In this document: positions 1-57,085 of the stretch, one piece after another
How positions within the stretch are numbered: the first letter of the stretch is position 1
Layout of the letters: every line of letters starts with the position of its first letter
From: Herbiconiux sp.
Lineage (GTDB): Bacteria > Actinomycetota > Actinomycetes > Actinomycetales > Microbacteriaceae
NCBI RefSeq assembly: GCF_023264855.1
Contig: NZ_JAHFUW010000025.1
Coordinates: forward strand, 1 to 57,085
Direction: 5' to 3'
DNA length: 57,085 nt
Position numbers and translations under genes: made by a program
The notes under the pieces: generated by a model
The model's input: only the letters and a program-made list of their open reading frames with translations
Database searches by the model: none
Told to the model about the DNA's origin: nothing

Positions 1-994
1 CGAACAGCAGCAGGCCGGTGCCGATCAGGGCCTCGCGCTGCAGGGTGGTGGCGATCGGGAAGTTGAGGGCGATGTTCGCGGCGATGGTCTGCGAGTTCTC
101 ACCCTCGGTGAGCATCCGCACCGACACCAGGATGGCGGGCGAGATGATCAGCGCGATGGCCATCGTCTCGCCGAGCGCGCGGCCGAGGCCGAGCAGGGTG
201 GCGCTGATGACTCCGGAGCGGCCGTAGGGGAAGACGGCGAGCTTGATCATCTCCCACTTGGTGGCGCCGAGCGCCAGGGCGGCCTCTTCGTGCAGGCGCG
301 GGGTCTGCAGGAAGATCTCGCGGGAGATCGAGGTGATGATCGGCAGGATCATCACGGCCAGCACCACGGCGCCGGCGAGGATGGTGGACCCGGTGGTCGA
401 CACCTGGCCGCCGAAGAGGGGGATCCAGCCGAGGTAGGTGTTCAGCCAGTCGGAGAGCGGCAGCAGGAAGGGGCGGATGACGATGATGCCCCAGAGGCCG
501 AAGACGATGGAGGGCACCGCGGCGAGCAGATCGACCAGGTAGCCCAGGATGCCGGCGAGCCGGCGCGGTGCGTAGTGCGAGATGAACAGGGCGATGCCGA
601 TGGCGATCGGGGCGCCGATGATCAAGGCGATCGCGCTGGCGAACAGCGTTCCCCAGATCAGCGGGCCGACGTACGACCAGAAGCTGTCGTAGCCGGCGGT
701 GGGGCCCTCGGTGAGGTCGGTGTTGGTGGTCCAGTCGGCGAAGATCGCCGGCACCGCCTGGATGATCAGGAACAGCGCGACGCCCGCCAGGATGACCATG
801 ATCGAGATCGCGGATCCGGCGGACAGGCCGTAGAAGATGCGGTCGGCCGGGCGGGCCTTGGCCTTCACCTTCCGGGAGGCGCTCTTCGGAGCACCTCCCG
901 GTGAGGTGGAGGAGGTGGTGGCCGATCCGGCCGTCGTCCTGTCGTTCACGCTCGAGCTCCCTGCGGCGGATTGAACAGCTGTGGATTCGCTCAC
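1..994 (-). CDS. pstC: Phosphate ABC transporter permease PstC (C-terminus cut by window edge)
   Basis: PstC is one of the two inner-membrane permeases of the high-affinity phosphate importer PstSCAB. The protein opens with a Ser/Thr/Ala-rich cytoplasmic tail of about 45 residues, then hydrophobic segments. The binding-protein-dependent permease loop is visible as an EEAALALGAT-type motif at about plus-strand 220-290. I chose the GTG at 994 because a GAGAAAGAG ribosome binding site lies just upstream; an in-frame GTG at 949 is the alternative. It follows pstS by 70 bp on the same strand, the usual pstSCAB order, so pstA and pstB are expected beyond position 1. About 331 codons are present, so only the end of the gene is missing. 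Confidence 0.93.
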   Translation of the reverse strand, partial: MSESTAVQSAAGSSSVNDRTTAGSATTSSTSPGGAPKSASRKVKAKARPADRIFYGLSAGSAISIMVILAGVALFLIIQAVPAIFADWTTNTDLTEGPTAGYDSFWSYVGPLIWGTLFASAIALIIGAPIAIGIALFISHYAPRRLAGILGYLVDLLAAVPSIVFGLWGIIVIRPFLLPLSDWLNTYLGWIPLFGGQVSTTGSTILAGAVVLAVMILPIITSISREIFLQTPRLHEEAALALGATKWEMIKLAVFPYGRSGVISATLLGLGRALGETMAIALIISPAILVSVRMLTEGENSQTIAANIALNFPIATTLQREALIGTGLLLF

Positions 995-1064
995 TGCACT
1001 CTTTCTCAAGGGTATCGGCGTGGACGCTCAGTACGGCGGCCGGATCAGGCGGGGTGGAGCGGTG

Positions 1065-2192
1065 TTACTTGACGAGCTCGAGGCTCGTGGTGATCTCGGC
1101 CAGCATGTCGGCGGGGATCGGTGCGGAGCCGGCGTTCTTGGCAGCGACCTGCTGGCCGACCTCGCTCGCGATGAACGAGATGTAGCCCTTGGTGACCTCG
1201 GCCTGCGCCTCGTCGGCGAAGGTGGTGCACAGGATCGCGTAGGAGACGAGCGGGATCGGGTAGGCGTCGGCATCCGTGATGGCGGTGTAGTCGATTGTCT
1301 GGGCCAGGTCGCCCTCGATGCCGGTGTCCTTGGTGGTGGCGGCGGCGGTGAAGGCGTTGGATGCGCCCTCAGCGGAGAACGGCACGTAGTCGGTGCCGGT
1401 GCCCACCTGGATGTTGGCGGAGGTCAGGTCGCCGATGGCGCTGTGGTCGGCGTAGCCGATGGTGCCCTCGCCGGACTTGACGGTGTTCACGACACCGGAG
1501 CCACCCTGCTGGGCGGAGGAACCGGCGATCGGCCAGGCGTTGCCGGGCGCGTTGGTCCAGATGCTCGGCTGGGTCTGGCTGAGGTAGTTCGTGAAGTTGG
1601 TGGTGGTGCCCGATCCGTCGGAACGCGTCACGGTGGTGATCGCGGTGGCGGGGAGGGTGGCATCCGGGTTCTCGGCGGCGATGGCCGGGTCGTTCCAGGT
1701 GGTGATCTGGAGCGAGAAGATCTTCGCCAGGGTGGCCGACGACAGGTTGAGGTCGGTGACGCCCGCGAGGTTGTAGATGACCGCGACGCCGTCGAGGTAG
1801 ATCGGCAGGTTGAGCGCGCCGCCGGGGCCGCAGAGGGTCTGGGCGGAGGCCTGCTGGTCGTCCTTCAGGGGCGAGTCGGAGCCTGCGAAGTCGTAGCTGC
1901 CGGCGAGCCAGTTGGTGACGCCGCCGCCGGAGCCCTGCGACTTGTCGTAGTTGATGGTGACGCCGGAGGCCTGCGCGGTGAATGCGGTGGTCCAGGCGGC
2001 CTGGGCGTTGGCCTGAGCGGAGGAACCGCCGGCGGTGATGGTTCCGGCGAGCGAGCTGTAGTCGACCGCTGCGGTCGTGGGCGTCGTCGACTCGGCCGGC
2101 GTTCCGCTGCTGTCGCTGCTGGCGCATGCCGAAAGTGCGAGGGCGCTGACGAGGACGATGCTGCCCACCGCCGCCACGTTCTTGAGCTTCAC
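1065..2192 (-). CDS. pstS: Phosphate-binding lipoprotein PstS
   Basis: PstS is the extracytoplasmic phosphate receptor that feeds PstCAB. The 375-residue protein starts with KLKN, a hydrophobic stretch and a lipobox (ALSAC, Cys about residue 22), so it should be a membrane-anchored lipoprotein. PstS family signatures are visible: an early GGSSAQ segment, SQGSGGG for phosphate binding, and FAGSDSPL. The longer frame opens at 2255, but I chose the GTG at 2192 because it has a GAAGGG ribosome binding site six bases upstream and puts the signal peptide at the N-terminus. A PHO-box-like repeat lies about 130 bp upstream, which suggests induction under phosphate starvation. pstC follows. Confidence 0.95.
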   Translation of the reverse strand: MKLKNVAAVGSIVLVSALALSACASSDSSGTPAESTTPTTAAVDYSSLAGTITAGGSSAQANAQAAWTTAFTAQASGVTINYDKSQGSGGGVTNWLAGSYDFAGSDSPLKDDQQASAQTLCGPGGALNLPIYLDGVAVIYNLAGVTDLNLSSATLAKIFSLQITTWNDPAIAAENPDATLPATAITTVTRSDGSGTTTNFTNYLSQTQPSIWTNAPGNAWPIAGSSAQQGGSGVVNTVKSGEGTIGYADHSAIGDLTSANIQVGTGTDYVPFSAEGASNAFTAAATTKDTGIEGDLAQTIDYTAITDADAYPIPLVSYAILCTTFADEAQAEVTKGYISFIASEVGQQVAAKNAGSAPIPADMLAEITTSLELVK

Positions 2193-2324
2193 TGTGTTCC
2201 CTTCGAATTGGGTTATCTCGCGGGCGGCCGCAGTGAATATCGAGAGATCGATCACAGCCGCACGGATCGGGTCGGTGCTGACCCGTCAGCGACGCTAAGC
2301 GCGACGTCTGACCAGTCACCCGCA

Positions 2325-2346
2325 CCCAGGTGAACGGAAGGTTAAC
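2325..2346 (-). promoter_or_regulatory. PHO-box-like direct repeat upstream of pstS
   Basis: On the minus strand there are two adjacent 11-base units, GTTAACCTTCC (2346-2336) and GTTCACCTGGG (2335-2325). They match the actinobacterial PhoP operator pattern of 11-bp direct repeats beginning GTTCACC. The site lies in the 183-bp gap between the mutT1-like gene and pstS and faces pstS. A third unit is not clear. Binding by a PhoR-PhoP system is inferred; no such genes lie in this window. Confidence 0.65.
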
Positions 2347-2375
2347 GGAAGCCGACGATCGGCGTACGGCCGTCG

Positions 2376-3301
2376 TCAGGTCTGCGGCGTGTGCGTCTCG
2401 ATGGCGATGATGCCCGCGTTCGGCCGATCGGCCGAGAGGTGCAGCACCGAATACCCGGCGACGGGCAGGTCGCCCGCGCGCGACACGGTCACGGCGGGGG
2501 CTGTTCCGGTGGCCCGTGCCACCTCGCGCACGATCTCGGGCAGCACGGGGCCGTGGCTGCACAGTACGGCGGTGACTCCCTTCGCGATGCGGCGGCCGAC
2601 GACGGAGCGGATGTCGCTCTCGCCGTACTCGAAGGCGTCCTGGCTGATCGCATCCGTGGTCTTGACGCCGAGGGCGAGGGCCTTCGCGAGCGGCTGCACC
2701 GTCTGGCGGCAGCGCAGGGCGGTGCTCGAGACGATCTTCTGCGGGGCGAACGACAGCAGGCCGGGAACGATCGACCGTGCCTCGCCGAGGCCGCGTTCGG
2801 TGAGCGGCCGCTCGGCATCCGGGCCCGGGAACTGATAGGGCGGCGCGGCCTTCGCGTGCCGCAGCGCGATGATCGCGAAGGTGCGCGTGACGCCCTCCTC
2901 CACCAGCATGGCGAAGCGGTCGAGGATGGCGCCGTCGCGGTCGTAGGTGAGGGCGGCGCGGGCCTTCTTGATCGAGAGCCACTCCCGGGCCGCGACCTCG
3001 GCGTTGGGACGGAAGGTCGAGACGCGCACGGCCTCGTCGGTCACCTCGGCGGCCCAGTAGTGCACCACCTTCTCGCGCCCGTTGGGCATGGTGTAGTTGG
3101 TGACGCCGAGCGGCACCCCGAGGTGCACGCCGAGCCCGGTCTCCTCGGCGATCTCGCGCACCGCGGTCTGCGGCAGCGTCTCGCCCGGATCGACCTTGCC
3201 CTTGGGCAGCGACACGTCGCGGTGCGCGGTGCGGTGGATCACCAGCACCCGGATCTTGCCCTCGACGACCCGCCAGCACACGGCCCCCGCCGCGAAGACG
3301 G

Positions 3302-3305
<4 letters not shown>
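2376..3305 (-). CDS. mutT1: MutT1-like Nudix hydrolase fused to a histidine phosphatase domain
   Basis: This 309-residue protein matches the two-domain layout of mycobacterial MutT1 (about 317 aa), which hydrolyses 8-oxo-dGTP and diadenosine polyphosphates. Residues about 1-135 are a Nudix domain with a complete Nudix box at 36-58 (G, then PGET, then REIAEETG). Residues about 145-309 are a SixA/phosphoglycerate mutase-like domain with an RHAK motif at 149. The GTG start at 3305 overlaps the ppk stop codon as GTGA, so translation is probably coupled to ppk. A mutT1-ppk pairing is also known in mycobacteria. It may sanitise oxidised nucleotides or act on polyphosphorylated nucleotides; the exact substrate is not readable from sequence. 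Confidence 0.88.
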
Positions 3306-5482
<2,177 letters not shown>

Positions 5483-5494
5483 GCAGCCATCATG

Positions 5495-6538
5495 TCACCC
5501 GTGTGTGTCCGTCGGGTGTGCTGTCGTGAGAGCGACGGGCGCCACGGCGGAGGAGCGCACGACCAGCTGCGGCACCGCCTGGTGCACCGGCGCGGGTTGC
5601 TCCCCGTTGATCCGGGCGAGCAAGGTGACCAGCAGGTCGGTTCCGAGCTGCCGGAAGTCCTGACGCACGGTGGTGAGAGGTGGGGAGAAGTGCGCCGCCT
5701 CGGGGATGTCGTCGAAGCCCACGATGCTCACGTCCTCCGGTACCCGCAGGCCCCGCTCGGTGAGCGCGTGCGTCAGCCCGAGCGCCATCTGGTCGTTGGC
5801 GGCGAACACCGCGGTGACCTCGTGGGCGGGAAAGGCCGAACCGAAGGCGAAACCGGCCGCCGGAGTCCAGTCACCGGTGCCGATGACACGGGCGGAGAGC
5901 CCGTTGTCGGCGAGCTCGTCGCGCCAGCCGCGTTCGCGCTCCCGGGCGTCGACGGCATCCCTCGGCCCGGCGAGGTGGGCGATCTCGTGGTGGCCGAGGC
6001 CGATCAGGTGCCGCACGGCCGCACGGGCGCCCTGGTACTGATCGGTGCCGACGGTCACGATCCCGGCCAGCTCGGTGGCCTGCAGCACCACGAGCGGCAC
6101 GGTCAACTCCATGCCGGCCACGATGTCGGTGACGCCCTCGTGCGCGCTGATCACGGCGATGCCCTCGACGCTCTGACGCAGGAAGGCCTCGACCGCCGTG
6201 CGCACCGAGCCGGGATCGCCGTCGACCATGTTCGCGGTGAAGACCGACCAGCGGGCGTCCCGGGCGGCCGCGTTGAAGTACAGCACCGTCGACGACGGCC
6301 CGAACTCGGTGCCCCCGGTGGCCACGACGCCGATCGTGCGGGAACGCCGGGTGACCAGCGCCCTGGCGGCGGGCGAGGGCACGTAGCGCAGCTTCTTGAT
6401 GGCGTCCTGCACCCGCACCTTGGTGGACGGCCGCACGTTGGGGAGGTCGTTGAGAACCCGCGAGACCGTCTGATGGGAGACGCCGGCGAGCCGGGCGACG
6501 TCGAAGATCGTGGCTTGGCGAGGGCTGTCAGCGGGCAC
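5495..6538 (-). CDS. LacI-family transcriptional regulator (sugar locus)
   Basis: A 347-residue LacI/GalR-type repressor. Residues about 9-56 form the helix-turn-helix plus hinge (TIFDVARLAGVSHQTVSRVLN, then the SPAARALVTRRS hinge helix). The remainder is a periplasmic-binding-protein-like effector domain ending with the usual GFDDIPEAAHFSPPLTTVRQ segment. It lies 72 bp downstream of a YtfR-like ATPase gene on the same strand. I propose that it controls the divergent promoter region at 8196-8347, which carries three LacI-type operator-like palindromes. The effector is probably a sugar carried by the importer. Its close linkage to ppk (12 bp) is unusual. Confidence 0.92.
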   Translation of the reverse strand: MPADSPRQATIFDVARLAGVSHQTVSRVLNDLPNVRPSTKVRVQDAIKKLRYVPSPAARALVTRRSRTIGVVATGGTEFGPSSTVLYFNAAARDARWSVFTANMVDGDPGSVRTAVEAFLRQSVEGIAVISAHEGVTDIVAGMELTVPLVVLQATELAGIVTVGTDQYQGARAAVRHLIGLGHHEIAHLAGPRDAVDARERERGWRDELADNGLSARVIGTGDWTPAAGFAFGSAFPAHEVTAVFAANDQMALGLTHALTERGLRVPEDVSIVGFDDIPEAAHFSPPLTTVRQDFRQLGTDLLVTLLARINGEQPAPVHQAVPQLVVRSSAVAPVALTTAHPTDTHG

Positions 6539-6610
6539 GGATCACCCCCCTTCGGCGTGACTGGAAGACTAATGCACCGCTGTCGATGCTCGGCATCGCC
6601 GCGGCGGCCC

Positions 6611-8155
6611 TCATTGCTCGCTCCGCGCCGGCGGCGCGTCGGCGATGGCCGCCAGCAGGCTCGCGACGCTGAGGTCGTGGTTGGGCAGGTCGGCCACCTT
6701 GCGCCGGTCGCGCAGCACGGCCACGCGGTGGCTGATGCGCAGCACCTCTTCCAGCTCGGCCGAGATGAACACCACCGAGAGCCCGTTCTCGGCCAGATCG
6801 GTGACGAGCTTCTGGATCTCGGCCTTGGCGCCGATGTCGATGCCGCGGGTGGGCTCGTCCAGCACCAGCAGGCGGGGCGCGATGGCGAGCCAGCGGGCCA
6901 GCAGCACCTTCTGCTGATTGCCGCCCGACAGGTTCTTCATCAGGGCGTCGGGGTCGTTCGGGCGGATGTCCATGGCCTGGATGTAGCTCGCGGCCAGTTC
7001 GTCCTGCCGGGCCCGCGGGATGCGGCGGAACCAGCCGAGATCGGCCTGCAGGGCGAGCGCGATGTTGTCGCGGATCGTCAGATCGCCGATGATCCCCTCG
7101 GTGCGGCGGTTCTCGGAGGCGTAGACGATGCGGCGCTTGAGTGCCCGGCGAACCGTGCTGAGCCGGGCGGGACTGCCCTCCACCGCGATCGTGCCCGAGT
7201 CGGCGCGATCGATCCCGGTGAGAAGGCGTGCCAGCTCGGTGCGCCCTGAACCCAGCAGCCCCGCGATGCCCACGATCTCGCCCTCGTAGATGCGCAGATC
7301 GATCGGCTCGAGGGCGCCGCTTCGGCCGAGGCCGACCGCGGCCACGAAGGGCTGCTCGTCTTCGAGCGAGTCCTCCAGATGGCTGGACTCGAGCCGCTGG
7401 TGCAGGTCGTCCAGTGCCGTCAGCTCCTTGCCGATCATCTTCTGCACCAGGTCGATCCGCAGCAGTTCCTGCGGCAGGTACTCACCCACCAGGCGGCCTT
7501 CGCGCAGCACGGTGAGCCGATCGGAGATCTCGTAGACCTGGTCGAGGAAGTGCGAGACGAACAGGATGGCCACGCCCTCGGACTTCAGCAGCGCGATCAC
7601 CCGGAAGAGCTCGGTGACCTCCTCGGCATCCAGGCTCGAGGTGGGCTCGTCGAGAACCAGCACCCGGGTCTGCACCGCCACGGCCCGCACGATGGCGACG
7701 AGCTGCTGCACGGCGGGCGGGTGGTCGGCGAGGGTCGAGGCCGGATCGATGTCGAGGCGCATCACCTCGAGCAGCTCCCGGGTGCGGGCACGCATGGCCT
7801 TCCCGTCGATGCCGCCCCAGCGGGTTCGGGGCTCGCGGCCGAGCATCACGTTCTCGGCCACCGAGAGGTTCGGCAGCAGATTGATCTCCTGGTAGACGGT
7901 GCTGATCCCGGCCCGCTGCGCGTCGGACACCCCGGAGAACGACACCTCGTCGCCGCCCACCAGGATGCGCCCGCCCTGCGTGCGGTACACGCCGGTCAGC
8001 GCCTTGATCAGGGTGGATTTGCCGGCGCCGTTCTCACCCATCAGGGAGTGCACCTCGCCCGGGAACAGGCGCAGGTCGACGCCGTCCAGAGCCAGCACGC
8101 CCGGGAAGCCGACGGACACGCCGATGAGCTGCACGACGGGTGTGGGCGCGGTCAT
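6611..8155 (-). CDS. Sugar ABC transporter ATPase, YtfR/MglA-like (second copy)
   Basis: A 514-residue double-NBD ATPase of the simple-sugar (CUT2) type. Domain 1 has Walker A GENGAGKST (about residue 40) and VLVLDEPTSSLD. Domain 2 has the degenerate Walker A GLLGSGRTE typical of the family, signature LSGGNQQK and LLVLDEPTRGID. It closely resembles the ATPase at 9552-11078, yet no permease accompanies it. It is transcribed away from the importer operon with the LacI gene downstream. It could energise the same permeases, serve an unlinked transporter, or be a duplication remnant. All nucleotide-binding motifs look intact. Confidence 0.93.
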   Translation of the reverse strand: MTAPTPVVQLIGVSVGFPGVLALDGVDLRLFPGEVHSLMGENGAGKSTLIKALTGVYRTQGGRILVGGDEVSFSGVSDAQRAGISTVYQEINLLPNLSVAENVMLGREPRTRWGGIDGKAMRARTRELLEVMRLDIDPASTLADHPPAVQQLVAIVRAVAVQTRVLVLDEPTSSLDAEEVTELFRVIALLKSEGVAILFVSHFLDQVYEISDRLTVLREGRLVGEYLPQELLRIDLVQKMIGKELTALDDLHQRLESSHLEDSLEDEQPFVAAVGLGRSGALEPIDLRIYEGEIVGIAGLLGSGRTELARLLTGIDRADSGTIAVEGSPARLSTVRRALKRRIVYASENRRTEGIIGDLTIRDNIALALQADLGWFRRIPRARQDELAASYIQAMDIRPNDPDALMKNLSGGNQQKVLLARWLAIAPRLLVLDEPTRGIDIGAKAEIQKLVTDLAENGLSVVFISAELEEVLRISHRVAVLRDRRKVADLPNHDLSVASLLAAIADAPPARSEQ

Positions 8156-8195
8156 CTCGGCTCTCCAGTGAGGCAGGGGATCGCGGCCAGTGCTG

Positions 8196-8213
8196 GATGT
8201 TAGGGCTCACATC
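8196..8213. promoter_or_regulatory. LacI-type operator-like site near the divergent ATPase
   Basis: An imperfect 18-bp palindrome, GATGTTAGGGCTCACATC, sits 41 bp upstream of the minus-strand ATPase start. It matches the perfect operator at 8330-8347 at 12 of 18 positions, including the GCTCACA half. Its centre is 66 bp from the next site, which is itself 68 bp from the third, an arrangement that could allow looping. Confidence 0.45.
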
Positions 8214-8261
8214 CCTTGACCGCAAGGAAGTCTATCGCGCGCCATGGCCCGGGAACAAGCG

Positions 8262-8279
8262 GATGTGAGCGTTCTCAAA
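8262..8279. promoter_or_regulatory. LacI-type operator-like site upstream of the importer promoter
   Basis: GATGTGAGCGTTCTCAAA matches the perfect palindrome at 8330-8347 at 14 of 18 positions and keeps the central CG step. It lies just upstream of the -35 hexamer of the importer promoter. Confidence 0.55.
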
Positions 8280-8286
8280 ATGAGAC

Positions 8287-8316
8287 TTGACACTGACGGG
8301 ATTTCGTCGCTAACGT
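8287..8316 (+). promoter_or_regulatory. Sigma-70-type promoter of the sugar importer operon
   Basis: A TTGACA -35 hexamer (8287-8292) and a TAACGT -10 hexamer (8311-8316) are separated by 18 bp. Transcription would start near 8323, just before the operator at 8330-8347, so a bound repressor would block initiation or early elongation. This is the best promoter match in the left half of the window. Confidence 0.6.
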
Positions 8317-8329
8317 TCAGCGCATCGGG

Positions 8330-8347
8330 TTTGTGAGCGCTCACAAA
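8330..8347. promoter_or_regulatory. Perfect 18-bp LacI-family operator
   Basis: TTTGTGAGCGCTCACAAA is a perfect palindrome with the central CG step characteristic of LacI-family operators. It lies between the predicted promoter (8287-8316) and the binding-protein gene at 8437. The likely regulator is the LacI-family protein at 5495-6538. Confidence 0.75.
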
Positions 8348-8436
8348 AGGCGCTCGACTCTCCGCACGCACCACTGCAGCAGACACATTCACACCGCTGC
8401 CCGACGAAGGGCCGGCGGATCTCGAGGAGGAGATCA

Positions 8437-9438
8437 ATGTCTAAGACAGCATCGTTCCGCGCATTCGCGGGCATCGCACTCGTGGGGGCCATGGCGCTCG
8501 GCATCACGGCGTGCTCGGGCGGCTCGTCCGCCGAGTCGACCGGCGCCGCCGGCTCCGACGGCGAGCTCACCACCATCGGCTTCGTCGCCGTCGGCCCCGA
8601 GGGCGGCTGGCGCACGGCCAACGAGCAGAACATCCAGGACTCGTTCTCGAAGGAGAACGGCTTCGACCTCAAGTACGCCCCGGCCACCAACGGCGACCAG
8701 AACTCGCAGATCACCGCGTTCACCTCCTTCATCGACGAGGGCGTCGACGCCATCCTGCTCTCGGCCACCGAGGCCACCGGCTGGGAGAGCGTGCTCGAGC
8801 GCGCTCAGGAGGCCGAGATCCCCGTGGTGCTGCTGGACCGCGGCATCGAGCCCAACGACACCTCGCTCTACACCAGCCACATCGCGCCCGACAACGTGGG
8901 CATCAGCGCCTCGGCCGCCGAGTGGGCGAACGCGCAGTTCCCCGACGGCGCCAACTACGTCGTGCTCGAGGGCCCTCCCGGCCTCTCGGTGGTCAACGAC
9001 CGCAACAAGGGCTGGGACGAGACGATCGACGCCAACATGAAGAAGCTGGAGAGCCAGTCGGCCAACTGGTCGACCGAAGAGGCCAAGAGCGTCTTCGAGA
9101 CCATCCTCAAGGCCAACAACAACGACGTGCAGCTCGTCTTCGCCCAGAACGACGAGATGGGCCTGGGCGCCGCGCTCGCCGTCGAAGAAGCGGGCCTGAA
9201 GCCCGGTACCGACGTGAAGATCATCACGATCGACGGCACCAAGGCCGCGCTGACCGCCCTCTCCGAGGGCCGGCTCAGCTTCGTCGCCGAGTACAACCCG
9301 TTGTTCGGCGACACCGCCATCGACGTGGTCAAGTCGGCGCTCGCCGGCGAGACCGTCGAGTCGGACATCGTGGTGCCGAGCGTGACCTTCGACTCGCCCG
9401 AGGCGGCGACCGAGGCACTGCCCACCCGTCAGTTCTGA
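8437..9438 (+). CDS. YtfQ-like sugar-binding lipoprotein
   Basis: A 333-residue substrate-binding lipoprotein (lipobox GITAC, Cys about residue 27). Features in common with E. coli YtfQ, the galactofuranose receptor, include the VGPEGGWRTANEQN segment, EATGWESVLERAQEAEIPVVLLDRG, the AQNDEMGLGAA hinge region and IITIDGTKAALTAL. A strong GAGGAGG ribosome binding site precedes the ATG. It is the first gene of a five-gene region: binding protein, ATPase, two permeases, then GH43 enzymes. A furanose ligand (galactofuranose or arabinofuranose) is inferred from family similarity and the neighbouring GH43 genes. A ribose- or xylose-type pyranose is possible but less likely. Confidence 0.9.
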   Translation: MSKTASFRAFAGIALVGAMALGITACSGGSSAESTGAAGSDGELTTIGFVAVGPEGGWRTANEQNIQDSFSKENGFDLKYAPATNGDQNSQITAFTSFIDEGVDAILLSATEATGWESVLERAQEAEIPVVLLDRGIEPNDTSLYTSHIAPDNVGISASAAEWANAQFPDGANYVVLEGPPGLSVVNDRNKGWDETIDANMKKLESQSANWSTEEAKSVFETILKANNNDVQLVFAQNDEMGLGAALAVEEAGLKPGTDVKIITIDGTKAALTALSEGRLSFVAEYNPLFGDTAIDVVKSALAGETVESDIVVPSVTFDSPEAATEALPTRQF

Positions 9439-9450
9439 TCCGCCCCGCGC

Positions 9451-9483
9451 CGCCCGGTTCCTCTCCCGCAGAGGAACCGGGCG
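9451..9483 (+). terminator. Strong intercistronic RNA hairpin between binding protein and ATPase
   Basis: A perfect 14-bp stem (9451-9464 with 9470-9483) and a CCCGC loop lie 12 bp after the binding-protein stop. No U-tract follows, so it is more likely a partial terminator or 3'-end stabiliser than a complete stop. Such hairpins often make the binding protein more abundant than the membrane components. Confidence 0.6.
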
Positions 9484-9551
9484 GCCCCGGCTCCGGCCGG
9501 GTACCCCTTCCAGCGACGACGCCGGGCATCCGGCAGAACGACCAGGCAGAC

Positions 9552-11078
9552 ATGGCAGCGACAGAGCCGATCGTCGAGATGAGCGACATCTCGATCGAGT
9601 TCCCCGGCGTGAAAGCCCTCCAGCACGTGGACTTCCGGCTGTTCCCGGGCGAGGTGCACACCCTGATGGGCGAGAACGGCGCCGGCAAGTCCACGCTGAT
9701 CAAGGCGCTCACCGGCGTCTACAAGATCGACGGGGGCAGCATCCGCGTGGCCGGGGCGCCGCGCTCGTTCAGCGGAACGGCGGATGCGCAGAGCGCGGGC
9801 ATCTCGACCGTCTACCAAGAGGTCAACCTCTGCGACAACCTCACCATCGGTGAGAACGTGATGCTCGGTCACGAGGTGCGGGGACACTTCGGCATCAACT
9901 GGGCGAAGACCCACAGCGCCGCGCACGACGCGCTGGTGGGCCTCGGCCTCGGCCACCTCGACACGAAGCAGCCGCTCTCCAGCATCTCGCTCGCGCTGCA
10001 GCAGCTGGTGGCCATCAGCCGGGCCATGGTGACCAAGTCGAAGGTGCTCATCCTCGACGAACCCACCTCGAGCCTGGACGCGAACGAGGTCGAGGGGCTC
10101 TTCGCCGTGATGCGGCGCCTGCGCGACCAGGGCGTCGCCATCCTCTTCGTCTCGCACTTCCTCGATCAGGTCTACGCCATCAGCGACCGCCTCACCGTGC
10201 TCCGCAACGGCGAATTCGTGGGGGAGTACCGCACCTCGGAGCTCGACCGCAGCCAGCTCATCTCGAAGATGATCGGCAAAGACTTCGGCGCCCTCGCGGC
10301 GCTCGGCTCCAACCGCGGACGCACCGTCGACGCGGATGAGCCCGCCTTCTACTCGGCGACGGATCTCGGCCGCAAGGGCTCGATCGATCCCGTCGACATC
10401 CAGGTGCACCGGGGCGAGGTGGTGGGCCTGGCCGGCCTGCTCGGCTCCGGGCGCACCGAGCTCGGCCGCCTGATGTACGGCGCCGACCGGCCCGACACGG
10501 GCGAGGTCACCATCGGCGGCACGACCGTCGAGGTGCACAGTCCCACCGCGGGCCTGGCGAAGAAGATCGCCTTCTCGACCGAGAACCGACGCGACGAGGG
10601 CATCATCGGCGACCTCACGGTGCGCGAGAACCTGATCGTGGCCGTGCAGGCCCGCCGCGGCTGGGCCCGCCCGCTCTCCCGTCGCGAGCAGAACGAGCTC
10701 TGCGAGAAGTACCTGGTGTCGCTGAACGTGCGGCCGGCCGATCCCGAGCTCCCCATCAAGAACCTCTCCGGCGGCAACCAGCAGAAGGTGCTGCTCGGCC
10801 GGTGGCTGGCCACCCAGCCCGAGCTGATCATCCTCGACGAGCCCACGCGCGGAATCGACATCGGGGCCAAGGCCGAGATCCAGGAGGCGATCGCGACGCT
10901 GGCCGAAGAAGGCATGTCGGTGGTGTTCATCTCGTCCGAGCTCGAAGAAGTCGTCAGACTGAGTGAACGGATCGTCGTGCTGAAGGACCACCGCAAGATC
11001 GGCGAGATCGTGAACGGCCCGGAGATCACCGCAGAGACCATCGTCGACCTCATCGCCACCGAAGGGACCACCCCATGA
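9552..11078 (+). CDS. Sugar ABC transporter ATPase, YtfR-like
   Basis: A 508-residue two-domain ATPase energising the permease pair that follows. Domain 1 has Walker A GENGAGKST near residue 43 and VLILDEPTSSLD. Domain 2 has the family-typical GLLGSGRTE loop, STENRRDEGIIGDLTVREN, signature LSGGNQQK and LIILDEPTRGID. The frame is open far upstream, but the ATG at 9552 places the ATPase N-terminus correctly; upstream residues are a shadow of the binding-protein gene. Its stop overlaps the permease start by four bases (ATGA). A second, divergent paralogue lies at 6611-8155. Confidence 0.93.
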   Translation: MAATEPIVEMSDISIEFPGVKALQHVDFRLFPGEVHTLMGENGAGKSTLIKALTGVYKIDGGSIRVAGAPRSFSGTADAQSAGISTVYQEVNLCDNLTIGENVMLGHEVRGHFGINWAKTHSAAHDALVGLGLGHLDTKQPLSSISLALQQLVAISRAMVTKSKVLILDEPTSSLDANEVEGLFAVMRRLRDQGVAILFVSHFLDQVYAISDRLTVLRNGEFVGEYRTSELDRSQLISKMIGKDFGALAALGSNRGRTVDADEPAFYSATDLGRKGSIDPVDIQVHRGEVVGLAGLLGSGRTELGRLMYGADRPDTGEVTIGGTTVEVHSPTAGLAKKIAFSTENRRDEGIIGDLTVRENLIVAVQARRGWARPLSRREQNELCEKYLVSLNVRPADPELPIKNLSGGNQQKVLLGRWLATQPELIILDEPTRGIDIGAKAEIQEAIATLAEEGMSVVFISSELEEVVRLSERIVVLKDHRKIGEIVNGPEITAETIVDLIATEGTTP

Positions 11079-12205
11079 GCGCGCCAACGCCGCCGCGAGC
11101 GAGCATCCCGCGATCCGGAGCCCGGCAGTTCGCCGTCTCCGTCGTGCGCCAGCCCTACATCTGGGCCGTCGTCGCCCTGCTGCTGCTGATCGTGATCAAC
11201 CTGATCAAGGATCCGGGCTACCTCGGCATCTCGGTGAACGCCACCACCGGCAACCTCTCGGGCAACGTCATCGACATCCTCCGGGCCAGTGCGCCCATCA
11301 TGATGATCGCCATCGGCATGACCCTGGTGATCGCCACCCGCGGCATCGACCTCTCGGTCGGCTCGGTGATGGCGGTCTCGGGCGCCGTCTCGATGGAGTT
11401 CATGAACAGCTCCGGAGACGGCAGCGTCGGCGGCGCCATCCTCGCCGCGGCCTTCGCCATCGGCATCAGCGCCGTGCTCGGCGCGGTCAACGGCGTGCTG
11501 GTGTCGATCGTGGGTCTGCAGCCCTTCATCACCACGCTGATCACGATGCTCGCCGGCCGTGGACTCGCGAAGGTGATCACCTCCGGCCAGAACACCTCGG
11601 CCAGCAACGAGCCGTTCCGGTGGATCGCGAACGGCACCGTCTTCGGCTTCCCGGTGGTGTTCGTCATCGGCGCCGTGATCGTAGCCATCGTCGCCGTGCT
11701 CATCCGCCGCACCGCCCTGGGCCTCATGATCGAGTCGATCGGCATCAACCCCAAGGCCGCGCGGATGGCGGGCATCCGGCCCATCGGCATCCTGATCTCG
11801 GTCTACATCGTCAGCGGCATCCTGGCCGGTATCGCCGGCATCTTCTCGACCGCCAGTGTGATGACGGTCGAGGTGGCCAAGACCGGCCTCTCGGCCGAGA
11901 TGGACGCCATCCTCGCCGTGGTCATCGGCGGTACCTCGCTGGCCGGCGGCAAGTTCTCGTTGACCGGGAGCGTGATCGGCGCGCTGCTGATCGCCACCCT
12001 CGACAAGACCATCGTGTTCCTCGCCATCCCCTCCTCGGCCACGCCCGCGTTCAAGGCGCTCGTGATCGTGGTGATCTGCCTGCTGCAGTCGCGCCGGGTC
12101 AGAGCGCTGTTCAACCAGCGCCGAGCGCCCCGCACACCGTCGGCCCCCACTGCTCCGGCGCCCACCGCGCCGCGCACGACCCGAAAGGAGACGGTGTCGG
12201 CATGA
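11075..12205 (+). CDS. Sugar ABC transporter permease, YtfT-like
   Basis: A 376-residue inner-membrane permease of the branched-chain/ribose transporter fold with about eight to ten hydrophobic helices. Family signatures include MMIAIGMTLVIATRGIDLSVGSVMA near residue 70, the FITTLITMLAGRGLA segment, and the C-terminal VIGGTSLAGGKFSLTGSVIGALLIATLDKT. The tail is Pro/Ala/Thr-rich and probably cytoplasmic. It overlaps both neighbours by ATGA junctions (11075-11078 and 12202-12205), so the three membrane genes form one translationally coupled unit. Assignment to the YtfT position rests on gene order and the YtfQ-like receptor. Confidence 0.92.
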   Translation: MSAPTPPRASIPRSGARQFAVSVVRQPYIWAVVALLLLIVINLIKDPGYLGISVNATTGNLSGNVIDILRASAPIMMIAIGMTLVIATRGIDLSVGSVMAVSGAVSMEFMNSSGDGSVGGAILAAAFAIGISAVLGAVNGVLVSIVGLQPFITTLITMLAGRGLAKVITSGQNTSASNEPFRWIANGTVFGFPVVFVIGAVIVAIVAVLIRRTALGLMIESIGINPKAARMAGIRPIGILISVYIVSGILAGIAGIFSTASVMTVEVAKTGLSAEMDAILAVVIGGTSLAGGKFSLTGSVIGALLIATLDKTIVFLAIPSSATPAFKALVIVVICLLQSRRVRALFNQRRAPRTPSAPTAPAPTAPRTTRKETVSA

Positions 12206-13254
12206 GCACCCTCATCGAACGGCCGCTCTCCGGCCCCTCGGGTTCGCCGGCTCCGGCCCGCCCGACCCCGCTCTCGCGCCTGAAGCCCAAGCTCGAGACG
12301 CTGCCCACGCTCGCCGCGGTCGTGATCTTCATCGGCATGATCGTCTACGGCGAGATCGCGTATGGCCGGATCGTGCAGTTCAGCACCGTCTCGAACCTGC
12401 TGATCAACAACTCGTACCTGATCATCCTGGCCGTGGGCCTGACCTTCGTCATCCTCACCGGCGGAGTGGATCTCTCGGTCGGCGCGGTGATCGCGATCAG
12501 CAGCCTGGTGGGCGTGATGCTGGCCAACCAGGGCTGGAACCCGATCGCCGTCGTCGTGCTGATGATCCTGATCGGCTCGGCCTTCGGACTCGCCTCGGGC
12601 ATCCTGATCCAGTTCTTCAACGTGCAGCCGTTCATCGCCACCCTGGCGATGATGTTCCTGGCCCGGGGGCTCGCCGCGATGCTGAGCACCACGCCGGAAC
12701 GCCTCGCCGACGACTCGCCCATCCGCAGCCTGTCGACCGAGTGGAAGGTCATCGACGGGCCGAAGATTAACGACCTCGTGATCACTCCCACCGTGCTGAT
12801 CGCCGCCGTCGTGGTGATCGTGGCCTTCGTGGTGCTGCACCGCACGCGCCTCGGCCGCACCGTCTACGCGATCGGCGGATCCGAGCAGTCGGCGCTGCTG
12901 ATGGGGCTGCCCGTGGTGCGCACCAAGCTGCTCATCTACGTCATCAGCGGCACGCTCGCGGGCCTCGCCGCGGTGGTGTACACCTCCAAGCTCGGCATCG
13001 CGCAGAACATCACCGGCGTCGGCTGGGAACTGGATGCCATCGCCGCGGTGATCATCGGCGGAACCCTGCTCACCGGCGGTGCGGGCTTCGTGCTCGGCTC
13101 GGTGGTGGGGGCCCTGGTGCTCGGCCTGATGAACGTGTTGATCACCCGCGACGGCAGCATCCCGCCCGAGGCCACGACCATCATCACCGGCGGCATCCTG
13201 CTCGTGTTCGTGCTGCTGCAGCGGCTCGTGGTGTCGCGCAAACGCAAGACCTAG
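12202..13254 (+). CDS. Sugar ABC transporter permease, YjfF-like
   Basis: A 350-residue permease homologous to the preceding one. It has a short Ser/Pro-rich cytoplasmic N-terminus and the same helix pattern: ILAVGLTFVILTGGVDLSVGAVIA near residue 80, FIATLAMMFLARGLAAML, and a C-terminal VIIGGTLLTGGAGFVLGSVVGALVLG. I chose the ATG at 12202, which overlaps the previous stop; the frame runs open upstream only as a shadow. Two different permeases plus one double-NBD ATPase is the YtfQRT-YjfF arrangement. Importer genes end here, 102 bp before the first GH43 gene. Confidence 0.92.
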   Translation: MSTLIERPLSGPSGSPAPARPTPLSRLKPKLETLPTLAAVVIFIGMIVYGEIAYGRIVQFSTVSNLLINNSYLIILAVGLTFVILTGGVDLSVGAVIAISSLVGVMLANQGWNPIAVVVLMILIGSAFGLASGILIQFFNVQPFIATLAMMFLARGLAAMLSTTPERLADDSPIRSLSTEWKVIDGPKINDLVITPTVLIAAVVVIVAFVVLHRTRLGRTVYAIGGSEQSALLMGLPVVRTKLLIYVISGTLAGLAAVVYTSKLGIAQNITGVGWELDAIAAVIIGGTLLTGGAGFVLGSVVGALVLGLMNVLITRDGSIPPEATTIITGGILLVFVLLQRLVVSRKRKT

Positions 13255-13356
13255 ACCGCCTTCCGGGCCCTTCGGGGCACCTTCTCCCAGCACAGCTCTG
13301 CCCTCGTGCAGCTCCGCCCCCGTTCGACGATGAAGCCGATTCAGGAGACATTCCGC
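13255..13356 (+). other. Short gap between importer and first GH43 gene
   Basis: 102 bp with no obvious promoter hexamers and no U-tract terminator. It holds a GC-rich imperfect repeat (GGGCCC near 13266) and, at 13343-13348, the AGGAGA ribosome binding site of the next gene. Read-through from the importer operon is plausible. Confidence 0.4.
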
Positions 13357-16300
13357 ATGACACGTCCATCCTTCAAGGCGCTGGTCGCCGCCACCGCCGT
13401 GGCGCTCACCGTGCCGTTGCTGAGCGCGACCCCCGCGTTCGCCGAACCCGCCGACCACCTCGTGGCGCACTACGCCCTCGACGAGACGACGGGGAGCACG
13501 GCCGTCGACAGCTCCGGCAAGGGCCACGACGCCCAGATCGCCGGCGCACCTGTTCTGGGCGGTGATGCCGGGCTGACGCTGGACGGTGTGGACGATCACG
13601 TCGCGCTGCCGAACGACATCCTCGCCGGCCTGGACTCGATCACCGTGAGCACCGAGGTGCTGGTGCGCGGCGAGCAGGGCACGCCGTACTTCGTGTTCGG
13701 TCTCGGCAACCCGGCCACGAGCAGCTCGGGTACCGGCTACCTCTTCGCCACCGGCAACACCTACCGGGCCGGCATCACCACCGGGAACTGGAGCGGCGAG
13801 CAGGTCGTCGGCTCCGATGCGAACCTGGCCCGGGACACCTGGAAGACGCTCACCTACACGCTCGACGACGCGAGCGACACCGCGCGCCTCTACCTCGACG
13901 GCGCCGAAGTGGCCGTGAAGACCGGCGTCACCGTGAAGCCCGGCGAGCTCGGCGGCGGAACCACCACCGCCAACTACATCGGCCGCTCGAACTACGCCTC
14001 CGACCGGTACCTCGCCGGCAGCGTGCGCGACTTCCGCCTCTACGACACGGCGCTGAGCGCCACCGAGGTGGCCGCCCTGCAGCCGAGCGACGAGGTACGC
14101 CTCGCCCGCGACGCCGAGCAGCTCACGCTCGGCGACCTCTCGGCCGTGCAGAGCGACCTGGTGCTGCCCGGCACCGGCCTGAACGGCTCGACGGTGACCT
14201 GGAGCTCGGATGCTCCGGGCACCATCTCGACGACCGGTGCGGTCACGCGCCCCGAGGCCGGCCAGAGCGACGCCACGGTGACGCTCACCGCGACCCTCGC
14301 GCGCGGCACGGGCAGCACCACGAAGGACTTCACGGCCACCGTGCTCGCCCTGCCCGACGATCAGTCCGAGGTCGACTCCGCGGCCACCGCCCTGGTGATC
14401 AACACCCTCGACGACGTGCGCGGCAACCTGACGCTGCCCGCCGCACCGGAGGGCATCTCGCTGGAGTGGACCTCCTCGGATCCGTCGATCGTGTCGGTCA
14501 CCGGCGAGGTGACCCGCCCCGAGGCCGACACCGCGGTGACCCTGACCGCCCAGCTCGGCAAGGGCTCGGCCACCGCCACCCGCACCTTCACGGCCCAGGT
14601 CAAGAAGGCCGCCGACCTCGCCGCGTACGAGGGCTACGCCTTCGCCTACTTCACCGGCAACTCCCTCGCCGGCGAGAACATCTACTTCGCCGCGAGCGAG
14701 GGCAACAACGCCCTCGACTGGAAGGAGCTGAACGGCGGCCGGCCGGCGCTGAGCTCGACCGAGGGCACGAAGGGTCTGCGCGATCCGTTCGTCATCCGCT
14801 CTCCCGAGGGCGATAAGTTCTACCTGATCGCCACCGACCTCTCGATCGGCAGCGGCACCTCGTGGGGCGACTCGGTGCGCACCGGCAGCAAGTACATCGA
14901 GGTCTGGGAGTCCAGCGACCTGAAGAACTGGTCGGCGCAGCGTCACGTCAAGGTGGCCCCCGACAACGCGGGCATGACCTGGGCGCCCGAGGCCTACTAC
15001 GACGACACCATCGGCTCCTACGTGGTGTTCTGGGCCTCGGCGCTCTACGGCGACGACGACCCGGGCCACACCGGTGCCACCTACCACCGCATGATGTACG
15101 CCACCACGCGCGACTTCGTCACCTTCAGCACGCCCGAGGTGTGGCAGGACCAGGGGGTGTCGCGGATCGACTCCACCGTCATCGAGGAGAGCGACGTCTA
15201 CTACCGCTTCACGAAGGACGAGGGCGCCGGCGGCACCGGATGCAGCGACATCATCCAGGAGTCCTCCACCGACCTGCGCGCGACGCTCGACTCGTGGACG
15301 GTGATGGACAGCTGCATCGGCCGTGACGCCGGCACGAGCGCCGTGGAAGGCCCCACCGCCTTCAAGGCGAACCCCGGCGACGTGAACGGCGACAAGTTCT
15401 ACCTCTTCGTCGACGAGTACGGCGGACGCGGGTACATCCCGCTCGCCACCGACGACATCGCCCACCCCGACTGGAAGGTCGCTGCGGACTACGACCTGCC
15501 CGCCAGCCCCCGCCACGGCACCGTGATCCCGGTCACGGCCGACGAGCTCGCCGCGCTCAGCGTCGACGAGCCGGTCGTGCCCCCGGCACCCGCCAATGAA
15601 GACGGCGAGATCGTGCGTTACGACTTCTCCGACGGCTCCGGATCGGTGCTGCACGACGTCTCCGGCAACGGCCAGGACGGCAGCATCCAGGGCGGCGCCA
15701 CGTTCGCCGACGGCGCTCTGCTGCTGGACGGCGGCGACGACTACGTCGACCTGCCCGACAACCTGCTGGCCGGTGTCGTCGACACCACGGTCGAGGCGGA
15801 TGTCTGGATCAACTCCGGGCAGGCCACTCCGTACTTCATCTACGGACTGGGCAACACCGTCTCGGGTGCCGGCAACGGCTACCTCTTCTCCACGGGCAAC
15901 GGTTACCGCACCAGCCTCGCCACCGGCAACTGGACGACGGAGCAGACGGTCGCGCAGGGCGGCGACCTGCCCCGAGGCCGATGGGCCCACCTCACCTACG
16001 TGCTGAAGGACACCACCGCCACGATCTACCTTGACGGCATCGCGGTGGCCTCCGGCACGGTCACCACCGATCCCGGCGACATCGGCCAGGGAGTGACGAC
16101 GGCCAACCACCTGGGCAAGTCGAACTACGACGGCGACCGCCTGCTGAACGGCCGGCTCCGCGGGTTCGCGATCTACAACCGCGCGCTCTCCGACGCCGAG
16201 GTGCTCGCCGCCTCGGGCAATACCTCGGCCCTGGCCGGCGTGACACTCGCAGAAGACGTGCTGAAGACTGCACCGATCGTCGACTCGGCCGCCCATACCG

Positions 16301-18303
16301 TCGTGTTCCCGGTGAAGCCGGGCACCGACCGGAGCGCGCTCACGCCGCAGTTCGCGACCGCGGCCGGTGTGCAGGCGAGCCCCGCATCCGGAACGACCGC
16401 CGACCTGCGCGAACCGGTGACGGTCACGCTCACCTCGGCCGGCGCGGACCCCGTCACCTGGACGCTGAGCGCCATCGAGATGGGCAGCCCGAGCATCCCG
16501 GGGCTCTACGCCGACCCGAACATCGTGGCCTTCGGCGACACGTACTACATCTATGCGACCACCGACGGCTTCCCCGGCTGGGGCGGCAAGGAGTTCTTCG
16601 TCTGGTCGTCGAAGGATCTTGTGGACTGGACGCGATCCGAGACGCCGATCCTCACGCTCGACGGTGCCGACGGGAACGTGCCGTGGGCGACCGGCAACGC
16701 CTGGGCGCCGACGATCGCCGAGAAGGACGGGAAGTACTACTTCTACTTCAGTGGGCACAACGCCGAGCTGGACCGCAAGACGATCGGCGTCGCCGTGGCC
16801 GACAGCCCGACCGGGCCGTTCGTGGCCCAGCCCGAAGCGATGATCCTGAACGACGAGGCCGTGACCTCGGGCCAGGCGATCGACCCGGCGGCGTTCACCG
16901 ATCCGGAGACCGGGAAGCACTACCTGTTCTGGGGCAACGGATCGCCGGTGTACGCCGAGCTCTCGGACGACATGCTCTCGATCAAGGCCGAGACGCTGAA
17001 GCCGATCTCCGGACTGACCGACTTCCGGGAGGGCACGTTCCTCAACTACCGTGACGGCCTGTACCACCTCACCTACTCGATCGACGACACGGGTTCGGCG
17101 AACTACAAGGTGGGCTATGCCACGGCGACCAGTGTCGACGGGCCGTGGACGTACCGCGGAGTCCTGCTGCAGAAAGACACCACCAAGGGCATCCTCGCCA
17201 CCGGGCACAACTCGGTGCTGAACGTGCCGGGAACGGATGACTGGTACATCGCGTACCACCGCTTCGCGATCCCGGGCGGCGATGGTCAGCACCGCGAGAC
17301 CACGATCGACGAGCTCACCTTCGACCCGGCCACCGGTCTCATGCAGACCGTGACGCCGACGCTGGAGAGCGTGGCGCCGCAGACCATCGTGACGGCTCCG
17401 GTCGAGCCCGAGGTGGGGCGCATCGGGGGCGCGGATCGGTTCGAGGTGTCGGCGAACACGTCGAAGGCCGGCTGGCCGGATGGTTCGTCCACGGTGTATG
17501 TGGCGTCGGGCGAGGTGTTCCCGGATGCCCTGTCCGCCGCATCGGCGGCCACGGTCGCGGGTGCGCCGATCCTGCTGGCTCGGTCGGGCGCGGTGCCCGC
17601 CGCGGTGAAGGCCGAAATTCAGCGACTCGGCGCAACGGACATCGTGATCGTGGGTGGGCCGAACACCATCGGTGCGGGTGTCGAGGCGGAGCTCGCGAAG
17701 CTCGGTGCCGTGACCCGCATCGGGGGAGCGGATCGGTTCGAGGCGTCGCGGAACATCGCGGAGCACGCCTTCCCGGATGGTGCGGAGGTGGCGGTTCTGG
17801 CCACGGGCCTGACCTTCCCGGATGCGCTCTCCGCAGGTGCTGCCGTGGCCGGTCGCGGCCCGGTGATCCTGGTGAACGGCGGGGCTGCGGGTCTGGATGC
17901 GGCGACGAAGGCGCTGCTGACCGACCTCGGGGTCGATGAGATCGCGGTCGCCGGTGGCACCAACTCGGTTTCCACGGGCATCCAGTCGGATGCGGCGAAG
18001 ATCGCCGACACCGTGCGCCTCGGTGGCGCGGACCGGTTCGAGGCGTCGCGCACGATCACCGCGCACTTCGTCACCTCGGCGAAGAACGTGCTGCTGGCGA
18101 CGGGTTCGAACTTCCCGGATGCTCTCTCGGGTTCGGCGTTCGGCCCCCGTACGGGTGCCCCGCTGTTCACGGTTCAGGGTTCCTGCATCCCGGCGGAGAC
18201 GCTGGCGCAGATCACGGCTCTGGGTGCCGAGCAGATCACTCTCCTGGGCGGCCCGAACACGCTGAGCCCCGCGGTCGAGCAGCTCCAGCCCTGCGCCGGC
18301 TGA
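13357..18303 (+). CDS. Giant secreted double-GH43 protein with LamG domains and CWB2 tail
   Basis: A 1648-residue exported enzyme. Order: signal peptide (1-28); LamG/concanavalin-like domain (30-230); two Ig-like domains (about 250-425); first GH43-type propeller (435-735) with expected catalytic residues D476 (RDPFVI), D605 (RIDSTVI) and E664 (VEGPTAF); second LamG (about 750-960); another Ig-like stretch; second GH43 propeller (1045-1345) with D1053 (YADPN), D1176 and E1225 (REGTF); three CWB2 repeats (1355-1648). The ATG at 13357 is chosen for its AGGAGA site eight bases upstream and the signal peptide. The two propellers differ in sequence, so one chain may remove two linkages, probably alpha-L-arabinofuranosyl or related furanosyl units. 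The CWB2 tail should tether it to the wall. Confidence 0.88.
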   Translation: MTRPSFKALVAATAVALTVPLLSATPAFAEPADHLVAHYALDETTGSTAVDSSGKGHDAQIAGAPVLGGDAGLTLDGVDDHVALPNDILAGLDSITVSTEVLVRGEQGTPYFVFGLGNPATSSSGTGYLFATGNTYRAGITTGNWSGEQVVGSDANLARDTWKTLTYTLDDASDTARLYLDGAEVAVKTGVTVKPGELGGGTTTANYIGRSNYASDRYLAGSVRDFRLYDTALSATEVAALQPSDEVRLARDAEQLTLGDLSAVQSDLVLPGTGLNGSTVTWSSDAPGTISTTGAVTRPEAGQSDATVTLTATLARGTGSTTKDFTATVLALPDDQSEVDSAATALVINTLDDVRGNLTLPAAPEGISLEWTSSDPSIVSVTGEVTRPEADTAVTLTAQLGKGSATATRTFTAQVKKAADLAAYEGYAFAYFTGNSLAGENIYFAASEGNNALDWKELNGGRPALSSTEGTKGLRDPFVIRSPEGDKFYLIATDLSIGSGTSWGDSVRTGSKYIEVWESSDLKNWSAQRHVKVAPDNAGMTWAPEAYYDDTIGSYVVFWASALYGDDDPGHTGATYHRMMYATTRDFVTFSTPEVWQDQGVSRIDSTVIEESDVYYRFTKDEGAGGTGCSDIIQESSTDLRATLDSWTVMDSCIGRDAGTSAVEGPTAFKANPGDVNGDKFYLFVDEYGGRGYIPLATDDIAHPDWKVAADYDLPASPRHGTVIPVTADELAALSVDEPVVPPAPANEDGEIVRYDFSDGSGSVLHDVSGNGQDGSIQGGATFADGALLLDGGDDYVDLPDNLLAGVVDTTVEADVWINSGQATPYFIYGLGNTVSGAGNGYLFSTGNGYRTSLATGNWTTEQTVAQGGDLPRGRWAHLTYVLKDTTATIYLDGIAVASGTVTTDPGDIGQGVTTANHLGKSNYDGDRLLNGRLRGFAIYNRALSDAEVLAASGNTSALAGVTLAEDVLKTAPIVDSAAHTVVFPVKPGTDRSALTPQFATAAGVQASPASGTTADLREPVTVTLTSAGADPVTWTLSAIEMGSPSIPGLYADPNIVAFGDTYYIYATTDGFPGWGGKEFFVWSSKDLVDWTRSETPILTLDGADGNVPWATGNAWAPTIAEKDGKYYFYFSGHNAELDRKTIGVAVADSPTGPFVAQPEAMILNDEAVTSGQAIDPAAFTDPETGKHYLFWGNGSPVYAELSDDMLSIKAETLKPISGLTDFREGTFLNYRDGLYHLTYSIDDTGSANYKVGYATATSVDGPWTYRGVLLQKDTTKGILATGHNSVLNVPGTDDWYIAYHRFAIPGGDGQHRETTIDELTFDPATGLMQTVTPTLESVAPQTIVTAPVEPEVGRIGGADRFEVSANTSKAGWPDGSSTVYVASGEVFPDALSAASAATVAGAPILLARSGAVPAAVKAEIQRLGATDIVIVGGPNTIGAGVEAELAKLGAVTRIGGADRFEASRNIAEHAFPDGAEVAVLATGLTFPDALSAGAAVAGRGPVILVNGGAAGLDAATKALLTDLGVDEIAVAGGTNSVSTGIQSDAAKIADTVRLGGADRFEASRTITAHFVTSAKNVLLATGSNFPDALSGSAFGPRTGAPLFTVQGSCIPAETLAQITALGAEQITLLGGPNTLSPAVEQLQPCAG
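17419..18303 (+). repeat. CWB2 cassette, copy 1 of 4
   Basis: 885 bp encoding three cell-wall-binding repeat 2 units, each with a [IL]GGADRFE-type opening, and the C-terminal Cys-Ala-Gly. Copies 2-4 are at 20717-21604, 24095-24979 and 28239-29123. They are nearly identical at DNA level over long stretches, far more alike than the catalytic parts of the same genes. Confidence 0.9.
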
Positions 18304-18343
18304 GCCGTACCATCCTCCATCACTACGACGAAGTAGGAAACGA

Positions 18344-21300
18344 ATGAAGCGACTCCTCTCGACCCGCGGTGCGCTGGTCGCCTCCGCCCTGGCCGTGCTC
18401 CTCGCCACCTCCGCGGCCGTGCCCGCCGGCGCCGCCACGGCGGGCACGGCCGGCACGGTTGCGGTGGCCGACGGATCGGCCGACCTGGCCGCGCTCGTCA
18501 TCCCCTCCGCCGACGACGTGCGCGGAAACATCCATCTCCCCGAGGCCGGCAGTGTGAGCGGCAGCCCCATCACCTGGAGCTCCTCGAACGAGGCGGTCGT
18601 CTCCGACACGGTCGCCGAGACCGCCGAGGGCAGCATCGCCCCCGGCGCGGTCACCCGGGGGAGTGCGGACGTCTCCGTGCAGCTGACGGCGACCGTGGAG
18701 GGGCAGTCGAAGACCTTCGAGCTGCACGTGCGGGCCGCGGCCCCGGCCGTCGACCCCGCCGGCTACCTCTTCAGCTACTTCGCCGGTGAGTCCACCGACG
18801 CGGGCGAAGAGATCTACTTCGGCACCAGCGAGGGCGACAGCCCCCTCGAGTGGGACGAGCTCAACGGCGGCCAGCCGGTGCTGAACTCGGAGTTCGGTGA
18901 GAAGGGTCTGCGCGACCCGATGATCATCCGGTCGCCCGAGGGCGACCGGTTCTACATCGTGGCCACCGACCTCAAGATCTACCCGAACGGCGACTTCGGC
19001 CGCGCCCAGCGCACCGGCAGCGCCTACCTCGAGATCTGGGAGTCGACCGACCTCGTCACCTGGTCCGACCAGCGGCACGTCAAGGTGTCGGATGAGGCCA
19101 CGGTGGGCAACACCTGGGCCCCCGAGGCCTTCTACGACGAGACCATCGGCGAGTACGTCGTGTACTGGGCATCCAACCTCTACGACGCCTCCACCCCGGT
19201 GTCGGCGCGCGACAACTTCGCCACCTACAACCGCATGATGTACTCCACCACGCGGGACTTCGTGACCTTCTCGAAACCGCAGATCTGGAGCGACTCGAAG
19301 CGCGGCAACGGCCTCGGACTGATCGACTCCACCGTCATCCAGGACGGCGACACGTACTACCGCTTCACCAAAGACGAGGGCACGATGAACGTGCTGCTGC
19401 AGAAGTCCGACTCGCTCCGCGCCACCAGCGGCGACCCGATGGTGGTGACCGACGACCCGAACGCCTGGTCGCTCGTCACCCGCGAGATCGGCCGCAACCA
19501 GAGCTACTCGGCCATCGACGGCTCGACCCGCACCTACACCGGCGGCGAAGGCCCCACGGTGTTCAAGGACGTGCGCGACGACGGCACCTGGTGGCTGTTC
19601 ATCGACCAGCCCGGATACCACGGCGGAGTCGGCTACGTCGCGTTCCGCTCCACCGACAAGGGGCTCACCTGGGAGGCCCAGGACTCCTCGGGCCTGCCCG
19701 GAGTTCCGCGCCACGGAACGGTGCTGCCCATCTCAGCCGAGGAACAGGCACGCCTGCGCACCGCCTACAACACCATCGAGAGCGTGCAGTCCACCACCTT
19801 CGCGATAGAGGCCGTTCAGCGGAACGCGCCCGACCTGCCGCGGTCGGTGCAGGCCACCTACACCTCGGGCGCCGTCGGCTCCGCGCCCATCACCTGGGAC
19901 GCGATCGACCCGGCGTCGTATGAACGACCCGGCACGTTCAGCGTCTCGGGACACGTCGACGGCTTCGCCACGGAGCTCACGGCCACGGTGACGGTCGTCG
20001 AGGCGCCCAGCCTGGAGAGCGGATTGGTGGCCCGGTACACGCTCGACGAATCCGACGGCACGGCCGTGACCGATTCCTCCGGCAACGGCCGCGACGCGGT
20101 CGTCGAGGGAACACCCCAGTGGCGCGGAGCCGAGGGCTTCGAGTTCACCGGCGGATCCGTGGCCACGGGCAACCGCATCAAGCTGCCGAACGACCTCGTG
20201 ACCGGACTCGACGACGTCTCGGTGAGCTACGACCTCTGGGTCGACCAGGGGCTGCCGCAGAACACGATGTCGTTCGTGGTGGGCAACCCGTCCACCGCGA
20301 ACAGCGGCTACCTGTTCGTCACCGCCCGCGACTACAACAACGTGTTCCGTGGGGCGATCACCCGCACGAGCGGCTCGTCGGAGCAGAGCTCGGCCGGTTC
20401 CGCCCTCCTGCCCCAGGGCGAATGGGTGCGGGTCACCTACACCGTGGCCGGCGGCGACAGCACGAACCCCGGTGTGGCGAAGCTCTATCAGAACGACGCC
20501 CTCGTGGCGACGAACACCGGCATCACCACCACGCCGGGCGCCCTCGGCGACGGCTCGACGACCTTCAACTACCTGGGCCGCTCGTCGTGGGCGGCCGATC
20601 CGCTCTTCGACGGCCGGATGCGCGACTTCCGCGTCTACGACCGGGCGCTGGATGCCGCGTCGGTCGCCATTCTCGCGGGCGACGGCGTCGAGCCGCAGCC
20701 CGAGCCCGAGGTGTCGCGGATCGCGGGTGCGGACCGGTTCGAGGTGTCGGTGAACACCTCGAAGGCCGGCTGGTCCGACGGGTCCGACACCGTGTACGTG
20801 GCGTCGGGCGAGGTGTTCCCGGATGCCCTGTCGGCTGCTTCCGCGGCCACGGTCGCGGGTGCTCCGATCCTCCTGACGACGTCGGGGTCGCTCCCGGCCT
20901 CGGTGCGTGAGGAGATCGTGCGACTGGGTGCGACGGACATCGTGATCGTGGGTGGCTCGAACACCATCGGCGCTGCGGTCGAGACCGAGCTGAAGACGCT
21001 CGGTACCGTCACGCGGATCGGTGGCGCCGACCGGTTCGAGGCGTCGCGGAACATCGCGGAGCACGCCTTCCCCGACGGCGCCGAGGTCGCAGTTCTGGCC
21101 ACGGGCTTGAACTTCCCCGACGCCCTCTCGGCCGGTGCCGCGGTCGCAGGTCGTGGCCCGGTCGTGCTGGTGAACGGCGGCGCCACGGGTCTGGACGCGG
21201 CGACGAAGTCGCTGCTGACCGACCTCGGCGTGCACGAGATCGCGGTGGCCGGCGGCACCGCATCCGTCTCGGCGGGCATCCAGACGGATGCGGCGAAGAT

Positions 21301-21604
21301 CGCCGACACCGTTCGTCTCGGTGGTGCCGACCGCTACGAGGCGTCGCGGACCATCAACGCGCACTTCGTCACCTCGGCGAAGAACGTGCTGCTGGCGACG
21401 GGTTCGAACTTCCCGGATGCCCTCTCGGGTTCCGCGTTCGGCCCCCGCACCGGCGCCCCGCTCTTCACCGTCCAGGGCACCTGCGTTCCGGCGGAGACCC
21501 TCGAGCAGATCACGGCTCTGGGCGCCGAACAGATCACCCTCCTCGGTGGCGAAGCGACCTTGTCGCCCGCCGTCGAGCAGCTCCAGGCCTGCGCGAGCAG
21601 CTGA
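18344..21604 (+). CDS. Secreted GH43-type glycosidase with Ig-like, LamG and CWB2 domains
   Basis: A 1086-residue exported protein. It has a signal peptide (about 1-31), an Ig-like domain (about 45-130) and a GH43-type five-bladed propeller (140-460). The expected catalytic triad is D191 (RDPMII), D328 (LIDSTVI) and E402 (GEGPTVF). A Big_4-like domain (about 475-560), a LamG domain (570-780) and three CWB2 repeats (792-1086) follow. The propeller is most like the first propeller of the upstream 1648-residue protein, suggesting duplication. It starts 40 bp after that gene, with AGGAAACGA before the ATG, so co-transcription is likely. The substrate is probably a furanosyl polysaccharide such as arabinan or arabinoxylan; the GH43 subfamily cannot be assigned by eye. 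Confidence 0.88.
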   Translation: MKRLLSTRGALVASALAVLLATSAAVPAGAATAGTAGTVAVADGSADLAALVIPSADDVRGNIHLPEAGSVSGSPITWSSSNEAVVSDTVAETAEGSIAPGAVTRGSADVSVQLTATVEGQSKTFELHVRAAAPAVDPAGYLFSYFAGESTDAGEEIYFGTSEGDSPLEWDELNGGQPVLNSEFGEKGLRDPMIIRSPEGDRFYIVATDLKIYPNGDFGRAQRTGSAYLEIWESTDLVTWSDQRHVKVSDEATVGNTWAPEAFYDETIGEYVVYWASNLYDASTPVSARDNFATYNRMMYSTTRDFVTFSKPQIWSDSKRGNGLGLIDSTVIQDGDTYYRFTKDEGTMNVLLQKSDSLRATSGDPMVVTDDPNAWSLVTREIGRNQSYSAIDGSTRTYTGGEGPTVFKDVRDDGTWWLFIDQPGYHGGVGYVAFRSTDKGLTWEAQDSSGLPGVPRHGTVLPISAEEQARLRTAYNTIESVQSTTFAIEAVQRNAPDLPRSVQATYTSGAVGSAPITWDAIDPASYERPGTFSVSGHVDGFATELTATVTVVEAPSLESGLVARYTLDESDGTAVTDSSGNGRDAVVEGTPQWRGAEGFEFTGGSVATGNRIKLPNDLVTGLDDVSVSYDLWVDQGLPQNTMSFVVGNPSTANSGYLFVTARDYNNVFRGAITRTSGSSEQSSAGSALLPQGEWVRVTYTVAGGDSTNPGVAKLYQNDALVATNTGITTTPGALGDGSTTFNYLGRSSWAADPLFDGRMRDFRVYDRALDAASVAILAGDGVEPQPEPEVSRIAGADRFEVSVNTSKAGWSDGSDTVYVASGEVFPDALSAASAATVAGAPILLTTSGSLPASVREEIVRLGATDIVIVGGSNTIGAAVETELKTLGTVTRIGGADRFEASRNIAEHAFPDGAEVAVLATGLNFPDALSAGAAVAGRGPVVLVNGGATGLDAATKSLLTDLGVHEIAVAGGTASVSAGIQTDAAKIADTVRLGGADRYEASRTINAHFVTSAKNVLLATGSNFPDALSGSAFGPRTGAPLFTVQGTCVPAETLEQITALGAEQITLLGGEATLSPAVEQLQACASS
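20717..21604 (+). repeat. CWB2 cassette, copy 2 of 4
   Basis: 888 bp encoding three CWB2 units, one codon longer than the other copies and ending Cys-Ala-Ser-Ser instead of Cys-Ala-Gly. It is slightly more diverged than copies 1, 3 and 4 but shares long identical blocks with them. Confidence 0.88.
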
Positions 21605-21667
21605 CGAGCATCCCGACACCCGACGATCACCCGAGCAACTGACGACGACGACAGGAAGCAGACGACC

Positions 21668-24600
21668 GTGATGCGCGACGTATTCAAGAGGACGGCGGCG
21701 GTGGCGACATCGCTGCTGCTGGTGGGTGGCTTCGGCGCGGTCTCGGCGGGAGCTGCAGCATCCGCTGCCGCCGCCGAGACTGCGGCGCCGAGGGACGGTC
21801 TGATCGGGGAGTACCTGTTCAGCCAGACTTCCGGAACCACGATCGCCAACGCGGCCACCGGAGACGGTGCGCTGGCTGCCGCCACCGTGGTCAACGGCGA
21901 CGACAGCCAGTGGACCGGTGATGCGCTGCAGTTCACCGGCGGGGCGAAGTCGAGCTCCACCGCGAACTGGGTCGAACTGCCCGACGGCATCCTCACCGGT
22001 GCCTCCTCGGCCACCATCACCACCGAGGTGAAGATCGACGTCTCGATGAAGTCGACCTTCAACTTCCTCTGGAACATCGGCAACGACACGACCGCGCAGT
22101 ACTACTTCACCTCGGTGCGCGACACCCCGCGCACGGCCATCACCACGAACGGCGGCGGGGGCGAGATCAACGCCCGGTCGGCGGCCGCCCTCGACGCCGA
22201 CCGGTGGTACAGCCTCACCTCGGTGATCGACGGCACGGCCGGCACCATCGCCTTCTACGTCGACGGCGTGAAGGTGGGCGAGGCGGTGAGCACTCTCACC
22301 CCGGCCTCCATCGCCGACCAGTCGCTGAACGCGATCGGCCGTTCACCTTGGCCCGATCCGTTCTTCAAGGGCGAGGTCTCCTCGTTCCGGGTCTACGACC
22401 GGGCACTCACGGCCAGCGAGATCGGCGCGGTCTCCGACGCGGATGCGACGGCGCACGCCGCCAGCTTCCAGGCGGTGGCGCAGGCCACGGTCGACGCCCT
22501 GTCGCCCGTGACCATCGACGACAGCTCGCTCGTGCTGCCCGACCTCGGCGGCTCGGTGAGCTGGGCATCCGACACCCCGGGCATCGCGATCGGGGCCGAC
22601 GGCGTGACCGCCACGGCGGTGCAGCCCGAGCCCGGCCAGCCGGCGCTGACCGGCACCCTCACCGCCACGGCGACCGTGCGCGGCGTGACCGCTTCGCGGA
22701 GCGTCGAGGTGACGGTGACACCGATGGCCGAAGCCGGTGACGATTACGGCTACCTCATGGTGCACTTCATCGAGGACTCCGCGGGCTACGCCGAGAAGAT
22801 CTACCTCGACGTCTCGCGCGGCGACAACCCCGAGCAGTGGGATCCGCTGAACGGCGGCGTGCCCATCCTGGCCTCCGACCTCGGCACCACCGGCGTTCGC
22901 GACCCGTACCTCACCTACAACCCCGAGACGAAGACCTACTACGTCATCGCCACCGACCTGCGGGTGTTCGGCGGCGACTCGGGCTCCGGAAGCTGCACCA
23001 CCTGGTGCTACTGGACGAAGAACGCCAGTACCAAGCTCAACATCTGGGAGTCGAAAGACCTCGTGACCTGGGGAGACCTGCGGCAGATCGACATGGCCGT
23101 CGACGCGAACGGCGGCACCGTCGCCGAGCTCGGCATGGCCTGGGCTCCCGAGGCCACCTGGGTCGACGACTACTACCCCGACGGGCGCGGCGCCTTCGTC
23201 GTGTACTGGGCCTCGAACGTGTTCCCGGCGAACGACCCGAACCACGACACCGCGAGCTACAACCGCGTGCTGTGGGGCGCCACCAGCGATTTCACGCAGG
23301 GCACCTACGCCTTCGGCGGCGACTTCGTGAACACCGGCGGCAACGCCATCGACACCACGATGATCCAGAACGACGGCACCACCTACCGCATCACCAAGGA
23401 CAACGGATTCGGCGACGGCATCTACATGGAGTCGACGACCGCACCCCGCTGGTGGGAGGCGGGCACGGCCTGGACGCGCATCCAGTCGAAGATCGGCGCG
23501 GTGTGGGCCGGGGGCAACGCGGGCGGAGTCGAAGGACCCGCGGTGTTCAAGAGCCACAGCGAAGACCGCTGGTACCTCTACGTCGACGTGATCCCCAGCA
23601 CCGGGTACCGCCCGATGGAGACCACCGACCTCGATGCCGGCTGGACCCAGCTGACCGACCCCGGCTTCTCGATGGCCCCCAACACGAAGCACGGCGGCAT
23701 CGTCTCGCTCACGAAGGCGCAGTACGACACCGTTCGAGCGGCGGATGCGACATCGGCCGTCACGGCCGACCTCGGCACCACCTCGCTCGGCCAGGGCGGC
23801 ACGGTCGAGGAGCTCGCCGCGGCCCTGCCGGCCACCGCTGCGGTGAACCTTGCCTATGGGCGGGGCACGGCGGACCTTCCGGTGGAGTGGGACACCTCGG
23901 CGGTCGACCTCGCGACGCCCGGCACCTACGCCGTCACCGGCACGGTGCGCTCGCTCGGCGCCAACCTGAACGACTGGGTGGGTGAGGGCGGTTCGACCGC
24001 GTGGAACGCACCCGGCAAGGAACTGTTCAGCTCGAGCGCCATCACCGTCACGGCCGAGGTGGCGGTCACAGCGCCGGTGGCGCCGGAGGTGGATCGCATC
24101 GGGGGTGCGGACCGGTTCGAGGTGTCGGTGAACACCTCGAAGGCCGGCTGGCCCGATGGTTCGTCGACCGTGTATGTGGCGTCGGGCGAGGTGTTCCCGG
24201 ATGCCCTGTCCGCCGCGTCGGCGGCCACGGTCGCGGGGGCACCGATCCTCCTCACCACGAAGGGCTCGCTGCCGGCGTCGGTGACGGCGGAGATCCAGCG
24301 TCTCGGCGCGACGGACATCGTGATCGTGGGCGGGCCGAACACCATCGGTGCCGGTGTCGAGGCTGAGCTGGCGAAGCTCGGCACCGTGACCCGGATCGGG
24401 GGAGCGGATCGGTTCGAGGCGTCGCGGAACATCGCGGAGCACGCCTTCCCGGAGGGTGCGGAGGTCGCGGTTCTCGCGACGGGTCAGACCTTCCCCGACG
24501 CGCTTTCGGCGGGTGCCGCTGTTGCGGGTCGTGGCCCGGTGATCCTGGTGAACGGTGGTGCTGCCGGTCTGGATGCGGCGACCACGACGCTGCTGACCGG

Positions 24601-24979
24601 GCTCGGGGTCGAGGAGATCGCGGTTGCCGGTGGCACCGCATCCGTCTCCGCGAGTATCGAGACGGATGCCGCGGAGATCGCGGACACGGTCCGATTGGGC
24701 GGCGCGGACCGGTTCGAGGCGTCGCGCACGATCAACGCTCACTTCGTCACCTCGGCGGAGAACGTCCTGCTGGCCACGGGGTCGAACTTCCCCGATGCCC
24801 TCTCGGGTTCGGCGTTCGGCCCCCGGATCGGTGCCCCATTGTTCACGGTTCAGGGTTCCTGCATCCCGGCGGAGACGCTGGAGCAGATCCGCAGCCTCGG
24901 AGCATCGCAGGTGACGCTCCTGGGAGGCCCGAACACCCTGAGCCCCGCGGTCGAGCAGCTGCAGACCTGTGCCGGCTAG
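21668..24979 (+). CDS. Secreted LamG-GH43-CWB2 glycosidase
   Basis: A 1103-residue exported protein. Order: signal peptide (about 1-38); LamG domain (42-260); Ig-like domain (about 270-350); GH43-type propeller (355-690) with D412 (VRDPYLT), D562 (AIDTTMI) and E622 (VEGPAVF); a Big_4-like region (about 700-800); three CWB2 repeats (810-1103). The start is the GTG at 21668 or the adjacent ATG at 21671, both behind AGGAAG at 21653-21658. The LamG half is strikingly similar to that of the next gene, whereas the propeller belongs to the group of the two upstream genes, consistent with domain shuffling. Probable alpha-L-arabinofuranosidase or a related GH43 activity at the cell surface. Confidence 0.87.
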   Translation: MMRDVFKRTAAVATSLLLVGGFGAVSAGAAASAAAAETAAPRDGLIGEYLFSQTSGTTIANAATGDGALAAATVVNGDDSQWTGDALQFTGGAKSSSTANWVELPDGILTGASSATITTEVKIDVSMKSTFNFLWNIGNDTTAQYYFTSVRDTPRTAITTNGGGGEINARSAAALDADRWYSLTSVIDGTAGTIAFYVDGVKVGEAVSTLTPASIADQSLNAIGRSPWPDPFFKGEVSSFRVYDRALTASEIGAVSDADATAHAASFQAVAQATVDALSPVTIDDSSLVLPDLGGSVSWASDTPGIAIGADGVTATAVQPEPGQPALTGTLTATATVRGVTASRSVEVTVTPMAEAGDDYGYLMVHFIEDSAGYAEKIYLDVSRGDNPEQWDPLNGGVPILASDLGTTGVRDPYLTYNPETKTYYVIATDLRVFGGDSGSGSCTTWCYWTKNASTKLNIWESKDLVTWGDLRQIDMAVDANGGTVAELGMAWAPEATWVDDYYPDGRGAFVVYWASNVFPANDPNHDTASYNRVLWGATSDFTQGTYAFGGDFVNTGGNAIDTTMIQNDGTTYRITKDNGFGDGIYMESTTAPRWWEAGTAWTRIQSKIGAVWAGGNAGGVEGPAVFKSHSEDRWYLYVDVIPSTGYRPMETTDLDAGWTQLTDPGFSMAPNTKHGGIVSLTKAQYDTVRAADATSAVTADLGTTSLGQGGTVEELAAALPATAAVNLAYGRGTADLPVEWDTSAVDLATPGTYAVTGTVRSLGANLNDWVGEGGSTAWNAPGKELFSSSAITVTAEVAVTAPVAPEVDRIGGADRFEVSVNTSKAGWPDGSSTVYVASGEVFPDALSAASAATVAGAPILLTTKGSLPASVTAEIQRLGATDIVIVGGPNTIGAGVEAELAKLGTVTRIGGADRFEASRNIAEHAFPEGAEVAVLATGQTFPDALSAGAAVAGRGPVILVNGGAAGLDAATTTLLTGLGVEEIAVAGGTASVSASIETDAAEIADTVRLGGADRFEASRTINAHFVTSAENVLLATGSNFPDALSGSAFGPRIGAPLFTVQGSCIPAETLEQIRSLGASQVTLLGGPNTLSPAVEQLQTCAG
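24095..24979 (+). repeat. CWB2 cassette, copy 3 of 4
   Basis: 885 bp encoding three CWB2 units and a Cys-Ala-Gly end, the same length as copies 1 and 4. Long runs are identical to those copies, including the stretch encoding ASGEVFPDALSAASAATVAG. Confidence 0.9.
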
Positions 24980-25016
24980 CGCCGGAACGAACTCGAAGAC
25001 GAGCGAAGGATCGACG

Positions 25017-28000
25017 ATGTTGAAAAGAATCATGACCAGGAGCGCGGCAGCCGTCGCGTCGCTGGCCGTCGTGGCCACGAGTCTCGTGAATGCCGGAGCG
25101 GCCACGGCCGCCGAGCGACCGGCCGACGGGCTGATCGGGGAGTACGTGTTCTCCCAGACCGCCGGCGACTCGGTGGCGAACGCCGCCGCCGGTGCCGGCG
25201 CGCTCGGCGCCGCCTCGGTGGTCAACGGCACCGACGCCGCCTGGACGGGCGACTCACTCGTCTTCTCCGGCGGAGCCAAGTCGAGCGGCGCCACCTGGGT
25301 GCGCCTGCCGAACGACATCCTCGCCGGAAAGACCTCCGCCTCGGTCACCACCGAGGTGAAGATCGACGCCTCGATGAAGTCGACCTTCAACTTCCTCTGG
25401 AACGTGGGCAACGACTCGCCCACCTCCTACTTCTTCGCCTCGGTGCGGGACACGCCCCGCACGGCCATCACGACCGGGTCCAACGCCGGAGAGGTGAACG
25501 CCCGCTCCGGAACCGCACTCGAGCCCGACCGCTGGTACAGCCTCACCTCGGTGATCGACGGCGCGGCCGGCAGCATCGCCTTCTACGTCGACGGCGTGAA
25601 GGTGGGGCAGGCCGAGACCGCTCTGACACCGGCCTCCATCACCGACCAGTCGCTCAACGCCATCGGCCGCTCACCGTGGCCCGATCCGTTCTTCCAGGGC
25701 GAGGTCTCCACTTTCCGGGTGTACGACCGCGCGCTGTCCGACGCGGAGGTGGCCGCCGTCTCCGACACGGATGCCGCGATCCACGCCGAGCAGATGGCCG
25801 CGGCCGCCCAGGGCATCCTCGACGGTCTCGATCTCGCCGACCAGACGGTCGACAGCAGCTACGTCGGTCTGCCCACGGCCGGTGGTGCCGTGACCTGGGC
25901 CACGTCCGATCCGGCGATCGTCGCCGCCGACGGCACCGTGAACCAGCCCGGTGAGGCCGAGGGCCCCGCGACCGTCACGGCCACCGCCACGAGCACCGTG
26001 CGCGGCGTCACCGCGACCACGAGCATCACCCTCACCGTGCTGCCCACCAGTGACGACGAGCGGGTCGCGGCGGCGGCCGCCGGCTACGTGCTTCCTCCCG
26101 TGGTGGTGTCGGGCAGCATCCTGCCCCCGGCCGTCGACGGCACGTCGGTGACGCTGCAGAACGCCCAGGGCATCGCGATCGCGGCCGACGGCACGGTCAC
26201 GGCCGCCGAGGGAGCCGCGGTCGACGCCGACGGATCCGTCACCGGCACGGTCGACGCCATCGTGTCGAAGACCGGCACGCCCGACGTGACGGTGCAGAAG
26301 CGCTTCACCGTGACGGTGCTCCCGGTCGAGGGCACCGAACAGCTGCTCGGCTATCACCGCACGCCCACCAGCGCGAACGAGGCCAACAACGCCGACGTGG
26401 CGCTGAGCCTGCACCTCGCTCTGAAGACTCCGGATGCCGCCGACTGGACGCCCCTGAACGAGAACTACGGCATCTTCTTCCCGAAGACCTCGGTGACGCC
26501 CCCGGCCGAGGGAACCTCGGACGCCATCATCCGGAGCCTGGTGAACCCGTCGGTGTTCACCCTCGAAGACGGCTCCTACGGCGTCATCGCCACCCGCACC
26601 GCCCGAGGCGGCGGGGCCGATGGCACGGCCACCTCGAGCGTGCTCATCGCGACCTCGGCCGATCTGCTCTCGTTCGACGAGGTGGGTCTGCTCGACCTCG
26701 GCGAGACCAACGGCGTCAACGCGCCCCACGCGGTCTACGACTCGGCGGCCGACACCTACCTCGTGGCCTGGACCGACGACTCCGGCACCGCGAAGCACAC
26801 CACGGTCGGCGACCTCGCCGATGCCGGCACACGCGGCGCCGTGGTGGCCGGTGCAGTGACCTCGCAGGGCGCGGTCGACGCCGCATCCGGAATCGACGAC
26901 TTCGTGGCCGGTCGCGCCATACCCGTGCCGGCGGCGACGGTCACGGCGCTCCAGGAGCGCTTCGGCCGCATCGCGAACACGGGATACACGCCGTTCGGCG
27001 ACGTCACCACCGCGGTGGGAACGGATGCCTCGACGCTGGAGCTGCCCGGAACGGTGGGCCTGGACTACTCCGACGGCTCCACCGGATCGCTGCCCGTGAC
27101 CTGGGACACCAGCACCGTCGACACCTCGACGCCCGGCACCTACCCGGTGACCGGCACGGTGAAGCAGACCCCGTATCCGGTTCCGTTCGCCGACGAGCGC
27201 GCCGACCCCTCGGTGTACAAGTACGACTGGAACGGCACCACGAAGTACCTGATGATCGCCACCAACGACCTCTACGGCTCCAACATCGAGCAGCAGGGCG
27301 CCGCCAAGATGCCGATCCGGGTCGCCGATTCCATCACCGGGCTGTCGGATGCCGCGGGCGCGCCGGAGATCGACCTGCTGAAGCGAGGTGACACGGATGC
27401 GGAGGGCGCCGCGATGACCGGCTGTTTCTGGGCGCCGGAGTACCACGAGATCGACGGGCGCCTGTCGATCCTGTTCATGCCCTGTTACGGCAGCAATCCC
27501 GACATGTGGTCGGGCCGCGCGTCCATCATGCAGCTGAAACAGGATGCGTCCGGTCTCGACCTCGACCCGGCCGTGCCGGCGAACTGGACCAAGCCCGAGA
27601 AGGTGCTGCGCACCGACGGCTCCGACCTCAACCAGGTGGCCGGCATCTCGCTGGACATGACGTTCTTCCAGGACGAGAAGGGCCGGTCGTACTACGCCTG
27701 GCAGCAGCTCGGCGCCATCTTCATCGCGAAGGTCGACCCCGCCGAGCCCACCCGGCTCACCTCGGAGCCCGTGCGCATCCTGGCGCCCGAGTACGCCTGG
27801 GACAACACGATCGCCGAGGGCCCGAACGTGGTGAACCACGACGGCGTGCTGCAGCTGATCTACTCCGGATCGACCGTGGGCGACACGTACACGACGGGCC
27901 TCGCCACGGCGGACGCCTCGGGTGACACCGACCTCACCTCGCCCTCGGCGTGGACGAAGCTGAACTACCCCATCCAGAAGTCGGGCCTCTACGACGGCGC

Positions 28001-29123
28001 CTGGCAGCTCGGCACCGGGCACGGCATGTGGTCGGAAGACGAGGACGGGAACATGATCTACGTCTTCCACGCCCGCACCGATCACAACGACCTGAGCGGG
28101 CGCGACATGTTCGTGCGCCGGGTGCACTGGTCGGCCGAGGGCCTGCCGGTGCTCGACATGGAGTCCGAGGAGGAGCTCGCCACGCCCACCGTCACGCTCG
28201 ACGTGGTGGTGACGGGCGTGCCGGAGCTCGCGGTGGATCGGGTGTCGGGCGCGGATCGGTTCGAGGTGTCGGTGAACACGTCGAAGGCCGGGTGGCCGGA
28301 CGGTTCGTCGACCGTGTATGTGGCGTCGGGCGAGGTGTTCCCGGATGCCCTGTCGGCTGCGTCGGCGGCGACCGTGGCGGGGGCTCCGATCCTGCTGACC
28401 CGGTCTGGTTCGCTGCCGGCGTCGGTGAAGGCGGAGATCAAGCGTCTCGGCGCGACGGACATCGTGATCGTGGGTGGCTCGAACACCATCGGTGCGGGTG
28501 TCGAGGCTGAGCTGGCGAAGCTCGGCACCGTGACCCGGATCGGCGGCGCGGATCGGTTCGAGGCGTCGCGGAACATCGCGGAGCACGCGTTCCCGGAGGG
28601 CGCCGAGGTCGCGGTTCTCGCGACGGGCCTGGCGTTCCCGGATGCGCTCTCGGCGGGTGCTGCCGTGGCCGGTCGTGGCCCGGTCGTGCTGGTGAATGGC
28701 GGGGCCGCGGGTCTTGATGCGGCGACGAAGTCACTGTTGACGGGCCTGGGTGTCGAGGAGATCGCGGTCGCCGGTGGCACGGCCTCGGTTTCCGCGGGCA
28801 TCCAGTCGGATGCCGCGAAGATCGCGGACACCGTGCGCCTCGGCGGCGCAGACCGGTTCGAGGCGTCGCGCACGATCACCGCGCACTTCGTGACGGATGC
28901 CGATCGGGTGCTGCTCGCGACGGGGTCGAACTACCCGGATGCACTTTCCGGCTCGGCGTTCGGCCCGCGGGTCGACGCCCCGCTGTTCACGGTGCAGGGT
29001 TCCTGCGTCCCGGCGGAGACGCTGGAGCAGATCCGCAGTCTCGGGGCATCGCAGATCACTCTCTTAGGAGGCCCGAACACCGTGTCGCCCGCGGTGGAGC
29101 GCCTGGAGACCTGCGCCGGCTGA
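25017..29123 (+). CDS. Secreted protein with one degenerate and one intact GH43-type propeller and CWB2 tail
   Basis: A 1368-residue exported protein. Order: signal peptide (about 1-32); LamG domain (36-250) nearly matching that of the upstream gene; two Ig-like domains (about 270-440); a GH43-like propeller (about 440-650); a Big_4-like domain (about 655-720); a second propeller (725-1045) with D730 (ERADPSV), D880 (SLDMTFF), E934 (AEGPNVV) and a GTGHGMW motif; three CWB2 repeats (1075-1368). The first propeller has Asn where the first catalytic Asp is expected (N510 in VNPSVF) and no clear second Asp, so it is probably a binding or scaffold domain. The ATG at 25017 is chosen because GAAGGA lies six bases upstream; the frame opens earlier inside the previous stop region. 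Confidence 0.86.
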   Translation: MLKRIMTRSAAAVASLAVVATSLVNAGAATAAERPADGLIGEYVFSQTAGDSVANAAAGAGALGAASVVNGTDAAWTGDSLVFSGGAKSSGATWVRLPNDILAGKTSASVTTEVKIDASMKSTFNFLWNVGNDSPTSYFFASVRDTPRTAITTGSNAGEVNARSGTALEPDRWYSLTSVIDGAAGSIAFYVDGVKVGQAETALTPASITDQSLNAIGRSPWPDPFFQGEVSTFRVYDRALSDAEVAAVSDTDAAIHAEQMAAAAQGILDGLDLADQTVDSSYVGLPTAGGAVTWATSDPAIVAADGTVNQPGEAEGPATVTATATSTVRGVTATTSITLTVLPTSDDERVAAAAAGYVLPPVVVSGSILPPAVDGTSVTLQNAQGIAIAADGTVTAAEGAAVDADGSVTGTVDAIVSKTGTPDVTVQKRFTVTVLPVEGTEQLLGYHRTPTSANEANNADVALSLHLALKTPDAADWTPLNENYGIFFPKTSVTPPAEGTSDAIIRSLVNPSVFTLEDGSYGVIATRTARGGGADGTATSSVLIATSADLLSFDEVGLLDLGETNGVNAPHAVYDSAADTYLVAWTDDSGTAKHTTVGDLADAGTRGAVVAGAVTSQGAVDAASGIDDFVAGRAIPVPAATVTALQERFGRIANTGYTPFGDVTTAVGTDASTLELPGTVGLDYSDGSTGSLPVTWDTSTVDTSTPGTYPVTGTVKQTPYPVPFADERADPSVYKYDWNGTTKYLMIATNDLYGSNIEQQGAAKMPIRVADSITGLSDAAGAPEIDLLKRGDTDAEGAAMTGCFWAPEYHEIDGRLSILFMPCYGSNPDMWSGRASIMQLKQDASGLDLDPAVPANWTKPEKVLRTDGSDLNQVAGISLDMTFFQDEKGRSYYAWQQLGAIFIAKVDPAEPTRLTSEPVRILAPEYAWDNTIAEGPNVVNHDGVLQLIYSGSTVGDTYTTGLATADASGDTDLTSPSAWTKLNYPIQKSGLYDGAWQLGTGHGMWSEDEDGNMIYVFHARTDHNDLSGRDMFVRRVHWSAEGLPVLDMESEEELATPTVTLDVVVTGVPELAVDRVSGADRFEVSVNTSKAGWPDGSSTVYVASGEVFPDALSAASAATVAGAPILLTRSGSLPASVKAEIKRLGATDIVIVGGSNTIGAGVEAELAKLGTVTRIGGADRFEASRNIAEHAFPEGAEVAVLATGLAFPDALSAGAAVAGRGPVVLVNGGAAGLDAATKSLLTGLGVEEIAVAGGTASVSAGIQSDAAKIADTVRLGGADRFEASRTITAHFVTDADRVLLATGSNYPDALSGSAFGPRVDAPLFTVQGSCVPAETLEQIRSLGASQITLLGGPNTVSPAVERLETCAG
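28239..29123 (+). repeat. CWB2 cassette, copy 4 of 4
   Basis: 885 bp encoding three CWB2 units and a Cys-Ala-Gly end. The first unit opens RVSGADRFE rather than RIGGADRFE; the rest closely follows copies 1 and 3. Confidence 0.9.
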
Positions 29124-29140
29124 TCTGCCGGCCTGCTCCG

Positions 29141-29178
29141 AGGGCCCGCGCTCGTTCTCCGGAACCGGCGCGGGCCCT
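29141..29178. terminator. Bidirectional terminator between GH43 array and GH8 gene
   Basis: An 11-bp perfect GC-rich inverted repeat (29141-29151 with 29168-29178, AGGGCCCGCGC) with a 16-base loop that can itself pair (GTTC with GAAC). It lies between convergent genes and suits termination from both sides. There is only a short T run. Confidence 0.7.
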
Positions 29179-29186
29179 TCGGCGTG

Positions 29187-31451
29187 TCAGCCGCGCGCGA
29201 CGAGGTAGGTGGCGAGGGCGGCGACGGTCGCGTCGGAGACGGTGTTCGGGCCGCCGGGCACCACGATGGCGTTCGGGCCGAGCCGGGTGAGCTCGGCGGC
29301 GGTGGCAGCGGGCACCGCGTCTTTGGCCACGAGCAGCACGGGGGCGTGCGCGGCGATGGCGGCAGCCGACGCCGAGAGCGCGTCGGGGAAGACGGCTCCG
29401 GATGCCGCGTAGACCGTGGTGGTGCGGATCGGCGCGAACACCCTCTTCGAGACGGCGGCAGCCACCGCGTAGCGGTCGGCGCCGCCGATGCGCGTGACAT
29501 CGGCCCCGGGAACAGCGGACTCGAGCGCCCTGCGGGTGGCCTCGGTGACGGTGTTCGCCCCGCCGAGCAGCACGATCCTGGCCGGGGCGAGCCGCTGCAG
29601 CTCGGCCTTGACCACCGCGGGCAGCGCGTTCTTCTGGGTGAGCAGCACCGGGGCGCCCTGCGCGCCGGCGGCGGCGGAGCCCGAGAGGGCGTCGGCGAAC
29701 ACCTCGCCCGAGGCCACGTAGGCCACCTGGCCGCCCGGGGCGAAGGTCTGCGCCGACAGGGTGGCGGAGACGGCGTAGCGGTCGGCACCGCCGATGCGGT
29801 CGACGGTGCCGGGAGCGGAGACGTAGCCGCGCAGCGCCGTCTCGACGGCGGGGGTGATGGTGTTGACACCGCCCATCAGCACGATCCGTTTCGGGGTCAG
29901 GCGGGTCAGCTCGGCGGCGACGGAGGCGGGGATGCTCCCCTTCGAGACGAGCAGCACCGGGGAGCTGTCCGCCCCTGCGGCGGCCGACGCCGACAGCGCG
30001 TCGGGGAACACCTCGCCCGAGGCGATGTAGACCACCGGCGCGCCCGGCGCGAAGACGCCGGCCGACACCGCCGCCGAGACGGCGTAGCGGTCGGCGCCGG
30101 TGATGCGCGCGATCGAGGGTGCCGCCGTGGCCTGCGGCAGCCAGCTGTTGCCCGAGGCGAGCAGCATCACCTGCAGCCGGATCGAGTCTCCGAAGTACTG
30201 GCCGGTGCCGGCGGAGGTGAGCCGCGTCCACACCCGGTCGACCCAGCCCTGGTCGCGCGCATCCGGAAGCCCGCCGGCACCGAACGGAGCCGTGAAGACG
30301 AGGTCGGTGTAGTTCGCCAGCGGAGTGCCGTCGAGCTCGTAGCCGGCACGGATCGCGGAGGGCACGCCGCTCGTCTCGGCGACGATCCAGTCGGTCATCC
30401 GCGCCACTGCGGTGCGGGAGGCGGCGTCGCCGGTGAGCAGCGCGCTGGAGGCGAGGCGCCACGGCGTGCGGGCGGCGTTGTAGCCGTAGGCGCCGTCGTC
30501 GGGTGACTCGAGGAAGTCCGGCGGCGCGGGCTTCGGCGCCGTTTCGGTGTCGACCACGAAGTCGGGCAGCAGGCCCGTCTCCGGCGCGAACTGCTCCTGC
30601 AGGGTCGTCACGAGCTGCGTGGTCGCCCGGGTCACTTGCCCCCAGAACTCGTCGCCGGTGGCGTTCTGGAAGGCGACGAAGTGATCGACCATGAGGTCGG
30701 AGGTGCGGGTGGCGAACCAGTACGTCGTGCCCGGGCTCGTCCAGTCGCCCAGCCGCGGCAGGAGGGTCTGCGGATTGATCTCGCTGCGCTTGATCGCCGC
30801 GATCATGGTCAGCGCTTCGGTGCGGTAGTCGATGGCGCCGCCCGAGCCCCACTGGGTGTCGGCGAGCAGCAGGGCGTACGCGATGTCGAAGTCGCCGTCG
30901 GTGGCCGAGCTGTTGTCATTCGGGTAGTTCGTGCAGGCCGTGTCCTGGTGCCAGGCCATCAGGTCGGGGTCGGAGGCGCTCGGGTGGTCTTGCACGTAGC
31001 GGTAGAGGCCGTCGAACGCCGTGCGGGCGTTCGGGTCGTAGCCCGCCATCAGCGCGGTCACGACCATCCCGTAGCCCTGGCCTTCGGAGACCACCAGGGA
31101 GTTCGTCGCCGAGGAGGCGTCGACGTAGTAGCGGCCGGTGCCGCAGCCGGCCTTGAGGTAGGCGGCCTTCCATGCGTCGTAAGCGGCTGCGGTGGCCTGG
31201 TCGGCGGCGGCTGTGCCGCCCGGTGCCCTCGCCGCACCCACCGGGAACGGTTCCGGATGCGACCCGAACGGCCGTGCGGGCGCCGCGAGCAGCTCGGCCT
31301 CGGCGGCTTCGGTGGCGATCTCGGCCGTGGTCGGCGGCGCGGTCGGCGCCGGGGTGTCTGCGAGAGCCGCCGGACCGAACAGGGTCGAGCCGGCGAGCGT
31401 CGCGACCAGTAGCGCGACGAGGGCGGCGGCCCGGCGGGGGAGCTGTCTCAT
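29187..31451 (-). CDS. Secreted GH8 endoglucanase-type enzyme with CWB2 tail
   Basis: A 754-residue exported protein. It has a signal peptide (about 1-32), a short Pro/Thr linker, a GH8 (alpha/alpha)6 barrel (about 75-440) and three CWB2 repeats (about 448-754). The GH8 signature is visible as ATDGDFDIAYALLLADTQW with D185/D187, and the probable acid residue E123 is in SEGQGYGM. GH8 members hydrolyse cellulose, lichenan, chitosan or xylan; the substrate is not certain here. Its CWB2 units are clearly diverged from the four GH43 cassettes (opening RITGADRYAVS). The long frame extends to 31757, but the ATG at 31451 gives the signal peptide and has GAAGGG ten bases upstream. It converges on the GH43 array and diverges from a small XRE regulator. 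Confidence 0.9.
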   Translation of the reverse strand: MRQLPRRAAALVALLVATLAGSTLFGPAALADTPAPTAPPTTAEIATEAAEAELLAAPARPFGSHPEPFPVGAARAPGGTAAADQATAAAYDAWKAAYLKAGCGTGRYYVDASSATNSLVVSEGQGYGMVVTALMAGYDPNARTAFDGLYRYVQDHPSASDPDLMAWHQDTACTNYPNDNSSATDGDFDIAYALLLADTQWGSGGAIDYRTEALTMIAAIKRSEINPQTLLPRLGDWTSPGTTYWFATRTSDLMVDHFVAFQNATGDEFWGQVTRATTQLVTTLQEQFAPETGLLPDFVVDTETAPKPAPPDFLESPDDGAYGYNAARTPWRLASSALLTGDAASRTAVARMTDWIVAETSGVPSAIRAGYELDGTPLANYTDLVFTAPFGAGGLPDARDQGWVDRVWTRLTSAGTGQYFGDSIRLQVMLLASGNSWLPQATAAPSIARITGADRYAVSAAVSAGVFAPGAPVVYIASGEVFPDALSASAAAGADSSPVLLVSKGSIPASVAAELTRLTPKRIVLMGGVNTITPAVETALRGYVSAPGTVDRIGGADRYAVSATLSAQTFAPGGQVAYVASGEVFADALSGSAAAGAQGAPVLLTQKNALPAVVKAELQRLAPARIVLLGGANTVTEATRRALESAVPGADVTRIGGADRYAVAAAVSKRVFAPIRTTTVYAASGAVFPDALSASAAAIAAHAPVLLVAKDAVPAATAAELTRLGPNAIVVPGGPNTVSDATVAALATYLVARG

Positions 31452-31641
31452 GGTCGGTGGGCCCTTCGATCGCATCGGGCGGACACCATCGAGGATACGT
31501 CGGGATCCGCGTCCCGTGGGCGGGTCCCGAGCGACCGACGGCGCGCGGGCCGCCAGAGTCTGTGGTGTATAGGCCACTAGCGTGAACGCTACGGGTTTCC
31601 ACGCTCTGTTCTCCAAGACATGCGGCCGGTAAGCATGAGGC
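31452..31641. other. Divergent intergenic region between GH8 gene and XRE regulator
   Basis: 190 bp separating two divergent starts. It must hold at least the GH8 promoter. A TGTGTATA-like stretch near 31562-31570 and a GAACGCTACGGGTTTCC segment downstream are possible promoter elements, but I see no convincing hexamer pair or palindrome. Confidence 0.4.
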
Positions 31642-31953
31642 GTGAATCCGACCGTGTCCGAGGCTGCGCGCCTGCTGGGCTCGCGCATCCGTGGAGAGCG
31701 TCTGCGGTTCGCGATCAGCCAGATGGAGCTCGCCGAACTCTCGGCGGTGCACTTCACGAACCTCGGCCGGATCGAGCGCGGTCAGGCCAACCCGTCGCTG
31801 CACACCATCATCCGTATTGCGGGCGCGCTGAACCTCGACCCGTCCGTGCTCGTCGCCGGCCTGGCGCCCGACCTCGTCCCGGTGCCGGCCCACCGAGTCA
31901 CGGTCGCCGACCTCATCCGCGCCCGCGAGGCCCAGGACGGCACCGCCTCGTAA
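31642..31953 (+). CDS. Small XRE-family DNA-binding protein
   Basis: A 103-residue, single-domain regulator. Residues about 10-70 form a lambda-repressor-like HTH (LLGSRIRGERLRFAISQMELAELSAVHFTNLGRIERGQANPSLHTIIRIAGAL). The remaining 30 residues have no recognised domain. The GTG at 31642 has a weak, very close GAGG; a GTG four codons later (31654) is an alternative. It may control the divergent GH8 gene or itself, but no operator is evident. Downstream, 29 bp away, lies the convergent kinase/aminotransferase fusion. Confidence 0.75.
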   Translation: MNPTVSEAARLLGSRIRGERLRFAISQMELAELSAVHFTNLGRIERGQANPSLHTIIRIAGALNLDPSVLVAGLAPDLVPVPAHRVTVADLIRAREAQDGTAS

Positions 31954-31982
31954 GCGATGGATGTTCAGGCGGATGGTCCGCC

Positions 31983-34964
31983 TCACCAGCCGTTCGTGAG
32001 CACGTCGTCGAGGGTGTCGACGAAGAAGTCGGCGCTCGCGGTGGTGAGGGTGAGCGGCGGCTTGATCTTCAGCACGCACTGCCGGTCGGACGTGGGCTGC
32101 ACGATCACGCCGCGCTCACGCATCCGCTCGCACAGCGCCGCCGTCTCCTCGGTGGCGGGCTCCAGCGTCTCGCGGTCGCGCACGAGCTCCACGCCGAGGT
32201 AGAGGCCGAGACCGTGAACGGCGCCGATCAGCGGATGCCGTTCGGCCAGCGCCTCGAGGCGTGCCTTGAGGTGCGCGCCCACCTCCCGGGCGTTCTGCTG
32301 CAGATCCTCGTCGCGGATGATGTCGAGCACCGTCGTGCCCACCACCGAGCTCACCGGGCTGCCGCCGGCCGAGGAGAAGAAGTAGCCCTGCGAGCGGTAG
32401 GCGTCGGCCACCTCGCGCCGGGTGATGACGGCGCCGAGCGGATGCCCGTTGCCCATCGCCTTGGCCACGGTGACGATGTCGGGCACCACCCCTTGCTGCT
32501 CGAAGCCCCACAGGTGCTCGCCGAGCCGGCCGTAGCCGACCTGCACCTCGTCGGCGATGCACAGCCCGCCGTGCGCCCGGATGGCCGGGTAGACCGCCTG
32601 CAGATATCCCTCGGGCAGCGGCATCCCGCCCGCGTTGCCGTAGAAGGACTCGGCGATGAAGGTGGCGGGCGCGCGGCCGGCGGCCACGAGCGCCTCGATC
32701 TCGGCCACGGCATCCTGCGCGTACCGGTGCGCCTCGGCTCCCCGGTGGAGGCCCCGATAGGCGTTCGGCGCGTCGAGCGCGTGCACCCAGTCAGGACGCG
32801 TCGAGAGCGCCTGAGGGTTGTCGGCCACCGAGGTGGACACCGCATCCGCCGCGTCCGACCAGCCGTGATAGGCCTCGCGCACCGACACCACGTCGCGCCG
32901 GTTCGACCAGGCCCACGAGATTCGCAGGGCCAGGTCGACGGCCTCGGTGCCGCTGTTGACGAAGAAGACGGTGTCCAGGGGGCCCGGCAGCAGCCCCGCC
33001 AGCCGCTCCGAGAAGTCGACGATCGAGGAGTAGTTGAAGCGCGAGTTCGTGTTGAGCAGGTTCAGCTGCGCGGCCACGGCATCGGCGATCCGCGGATGCG
33101 CGTGCCCCACCGAGGCGACGTTGTTCACCATGTCGAGGTAGGGGCGGCTGTCGGCGTCGAAGAGGTGGTGCCGCCAGCCGCGCTCGATCTCGGGCGGGTC
33201 GGCGTAGTAGTGCTCCTGCACCTCGGCGAGGGAGCGCTCGCGCCGTTCGAGCAGATCGGGGTGGGTGCGCGGGGCCGCCGGTAGGGCGCCCGGAATCAGG
33301 ATGGCCGGGTCGCCGGCGAGCGTCTCCCAGCCGGCCGCGAGCTCGGCGGTCGCGAACCAGGGCACCTGCGCCGTGTCGACGCCGGAGCACAGCATCCGCA
33401 CCCCGAGGTGCGTAGCGGTGCCGAGGAGTTCACCCGCGGCCACGGTCACGTCGGCATCGGCGGCGGCGGGCAGACCGTCGGCCGGCACGACCTCCGAGAG
33501 TTCGAGGGTGCCGGCTTCGGTCACCAGCCGCAGGTGGGTGTCGTCGACCCGCGAGAGCAGCCCGGCCCACGGGGCGGCCACCGGCTGCGGTGCGGCGAAC
33601 CAGACCTCCAGGCCGAGCGCCGAGCACGGGTGCGCGGTGGCCGACTCGCGGAAGGAGCGGGTGAGGCGGCGCTCGCCGAAGCGGGTGACGGCTGCGGCGG
33701 CACCGGCGGCGAGGGCCGCCTGCGCGATGGCCGACTCCGCATCGGGATCGGCGAAGCGACCGCGGGCGAGCGCGGGGCCGGTGGAGGAGAGGTCGAGCGC
33801 GGCGACCCGGTCGGTGTCGAGGCCCGGCAGCAGGGCCGCCTCCGGTGCGGGGATCGGGATCGACCCGCCGGCGCGAGACGCGTGCCCCGCCGTCTCGCGC
33901 ACGAGCCCCGTCATCACGGCGAGCGGCACGCTCGTGGCCACCTCGAAGATGAGGTGCTCGTGCTCGAAGTTGGCGCGGGTGTAGGCGGTGCCGGGGTCGG
34001 TGGCCGCCGCGTGATGAGCGCTCACGACCAGCGTCGCGGCGCGCAGCACCACGAGCGGCCAGAGCACGTCGGCCTCGGCCGGGGCGAGCGGGCGGGCGGC
34101 GTGGAACGCGCGCACCGCGGGCAGGATCGACGCGGGGGTCGCGCCGTGGTGATGCAATACGGCCGAGCAGGTGACCGCGATCTCCGACACCGCCCAGCTG
34201 TGCATCACGTCGCCGAAGTCGATGATGCCGCAGGGCACCAGCCGGCCCGAGGCATCCGCGAGCCCAACGACGTTGTCGTCTGTGATGTCGCCGTGCACGA
34301 CCTGGCGAGGCAGCTCGGGCTCGCGCTCGAGCACGCTCGCCCAGGCCTCGGCGGTGGCGGCCTGCAGGCGTCCGGCGAGCTCGGCGTCGTCGACGAAGGG
34401 CAGCAGGTCGTCGACCAGGCGCTTGGAGTGCCGCAGGTCCCATTCGAGGTCGCGCTCGGTTCCCGGATGCGCGAACGCGGCCAGGGCGAGCACCGAGCGG
34501 GCGGCGAACGACCCGAAGGCGGCGACGACGGCAGGTGCGAGGTACCGCCCGCCGGACAGCGGCGTTCCCTCGACGAACTCCAGCAGGCGCACGGCCAGGG
34601 TGCGGCCGTCCACCTCGACGACGCGGAGCAGGGCTCCGTCGGGCTGGGTGACCGTGCGCGGCACCAGGATCCCGGGCGCCGCGTCGCCCAGGTGGGCGGC
34701 CGCGAGCGACTGCGCCTGAAGTTCCTCGGTGCGCGTGACCGGGTTGGCGAACTTCAGCAGGAAGCGGCCGCCGCCGGATCCACCCGCGCGCGGCGCCTCG
34801 CCGATCACGAAGTTCGCATCGTGCTGGCTGCCGAGCGCCTTGACCGGGCCCTCGATGCCGAAGACGGCGCGCGCCACGTCGGCGGCGGCGCTCTCGGACA
34901 CCTCGGGCGCCGGCGTCAGCAGCTCGGCGAAGGATCGGTCGTTCGGCTGAGTGGTCGCGCTCAC
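31983..34964 (-). CDS. Kinase / M23-like / class III aminotransferase-fold fusion (ammoniophospholyase-type)
   Basis: A 993-residue three-part protein. Residues about 30-340 are an aminoglycoside phosphotransferase-fold kinase (HGDITDDNVVG catalytic loop, IIDFGD metal-binding motif). Residues about 370-560 look like a degenerate M23/lipoyl-like beta domain. Residues about 575-993 are a class III aminotransferase fold with the PLP lysine at K835 (TVAKAMGNGHPLGA). In animals the separate equivalents are hydroxylysine kinase and the PLP-dependent phospho-lyases for phosphohydroxylysine or phosphoethanolamine. The likely chemistry is phosphorylation of an amino alcohol followed by elimination of phosphate and ammonia. 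An omega-amino acid transaminase role is the alternative. Its start overlaps the MOSC-reductase stop by ATGA (34961-34964). Confidence 0.85.
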   Translation of the reverse strand: MSATTQPNDRSFAELLTPAPEVSESAAADVARAVFGIEGPVKALGSQHDANFVIGEAPRAGGSGGGRFLLKFANPVTRTEELQAQSLAAAHLGDAAPGILVPRTVTQPDGALLRVVEVDGRTLAVRLLEFVEGTPLSGGRYLAPAVVAAFGSFAARSVLALAAFAHPGTERDLEWDLRHSKRLVDDLLPFVDDAELAGRLQAATAEAWASVLEREPELPRQVVHGDITDDNVVGLADASGRLVPCGIIDFGDVMHSWAVSEIAVTCSAVLHHHGATPASILPAVRAFHAARPLAPAEADVLWPLVVLRAATLVVSAHHAAATDPGTAYTRANFEHEHLIFEVATSVPLAVMTGLVRETAGHASRAGGSIPIPAPEAALLPGLDTDRVAALDLSSTGPALARGRFADPDAESAIAQAALAAGAAAAVTRFGERRLTRSFRESATAHPCSALGLEVWFAAPQPVAAPWAGLLSRVDDTHLRLVTEAGTLELSEVVPADGLPAAADADVTVAAGELLGTATHLGVRMLCSGVDTAQVPWFATAELAAGWETLAGDPAILIPGALPAAPRTHPDLLERRERSLAEVQEHYYADPPEIERGWRHHLFDADSRPYLDMVNNVASVGHAHPRIADAVAAQLNLLNTNSRFNYSSIVDFSERLAGLLPGPLDTVFFVNSGTEAVDLALRISWAWSNRRDVVSVREAYHGWSDAADAVSTSVADNPQALSTRPDWVHALDAPNAYRGLHRGAEAHRYAQDAVAEIEALVAAGRAPATFIAESFYGNAGGMPLPEGYLQAVYPAIRAHGGLCIADEVQVGYGRLGEHLWGFEQQGVVPDIVTVAKAMGNGHPLGAVITRREVADAYRSQGYFFSSAGGSPVSSVVGTTVLDIIRDEDLQQNAREVGAHLKARLEALAERHPLIGAVHGLGLYLGVELVRDRETLEPATEETAALCERMRERGVIVQPTSDRQCVLKIKPPLTLTTASADFFVDTLDDVLTNGW

Positions 34965-36943
34965 GCGGAGGCTCCTTCGGGGGTCGTCTCGAATTCGGTC
35001 GCCGCATCCGTGGTCGCCGCCTCGGCATCGCCCGGCAGGACGACATCCGAGGTGGGCACGGCGCAGCAGGTGAGGATGCGGCCGTCGGCCGGCCGGATCA
35101 CGGGTTCGGTGAGGTAGGCCACGGTTCCGGAGGCGAGGAACCGCTCACACGTGCCGCAGGCGCCGGAGCGGCAGGCGGAGGGCCAGTCCTGCCCCGCCGC
35201 CTCGGCGACGTCGAGCAGGCTGCCGGAGTCGGCCTTCCAGGTGGCGGCGCCGCCTTCGCGGCCGAAGCCGACCGTGAAGGGGCCGGGAAGCGGTGGCTGC
35301 TTCGGCTCGGGATCCGGCAGGACAGGCGTGTAGAACACGTCGAAGTGGATGCGCGAGCGGTGCACGCCCGCTCCCTCGAGGGCGTCGCGAGCGGCGTCGA
35401 GAAAGGGAGCGGGGCCGCACACGAACGCCGACACGGGGTCGAGGCGTACGCCGGCACCGCCGGAGAGGCGGATGGCCAGCTCGGCGATCTGCCCGGGGGA
35501 GGGCCGGCCGGCCCGCACGGTGAGTCGTGCGGACTCCGAACGGGCCACGCCCTCTCCCGTCAGGTGCAGGGTGAGGCGCGCATCCGGCAGGGTCTCGACG
35601 AGCTCGATCAGCTCCGCACGCAGGGCGACGTCGTCATCCGCTCGGTCGACGTGCAGCACCGCGACCGGGCGGGTCGAGCCGGCGGCCGCCAGTGCGCGCA
35701 GGATGGCGATGGTGGGCGTGATCCCGATGCCGGCGCTCAGCAGCACGACCGGCTCCGATTCCGCCGGCGCGAACTGCACCCGGCCGAACGGCCCGCTGAC
35801 GAGCACCTCGGATCCCTCGTGCAGGGTCTCGTGCACCGTGCGGGACAGGGTGCTGGCCCGCCTGACGGTGATGCGCACCCGCCCCGGCTCGATGCGCGAG
35901 ATCGTGTAGTTGCGCCAGTTCGGCGCGGCCTCGCCCGGAAAGTGCAGACGCACGTGCTGGCCCGCTGCGGCTCGGCACAGCAGGCCCACCGAGTCCTCGA
36001 GCCAGAGGCTCACCGCGTCGGCCGTCTCGTCGGCGCGGCCCGTGACCCTGGCGAGCCGAGGCCAGGTCTCCTCGGGGTGCAACGCCGGAGCATCGGGCCA
36101 GGGTGCGCCGGTGACGGCATCCGGAGCGCCGGTGACGACGGTGATCGGCGCGCCCACCGCGATCGACCCGGCGCTGCGGGGGCGCAGATACACCCCGCAG
36201 TACATGTGGCCGAGCCGGGAGGCGAGCGCGGCGGGAACGTTCAGATCGACCACCCCGGTGGCGGGATCGACGGTGGTGGCCCGGCAGCGGTCGGTCGGCT
36301 GGAAGACGTCGAACAGCACCTCGCCGATCGCGATCGTGGAGCCCACCAGCCCGAATTCCGACCAGGGCGGCAGGCCCTGCACGAGCAGGTTGCCGCGGAA
36401 CCGGCGCGGATCCACCGGCCGCCCCGTCGAGGCGGCCAGCGCGGCCACCGACTCGAGGTTGATCAGCGAGATCAGCGCCTTCGGCCAGTCCCACATCCGC
36501 ACGCTCGGGGCGGTGACGGATGCGGCACCGTGGCCACCGGGGGCGAACCACGAGCCGATCTCGCCGTTGGCCTCGTCGAGGTCGACCTCGGGAAAGCGGA
36601 TGCGGGCTTCCGCGCCGGCCGGGTTGCGGATGCGCAGGAGAACGGATGCGCCCGGTTCGTCGAGCCCCGCGTGCGGGTCGGCCGCCCCGGGGCCGTCGCC
36701 GGCCAGCGACGTCTCGAACAGGACGAGCTCGGGGTTCTTCGCGAGGTGGTGGAACACCGCGCGGGGCCGCCAGCCGCCAGCGTCGACGGGAGCGGCGGCA
36801 CCGGTCTCGATCGCGAGCACGCGGTCGAACGGCAGGCCTTCACCCGGAGTGATCCGCGCCCGGTGGGTCGAGACCCCCGGCAGGCCCTTGACGGGGAAAC
36901 GGGTGATGCGGGCCAGCGAGGCGCCGAGTTCGCGCTGCGTCAT
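34961..36943 (-). CDS. MOSC domain fused to FNR-type reductase and 2Fe-2S ferredoxin
   Basis: A 660-residue fusion. The N-terminal half (about 10-270) is a MOSC_N/MOSC pair like YcbX and mARC, with the expected molybdenum-ligand cysteine C220 in DRCRATTVDPATG. The middle (about 300-560) is a ferredoxin-NADP reductase-like FAD/NAD(P)H module (RNYTISR, GIGITPTIAILRAL, VCGPAPFLDAA). The C-terminus is a plant-type ferredoxin with C591, C596 and C599 plus a later Cys. mARC and YcbX reduce N-hydroxylated compounds using separate electron partners; here the chain is self-contained. I chose the ATG at 36943 because GGAG lies six bases upstream. A TTG at 37006 extends the frame by 21 residues but lies on the predicted operator. 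Confidence 0.86.
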   Translation of the reverse strand: MTQRELGASLARITRFPVKGLPGVSTHRARITPGEGLPFDRVLAIETGAAAPVDAGGWRPRAVFHHLAKNPELVLFETSLAGDGPGAADPHAGLDEPGASVLLRIRNPAGAEARIRFPEVDLDEANGEIGSWFAPGGHGAASVTAPSVRMWDWPKALISLINLESVAALAASTGRPVDPRRFRGNLLVQGLPPWSEFGLVGSTIAIGEVLFDVFQPTDRCRATTVDPATGVVDLNVPAALASRLGHMYCGVYLRPRSAGSIAVGAPITVVTGAPDAVTGAPWPDAPALHPEETWPRLARVTGRADETADAVSLWLEDSVGLLCRAAAGQHVRLHFPGEAAPNWRNYTISRIEPGRVRITVRRASTLSRTVHETLHEGSEVLVSGPFGRVQFAPAESEPVVLLSAGIGITPTIAILRALAAAGSTRPVAVLHVDRADDDVALRAELIELVETLPDARLTLHLTGEGVARSESARLTVRAGRPSPGQIAELAIRLSGGAGVRLDPVSAFVCGPAPFLDAARDALEGAGVHRSRIHFDVFYTPVLPDPEPKQPPLPGPFTVGFGREGGAATWKADSGSLLDVAEAAGQDWPSACRSGACGTCERFLASGTVAYLTEPVIRPADGRILTCCAVPTSDVVLPGDAEAATTDAATEFETTPEGASA

Positions 36944-36987
36944 CCGGTGCTCCGATCCTGGCCAGTCGTCCGTCGCCCACCATTGCA

Positions 36988-37005
36988 TGCCGGATCGTTC
37001 CGGCA
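36988..37005. promoter_or_regulatory. LacI-type operator at the MOSC-reductase promoter
   Basis: An 18-bp near-perfect palindrome, TGCCGGATCGTTCCGGCA on the plus strand, with the central CG step of LacI-family operators. It begins where the minus-strand promoter at 37013-37041 would start transcription. Read on the minus strand it matches the second copy at 37193-37210 at 17 of 18 positions. Confidence 0.75.
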
Positions 37006-37012
37006 AGGCAGC

Positions 37013-37041
37013 ACGTTAGCGCGGAAACACGTCTCGGTCAA
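37013..37041 (-). promoter_or_regulatory. Promoter for the MOSC-reductase/kinase operon
   Basis: On the minus strand a TTGACC -35 hexamer (37041-37036), a 17-bp spacer and a TAACGT -10 hexamer (37018-37013). Transcription would start near 37006, at the edge of the operator 36988-37005. Confidence 0.6.
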
Positions 37042-37154
37042 TGCGGCCGAAGTCGGCGGGTGGCCCGCCTCGCGCGCACGCGAGCCTCTTGCTGTACGAG
37101 GCCCCGTCGCCGCGCCGAATCGTGTTACGACTTCGTTTCCGAGCCCATTTCCGA

Positions 37155-37184
37155 TTGACGCCCGTTCCGGAACCGGTCTATATT
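37155..37184 (+). promoter_or_regulatory. Promoter for the oligopeptide-type importer operon
   Basis: A TTGACG -35 hexamer (37155-37160) and a TATATT -10 hexamer (37179-37184) with an 18-bp spacer. A GTTCCGGAAC palindrome (37164-37173) sits in the spacer. Transcription would start near 37191, directly before the operator at 37193-37210. Confidence 0.65.
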
Positions 37185-37192
37185 CGCCACCA

Positions 37193-37210
37193 TGCCGGAA
37201 CGATCCGGCT
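37193..37210. promoter_or_regulatory. LacI-type operator at the importer promoter
   Basis: TGCCGGAACGATCCGGCT, the second copy of the operator found at 36988-37005, in mirrored orientation and at the same place relative to its promoter (about +1 to +20). The probable regulator is the LacI-family protein encoded at 45863-46849. Confidence 0.75.
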
Positions 37211-37250
37211 CCCCGCGCTCCACCCTTCCCGCACCGAGGAGTACGCCCTG

Positions 37251-38867
37251 ATGAAGAGAACCCCGCTTGCGATCGGCCTGCTGGCCACCGCGCTCGTTCT
37301 GACCGCCTGCACGGCCCCGACGACGGAGTCGACGGCCGCCACCGAAGAGCAGCCCGGCTACCTCGCCGTCGCTGATCCGTCGCTCGCCACGGGCGGCGAC
37401 CTGAGCGTGCAGCTCGACTACGACTCGGTGGAGGCGAACGGGCTCGATCCGCAGACGGCCACCACCGCCCGATCCTGGACCCTGATGGGCCTGGTCTACG
37501 ACACCCTCGTCACCGTCGGTCCCGACTTCTCGATCGAGCCGGGTCTCGCCACGAGCTGGGACACGCCCTCCGACACCGAGTACGTGTTCACGCTTCGCGA
37601 CGACGCCGTGTTCTCCAACGGCCGGCCGATGACCGCGGACGACGTGGTGGGCAGCCTGCAGCGCCTGCTCGACAGCAAGTCGGACTGGTCGCTGCAGCTC
37701 GGCCAGGTCTCGTCGGTGCAGGCGACCGGCGGGAACGAGGTGACGGTGACGCTGGCTGCGCCCTACACGTCGTTCCTCGGCGCCCTCGCGAACACCCCGG
37801 CGGCCATCCTGCCGATGACCGAGATCGCCGACGGATCGGTCGACATCACCACGACGATGCTGGGCACCGGCCCCTACGTGGTGCAGGACCACGTGCAGGA
37901 CCAGTCCTGGACCTTCGGCCCGAACGAGCACTACTACGGCGCCGCGACCCGCGGCCCCGAATCGGTCGCCGTCGACATCGTGACCGAGGAGAACACCCGC
38001 CTTGCCGCCATCCGCGACGGCAGCGCCGACTACGCCTTCTTCAACAACGTCGACGCCCTCGACCTGCTCGGCGGCACCGAGAACGCCCGGGTGGTGAACC
38101 AGCAGAACACCGACTTCTACTACCTGATCATCAACTCGCAGAACCCGGATTCGCCGCTGGCCGACCAGAAGGTGCGCTTCGCCATCAACAGCGCGCTCGA
38201 CCGCCAGGAGATCTCCGACATCGCCCTCGCCGGCCAGGCCCTGCCCACCGGTGTCACCCCCGCCACTCTGCCGGGCGCCTGCCCCGCCGCCGACCTCCCT
38301 TCGGAGAAGCCGACGACCGACGAGATCAAACAGGCTCTCGCAGACGCCGGAGCCGAGGACCTCGACCTCACCATCACGCTCTACAACACCGAGCCCGCGC
38401 TGGCGCAGATCGCTCAGGTGATGCAGCAGGAGCTCGCGGCCGTGGGGGTGAACCTCACCATCGAGAACCTCGACATCGGATCGTTCGTCGACAAGATCTA
38501 CTCCAGCAGCCCCAGCGACATCGACCTCGCCCTCAGCTGGTACGCCGGCTACGGTGACGCCGCGATGGTGTCGAAGTGGTGGAACGGGGATGTCTCGACC
38601 TTCACCGCCGGCTTCAAGGCCAACGATCCCGCCCAGAACGCCCTGCAGGTGGCGGCCGGCTCCGAGCCCGCCGGCGCCGAGCGCGACGCCACCATGGTCG
38701 AGCTCTGCGCATCCGTCGACGAGTCGAGCGAGCTGGTGCCGCTGGTCACCCGCCCCGGCGTGATCGGCTACCGCACCGATTCGCTGAGCCCCACCATCAA
38801 CACGAACGAGGGCTACGGCAGCGTGCTGCGCGACATCGTCGACTACCGGATGATCGACGCGGGTTGA
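37251..38867 (+). CDS. Oligopeptide/dipeptide-type substrate-binding lipoprotein
   Basis: A 538-residue extracytoplasmic binding protein of the SBP_bac_5 (OppA/DppA/NikA) family. It has a lipobox (VLTAC, Cys about residue 19), then a mature domain with QTATTARSWTLMGLVYDTLV, LATSWDTPSDTEYVFTLRDDAVFSNG, and KVRFAINSALDRQEI in the second lobe. I chose the ATG at 37251 because GAGGAG lies nine bases upstream; the longer frame from 37041 crosses the promoter and operator. It is the first gene of a nine-gene plus-strand cluster with two permeases, two ATPases and three amide hydrolases. The ligand is unknown; peptides, amides or amino conjugates fit the family and neighbours. Confidence 0.92.
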   Translation: MKRTPLAIGLLATALVLTACTAPTTESTAATEEQPGYLAVADPSLATGGDLSVQLDYDSVEANGLDPQTATTARSWTLMGLVYDTLVTVGPDFSIEPGLATSWDTPSDTEYVFTLRDDAVFSNGRPMTADDVVGSLQRLLDSKSDWSLQLGQVSSVQATGGNEVTVTLAAPYTSFLGALANTPAAILPMTEIADGSVDITTTMLGTGPYVVQDHVQDQSWTFGPNEHYYGAATRGPESVAVDIVTEENTRLAAIRDGSADYAFFNNVDALDLLGGTENARVVNQQNTDFYYLIINSQNPDSPLADQKVRFAINSALDRQEISDIALAGQALPTGVTPATLPGACPAADLPSEKPTTDEIKQALADAGAEDLDLTITLYNTEPALAQIAQVMQQELAAVGVNLTIENLDIGSFVDKIYSSSPSDIDLALSWYAGYGDAAMVSKWWNGDVSTFTAGFKANDPAQNALQVAAGSEPAGAERDATMVELCASVDESSELVPLVTRPGVIGYRTDSLSPTINTNEGYGSVLRDIVDYRMIDAG

Positions 38868-38871
38868 TCTC

Positions 38872-39843
38872 ATGCGTCTCCTCCTCTGGCTGCCGGGGCG
38901 GCTGCTCGGTGCACTGGTCGTGCTGGTCGGGGTCTCGATCCTGATCTTCGCGGCCGTGCGCAGCCTCCCCGGCGGCTATGCGGACGTGATCCTCGGATCC
39001 CTGTCCTCTCCCGAAGCGCGGGCCGCCCTCGCCGAGCAGTACGGGCTCGACAAGTCGATCCCCGAGCAGTACCTGCTGTGGGTGCTCTCCGCGCTCCGCG
39101 GGGACTTCGGCACCTCGATGGTGAGCCAGCTGCCGGTGACGGACGAGTTCGCCTCGCGGTTGCCGCTCACGCTCGGTCTGGGCGTGATCGCCATCGCGCT
39201 GACCGTGCTGATCGGCATCCCGCTCGGCGTCTACACCGGCACCCGCTCCACCGGCGGGCGGTCCAGCGTGCTGGGCCGGCTGGTGAGCAGCATCGGCATC
39301 AGCGTGCCGGAGTTCGTGCTGGCGAGCGTGATCGTGTTCCTGTTCTCGCGTTTCGCGCTGGGGCTCCGGGTGGGGAACGTGGTGTCGCCCGCCACCGACC
39401 TGGCGGCGAGCATCCCCACGCTCATCCTGCCGGGCGTCGTGCTCGCGGTGTTCTGCATCGCCTCCACCGCCCGCACCACCCGCGACGCCGTGCTCGGCGT
39501 GCTGGTGGAGCCGCACGTGGGCGCGGCCGTCGCCCGCGGCGAATCGAAGGGCTTCATCATCCGTCACCACGTTCTGCGGAACGCCTCCATCCCCATCCTC
39601 ACCCTCGTGGCCACCCTCACCGCCTATCTGCTGGGTGGCGCCGTGATCGTCGAGACGGTGTTCGACGTGCCGGGCCTCGGCTCGTACCTCGTGCAGGCGC
39701 TCGGCCGCCGCGACTACGCCGTGATCCAGTCCGGCGTGCTGCTGGCCACCGTCGTGTTCGTCGTGATGAGCCTTCTCGTCGACGTGCTCACCGGCCTGAT
39801 CGACCCGCGGGTGAGCGTCGCGAAGAAAGGACGGTGGGCATGA
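38872..39843 (+). CDS. Oligopeptide-type ABC permease 1 (DppB/OppB-like)
   Basis: A 323-residue inner-membrane permease with about six hydrophobic helices. The DppB family start is clear (LLLWLPGRLLGALVVLVGVSILIFAAVRSLPGG, then EQYGLDKSIPEQYLLWV). So are the ISVPEFVLASVIVFLFSR segment and the ATPase-contact region ending FDVPGLGSYLVQALGRRDYAVIQSGVLL. It begins four bases after the binding-protein stop and overlaps the next permease start by ATGA. A good Shine-Dalgarno is not visible, so re-initiation from the upstream gene is likely. Confidence 0.93.
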   Translation: MRLLLWLPGRLLGALVVLVGVSILIFAAVRSLPGGYADVILGSLSSPEARAALAEQYGLDKSIPEQYLLWVLSALRGDFGTSMVSQLPVTDEFASRLPLTLGLGVIAIALTVLIGIPLGVYTGTRSTGGRSSVLGRLVSSIGISVPEFVLASVIVFLFSRFALGLRVGNVVSPATDLAASIPTLILPGVVLAVFCIASTARTTRDAVLGVLVEPHVGAAVARGESKGFIIRHHVLRNASIPILTLVATLTAYLLGGAVIVETVFDVPGLGSYLVQALGRRDYAVIQSGVLLATVVFVVMSLLVDVLTGLIDPRVSVAKKGRWA

Positions 39844-40733
39844 CCGGCACGGTCGCACCGATTCCGCGCGCCACCGCCGCGCAGGCCGCCCGGAGGGGAC
39901 TGCGCCGGGCGGCGACGACTCTCGATCCGCTCGCCACCGTGGCCGCCTGCGTGCTGCTGGCGATGTTCGCAGCCACGATCCTGGCCCGCCTGGTGGGACT
40001 CGGCGGCAGCCCGACCGAGATCGTCGGCACCCGGCTCGCGGCGCCCTCGCTCGCCTTCCCCCTCGGCACCGACAGCCTCGGCCGTTCGCTCGTGCCGCGG
40101 TTGCTGGAGGGAATCGGCACCACGCTGCTGCTCTCGGTGATCGCCGTGGCCATCACCGCGGTGCTCGCCTCCACCGCCGGCATCGTGGCCGGCTACCGTG
40201 GCGGCCGGGTGAACGGAACCATCATGCGCGTGGGCGACATGCTCTACGCCTTCCCCTCCATCATCCTGGCCATCCTGGTGGCCGCCGTGGTGGGCCCGGG
40301 GCAGGTGGCCGCGCTCGCCAGCATCGTGCTGGTGACCGTGCCGCTGATGACCCGCCTGGTGGCGGTCTCCTCCCGGGCCGTCGCCGACCGCGACTTCGTG
40401 GCCGCCGCGGTGATCAGCGGGGTCTCGACCCCGCGCATCCTGGTGCGGCACATCCTGCGGAACGTCGCCGGCACCATCGCGGTGCAGGGCACCTACGCGC
40501 TGTCGATCGCGATCCTGGTCGAGGGCGGCCTGAGCTTCCTCGGCTATGGCGTTCAGCTGCCGGGTTCCTCGCTCGGCCTCCTGATCAAAGAAGGCACGAC
40601 CTACATGGTGAAAGCCCCCTGGCTGATCGTCGCACCCGGTGTCGTGCTCGTGATCGCCATCCTCTGCATCAACGTCATCGGCGACAGCCTGCGCGACCGC
40701 CTCGAACCCCGGGAGACGAGGTCACTCGTATGA
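39840..40733 (+). CDS. Oligopeptide-type ABC permease 2 (DppC/OppC-like)
   Basis: A 297-residue permease partner. Family motifs include FPLGTDSLGRSLVPRLLEGIGTTLLLSV near residue 75, YRGGRVNGTIMRVGDMLYAFPSIILAI, and EGGLSFLGYGVQLPGSSLGLLIKEG near the C-terminus. The frame is open upstream as a shadow of permease 1; the ATG at 39840 overlaps that stop. Its own stop overlaps the next ATPase start (40730-40733), so the importer genes are tightly coupled. Confidence 0.93.
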   Translation: MTGTVAPIPRATAAQAARRGLRRAATTLDPLATVAACVLLAMFAATILARLVGLGGSPTEIVGTRLAAPSLAFPLGTDSLGRSLVPRLLEGIGTTLLLSVIAVAITAVLASTAGIVAGYRGGRVNGTIMRVGDMLYAFPSIILAILVAAVVGPGQVAALASIVLVTVPLMTRLVAVSSRAVADRDFVAAAVISGVSTPRILVRHILRNVAGTIAVQGTYALSIAILVEGGLSFLGYGVQLPGSSLGLLIKEGTTYMVKAPWLIVAPGVVLVIAILCINVIGDSLRDRLEPRETRSLV

Positions 40734-41737
40734 GCGCCCCGAACGCATCCGCGGCACAGATCGTCGTCGAGAACGCGGTGGTCGACTACGTCACCCCGAG
40801 CCGCACCGTGCGCGCCCTCGACGGCGCCACCCTGCGCATCCCGGCCGGCCAGAGGGTCGGTGTGGTGGGGGAGAGCGGATCGGGCAAATCCACGCTCGGC
40901 CTCCTGCTCGGGCGCCTCCTGCCGAGTCTCGCCACCGCCACCGGCGCGGTCGACGTGGCCGGCAGCCCCGTGCTCGAGCTCACACCCGCCGCGATCGCCC
41001 GGCTGCGCCGCAGCGAGCTCGCGTTCATCGCCCAGGACGCCGTGGGCTCCCTGAACCCCACGTTGCGGATCGGCCGGCAGCTGAGCCTGGCGATGCGGCC
41101 GGCGAAGCCCGCGCCGGGCGAGCTGGTGGCGATGCTGGAGCGGGTGAGGATCCGCGATCCCGAACGGGTGCTGCGGCTGTTCCCGCACGAGATCTCCGGC
41201 GGCATGGCCCAGCGCATCGCGATCGCCATGGCCATGCACCGTGCCCCGCGCATCCTGGTGGCCGACGAGCCCACCGCCGCGCTCGACACCCAGGTGCGCG
41301 ACGAGGTCACCCGGCTCGTCTTCGAGCTCGCCCGCGAGGCCGGAAGCACCGTGCTCTGGCTCAGCCACGACCTGATCGCGGTCGCGAAGTGGTGCGATCG
41401 CATCGTGGTGATGTACGGCGGGCGGGTGGTCGAAGACGGCGTGGCCGCCGAGGTCATCGCCCGGCCGCGGCATCCGTACACCGCGGCGCTCGCCGCCTCC
41501 CTGCCCGCGCGGCTGGCGCCCGGCGAACGGCTGCCCGCCATCACGGGCAGCCCGCTGGTGCTCACCGGCCCGGCCGCCGGATGCGCGTTCGCGCCCCGGT
41601 GCCCGTTCGCGGCGGAGCAGTGCTCGACCGTACGGCCCGAACCGGTGATCCGCGAGAGTCGCGGCATCCTCTGCCACCGGATCGACGAGATCCCGGCACT
41701 CGTGGCGGCCGGGGCGACGAGCGGGGAGACGTCATGA
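40730..41737 (+). CDS. Oligopeptide-type ABC ATPase 1 (DppD/OppD-like)
   Basis: A 335-residue ATPase with Walker A GESGSGKST near residue 50, a Q-loop FIAQD, signature ISGGMAQR, and Walker B ILVADEPTAALD, followed by SHDLIAVAKWCDRIVVMYGG. The C-terminal oligopeptide-type extension contains the conserved cysteine-rich CAFAPRCPFAAEQC segment (about residues 284-300), typical of OppD/DppD and possibly an iron-sulfur site. It overlaps both neighbours by ATGA. It would pair with ATPase 2 as a heterodimer under permeases 1 and 2. Confidence 0.93.
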   Translation: MSAPNASAAQIVVENAVVDYVTPSRTVRALDGATLRIPAGQRVGVVGESGSGKSTLGLLLGRLLPSLATATGAVDVAGSPVLELTPAAIARLRRSELAFIAQDAVGSLNPTLRIGRQLSLAMRPAKPAPGELVAMLERVRIRDPERVLRLFPHEISGGMAQRIAIAMAMHRAPRILVADEPTAALDTQVRDEVTRLVFELAREAGSTVLWLSHDLIAVAKWCDRIVVMYGGRVVEDGVAAEVIARPRHPYTAALAASLPARLAPGERLPAITGSPLVLTGPAAGCAFAPRCPFAAEQCSTVRPEPVIRESRGILCHRIDEIPALVAAGATSGETS

Positions 41738-42489
41738 TCGAGAACGTGCTCGAACTCGACCAGGTCTCGACGGTGTTCCGCTCCGGCTGGGGCCGCGGCC
41801 GGCGCGAGCTCACGGCGATGGACGACATCACCCTCTCGGTGCCCGCGGGCGAGACCCTGGGCCTGGTCGGGGAATCCGGATCGGGCAAGACGACCACCGG
41901 ATCCGTGGCCCTCGGCCTCCGCCGGCCCACCTCGGGCACCGTGCGGTTTCTCGGGCGGCCGTTCGACCGGCGACGGGGCACGGCGGGGCAGATCCAGGCC
42001 GTGTTCCAGAACCCGAACTGGTCGCTGAACCCCCGGCTCACCGTGGGTGCCTCGATCGCCGAACCGCTGTCGGCGGCCGAGGGCGGCTCGCTGAGCTCGC
42101 ACGAAGACGCCGTACTGACGATGCTCGACGAGGTGGGCCTGCACCGCTCGGTGGCCGAGCGGCACCCGCACGAGCTCTCGGGCGGGCAGCGGCAGCGGGT
42201 CGCCGTGGCCCGGGCGCTGATCACCCGGCCGCGCTTCATCGTGTTCGACGAGGCGGTGAGCGCGCTCGACGTCTCGGTGCAGGCGCAGGTTCTCAACCTC
42301 ATCAAAGACCTGCAGGCGCAGAACGGATTCGCCGCCCTGTTCATCTCGCACGACCTCGGCGCCGTGCGATACGTGTCCCACCGCATCGCGGTGATGCGGC
42401 TCGGCGAGATCGTCGAGCTGGCCGAGACCGAGCGCTTCTACGACGCACCCGAACACGACTACTCACGACGACTCCTGGAGGGCATGTGA
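41734..42489 (+). CDS. Oligopeptide-type ABC ATPase 2 (DppF/OppF-like)
   Basis: A 251-residue ATPase, shorter than OppF because it lacks the usual C-terminal Cys-rich extension. Walker A is GESGSGKTT near residue 47, then QAVFQNPNWSLNPRLTVG, signature LSGGQRQR, Walker B FIVFDEAVSALD and LFISHDLGAVRYVSHRIAVM. The ATG at 41734 overlaps the ATPase 1 stop, and its own stop overlaps the first NylC-like gene (42486-42489). This direct coupling ties amide hydrolase production to the importer. Confidence 0.92.
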   Translation: MIENVLELDQVSTVFRSGWGRGRRELTAMDDITLSVPAGETLGLVGESGSGKTTTGSVALGLRRPTSGTVRFLGRPFDRRRGTAGQIQAVFQNPNWSLNPRLTVGASIAEPLSAAEGGSLSSHEDAVLTMLDEVGLHRSVAERHPHELSGGQRQRVAVARALITRPRFIVFDEAVSALDVSVQAQVLNLIKDLQAQNGFAALFISHDLGAVRYVSHRIAVMRLGEIVELAETERFYDAPEHDYSRRLLEGM

Positions 42490-43538
42490 CCACGAACGAC
42501 AGCACCGAGGCCGGCGAGGCCGCCGTGCACCGGCTGACCCCGGTGCCCGATTTCGGCGACCGCCCGGGCAACGACGACGCCGAGCTGGTGCCCTCCTACG
42601 GCTCGGGCAGCGGATCGGTGCCCTACGACTTCGACGGCGTGCTGGTGGGCACGGCCGAGTACGAGGCGGGCCCCACCGGCGCCACCGTGATCGCCATCCC
42701 GGCCGGCGCGCGGATGGCGATCGACGCCCGAGGCGGCGCCATCGGCCTGACCAGCGGTTTCGAGTTCCACGCGCACGCCATCTGCCTCGCGGGCGGTTCG
42801 ATCTACGGGCTCGCGGCCGGCGCGGGGGTGCAGGACGAACTGCTCCGCCGCGCCGGCAACCGCACCTCGGTCGGCGCCCTCCGACTTGTCTCCACGGCCG
42901 TCATCTACGACTTCGCGGCGCGCGACAACGCGGTGTACCCGGATGCGGCGCTCGGCCGCGCGGCTCTGCTCGCCGCGAAGACCGACCGCATCCCGGTGGG
43001 CCGGGTGGGGGCGGGATCGAGTGCCTCCAGTGGCAAGGTCGACTGGGGCCGCTGCGAGTTCACCGGCCAGGGCGCCGCCTTCGGGCGCTACGGCGAGTTG
43101 AAGGTGCTCGTCGTCACGGTGGTGAACCCGGTCGGCGTGATCGTCGACCGCAGCGGCGCCGTCGTCCGCGGCAACTACTCCTCGGCCACCGGCGAACGCC
43201 ATGCGACCGCCGACGACTACGAGGCGGCGCTCTCTGAGGGCAGTTCGCCCGTCACCCGGAACGGCAACACCACTCTCACCGTCGTGGTGACCAACGTGCG
43301 CCTCACCGACCGCGAACTCGCGTTCTTCGGGCGTCAGGTGCACGGCTCGATGCACCGCGCCATCCAGCCCTTCCACACCACCCACGACGGCGACACCCTG
43401 TTCGCGCTCACGACCGACGAGGTCGACCTGCCACCGCACGGGTCGTCCGACCGGGGAGTGAACGCGGTCAGCTCGATCGCTCTCGCCACGGTCGCCTCCG
43501 AGCTGGCGTGGGACGCCGTGCTGAGCAGCGTCTCGTGA
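42486..43538 (+). CDS. NylC-like Ntn amide hydrolase 1 (S58/P1 family)
   Basis: A 350-residue DmpA/NylC-superfamily autoprocessing hydrolase. Relatives cleave nylon oligomers (NylC), beta-peptides (BapA) or N-terminal amino acids (DmpA), after self-cleavage that frees an N-terminal nucleophile. The motif GNTT places the predicted cleavage between N261 and T262, with T262 as nucleophile, as in NylC (Asn266/Thr267). Other family blocks are EEGPTGATV-like residues near 55-62, AIDARGGAIGLTSG near 79, STAVIYDFAARDNAVYPDAALGRAAL, and QVHGSMHRAIQPFHTTHDGDTLFA near 285. No signal peptide is visible, so it should act in the cytoplasm on imported substrate. A second paralogue follows. Confidence 0.88.
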   Translation: MTTNDSTEAGEAAVHRLTPVPDFGDRPGNDDAELVPSYGSGSGSVPYDFDGVLVGTAEYEAGPTGATVIAIPAGARMAIDARGGAIGLTSGFEFHAHAICLAGGSIYGLAAGAGVQDELLRRAGNRTSVGALRLVSTAVIYDFAARDNAVYPDAALGRAALLAAKTDRIPVGRVGAGSSASSGKVDWGRCEFTGQGAAFGRYGELKVLVVTVVNPVGVIVDRSGAVVRGNYSSATGERHATADDYEAALSEGSSPVTRNGNTTLTVVVTNVRLTDRELAFFGRQVHGSMHRAIQPFHTTHDGDTLFALTTDEVDLPPHGSSDRGVNAVSSIALATVASELAWDAVLSSVS

Positions 43539-43600
43539 GCGCCCCCCGCGCCGGCGGCATCTCCCGCCCCGACATCCCCACCACCAGAACGGAACACGCG

Positions 43601-44668
43601 ATGGATGCGCAGCAGCAGTTCGTGACGGCCGTCGAGGCCGCGAGGGCGGCGGGCGGCCCCCGCCTCGTGCCCGAGCCGGTCTACGGCGACGGCCTCGGCA
43701 ACGCCGACTTCGACCTCACCCCGGTCACCCTGCCGGGCACCGGCCGGGTCGCCTTCGACTTCCCCGGAGTCAGCGTCGGCACCGCCGAATACCTCGAGGG
43801 CCCCACGGGCGCGACGGTGCTGCACTTCGACAAGCCCGCCCGCACGGCGGTCGACGCCCGGGGTGGCGCCATCGGCATCACCGGCAAGTACGAGACCGTC
43901 AACGACGCCATCTGCCTCACCGGCGGCTCGGTCTACGGCCTCGCCGCCGCCACCGGTGTCGAGGACGAGCTGCTGCGCCGACGCCACGGGCGCGTGGGCT
44001 GGGCCGACCTGCAGACCGTCTCCGGTGCCGTCATCTACGACTTCGGGGCGCGCGACAACGCGGTGTCCCCGGATGCGGCGCTCGGCCGGGCGGCGCTGCT
44101 CGCTGCCTCGACCGAGAGCATCCCGGTCGGCCGCTGCGGCGCCGGCGTCAGCGCCTCGGCCGGCAAGATCGACTGGAGCCGGATCGAGTACACCGGGCAG
44201 GGTGCCGCCTTCCGTCAGGTCGGGGCGGTGAAGATCCTGGTGGTCACGATCGTGAACCCGGTCGGCGTGGTGATGGATCGCGACGGCACCATCGTCCGCG
44301 GCAACTACGATCGCGCGACCGGCGCCCGCCGGCATCCGTCGCTCGACTACGAGGCGGCCTTCGCGGCCGGCACCGAGCCGACCTCGGTGGGCGGCAACAC
44401 CACCATCACCTGCCTCGTCACCAACGTGCGGCTGGCCGACAAGGAGCTCGAGCACTTCGGCCGCCAGGTGCACAGCTCGATGGCGCGCGCCATCCAGCCC
44501 TTCCACACCACCCACGACGGCGACACCCTCTTCACCGTCACCACCGACGAGGTGGAGCTGCCGGCCGCCGGCGCCCGCCCGTTCGGCGTCGACTCCATCA
44601 ACTCGGTCGGCCTCGGCACCATCGCCGCCGAGGTGGCGTGGGATGCGGTGCTCGCGAGCAGCCGATGA
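43601..44668 (+). CDS. NylC-like Ntn amide hydrolase 2 (S58/P1 family)
   Basis: A 355-residue paralogue of the preceding gene and the same length as I recall for NylC. The predicted self-cleavage is N266/T267 in GGNTTITC, the same numbering as the well-studied nylon-oligomer hydrolase NylC. Matching blocks include FDFPGVSVGTAEYLEGPTGATV, TAVDARGGAIGITG, SGAVIYDFGARDNAV, SASAGKIDWSR and QVHSSMARAIQPFHTTHDGDTLFTVTTDE. I chose the ATG at 43601 because the resulting N-terminus aligns with NylC. An in-frame GTG at 43535, overlapping the previous stop, is the alternative. It lacks a signal peptide. Nylon itself is an unlikely natural substrate; omega-amino amides or similar oligomers fit better. 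Confidence 0.88.
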   Translation: MDAQQQFVTAVEAARAAGGPRLVPEPVYGDGLGNADFDLTPVTLPGTGRVAFDFPGVSVGTAEYLEGPTGATVLHFDKPARTAVDARGGAIGITGKYETVNDAICLTGGSVYGLAAATGVEDELLRRRHGRVGWADLQTVSGAVIYDFGARDNAVSPDAALGRAALLAASTESIPVGRCGAGVSASAGKIDWSRIEYTGQGAAFRQVGAVKILVVTIVNPVGVVMDRDGTIVRGNYDRATGARRHPSLDYEAAFAAGTEPTSVGGNTTITCLVTNVRLADKELEHFGRQVHSSMARAIQPFHTTHDGDTLFTVTTDEVELPAAGARPFGVDSINSVGLGTIAAEVAWDAVLASSR

Positions 44669-44725
44669 GCGGGCGATGATCCGCCGCCCCCGCAGAACCA
44701 CCCGTCACCAGCAGGAAAGCACAGC

Positions 44726-45799
44726 ATGACCGTTCACAGATTCGTGTCCACCGAGACGGATCCCTTCCGCCGCGGAATCGAGCTCGGCCGCTTCGGCGCC
44801 GTCGACATCCGCGCGAACATCGACATCTACACCGAGCTGTTCCGCACCGTGGGCGTGACAGCGGCGGCCTTGCGCGAGCAGGGCGGGGAATCCATCCGGC
44901 GAATCCGCGACTGGGCGCCCGAGCTCGAGGCCGAGCTGCGTGGCGTGGCCGAAGGATCGGGCGTGCCGCTGGAATCGCTCGGGATGCTCAACGCGCGCAC
45001 CGAGGTGCTGGCGATCGTCGGCGAGACCGGCGAGGGGGAGTGCTCCACCGTCGTCTCCGTGCCCGACGGCGCAGCACCGCGGTCGATGCAGACCTGGGAC
45101 TGGCACGACGAGTCGAACGCGAACACACTCGTGGTCGAGCATCCGCGGGCCGGCGGAGGGACGGTGAAGTACTTCACCGAGTTCGGGCTGCTCGGCAAGA
45201 TCGGGCTGAACAGCGACGGCCTCGGGGTGCACTTCAACATCCTGAACAACGCGGCCGACGGCGACCACGTGGGGGTGCCGGTGCACGCGGTGGCGCGGCA
45301 GATCCTGGAGGAGGCCTCGACGGTGGCGGAGGCGATCGCGATCGCGCGCTCGGCCGAGGTCACGGCCTCGACCGTGCTCACCGTCACCACCTTCGACGGC
45401 GAGCGGGGCGACGCGGCCTGCATCGAGCTCAGCCCGGAGCGCACGGCGGTCATCCCGGTCGACGACTCGCGCCTGCTCGTGCACACCAACCACTTCCTCG
45501 ACGAGCAGCTCGCGGCGGGCGAGCTGTCGCTGGATCGCTCGAGCACCTACCCGCGGCGGCGCATGCTGGCCGAGCGCGCCGAGGTGTTCGCCGGTGCCGA
45601 CCCGGTCGATCGGGCGCTGGCCATGGTGATCCATCAGGAGGACGGCGCGGCGGTGTGCTGCCATCCGGATCCGGCGCTGCCGCCGCACCTGCGCTGGGAG
45701 TCGCTGATCACGATCGGTCTCGATCTGCAGGGCACCACCCTGCAGTTCCACGACAGCCGGCCGTGCCAGGTGCGGCGGGAATCGTGGCAGAGCTTCTGA
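44726..45799 (+). CDS. C45-type Ntn hydrolase (acyl-CoA:6-APA acyltransferase / Tan-like)
   Basis: A 357-residue protein of the penicillin acyltransferase (C45) family. Members cleave themselves before a Cys to expose the nucleophile. They include isopenicillin N acyltransferase and the insect beta-alanyl-dopamine hydrolase Tan. Family blocks are DWAPELEAELRGVAEGSGVPLESLGMLNARTE (about 55-88), the nucleophile C106 in GECSTVV, QTWDWHDE, and LLGKIGLNSDGLGVHFNIL. The usual Gly before the Cys is replaced by Glu here. CAGGAAAG precedes the ATG. It is the third self-activating amide hydrolase in a row, 57 bp after the second NylC-like gene, with no signal peptide. Confidence 0.82.
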   Translation: MTVHRFVSTETDPFRRGIELGRFGAVDIRANIDIYTELFRTVGVTAAALREQGGESIRRIRDWAPELEAELRGVAEGSGVPLESLGMLNARTEVLAIVGETGEGECSTVVSVPDGAAPRSMQTWDWHDESNANTLVVEHPRAGGGTVKYFTEFGLLGKIGLNSDGLGVHFNILNNAADGDHVGVPVHAVARQILEEASTVAEAIAIARSAEVTASTVLTVTTFDGERGDAACIELSPERTAVIPVDDSRLLVHTNHFLDEQLAAGELSLDRSSTYPRRRMLAERAEVFAGADPVDRALAMVIHQEDGAAVCCHPDPALPPHLRWESLITIGLDLQGTTLQFHDSRPCQVRRESWQSF

Positions 45800-45862
45800 G
45801 CGCCCTGCCGCGGATTCCGGGCGGGCGCATACGATGAAGGCATCCATGAGCGAGGGGCGGGC

Positions 45863-46849
45863 GTGGGCTCAGCAACGATAGTCGACGTGGCGCGCGCCGC
45901 CGGGGTCTCCAAGACCACGGCGTCGGACGCGCTGCGCGGTCACGGGCGTGTGTCGGAGGCCACCCGGGTCGCGGTGGCCGAGGCTGCGGCGAGCCTGGGC
46001 TACACGATCAACCGCTCGGCGCGCTCGCTGCGCACGGCCACCACCGGGGCGATCGGGCTGTACGTGCCGCAGGTGATCTTCCGCTCGGAGTACTACCTGT
46101 CGTTCGTGTACGGCGTCGCGAACGAGGCGGCGAAGGCCGAGTACGACGTGACGCTCATCATGTCGGGTCAGCTGCCGAGCCACGGGCACCTGCCCAACGT
46201 CGACGGCATCGTGCTGTGCGACCCGGTGGCCTCCGACCCCGTCGTGCGCGGTCTGATGGCCACGGGACTGGCCGTCGTCACCTGCGAGCGCTACAACGGC
46301 GACCGGGTGCCCAACGGGGTCATATGGTCGGACCACGCCGCGTATCTCGAGCAGTTGCTCGACGAGCTCGCGGGGGCGGATGCCCGTCATCCGGCGATGC
46401 TCGCCTCCACCACGGTCTCGGACTGGTCGATCTCGCTGGTGCAGAAGTACCGCAGCTGGTGCCTCGCCCGGGGCATCGAGCCGGTCATCCGCGAGGTGCC
46501 CTTCGGCACCGATCCCGCCGCGCTGCAGGACACCACGCTGCAGTTCCTGCAGGAGAACCCCACGGTGGACGCACTGGTCTGCGCCGCCGACGGGGTGGCG
46601 GCCGCCGCGATCCCGGCCATCCGGCTGCACGGTCGCACCATCGGCGAGGACTTCCTGCTCGCCTCCTGCGTCGACGGCACCTCGATGCGTATCGCCGATC
46701 CCGCGATCACCGCCATCGACACCAAGGGCGGCGAGGCCGGCAGCGAGTGCGCCCGCCTGCTCTTCGAACTGCTCGACGGCTCCACCCCCGAGGGCACCGT
46801 GCGCGAGATGCCCCTCGAGCTCAACCAGCGCGCCTCCACCGGCGCCTGA
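45863..46849 (+). CDS. LacI-family transcriptional regulator (amide hydrolase locus)
   Basis: A 328-residue LacI/GalR-type regulator. Residues about 5-55 carry the HTH and hinge (TIVDVARAAGVSKTTASDALRG, then SARSLRTATTGAIGLYVP). The effector domain follows, with CDGTSMRI-type hinge segments near the C-terminus. GAGGGG precedes the GTG start at 45863. A TACGAT -10-like hexamer at 45830-45835 suggests its own promoter in the 63-bp gap. It is the best candidate to bind the duplicated 18-bp operators at 36988-37005 and 37193-37210. The effector could be the imported compound or its hydrolysis product. It ends convergently with zapE. Confidence 0.9.
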   Translation: MGSATIVDVARAAGVSKTTASDALRGHGRVSEATRVAVAEAAASLGYTINRSARSLRTATTGAIGLYVPQVIFRSEYYLSFVYGVANEAAKAEYDVTLIMSGQLPSHGHLPNVDGIVLCDPVASDPVVRGLMATGLAVVTCERYNGDRVPNGVIWSDHAAYLEQLLDELAGADARHPAMLASTTVSDWSISLVQKYRSWCLARGIEPVIREVPFGTDPAALQDTTLQFLQENPTVDALVCAADGVAAAAIPAIRLHGRTIGEDFLLASCVDGTSMRIADPAITAIDTKGGEAGSECARLLFELLDGSTPEGTVREMPLELNQRASTGA

Positions 46850-46885
46850 CCCGTCCGCCTCCACCTCCTCCACCTCTACCACTTG

Positions 46886-46969
46886 TCCAAAACGAAGGAG
46901 CTTTTCGCCGACGCGCCGGTCGGCGCTCGCCGCAGGCGGCGTGGCGGGAAGAAACTCCTTCGTTTTGGA
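46886..46969. repeat. Large inverted repeat with 15-bp perfect arms between lacI and zapE
   Basis: TCCAAAACGAAGGAG (46886-46900) is repeated in inverse as CTCCTTCGTTTTGGA (46955-46969). The 54 bases between contain further GC-rich hairpins, such as GCCGACgcgccgGTCGGC and GCCGcaGGCGGC-like pairs. It lies between convergent genes and could be a two-way terminator. The AT-rich outer arms around a GC-rich core also resemble a small dispersed repeat (REP- or MITE-like). Confidence 0.75.
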
Positions 46970-46980
46970 TGGCGAGAGTG

Positions 46981-48189
46981 TCAGGAGACCACGCGCAGGA
47001 GGGCGAGGCGGCTGGCGAGCCGGGCGTCGCCCGCGCGGGCGACCGCCGCGATCTGCTCGTCGCGCGAGACCTCCGACAGCATCACGGTCGGCACTCCCGC
47101 GTCGCAGAGTACATCGACGGCCGTGAGGAAGCGCAGCTGCGCGTCGCGCGCGAGCCGGCCGTAGCCAGGCACGCCCGTGATGACCCAGCGCGCGGGGAAG
47201 CGGTCGGCCCAGTCGAGGTACTCCATCGTCGAAAGAGGCCGCAGGCAGAGCTGCTCGAAGCTCACCCAGAGCTCGCCGGGCCGGGCGGCCGTCACCTCGA
47301 ACGAGCGGCCGCCGATCCGCAGTTCGCCGGCCTCGCCGGGGCCGGGGGAACGCAGGCCGAGCGCCTCCAGCGCAGCTTCGGCCTCGGGCGCCCTGCCCGT
47401 GCCGAGTGCGCTCTCCGCTTCCGACGCTGCGACCGTGCCGGTCGCGCTTCCTGCGTCCGGCGTGCCGAGGGCCCCGCCGTGCACCCACGCGCCGGCCGCG
47501 AACCCGTCCCGCCGCTCGGCGGAGCGCCCGTCGGCGTGCTGCCGGTAGTCGACCTCGCCGGCGAGCTCCAGCACGTCCATCTCGGCGCGGATCAGCCGGA
47601 TGCCGGGCTCCATCAGATGGTGCCGCACCGGATCCGGCAGCAGTTCTTCCGGCGCCTGGTTCGACGACAGCAGCAGCGCCACCCCGTCGTCGCGCAGGTC
47701 GTGCAGCACCCGCACCAGCAAGGTCGCGTTGCCCGGGTCGTCGACATGGAACTCGTCGAACACGAGCAGGCGCGCGCCACCCACCAGCTCGCGCAGGGTG
47801 CGCTCGAACGCTTCCTGCCGATGCTCGGGATCGCGCCCGCGCTGCACGAACAGCTCCCGGTGCAGCGCGTCGAAGAAACCGTGCGAGTGCACCCGGCGAA
47901 CGGGCCCGGATGCCGCGGGCAGCACGCGCACGAAGGCGTCGAGCAGCCAGGTCTTGCCGCGCCCGACGGGCCCCCACAGGTACACGCCCCGAGGCGGGTC
48001 CGATCCCTCCGGGCCACTCGCGACGGGCGGCGTCGGAGACGGATCCGCGTTCTGCTCGTCGTTCTCCGGTGCCGACGGTTCGGCCCGTTCCAGCTCCCGG
48101 GCCAGCACCTCCAGCCGCGCGAGCGCGGCGCGCTGACCGGCATCCAGCTCGAACCCGGCCGAGACGGCCTGCTGCTCGACGGCGAGCAT
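46981..48189 (-). CDS. zapE: ZapE/AFG1-family ATPase
   Basis: A 402-residue P-loop ATPase related to the division protein ZapE and mitochondrial AFG1/LACE1. Walker A is GPVGRGKT (about residue 73), with the family-typical RRVHSHGFFDALHRE segment. Walker B is LLVFDEFHVDD, followed by LLLSSNQAPEELLPD. An Ala/Glu-rich insert at about 235-290 is unusual and probably a flexible loop. The ATG overlaps the mshD stop by one base (TGATG), so it is probably co-transcribed with glnR and mshD. Its exact role in actinobacteria is not established. Confidence 0.88.
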   Translation of the reverse strand: MLAVEQQAVSAGFELDAGQRAALARLEVLARELERAEPSAPENDEQNADPSPTPPVASGPEGSDPPRGVYLWGPVGRGKTWLLDAFVRVLPAASGPVRRVHSHGFFDALHRELFVQRGRDPEHRQEAFERTLRELVGGARLLVFDEFHVDDPGNATLLVRVLHDLRDDGVALLLSSNQAPEELLPDPVRHHLMEPGIRLIRAEMDVLELAGEVDYRQHADGRSAERRDGFAAGAWVHGGALGTPDAGSATGTVAASEAESALGTGRAPEAEAALEALGLRSPGPGEAGELRIGGRSFEVTAARPGELWVSFEQLCLRPLSTMEYLDWADRFPARWVITGVPGYGRLARDAQLRFLTAVDVLCDAGVPTVMLSEVSRDEQIAAVARAGDARLASRLALLRVVS

Positions 48190-49121
48190 CAGGCTCGGCC
48201 CGGGCGCCCGCCCGGCCGGTGCTCGTACTGCACGTCGATGGTGTGGTCGGTGAAGCCGAGCGAACGGTAGAGCGCCACGGCCCGCTCGTTGTCGCCGTCC
48301 ACGTACAGCGCGGCCTGCGACGCGCCCCGCGCGGCCATCCGGGCCAGCCCACGGTTCATCAGCTCGCGCCCGAGGCCCTGGCCGGCGTGGCCCTCTTCGA
48401 CGCCGACGACATAGATCTCGGCCACCCGCGGGTCGTCGGGCTCGATCTTCAGCCAGTTGTAACCCACCAGCCGACCGGATGCGTCACGCAGCAGCAGGAA
48501 GTCCTCCGGCTCGAACCATGACTCCGACATGCGGAACCGCAGGTCGTCGGCGGTCAGCCCACCCTGCTCGGCGTGCCCGGCGAACACCCGCGCGTTGAGC
48601 GCGACCCACTCGTCGACGTCGGCTCCGCCGCGGAACGTCGTCACCGAGAACCCCTCCGGCAGGGCGCCGGGAACGGCCGACGAAGCGGAGGACGGCGGCG
48701 GCGACGCCACCTCCCGTCGCAGCTGCAGCAGCGTGCGAACCGGTGCGAACCGGTGCGTCTGCGCGAGACGCCGGCTGCCGGGATGGTCACCGTGCGCCCA
48801 GGCGAGAAGAGCGCCGCCCGTGGCATCCGGAGCCGGCGGATTGCGCAGCACGATCTCCAGCAGCTGACGCCCGAGCCCCTCCTGGCGCCACTCCGGGTCG
48901 ATCACGAACTCGAGTTCGCCCTGCCCCACGATGGCGGCCCCCACGACCGAGCCCGAGCGCTCGGCGAGCAGCAGCGAACGGGTGCCCTTGCCGATGTCGA
49001 CCAGTGCCTGGTCGTTGAACGGATGCTGCCCGTCGACCAGCGCGGCCCGTGCGGCCAGCCGCAGAAAGGGTTCGCGGGCCTCGTCGGGGCTACTGACCGA
49101 GAGTCTGAGCGAGTCGGTCAT
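48189..49121 (-). CDS. mshD: Mycothiol synthase
   Basis: MshD acetylates Cys-GlcN-Ins with acetyl-CoA, the last step of mycothiol synthesis. The 310-residue protein has two GNAT domains. The N-terminal one (about 1-150) contains [13 protein letters not shown]; the C-terminal one (155-310) contains [29 protein letters not shown] and [19 protein letters not shown]. The ATG at 49121 has GAGG six bases upstream and lies 32 bp inside the end of glnR in another frame. The glnR-mshD pairing also occurs in mycobacteria, which supports both calls. Confidence 0.93.
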
Positions 49122-49782
49122 TGTCGTCCTCGAAGAAGTTGAAGCGGTAGCCGACGTTGCGCACGGTTCCGATCAGGGATTCGAGGTCGCCCAGCTTCGC
49201 CCGCAGCCGCCGCACGTGCACGTCGACCGTGCGGGTGCCGCCGAAGTAGTCGTAGCCCCACACCTCGCTGAGCAGCTGCTCGCGGGTGAACACCCGCGAG
49301 GGGTGCATGGCGAAGAAGCGCAGCAGCTCGAACTCTTTGAAGGTGAGGTCGAGCGGGCGGCCGTGCACGCGGGCCGAGTAGCTGGCCTCGTCGATGACGA
49401 CGCCGGAGGCCTGGATCTTGGAGGTCGACTGGTCTTGCACCTGGCGGCCGATGGCCAGACGGATGCGCGTGTCGACCTCGGCCGGCCCCGCCGACTCGAG
49501 CACGACGTCCGCCGCTCCCCACTCGGCGCTGACGGCCGTGAGGCCGCCCTCGGTGAGGATGAGCACGACGGGCACGCCGATCCCGGTGGTGCTCAGGATC
49601 TTGCAGAGCGAGCGGGCCGAGGCCAGGTCGTGCCGGGCGTCGACGAAGATGAGGTCGCTGTTGGGGGTGTTCACGAGCTGCGAGGGCTCGGCGGGGATCT
49701 GCCGGGTGCGGTGACTCAATAGGGAGAGTGCGGGTAGCACCTCTCGGTCGACCGCAGAGGTCAGGATCAACAACTGCGCCAC
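49090..49782 (-). CDS. glnR: OmpR-type orphan response regulator, GlnR-like
   Basis: A 230-residue regulator. The N-terminal receiver-like domain (about 1-115) has the GlnR-type segment [20 protein letters not shown] instead of a canonical phosphorylation pocket. The C-terminal winged helix (130-215) has [53 protein letters not shown]. Actinobacterial GlnR controls nitrogen assimilation genes without a partner kinase. Start: GTG at 49782 with GGAGG seven bases upstream. A TAGTAT -10-like hexamer (49818-49813) overlaps a divergent promoter for the next plus-strand gene. mshD and zapE follow. Confidence 0.88.
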
Positions 49783-49838
49783 GTAAGATCCTCCAGAGAA
49801 CGCCTGCGGTACATACTACTCGGGCTGAGTCGGGCAGA

Positions 49839-50126
49839 ATGGCGGGTATGAGTCTGCTCATGAGAAGCGTAGTCCCGGTGTGGATCGTGTCCATCCTCGC
49901 CGTGATCGCGGTCGGGGTCTTCGTCACCCCCGACATGTACCTCGTGTTCCTGCCCGTCGTGCTGGGGCTGGTTCTGCTCATCACCTTCGGCATCCAGCTG
50001 CTCGTGCCGGTGCGCAAAGGCTTCGTCGACCGGGTGTCGGCCAGCGTCGGGGGAGCGGTGCTCATCCTCGCCGTGGCCACCGTGGTGCTCGGTCCCCTCG
50101 CCTTCGCCGCGGGCGCTACAATCTAG
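49839..50126 (+). CDS. Small predicted membrane protein
   Basis: A 95-residue protein with three hydrophobic segments: VVPVWIVSILAVIAVGVFV, YLVFLPVVLGLVLLITFGIQLL, and SVGGAVLILAVATVVLGPLAF. A short basic loop (VRKGFVDR) separates the second and third. I recognise no family with confidence. The longer frame begins at 49728 inside glnR; the start is more likely the ATG at 49839 or 49848. A TACATACT stretch at 49810-49817 could be its promoter. It is followed at once by another tiny membrane protein. Confidence 0.7.
   Translation: MAGMSLLMRSVVPVWIVSILAVIAVGVFVTPDMYLVFLPVVLGLVLLITFGIQLLVPVRKGFVDRVSASVGGAVLILAVATVVLGPLAFAAGATI
50116..50121 (+). promoter_or_regulatory. TACAAT -10 element of an apparently leaderless gene
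   Basis: TACAAT lies inside the last codons of the preceding gene and seven bases before the ATG at 50129. Transcription would start at or next to the A of that ATG, giving a leaderless mRNA. No -35 hexamer is evident. Confidence 0.5.
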
Positions 50127-50128
50127 TC

Positions 50129-50242
50129 ATGTCCTACGTTGCGCTCGAACTCCTGTTCATCGGCCTCCTCGGGCTTGCGAGTCTCGCAATCGCCTGGACT
50201 GCCGGTGTCGTCATCTACAAGCTGTACCGCGGCCAGCGCTGA
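50129..50242 (+). CDS. 37-residue single-pass membrane peptide
   Basis: A very short gene encoding one hydrophobic helix (LELLFIGLLGLASLAIAWTAGVVIY) and a basic C-terminal tail (KLYRGQR). This topology suggests an inner-membrane peptide with a cytoplasmic tail. It starts two bases after the previous stop, and a TACAAT -10 element sits seven bases before the ATG, pointing to leaderless translation. The function is unknown. Such small proteins are easily missed by annotation, but the promoter, typical codon choice and clean membrane helix argue that it is real. Confidence 0.6.
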   Translation: MSYVALELLFIGLLGLASLAIAWTAGVVIYKLYRGQR

Positions 50243-50258
50243 CCGGCGCTGAAGCGCT

Positions 50259-50933
50259 GTGATCGAGATCCCCACCGGCCTCCCGGCCGAGCTGGTGCCC
50301 CTGTCCTGGCTGATCGGCGTCTGGGAGGGCACCGGCGTCATCGACTACGCCATCGGCGAGGGCGAGGATGCCACGCGGGTCTCCCGCGAGTTCGGCCAGC
50401 GCGTGAGCTTCAGCCACGACGGTCTGCCCTACCTCAACTACAGCTCGTACACCTGGCTGCTGCCCGAGGGCGACGTGCCCACCGAGCCGCGCCTCTCCGA
50501 CGAGGCGCAGGGCGATGCGGCCGTCTCCCCGGCCGAGGCGACGCCCCTCACCGCCGAGACCGGGTACTGGCGCCTGAGCCGTCTGCACATCGAAGGCGAT
50601 GCCGGGCCGGGTCTGCTCCCGGGCGTCGGCGCGCGGCCGTTCAACACCGCGCAGGCGGTCGAGACGCTCCGCAACGCGGCGGGCGGCTTCGACATCGAGG
50701 TGTCGATCGTGCACCCGACCGGGATCAACGAGCTCTACCTCGGGCAGGTCAAGGGCCCGCGCATCGATCTCGCCACCGACGCCGTGGTGCGCACGAAGTC
50801 GGCCAAGGAGTATGCGGCCGCCACCCGCCTCTACGGCCTGGTGGAGAACCACATGCTCTGGGCCTGGGACATCGCAGCCCTCGGTCAAGACCTGCGCACC
50901 CACGCCTCGGCACGCCTGGCCAAGGTCGACTGA
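50259..50933 (+). CDS. Nitrobindin-like heme-binding beta-barrel protein
   Basis: A 224-residue protein of the FABP-like/THAP4 (DUF1794) family. Actinobacterial nitrobindins bind heme and can isomerise peroxynitrite. The signature GVWEGTG (about residues 20-26) opens the barrel. Further blocks are REFGQRVSFSHDGLPYLNYSS, TGYWRLS, VSIVHPTGINELYLGQVKG and AATRLYGLVENHMLWAWDIAA. There is a Ser/Pro/Glu-rich insertion near residues 72-95. Start: GTG at 50259. It lies four bases upstream of ygfZ and was probably co-transcribed with it. Confidence 0.85.
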   Translation: MIEIPTGLPAELVPLSWLIGVWEGTGVIDYAIGEGEDATRVSREFGQRVSFSHDGLPYLNYSSYTWLLPEGDVPTEPRLSDEAQGDAAVSPAEATPLTAETGYWRLSRLHIEGDAGPGLLPGVGARPFNTAQAVETLRNAAGGFDIEVSIVHPTGINELYLGQVKGPRIDLATDAVVRTKSAKEYAAATRLYGLVENHMLWAWDIAALGQDLRTHASARLAKVD

Positions 50934-50937
50934 GGCC

Positions 50938-52137
50938 ATGACGGCCTCCGAGACACCCACCCGCTCACCGTTCCTCGCGCTCCCCGGCGCCGTCGCCACA
51001 TCCGAGGCTGCCGACGCGGTCCCGGCGCACTACGGCAACCCGATCGGCGAACAGCGGATGCTCGACGCGGCCGGCGCCGCCGGTTCCGTCTCCGTTCCGG
51101 TCGTGGTCGACCTCTCCGACCGCGGTGTGATCTCGGTGGGCGGTCCCGACCGGCTCAGCTGGCTCGACTCGGTCACCAGCCAGAGCATCCGGGCCCTGCA
51201 GGCGGGCGAGTCGGCCGAGACCCTGCTGCTCGGCGCGAACGGCCGCATCGAGCACGCCATCCGGGTGTTCGACGACGGCGAGACGGCCTGGCTGCTCGTC
51301 GACGCGTCCGAGACGGCCGAGCTCGAGGCCTGGCTGCAGCGCATGCGCTTCATGCTGCGGGTCGAGATCGCCGACCGCACGGCCGAGTTCGCCACCGTCG
51401 GCTGGCTGGCCGCGTCGTCGTCCGACTCGGACGCCGAGCGATCGACCGGGCCCGCGCTGGCCGCCGTGGCCGCCGCCGGGAACGGCCACGAGCTGACCTG
51501 GCGCGATCCGTGGCCCGAGGTGGTCGCGGGCGGTGTGCAGTACGCGCAGGTCGACGCGCATCCGGGAGCCGCCTGGTTCTGGCGCGAGACCCTCGTGCCG
51601 CGTGCCTCGCTCCCGGAGCTGGCCGACGCCGTGCGCACCGGTGAACTCGCCGCCGCCGGCCTGCTGGCCGCCGAAGCGCTGCGGATCGCCGCCTGGCGCC
51701 CGCGGCTCAGCACCGAGGTCGACGAGCGTTCCATCCCGCACGAGCTCGACTGGATGCGCTCGGCCGTGCACCTGAACAAGGGCTGCTACCGCGGGCAGGA
51801 GACGGTCGCGAAGGTGCACAACCTCGGGCACCCGCCGCGCCGGCTGGTGCTGCTGCAACTCGACGGCTCCGACGCCGTGCTGCCGGCCGCCGGCGACGAG
51901 GTCGCGGTGGCCGGAGACGAAGCCGCGGCCGGTCACGTCACCTCGGTGGGCATCCACCACGAGTGGGGCCCGATCGCTCTCGCCGTCGTCAAGCGGCAGC
52001 TGCCGGTCGATGCCGCGCTCGTCGTGCGCACGTCGCAGGGTGAGGTCGCGGCCACGGCCGAGACGATCGTGTCGCCGGATGCCGGTGCCGCGGTGGGCCG
52101 CGTGCGCCTGCCCAAGCTCGGCGCCCGAACCCGGTAG
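50938..52137 (+). CDS. ygfZ: YgfZ-type folate-binding protein (aminomethyltransferase-like)
   Basis: A 399-residue member of the GcvT-like YgfZ family, which helps iron-sulfur enzymes in a folate-dependent way. The diagnostic motif KGCYRGQE (about residues 280-287) contains the conserved Cys. The N-terminal GcvT-like domain has DLSDRGVISVGGPDRLSWLDSVTSQ, and a C-terminal barrel follows (PPRRLVLLQLDG to the end). The frame is open upstream; I chose the ATG at 50938, four bases after the nitrobindin-like stop. This cluster (nitrobindin-like, YgfZ, membrane protein) sits in the conserved right part of the window. Confidence 0.9.
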   Translation: MTASETPTRSPFLALPGAVATSEAADAVPAHYGNPIGEQRMLDAAGAAGSVSVPVVVDLSDRGVISVGGPDRLSWLDSVTSQSIRALQAGESAETLLLGANGRIEHAIRVFDDGETAWLLVDASETAELEAWLQRMRFMLRVEIADRTAEFATVGWLAASSSDSDAERSTGPALAAVAAAGNGHELTWRDPWPEVVAGGVQYAQVDAHPGAAWFWRETLVPRASLPELADAVRTGELAAAGLLAAEALRIAAWRPRLSTEVDERSIPHELDWMRSAVHLNKGCYRGQETVAKVHNLGHPPRRLVLLQLDGSDAVLPAAGDEVAVAGDEAAAGHVTSVGIHHEWGPIALAVVKRQLPVDAALVVRTSQGEVAATAETIVSPDAGAAVGRVRLPKLGARTR

Positions 52138-52144
52138 GGCGGCG

Positions 52145-53260
52145 GTGACCGGGCTGCCGGCCTCGATGGCCGATCCGGTGTCCCGGCGCGATCGCTGGAA
52201 CGCCGAATTGCGCGCCGCCGTCGAGCGCACCGTCTCGAGCGGGCCGGCGATCGCCCAGCTGGTGGTGGCCGTGACGGTCGCCTACCTCATCACGCACTTC
52301 CTGCTCGGCCACCAGTATCCGATCGCCGCCGTCACGGTGACGCTGTCCAGCCTCGGGCTGGTGCTCGACGCCCGGCCCCGCCGCGTGCTCGAGACGGCCA
52401 TCGCCATGACGATCGGCATCCTGCTCAGCGAGGTCATCCTGCTCGCCTTCGGGCAGGGCATCTGGCAGTTCGCGCTCACGGTGCTCGCCGCGCTGGCGGT
52501 GACGCGGTTGCTCTCGCCGGTGCCCGGGCTGCCGATCATGGCTGCGGTGCAGGCCTCACTGGTGTCGCTGATGCCGATCCCGGCGGGCGGCCCGTTCACC
52601 CGCACCGCGGATGCGCTGGTGGGCGGCGCGGTCGCCATCCTGGCCACGGCACTCATCCCGCGCGATCCGCGCCGGGCGGCCCGTCGCGAGGCGCTGAAGT
52701 TCTTCGCGGCGTTCACCGCCATCCTCTCCTCCCTCGTGACGGTGCTGCGGATCGGCGACCCCGGCACCGCCGAGATCGTGCTCGGCCGCGCGCGCGGCAC
52801 CCAGGCGCTGATCGAGAGCTGGCGCTCCTCGCTCGAGTCGGCGGTGGCCATCTCGCGCATCTCGCCGTTCCTGCGCCGGCACCGCGGCGAGCTCGCCGAG
52901 CTGCAGCGGATGCAGCTGCACATGGATCACGCGGCCCGCAACCTGCGCGTCGTCTCGCGCCGGCTCAGCCTCGGCCTGGATTCCCGCCCGCGCCCCGAGC
53001 TCGCCGAACTGATGGCGGCGCTGCAGAGCGCCGTCTCGATGCTGGCCCAGAGCATCGACCACCCGGAGCTGCGCCCCGTCGTTCGGCAGAGCCTGGTGCT
53101 GATCGCCATCACCCTCGACCCGCGCCGTCTGGCCCCGGGGGAGCCCTATTCCGAGGCCGCGCTGGTGGTCACCATCCGTCCTCTCGTGCTCGACCTCCTG
53201 GCCGCGAGCGGCATGCCCCTCGACGAGGCCCGCCGTACCCTCCCCGACATCACCACCTGA
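52145..53260 (+). CDS. ArAE/FUSC-family membrane protein
   Basis: A 371-residue protein of the aromatic acid exporter/FUSC type. The N-terminal half (about 35-170) has paired hydrophobic helices, including IAQLVVAVTVAYLITHFLLG, AIAMTIGILLSEVILLAFGQG and FALTVLAALAVTRLL. It ends with ALIPRDPRRAARREALKF, after which a soluble helical cytoplasmic domain follows (about 180-371). I chose the GTG at 52145 with AGGG six bases upstream; the ATG at 52166 is an alternative. It follows ygfZ by seven bases. The substrate is unknown. Confidence 0.8.
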   Translation: MTGLPASMADPVSRRDRWNAELRAAVERTVSSGPAIAQLVVAVTVAYLITHFLLGHQYPIAAVTVTLSSLGLVLDARPRRVLETAIAMTIGILLSEVILLAFGQGIWQFALTVLAALAVTRLLSPVPGLPIMAAVQASLVSLMPIPAGGPFTRTADALVGGAVAILATALIPRDPRRAARREALKFFAAFTAILSSLVTVLRIGDPGTAEIVLGRARGTQALIESWRSSLESAVAISRISPFLRRHRGELAELQRMQLHMDHAARNLRVVSRRLSLGLDSRPRPELAELMAALQSAVSMLAQSIDHPELRPVVRQSLVLIAITLDPRRLAPGEPYSEAALVVTIRPLVLDLLAASGMPLDEARRTLPDITT

Positions 53261-53287
53261 GCACTTTTGACGCCATAGTGAGCGCCG

Positions 53288-54419
53288 TCACCCGGAGAAC
53301 GCGCTCGCGCACGTCTCCTGGTCGGCGCGCTGGCCGGTGAGTCCTTGGATCGCTGCGGGACCGGCCGTCGCCGATGGCGCCTCGGTCATTGCCGGGCCCG
53401 CATTCTCGGGCGAGGAGGGAGCAGGGGTGGCGAGCGTAGTCCCGGATGCAGTCGAGTCGTCAGGAAGCACGACAGGCTCGTCGGCGAGAATCCTCGTGAA
53501 GAGCTCCTCGGCCAGAGCGAACGCCGGTTGTACCTTGTTGGTGTCTTCGACGTAGGCGGTGACGGGGTACTGCACGAAGACGATGCTGCTCAGATCGACG
53601 TCTTTGAGGGTCAGCGCCAGAGACACCATGGTGTCCGCGCTTCCCAAGCTCGTCGACGGGATGATGTTGTGACCGGCCGCCTGGGCGAGGGCATAGAGCT
53701 TCGCCGGGTCGGACAGGGTGCTGTCGGAACGGATCGTGCGCAGCAGGGACGAAAGGTACTGCTGCTGACCACCGATGCGCGACAGATCGCTGCCGTTACC
53801 GATGCCGTGCCGGTTGCGCAGGAAGGCGAGCGCGGTCTGCCCGGCGACGGTCGTACGCCCCGCCGGAAGGTTGACCCCGGAGTCGGCGTCGACCATCGGT
53901 TCGGTCACGCAGACCTCCACGCCGCCGACGGCATCGGTGAGGGCGATGACGCCGTTGAACGACGACGCTGCGGCGTACTGGATCGGTAGACCGGTGAGCG
54001 CGGAGATGGTTGCGGCGACGCAGGCGAGGCCTCCCCGGCCGTACGCGACGTTCAGAGGCTGGGCGCCCATCGAGTCGAATCGATCGCCCGTCTCAGGATC
54101 GACGCACTCCGGATGCGGGATCACGAGGTCGCGGGGGAGGCTGACGACCACCGCGTCGTGGTGGTCCGACGAGCATCGTGAATCCACCCTCGAACGCACC
54201 GAGGAAGGGTGGTGGAGCCTGCTCGGCCTCGCCCGCGATCTCGACCGCATGGTCGCCGAACGTCTGGGCGAGGCTCGCCGCCTCGACGGTGATCACGGCT
54301 CCCGCGCTGACCGCCAGCACCGCCAGCCCGATGGCGATGCGACGCGCGATGAAGGCCAGTGGCGAGCGACTGGACAGCCGCCCGTGCCGGATCTGGGACG
54401 GAGCCCTTCGAATGCGCAC
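53288..54419 (-). pseudogene. Broken LytR-CpsA-Psr (LCP) family gene
   Basis: Two frames together encode an LCP protein, a family that attaches glycopolymers to peptidoglycan. From the GTG at 54419 one frame gives a basic N-terminus, one membrane helix (RRIAIGLAVLAVSAGAVI) and then GAFEGGFTMLVG. At about 54160 the homology jumps to a second frame that continues DHHDAVVVSLPRDLVIPHPEC and runs to the stop at 53288. Between GGFxxLLVG and the SLPRDL motif, functional relatives have about 35-45 more residues, including an Asp/Arg pyrophosphate-binding segment. Here those residues are missing and the frame changes. This indicates an internal deletion with a frameshift, not a single base error. The C-terminal part, including FLRNRHGIGNGSDLSRIGGQQ, is intact. 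Confidence 0.75.
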
Positions 54420-54501
54420 ACCGGGATATTAGGTGATGAAACCTCATAAACGTCTCCGAGTCCGGCGCGGATCCGCGCACGCGGCGACCCGCGGGATTCG
54501 A

Positions 54502-54507
54502 TACCTT
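54502..54507 (+). promoter_or_regulatory. -10 element of an apparently leaderless lipoprotein gene
   Basis: TACCTT lies seven bases before the ATG at 54514. As at 50116-50121, transcription would start at the start codon. No ribosome binding site is visible upstream of this ATG. Confidence 0.4.
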
Positions 54508-54513
54508 AGAGCC

Positions 54514-54942
54514 ATGAAGATGCGAAAGCTTGCCACCGTCTCCGCCACCGCACTCGCGTTCGCATTCGTGCTGACCGGCTGCACCATGACCGGTCCCACC
54601 ACCAACTTCTCCGGCCTGCCCGACGAAGAGAAGCTGGTGACCGAGCTGGAGCCCTCCGACTCCGGCCTGCAGGGCTTCTGGATGCAGGAGGGCTCGCAGA
54701 TCGGCGTCGCCATCTCCGGCAGCTCCACCTGCCCCGTGATCGGCTCCGACATCAAGGTCATCGAGCCTCGGGGTGAGGGCAACACCGTCGAGATCACCAC
54801 GGTGCCGATGCCCGACGACCAGATCTGCACCATGGACTACGTGCCGCACACCTCGGTGTTCTGGACCCCGTCGAACATCACCACCACTGAGCCGCTCACC
54901 ATCCGCGTCGGCGATGAGGAGATCGAGGTCGAGGTCAAGTAG
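54514..54942 (+). CDS. Small predicted lipoprotein of unknown function
   Basis: A 142-residue exported protein with a lipoprotein signal (MKMRKLATVSATALAFAF then LTGC, Cys about residue 22). The mature part is about 120 residues, acidic, with two cysteines (STCPVIG and DQICTMDY) that could form a disulfide, and ends VRVGDEEIEVEVK-like. I recognise no family. The frame is open from 54433, but the ATG at 54514 gives the signal peptide and follows a -10-like element. It lies between the broken LCP gene and a convergent methyltransferase gene. Confidence 0.75.
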   Translation: MKMRKLATVSATALAFAFVLTGCTMTGPTTNFSGLPDEEKLVTELEPSDSGLQGFWMQEGSQIGVAISGSSTCPVIGSDIKVIEPRGEGNTVEITTVPMPDDQICTMDYVPHTSVFWTPSNITTTEPLTIRVGDEEIEVEVK

Positions 54943-54959
54943 GCCACGGGGCTCCCGCC

Positions 54960-55775
54960 TCAGAGCGGGGCCACGGCCTCCCACGGCACGGTGAGCTCGC
55001 CGAGACGGCGCCGGCGCGCGAGGGTGCGCACGGGCCATCCGGAGCCCTCCATCGCGGCGACGGTCGCCACCCAGCGCTGCACCGGTCCGTAGGTGCCGAG
55101 GGCGGCGTTGTGCTGCCAGAACCGGTCGAGGTCGGCGAGGAAGCGGTGGATCGGCTCGCCCGGCACGTTGTGGTGGATGAGCGCCTTGGGCAACCGTTCC
55201 GCCACGACCGACGGATGCTCGAGCCCGGCCAGGCGCAGCGACACGGTGAACGAGACGGGCCCGCCGTGCTGCACGGCCACCCAGCTGGCCACCCGCCCCA
55301 CCTCGTTGCAGGTTCCTTCGACGAGCACGCCGCCGGGCTGCAGGCGCGACACCATGAGCGCCCAAGCGGCGGCGACCTCGGATTCGTCGTATTGCCGCAG
55401 CACGTTGAAGGCGCGGATGACGGCGGCCCGGCGCGCAGCCCCGCCCGGCAGGGGCACCTCGAAGCCGCCGACCGCGAAGTCGACGCGCGCCGCCGGGTCG
55501 AACGAGGTGCGCCCCGCCCGCACCTCGGCCAGCTGCGCTCGCGCGGTGGCCACCCGGCCCGGCTCGATCTCGAGACCGGTGACGTGCACATCCGGCCGCA
55601 CCGTCGCCAGCCGGGCCTGCAGTTCGAACGCGGTGACGCCGCTGGCGCCGTAGCCGAGGTCGACGACCAGCGGATCGGCCGTCTGCCGCAGCGCCGGCAG
55701 GGTGCCGATCCAGCGGTCGACCCGGCGGAGGCGGTTGGTGCCCGTGGTTCCCCGGGTGACGGCGCCGATGGGCAT
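54960..55775 (-). CDS. Class I SAM-dependent methyltransferase
   Basis: A 271-residue methyltransferase-fold protein. The SAM-binding glycine loop appears as VVDLGYGASGVTAFEL (about residues 35-50), followed by the acidic residue in VTGLEIEPGRV and the motif LQPGGVLVEGTCNEVGR. The target is unknown. I chose the ATG at 55775 (MPIGAVTRG); the frame extends to 55826, but that would overlap the divergent gpmA start. GGAGG is only one base from this ATG, so the gene may be leaderless. A TCTATT -10-like hexamer lies at 55811-55806. It diverges from gpmA. Confidence 0.82.
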   Translation of the reverse strand: MPIGAVTRGTTGTNRLRRVDRWIGTLPALRQTADPLVVDLGYGASGVTAFELQARLATVRPDVHVTGLEIEPGRVATARAQLAEVRAGRTSFDPAARVDFAVGGFEVPLPGGAARRAAVIRAFNVLRQYDESEVAAAWALMVSRLQPGGVLVEGTCNEVGRVASWVAVQHGGPVSFTVSLRLAGLEHPSVVAERLPKALIHHNVPGEPIHRFLADLDRFWQHNAALGTYGPVQRWVATVAAMEGSGWPVRTLARRRRLGELTVPWEAVAPL

Positions 55776-55807
55776 GCCTCCATCCAAGCACGCGCGGCGG
55801 TCGGCAA

Positions 55808-55813
55808 TAGACT
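55808..55813 (+). promoter_or_regulatory. TAGACT -10 element in front of gpmA
   Basis: TAGACT lies six bases before the gpmA ATG, implying a leaderless transcript. A TCTATT hexamer for the divergent methyltransferase gene overlaps it on the other strand. Confidence 0.45.
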
Positions 55814-55819
55814 GAAACC

Positions 55820-56575
55820 ATGCCAACAGAGCCCTATACCCTCATCCTGCTGCGCCACGGCAACAGCGACTGGAACCAGAAGAACCTGTTCACCGGCTGG
55901 GTCGACGTGCAGCTCAGCGAGCAGGGCGTCGGCGAGGCGAAGCGCGCGGGCGAGCTGCTCGCCGCCTCGGGTGTTCTGCCCGACGTGCTGTACACCTCGC
56001 GCCTCACCCGCGCCATCCGCACGGCCGAGCTGGCGCTCGCCGAGGCCGGCCGCTCGTGGATCGACGTCAAGCGCTCCTGGCGCCTCAACGAGCGCCACTA
56101 CGGCGCCCTCCAGGGCAAGGACAAGGCGCAGACCCTCGCCGAGTACGGCCCCGAGCAGTTCCAGACCTGGCGACGCAGCTTCGACGTGCCGCCGCCCCCC
56201 ATCGCCGACGACGACCAGTACTCCCAGGTCGGCGACCCGCGCTACGCCGACCTCGGCGACGCCGTGCCGCGCACCGAGTGCCTGAAAGACGTCATCGACC
56301 GGATGCTGCCCTACTGGGCATCCGACATCCAGCCCGACCTCGCCGCCGGCAAGACCGTGCTGGTCACCGCCCACGGCAACTCGCTGCGCGCGCTGGTGAA
56401 GCACCTCGACGGCATCAGCGACGACGACATCGCCGAGCTGAACATCCCCACGGGCATCCCGCTGGTCTACAAGCTCGACGCCTCCTTCGTTCCCGTCGGC
56501 CCCGCCGAGTACCTCGACCCCGAGGCGGCGGCCGCCGGTGCAGCCGCCGTGGCTGCCCAGGGCGCCAAGAAGTAA
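55820..56575 (+). CDS. gpmA: 2,3-bisphosphoglycerate-dependent phosphoglycerate mutase
   Basis: Interconverts 3- and 2-phosphoglycerate in glycolysis and gluconeogenesis. The 251-residue protein has the full dPGM layout. R12 and H13 lie in LRHGNSDWN (the phosphohistidine site), then [26 protein letters not shown] with the catalytic Glu, the second catalytic His in [14 protein letters not shown], and [10 protein letters not shown]. The tail is Ala-rich. Length is normal for the family. It is followed by a strong hairpin terminator and convergent phoU. Confidence 0.96.
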
Positions 56576-56594
56576 CCGACCGGCTCCACGCGAA

Positions 56595-56626
56595 AGGCCC
56601 CGCACCTCGTGAGAGGAGCGGGGCCT
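56595..56626. terminator. Bidirectional terminator between gpmA and phoU
   Basis: A 14-bp stem with one mismatch (56595-56608 with 56613-56626, AGGCCCCGC outer arm) and a GTGA loop between convergent genes. On the minus strand the stem is followed by TTTCG, on the plus strand by CTTC. Confidence 0.8.
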
Positions 56627-56654
56627 CTTCGGTGACCGGATGCCGCGGGAGCGG

Positions 56655-57085
56655 TTACGGGTTCTGCGTGTTGCCGGGCCATTCACCCGTGGCGAGGTAC
56701 TGAACCTTCTTGGCGATGGAGACCGCGTGGTCGGCGAAGCGCTCGTGGTAGCGGCTGGCCAGTGTGACGTCGACGGTGTCGACGGCCTCGCCCTTCCAGT
56801 GCGAGCCGAGCACGGCGTCGAACACGCTCACGTGCAGCTCGTCGATGGCGTCGTCGTCGTTGCGGATCTGCTCCGCCAGCTGCATGTCCTCCGTGCGCAG
56901 CAGCACGGTGAGCTTCTTCGAGATCTCCACGTCGAGCCGGCCCATCTCGGCGAAGGTCTGGCGCAGGCTCTTCTTCACCACCTTGTCGGGGTAGCGGTAC
57001 CGGGCCAGCTGGGCGATGTGCTCGGCGATGTCGCCCATCCGCTCGAGCGAGGCGCTCACCCGCAGCGCGGTCACGACGATGCGCA
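56655..57085 (-). CDS. phoU: Phosphate regulator PhoU (N-terminus beyond window edge)
   Basis: PhoU links the Pst transporter to phosphate-responsive regulation. The C-terminal 142 or so residues of an expected 215-220 are present. The three-helix-bundle pattern is clear: ALRVSASLERMGDIAEHIAQLARYRYP with the conserved E/R-x-x-D metal-binding positions, then LASRYHERFADHAVSIAKKVQYLATGEWP as the second copy near the end. It converges on gpmA across a hairpin terminator. The pst genes it would partner with are at the opposite end of the window, about 55 kb away. Confidence 0.93.
   Translation of the reverse strand, partial: RIVVTALRVSASLERMGDIAEHIAQLARYRYPDKVVKKSLRQTFAEMGRLDVEISKKLTVLLRTEDMQLAEQIRNDDDAIDELHVSVFDAVLGSHWKGEAVDTVDVTLASRYHERFADHAVSIAKKVQYLATGEWPGNTQNP

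What the first reader, a model, noticed from the sequence alone, without database searches (positions are those of the whole stretch)
36943..46849. Candidate new amide-utilisation regulon: oligopeptide-type importer coupled to three self-activating Ntn hydrolases
Nine plus-strand genes run from a binding lipoprotein through two permeases, two ATPases, two NylC-like hydrolases and a C45-type hydrolase to a LacI regulator. Importer and first hydrolase genes overlap by four bases. Two unrelated Ntn families, both known to cleave unusual amide bonds (nylon oligomers, beta-peptides, beta-alanyl amines, penicillins), sit behind one transporter. None has a signal peptide, so hydrolysis should follow import. 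The divergent operon adds a kinase/phospho-lyase-type fusion and a MOSC reductase. I infer a pathway that imports an amide-linked compound, hydrolyses it and processes the amine. I know of no described system with this composition.
Basis: partly seen in the sequence, partly recalled or inferred. Interest (0 to 1): 0.85.

Follow-up and report, generated by a model that had tools for sequence, protein, structure and literature searches.

The report
Amide-import regulon with nylon-hydrolase relatives
A bacterium, probably an actinobacterium, carries one repressor-controlled gene set that probably imports an unknown natural amide, cuts it with close relatives of the enzyme known for breaking nylon fragments, and breaks down the released amine, which suggests where a nylon-cutting enzyme came from.

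Summary
Nine plus-strand genes (37251-46849) encode an SBP_5 lipoprotein, two permeases, two ATPases, two S58 hydrolases, a C45 hydrolase and a LacI protein. Divergent to them lie a MOSC-reductase and a kinase/class-III-PLP fusion. This is not a chance neighbourhood: the importer directly precedes an S58 gene in 27 of 30 homologous loci. A 16-bp palindrome, GCCGGAWCGWTCCGGC, sits at both divergent promoters and exactly nowhere else in the held 4.37-Mb genome. It recurs in 22 of 23 loci that pair importer and this LacI. Both S58 proteins are NylC-clade (about 60% identical to nylon-oligomer hydrolase); one 84% identical to NylC lies in the same kind of cluster in another genome of the family. 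In 17 of 30 loci a copper amine oxidase stands in for the window's amine genes. I infer a LacI-repressed pathway that imports an amine-capped amide, hydrolyses it inside the cell and deaminates the amine. The substrate is unknown. This looks like the native setting of NylC, whose published preference for amides with the amine outward fits (PMC13343204).

The parts
31983..34964 (-). APH (kinase-like) + middle region + class-III PLP enzyme fusion (PRK06149 type); PLP half closest to ethanolamine-phosphate phospho-lyases
   Evidence: Pfam; NCBIfam NF004800 1301.9 bits, cut-off 973; 6tor 1.5e-101 and 5g4i 5.7e-80
34961..36943 (-). MOSC + FAD/NAD reductase + 2Fe-2S fusion, 4-base overlap with the next gene
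   Evidence: Pfam (run on the longer ORF from 37006); start chosen from an RBS-like stretch and the operator position
36989..37004 (-). operator O1, exact GCCGGAWCGWTCCGGC, at the MOSC promoter
37013..37041 (-). sigma-70-like promoter TTGACC-17-TAACGT facing the MOSC operon
   Evidence: not found by the stricter scan
37155..37184 (+). sigma-70-like promoter TTGACG-18-TATATT facing the importer operon
37194..37209 (+). operator O2, exact GCCGGAWCGWTCCGGC, just downstream of the importer promoter
37251..38867 (+). substrate-binding lipoprotein, SBP_bac_5
   Evidence: Pfam; start; lipobox read from sequence
38872..39843 (+). permease 1
   Evidence: Pfam
39840..40733 (+). permease 2
   Evidence: Pfam (within ORF 39078-40733); start
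40730..41737 (+). ATPase 1 with oligo_HPY
   Evidence: Pfam
41734..42489 (+). ATPase 2
   Evidence: Pfam (within ORF 41389-42489); start
42486..43538 (+). S58 hydrolase 1, NylC clade, 59.6% identical to NylC
   Evidence: Pfam
43601..44668 (+). S58 hydrolase 2, NylC clade, 60.2% identical to NylC
   Evidence: Pfam; start
44726..45799 (+). C45 (AAT/IAT-type) Ntn hydrolase with invariant Cys106
   Evidence: Pfam; NF040521; alignment
45863..46849 (+). LacI-family regulator, proposed repressor at O1 and O2
   Evidence: Pfam; operator co-occurrence

Best explanation
This is a LacI-repressed catabolic regulon for an amine-capped amide. A lipoprotein and an Opp-type ABC importer bring the compound in. 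NylC-type hydrolases self-cleave at Asn/Thr and cut an amide so that the outer amine leaves. A C45 enzyme cuts another amide or trims the acyl part. The freed amine is deaminated: in the window by the kinase/phospho-lyase-type fusion (if the amine is an amino alcohol), in 17 of 30 loci by a copper amine oxidase, 9 of these with an aldehyde dehydrogenase of one type close by. The MOSC-reductase probably removes an N-oxygen or supplies electrons (weakest step). LacI sits at both divergent promoters until the compound or a product releases it. The cluster is the likely native setting from which plasmid NylC was drawn. Shown here: gene content, conservation, operator, promoter layout, catalytic residues, phylogeny. 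Inferred: direction of transport, substrate class, reaction order, LacI-operator pairing, repression, origin of NylC. Unknown: the compound.
For: Gene order in 30 loci (recounted in 104): importer directly before S58 in 27, C45 in 23, LacI in 27 (one of these, G245, through). Exact operator only at the two divergent promoters in the own genome. In 25 cluster-bearing genomes 22 of 24 exact sites lie at the cluster, reversed-pattern control 0. TTGnnn-N16-19-TAnnnT ends 6-14 bases before 24 of 25 cluster operators, and on the opposite side of 0 of 25. NylC residues N219, N266, T267, D306, D308 kept in 39 of 39 aligned S58 rows. NylC pairs with the 84%-identical G864 cluster protein, 100/99. Copper amine oxidase in 17 of 30 and APH-AT3 in 4 of 30 loci, never both. 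Published assays: NylC enzymes cut amides with the amine outward, and the authors suggest that a carboxylate nearby may hinder (PMC13343204, section 6 read).
Against: No expression or biochemical data. No exact operator in 8 of 30 loci (G245 also in 60): the three APH-AT3 loci L049, L051, L053; the G864 NylC-like locus (its LacI is only 32% identical); L050; the importer-less LacI+S58 loci L031 and L101; and G245, whose LacI is 54% identical. So the locus that links NylC most closely lacks this operator. The operator of G983 (L100), found last, has no strict promoter beside it by eye. A deaminating enzyme (copper amine oxidase or APH-AT3) is in only 21 of 30; L025, L035 and L050 have MOSC-reductase alone, 6 have none of the three. 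APH-AT3 relatives also lie away from the cluster in G653, G864, G721, G866 and G541, so that family has other jobs. K189 is kept in 32 of 39 rows. Loci were picked by S58 similarity. The system is rare: 5 of 299 family genomes, own included, and no match in 15 congeners.
Confidence: 0.76

Rival explanations
1. The importer brings in ordinary or beta-/gamma-linked peptides, the S58 enzymes act as DmpA/BapA-like aminopeptidases, and the amine genes are incidental.
For: Opp-type importer; S58 includes DmpA/BapA (recalled); two Variovorax plasmids have SBP-P-P-A-A-S58, one of them (the annotated record) followed by an M81 metallopeptidase, and no C45 or LacI match in either. Nine of 30 loci have no deaminating enzyme.
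Against: S58-2 matches NylC at about 1e-121 and other S58 structures far more weakly. A deaminating enzyme lies in 21 of 30 loci. O1 puts MOSC and APH-AT3 beside the same operator.
Confidence: 0.16
2. Hydroxamate siderophore catabolism: the amide is a desferrioxamine-like chain of pentamethylene units (chemically close to nylon oligomers), cut by NylC-type enzymes; the MOSC protein reduces the N-hydroxy group and the amine (cadaverine type) is oxidised.
For: MOSC proteins of the YcbX/mARC type reduce N-hydroxylated compounds (recalled). One operator-plus-promoter site outside the cluster in G653 stands before a PepSY_TM gene, a family linked to iron reduction (recalled). Nylon-like spacing of amides (chemistry).
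Against: SBP_5 importers are not the usual siderophore type (recalled). The kinase/phospho-lyase fusion has no obvious role with cadaverine. MOSC-reductase is in only 4 of 30 loci. No iron-box search was done.
Confidence: 0.1
3. The cluster is a recent adaptation to man-made polyamides.
For: Close kinship to NylC.
Against: Divergence (mostly about 50-65% identity to NylC), an S58 duplication shared by three genera and the same operator in several families look far older than nylon.
Confidence: 0.02
4. Two independent operons that merely abut, with LacI serving only the importer.
For: MOSC or APH-AT3 is in only 7 of 30 loci.
Against: A second exact operator with its own promoter faces the MOSC gene in the window, G653 and G233.
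Confidence: 0.05

Closest known systems
[quoted passage not shown] PDB 5xyg/3axg)
   Same: Same S58 clade, about 60% identity, same autocleavage Asn/Thr and acidic pair; 84% identity to a cluster protein in G864
   Different: Known as a plasmid nylon-waste enzyme; here two copies inside a LacI-operator import operon; nylon activity untested
C45 family (isopenicillin N acyltransferase, PDB 2x1c)
   Same: AAT domain, NCBIfam C45_proenzyme above cut-off, Cys106 in 23 of 23 cluster C45 sequences aligned
   Different: Only remote similarity to the solved enzyme (6.6e-23); coupled to NylC-type enzymes
ETNPPL / Arthrobacter phospholyase (PDB 6tor, 5g4i; organism of 5g4i recalled)
   Same: PLP half best matches these two; shared GNGHP stretch
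   Different: Fused to an APH kinase domain (PRK06149 architecture); own substrate unknown
Phenylethylamine oxidase (PDB 1rjo; Arthrobacter, recalled)
   Same: The copper amine oxidase of L029 aligns almost end to end, NYD cofactor site and YFDTGEY stretch kept
   Different: Not in the window cluster; several positions recalled as substrate-pocket residues differ, so specificity cannot be transferred
Opp/Nik-type SBP_5 ABC importers
   Same: All five components in order
   Different: SBP only weakly like any solved one (best 1.3e-32)

Membership tests
NylC-type S58 hydrolase | Asn266/Thr267 autocleavage site and Thr nucleophile | tested here: met
   N and T present in both window proteins and 39 of 39 aligned rows; the site itself is in the abstract of PMC6021441 (listing)
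NylC-type S58 hydrolase | Other catalytic positions K189, N219, D306, D308 (recalled) | tested here: met
   All kept in both window proteins; in the set K189 32 of 39, the others 39 of 39
NylC-type S58 hydrolase | Groups with NylC apart from other S58 | tested here: met
   Tree of 39 rows: 30-row clade with NylC 97/96
NylC-type S58 hydrolase | Hydrolyses 6-aminohexanoate oligomers | not testable with these tools
   needs enzyme assay
C45 Ntn hydrolase | AAT/C45 profile and conserved nucleophile Cys | tested here: met
   PF03417 1.4e-16, NF040521 228.6 bits over cut-off 85, Cys106 in 23 of 23
Opp-type SBP_5 importer | SBP lipoprotein, two permeases, two ATPases | tested here: met
   lipobox by eye
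LacI-family repressor | LacI HTH plus periplasmic-binding-like domain | tested here: met
   PF00356 and PF13377 above cut-off
LacI-family repressor | Palindromic operator with central CG (recalled family trait) at its promoters | tested here: met
   binding itself not tested
Kinase + ethanolamine-phosphate-type phospho-lyase fusion (PRK06149) | APH + class-III PLP fusion above NCBIfam cut-off | tested here: met
   NF004800 1301.9 vs 973; Pfam
Kinase + ethanolamine-phosphate-type phospho-lyase fusion (PRK06149) | Phospho-lyase rather than transaminase activity | not testable with these tools
   needs enzyme assay
YcbX/mARC-type MOSC reductase | MOSC_N + MOSC with Moco-binding Cys and electron-transfer domains | tested here: inconclusive
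   MOSC over cut-off, MOSC_N 21.2 bits below its 25 cut-off; Cys in PTDRCRATTVDP read by eye; N-reduction untested
Copper amine oxidase arm | Cu_amine_oxid gene in the cluster | tested here: not met
   No match in the window stretch 27001-57085; present in 17 of 30 loci; two copies elsewhere in the own genome

The most novel reading that the evidence does not exclude
NylC-clade hydrolases evolved inside this LacI-controlled import regulon to strip the amine end from a natural nylon-like amide chain, possibly a pentamethylene hydroxamate such as desferrioxamine, with the MOSC protein reducing the N-hydroxy group. The nylon-waste plasmid then borrowed an existing pathway module rather than evolving one.
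Probability: 0.12. Interest if true: 0.88.

Novelty: new variant of a known kind. Interest (0 to 1): 0.72.

Why it matters
As far as I know, the natural role of nylon-oligomer hydrolases is an open question; what I saw of five nylon papers and one NylC paper names none. A conserved, operator-marked regulon around NylC-clade enzymes gives a concrete way to find the natural substrate: the LacI protein is a ready inducer sensor, the importer a binding assay, and the amine genes hint at what kind of product leaves. It also offers divergent NylC relatives with intact catalytic positions for polyamide work.

Tried and rejected
Tried: a scan of named genomes with S58-2 gave one distant MAG locus in which I recognised no importer or C45 gene on reading its ORFs. 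A rule that S58 alone brings the importer fails for G132 and G1005, which have LacI+S58 only. A rule that every importer-linked LacI of this type has the operator fails for G245. The second extra operator in G653 (L095) lies inside a DUF6325 gene with no promoter beside it and is taken as chance. The flanks of APH-AT3 away from the cluster gave no clear substrate: in G721 and G866 it stands by an APC-type permease, in G721 below the ethanolamine-permease cut-off. The amine-oxidase pocket comparison was inconclusive. Literature: no listed paper in searches describes this cluster; several listings were capped (for example 15 of 67, 12 of 27,278, 15 of 254) and the library holds only CC-licensed papers. 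The pOAD2 sequence paper (Kato 1995) is not held. From memory only, it reports opp-like and penDE-like reading frames on pOAD2; if so, NylC's own plasmid carries this module. That is unverified. The plasmid collection holds no S58 above 61% identity to the G864 protein, so pOAD2 could not be read there.

Rows dropped or not read: of 18 plasmid records with an S58 match I opened 4 and counted one (L021) among the 30 loci. In the S58 tree L053 was left out because it reads in pieces, and L024 was cut to its last 420 residues. L004-L010, L012 and L022-L024 are not among the 30 loci (weak or distant matches). Every match at the stated thresholds was opened.

Full report
What is there. The window is part of a held genome of 4.37 Mb in 97 contigs. 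Divergently lie a MOSC/FNR/Fer2 fusion (34961-36943) and an APH-Aminotran_3 fusion (31983-34964). Five junctions overlap by four bases.

Conservation. Close relatives of S58-2 are rare: 8 of 394 class genomes at 1e-50, 16 of 250 and 4 of 22 genomes of two other families at 1e-60 (these samples overlap), 5 of 299 in the own family at 1e-40, and 3 of 396 in the order at 1e-80 with the G864 protein as query. The counts include the own genome. None of 15 congeners has a match at 1e-3. I read gene order by tblastn in 28 loci and 2 found later, 30 in all, window included, and recounted them. SBP-P1-P2-A1-A2 directly precedes S58 in 27 of 30 (in L053 several genes read in pieces). C45 is present in 23, LacI in 27 (26 in the loci, G245's through), FMN_bind_2 in 17, a copper amine oxidase between LacI and SBP or divergent from SBP in 17, MOSC-reductase in 4 and the APH-AT3 fusion in 4. 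The copper amine oxidase never occurs with MOSC-reductase or APH-AT3. A deaminating enzyme (amine oxidase or APH-AT3) is in 21 of 30; L025, L035 and L050 have MOSC-reductase alone; L031, L036, L037, L038, L100 and L101 have none of the three. An aldehyde dehydrogenase of one type lies in 9 of the 17 amine-oxidase loci and of another type, farther off, in 3. Two Variovorax plasmids carry the same importer-S58 order without a C45 or LacI match; one, the annotated record, has an M81 peptidase next. G506 splits the window's gene set over two loci: importer-S58-APH-AT3, and S58-C45-LacI(31%)-MOSC.

Operator. Reading the divergent promoter regions of the window, G653 and G233 side by side showed the same 16-bp palindrome twice in each. 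In the own genome GCCGGAWCGWTCCGGC is exact at 36989-37004 and 37194-37209 and nowhere else. With up to two mismatches there are 35 further sites, all with two, against 9 for the reversed control pattern, so a background of near-matches exists. In 25 other cluster-bearing genomes, 19 have exact sites, 24 in all, 22 of them at the cluster; the reversed control gave 0. Of 23 loci with importer and a LacI at least 39% identical, 22 have the exact operator; G245 does not, nor does the NylC-like G864 locus, whose LacI is only 32% identical. G983 was found after the motif was defined and has it. Of 25 cluster operators tested, 24 have TTGnnn-16 to 19-TAnnnT ending 6-14 bases before them and facing the regulated genes; on the opposite side the strict motif occurs 0 of 25 times. 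The G983 site, looked at by eye afterwards, has no such promoter, which makes 24 of 26. The general promoter scan of 36800-47100 found the importer promoter but not the MOSC one. This is the layout of repression by a LacI protein lying across the start of transcription; binding was not tested. One of the two extra sites in G653 has the same promoter layout in front of a PepSY_TM gene; the other is inside a gene.

NylC. S58-2 matches solved NylC at about 1e-121, Nyl12 at 4e-55 and other S58 more weakly. Against the NylC fragment, S58-1 and S58-2 are 59.6% and 60.2% identical and the G864 cluster protein 84.1%. In a maximum-likelihood tree of 39 rows, NylC pairs with the G864 protein (100/99) inside a 30-row clade (97/96). 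S58-1 and S58-2 descend from a duplication shared with G653 and G233. The autocleavage and catalytic positions are kept, K189 in 32 of 39 rows and the rest in all. C45 keeps Cys106 in 23 of 23. A 2026 paper (PMC13343204; section 6 read, passages) reports that NylC enzymes cut amides whose amine faces outward with over 94% selectivity and suggests that a nearby carboxylate may hinder. That is what an enzyme releasing an amine for an amine oxidase would need; the inference is mine. In the other nylon papers I saw only passages (PMC10858056, PMC6021441, PMC13215870, PMC11879879) and one short genome note in full (PMC5408104); what I saw gave no natural role.

Amine arm. The PLP half of the window fusion is closest to ethanolamine-phosphate phospho-lyase 6tor and phospholyase 5g4i; the whole is NCBIfam NF004800. 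The amine oxidase of L029 is closest to phenylethylamine oxidase. Either arm would make an aldehyde and ammonia from a primary amine (established chemistry of these families, recalled). This points to an amide that yields a primary amine. Candidates, in my order: an amino alcohol such as ethanolamine, an arylethylamine, a diamine. The evidence does not choose.

Verdict. The parts are known families and the scheme (import, hydrolyse, deaminate, LacI control) is of a known kind. What is new, as far as my searches reach, is the specific regulon, its operator, and the likelihood that it is the native home of NylC.

Noticed in passing
window 13306-29123: Four large consecutive proteins, each with CW_binding_2 and Laminin_G_3 domains and three of them with glycosyl hydrolase 43, next to a GH8+CWB2 protein at 29187-31757 and, by eye, a sugar-type ABC importer with its own LacI (5495-12205).
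   Followed up: partly
window 46886-46900 and 46955-46969: 15-base inverted repeat (TCCAAAACGAAGGAG) in the convergent gap after LacI; could be a terminator or small mobile element.
   Followed up: no
L094 8095-8110: In G653 an exact operator with matching promoter stands before a PepSY_TM gene outside the cluster, a possible third regulon member.
   Followed up: partly
L036 and L077: G864 has, beside its NylC-like cluster, a second unit with LacI-like gene, SBP_5 importer, C45 and FMN_bind_2 but no S58 match in the stretches read: C45 may be the more general partner of such importers.
   Followed up: no
L037 12791-15857, L038 4413-7495: Styrene-monooxygenase-like gene, EthD, flavin reductase and AraC-type regulator directly after the cluster in G721 (Pfam); the same order is read by eye in G866.
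   Followed up: no
L024 4112-5771: Sinorhizobium fredii plasmid with annotated aspartate 1-decarboxylase and D-alanine--D-alanine ligase genes several kb upstream of an amidase and a P1 family peptidase.
   Followed up: no
L053 about 5690-10680: In G446 the SBP, both ATPases and the S58 gene give tblastn matches in pieces, by decay or sequencing error; left as it is.
   Followed up: no
L049 5434-6297 and L051 14260-15195: A class-II glutamine amidotransferase gene (Pfam for L049; L051 by eye) lies near the APH-AT3 version of the cluster: another Ntn-fold amide enzyme.
   Followed up: no
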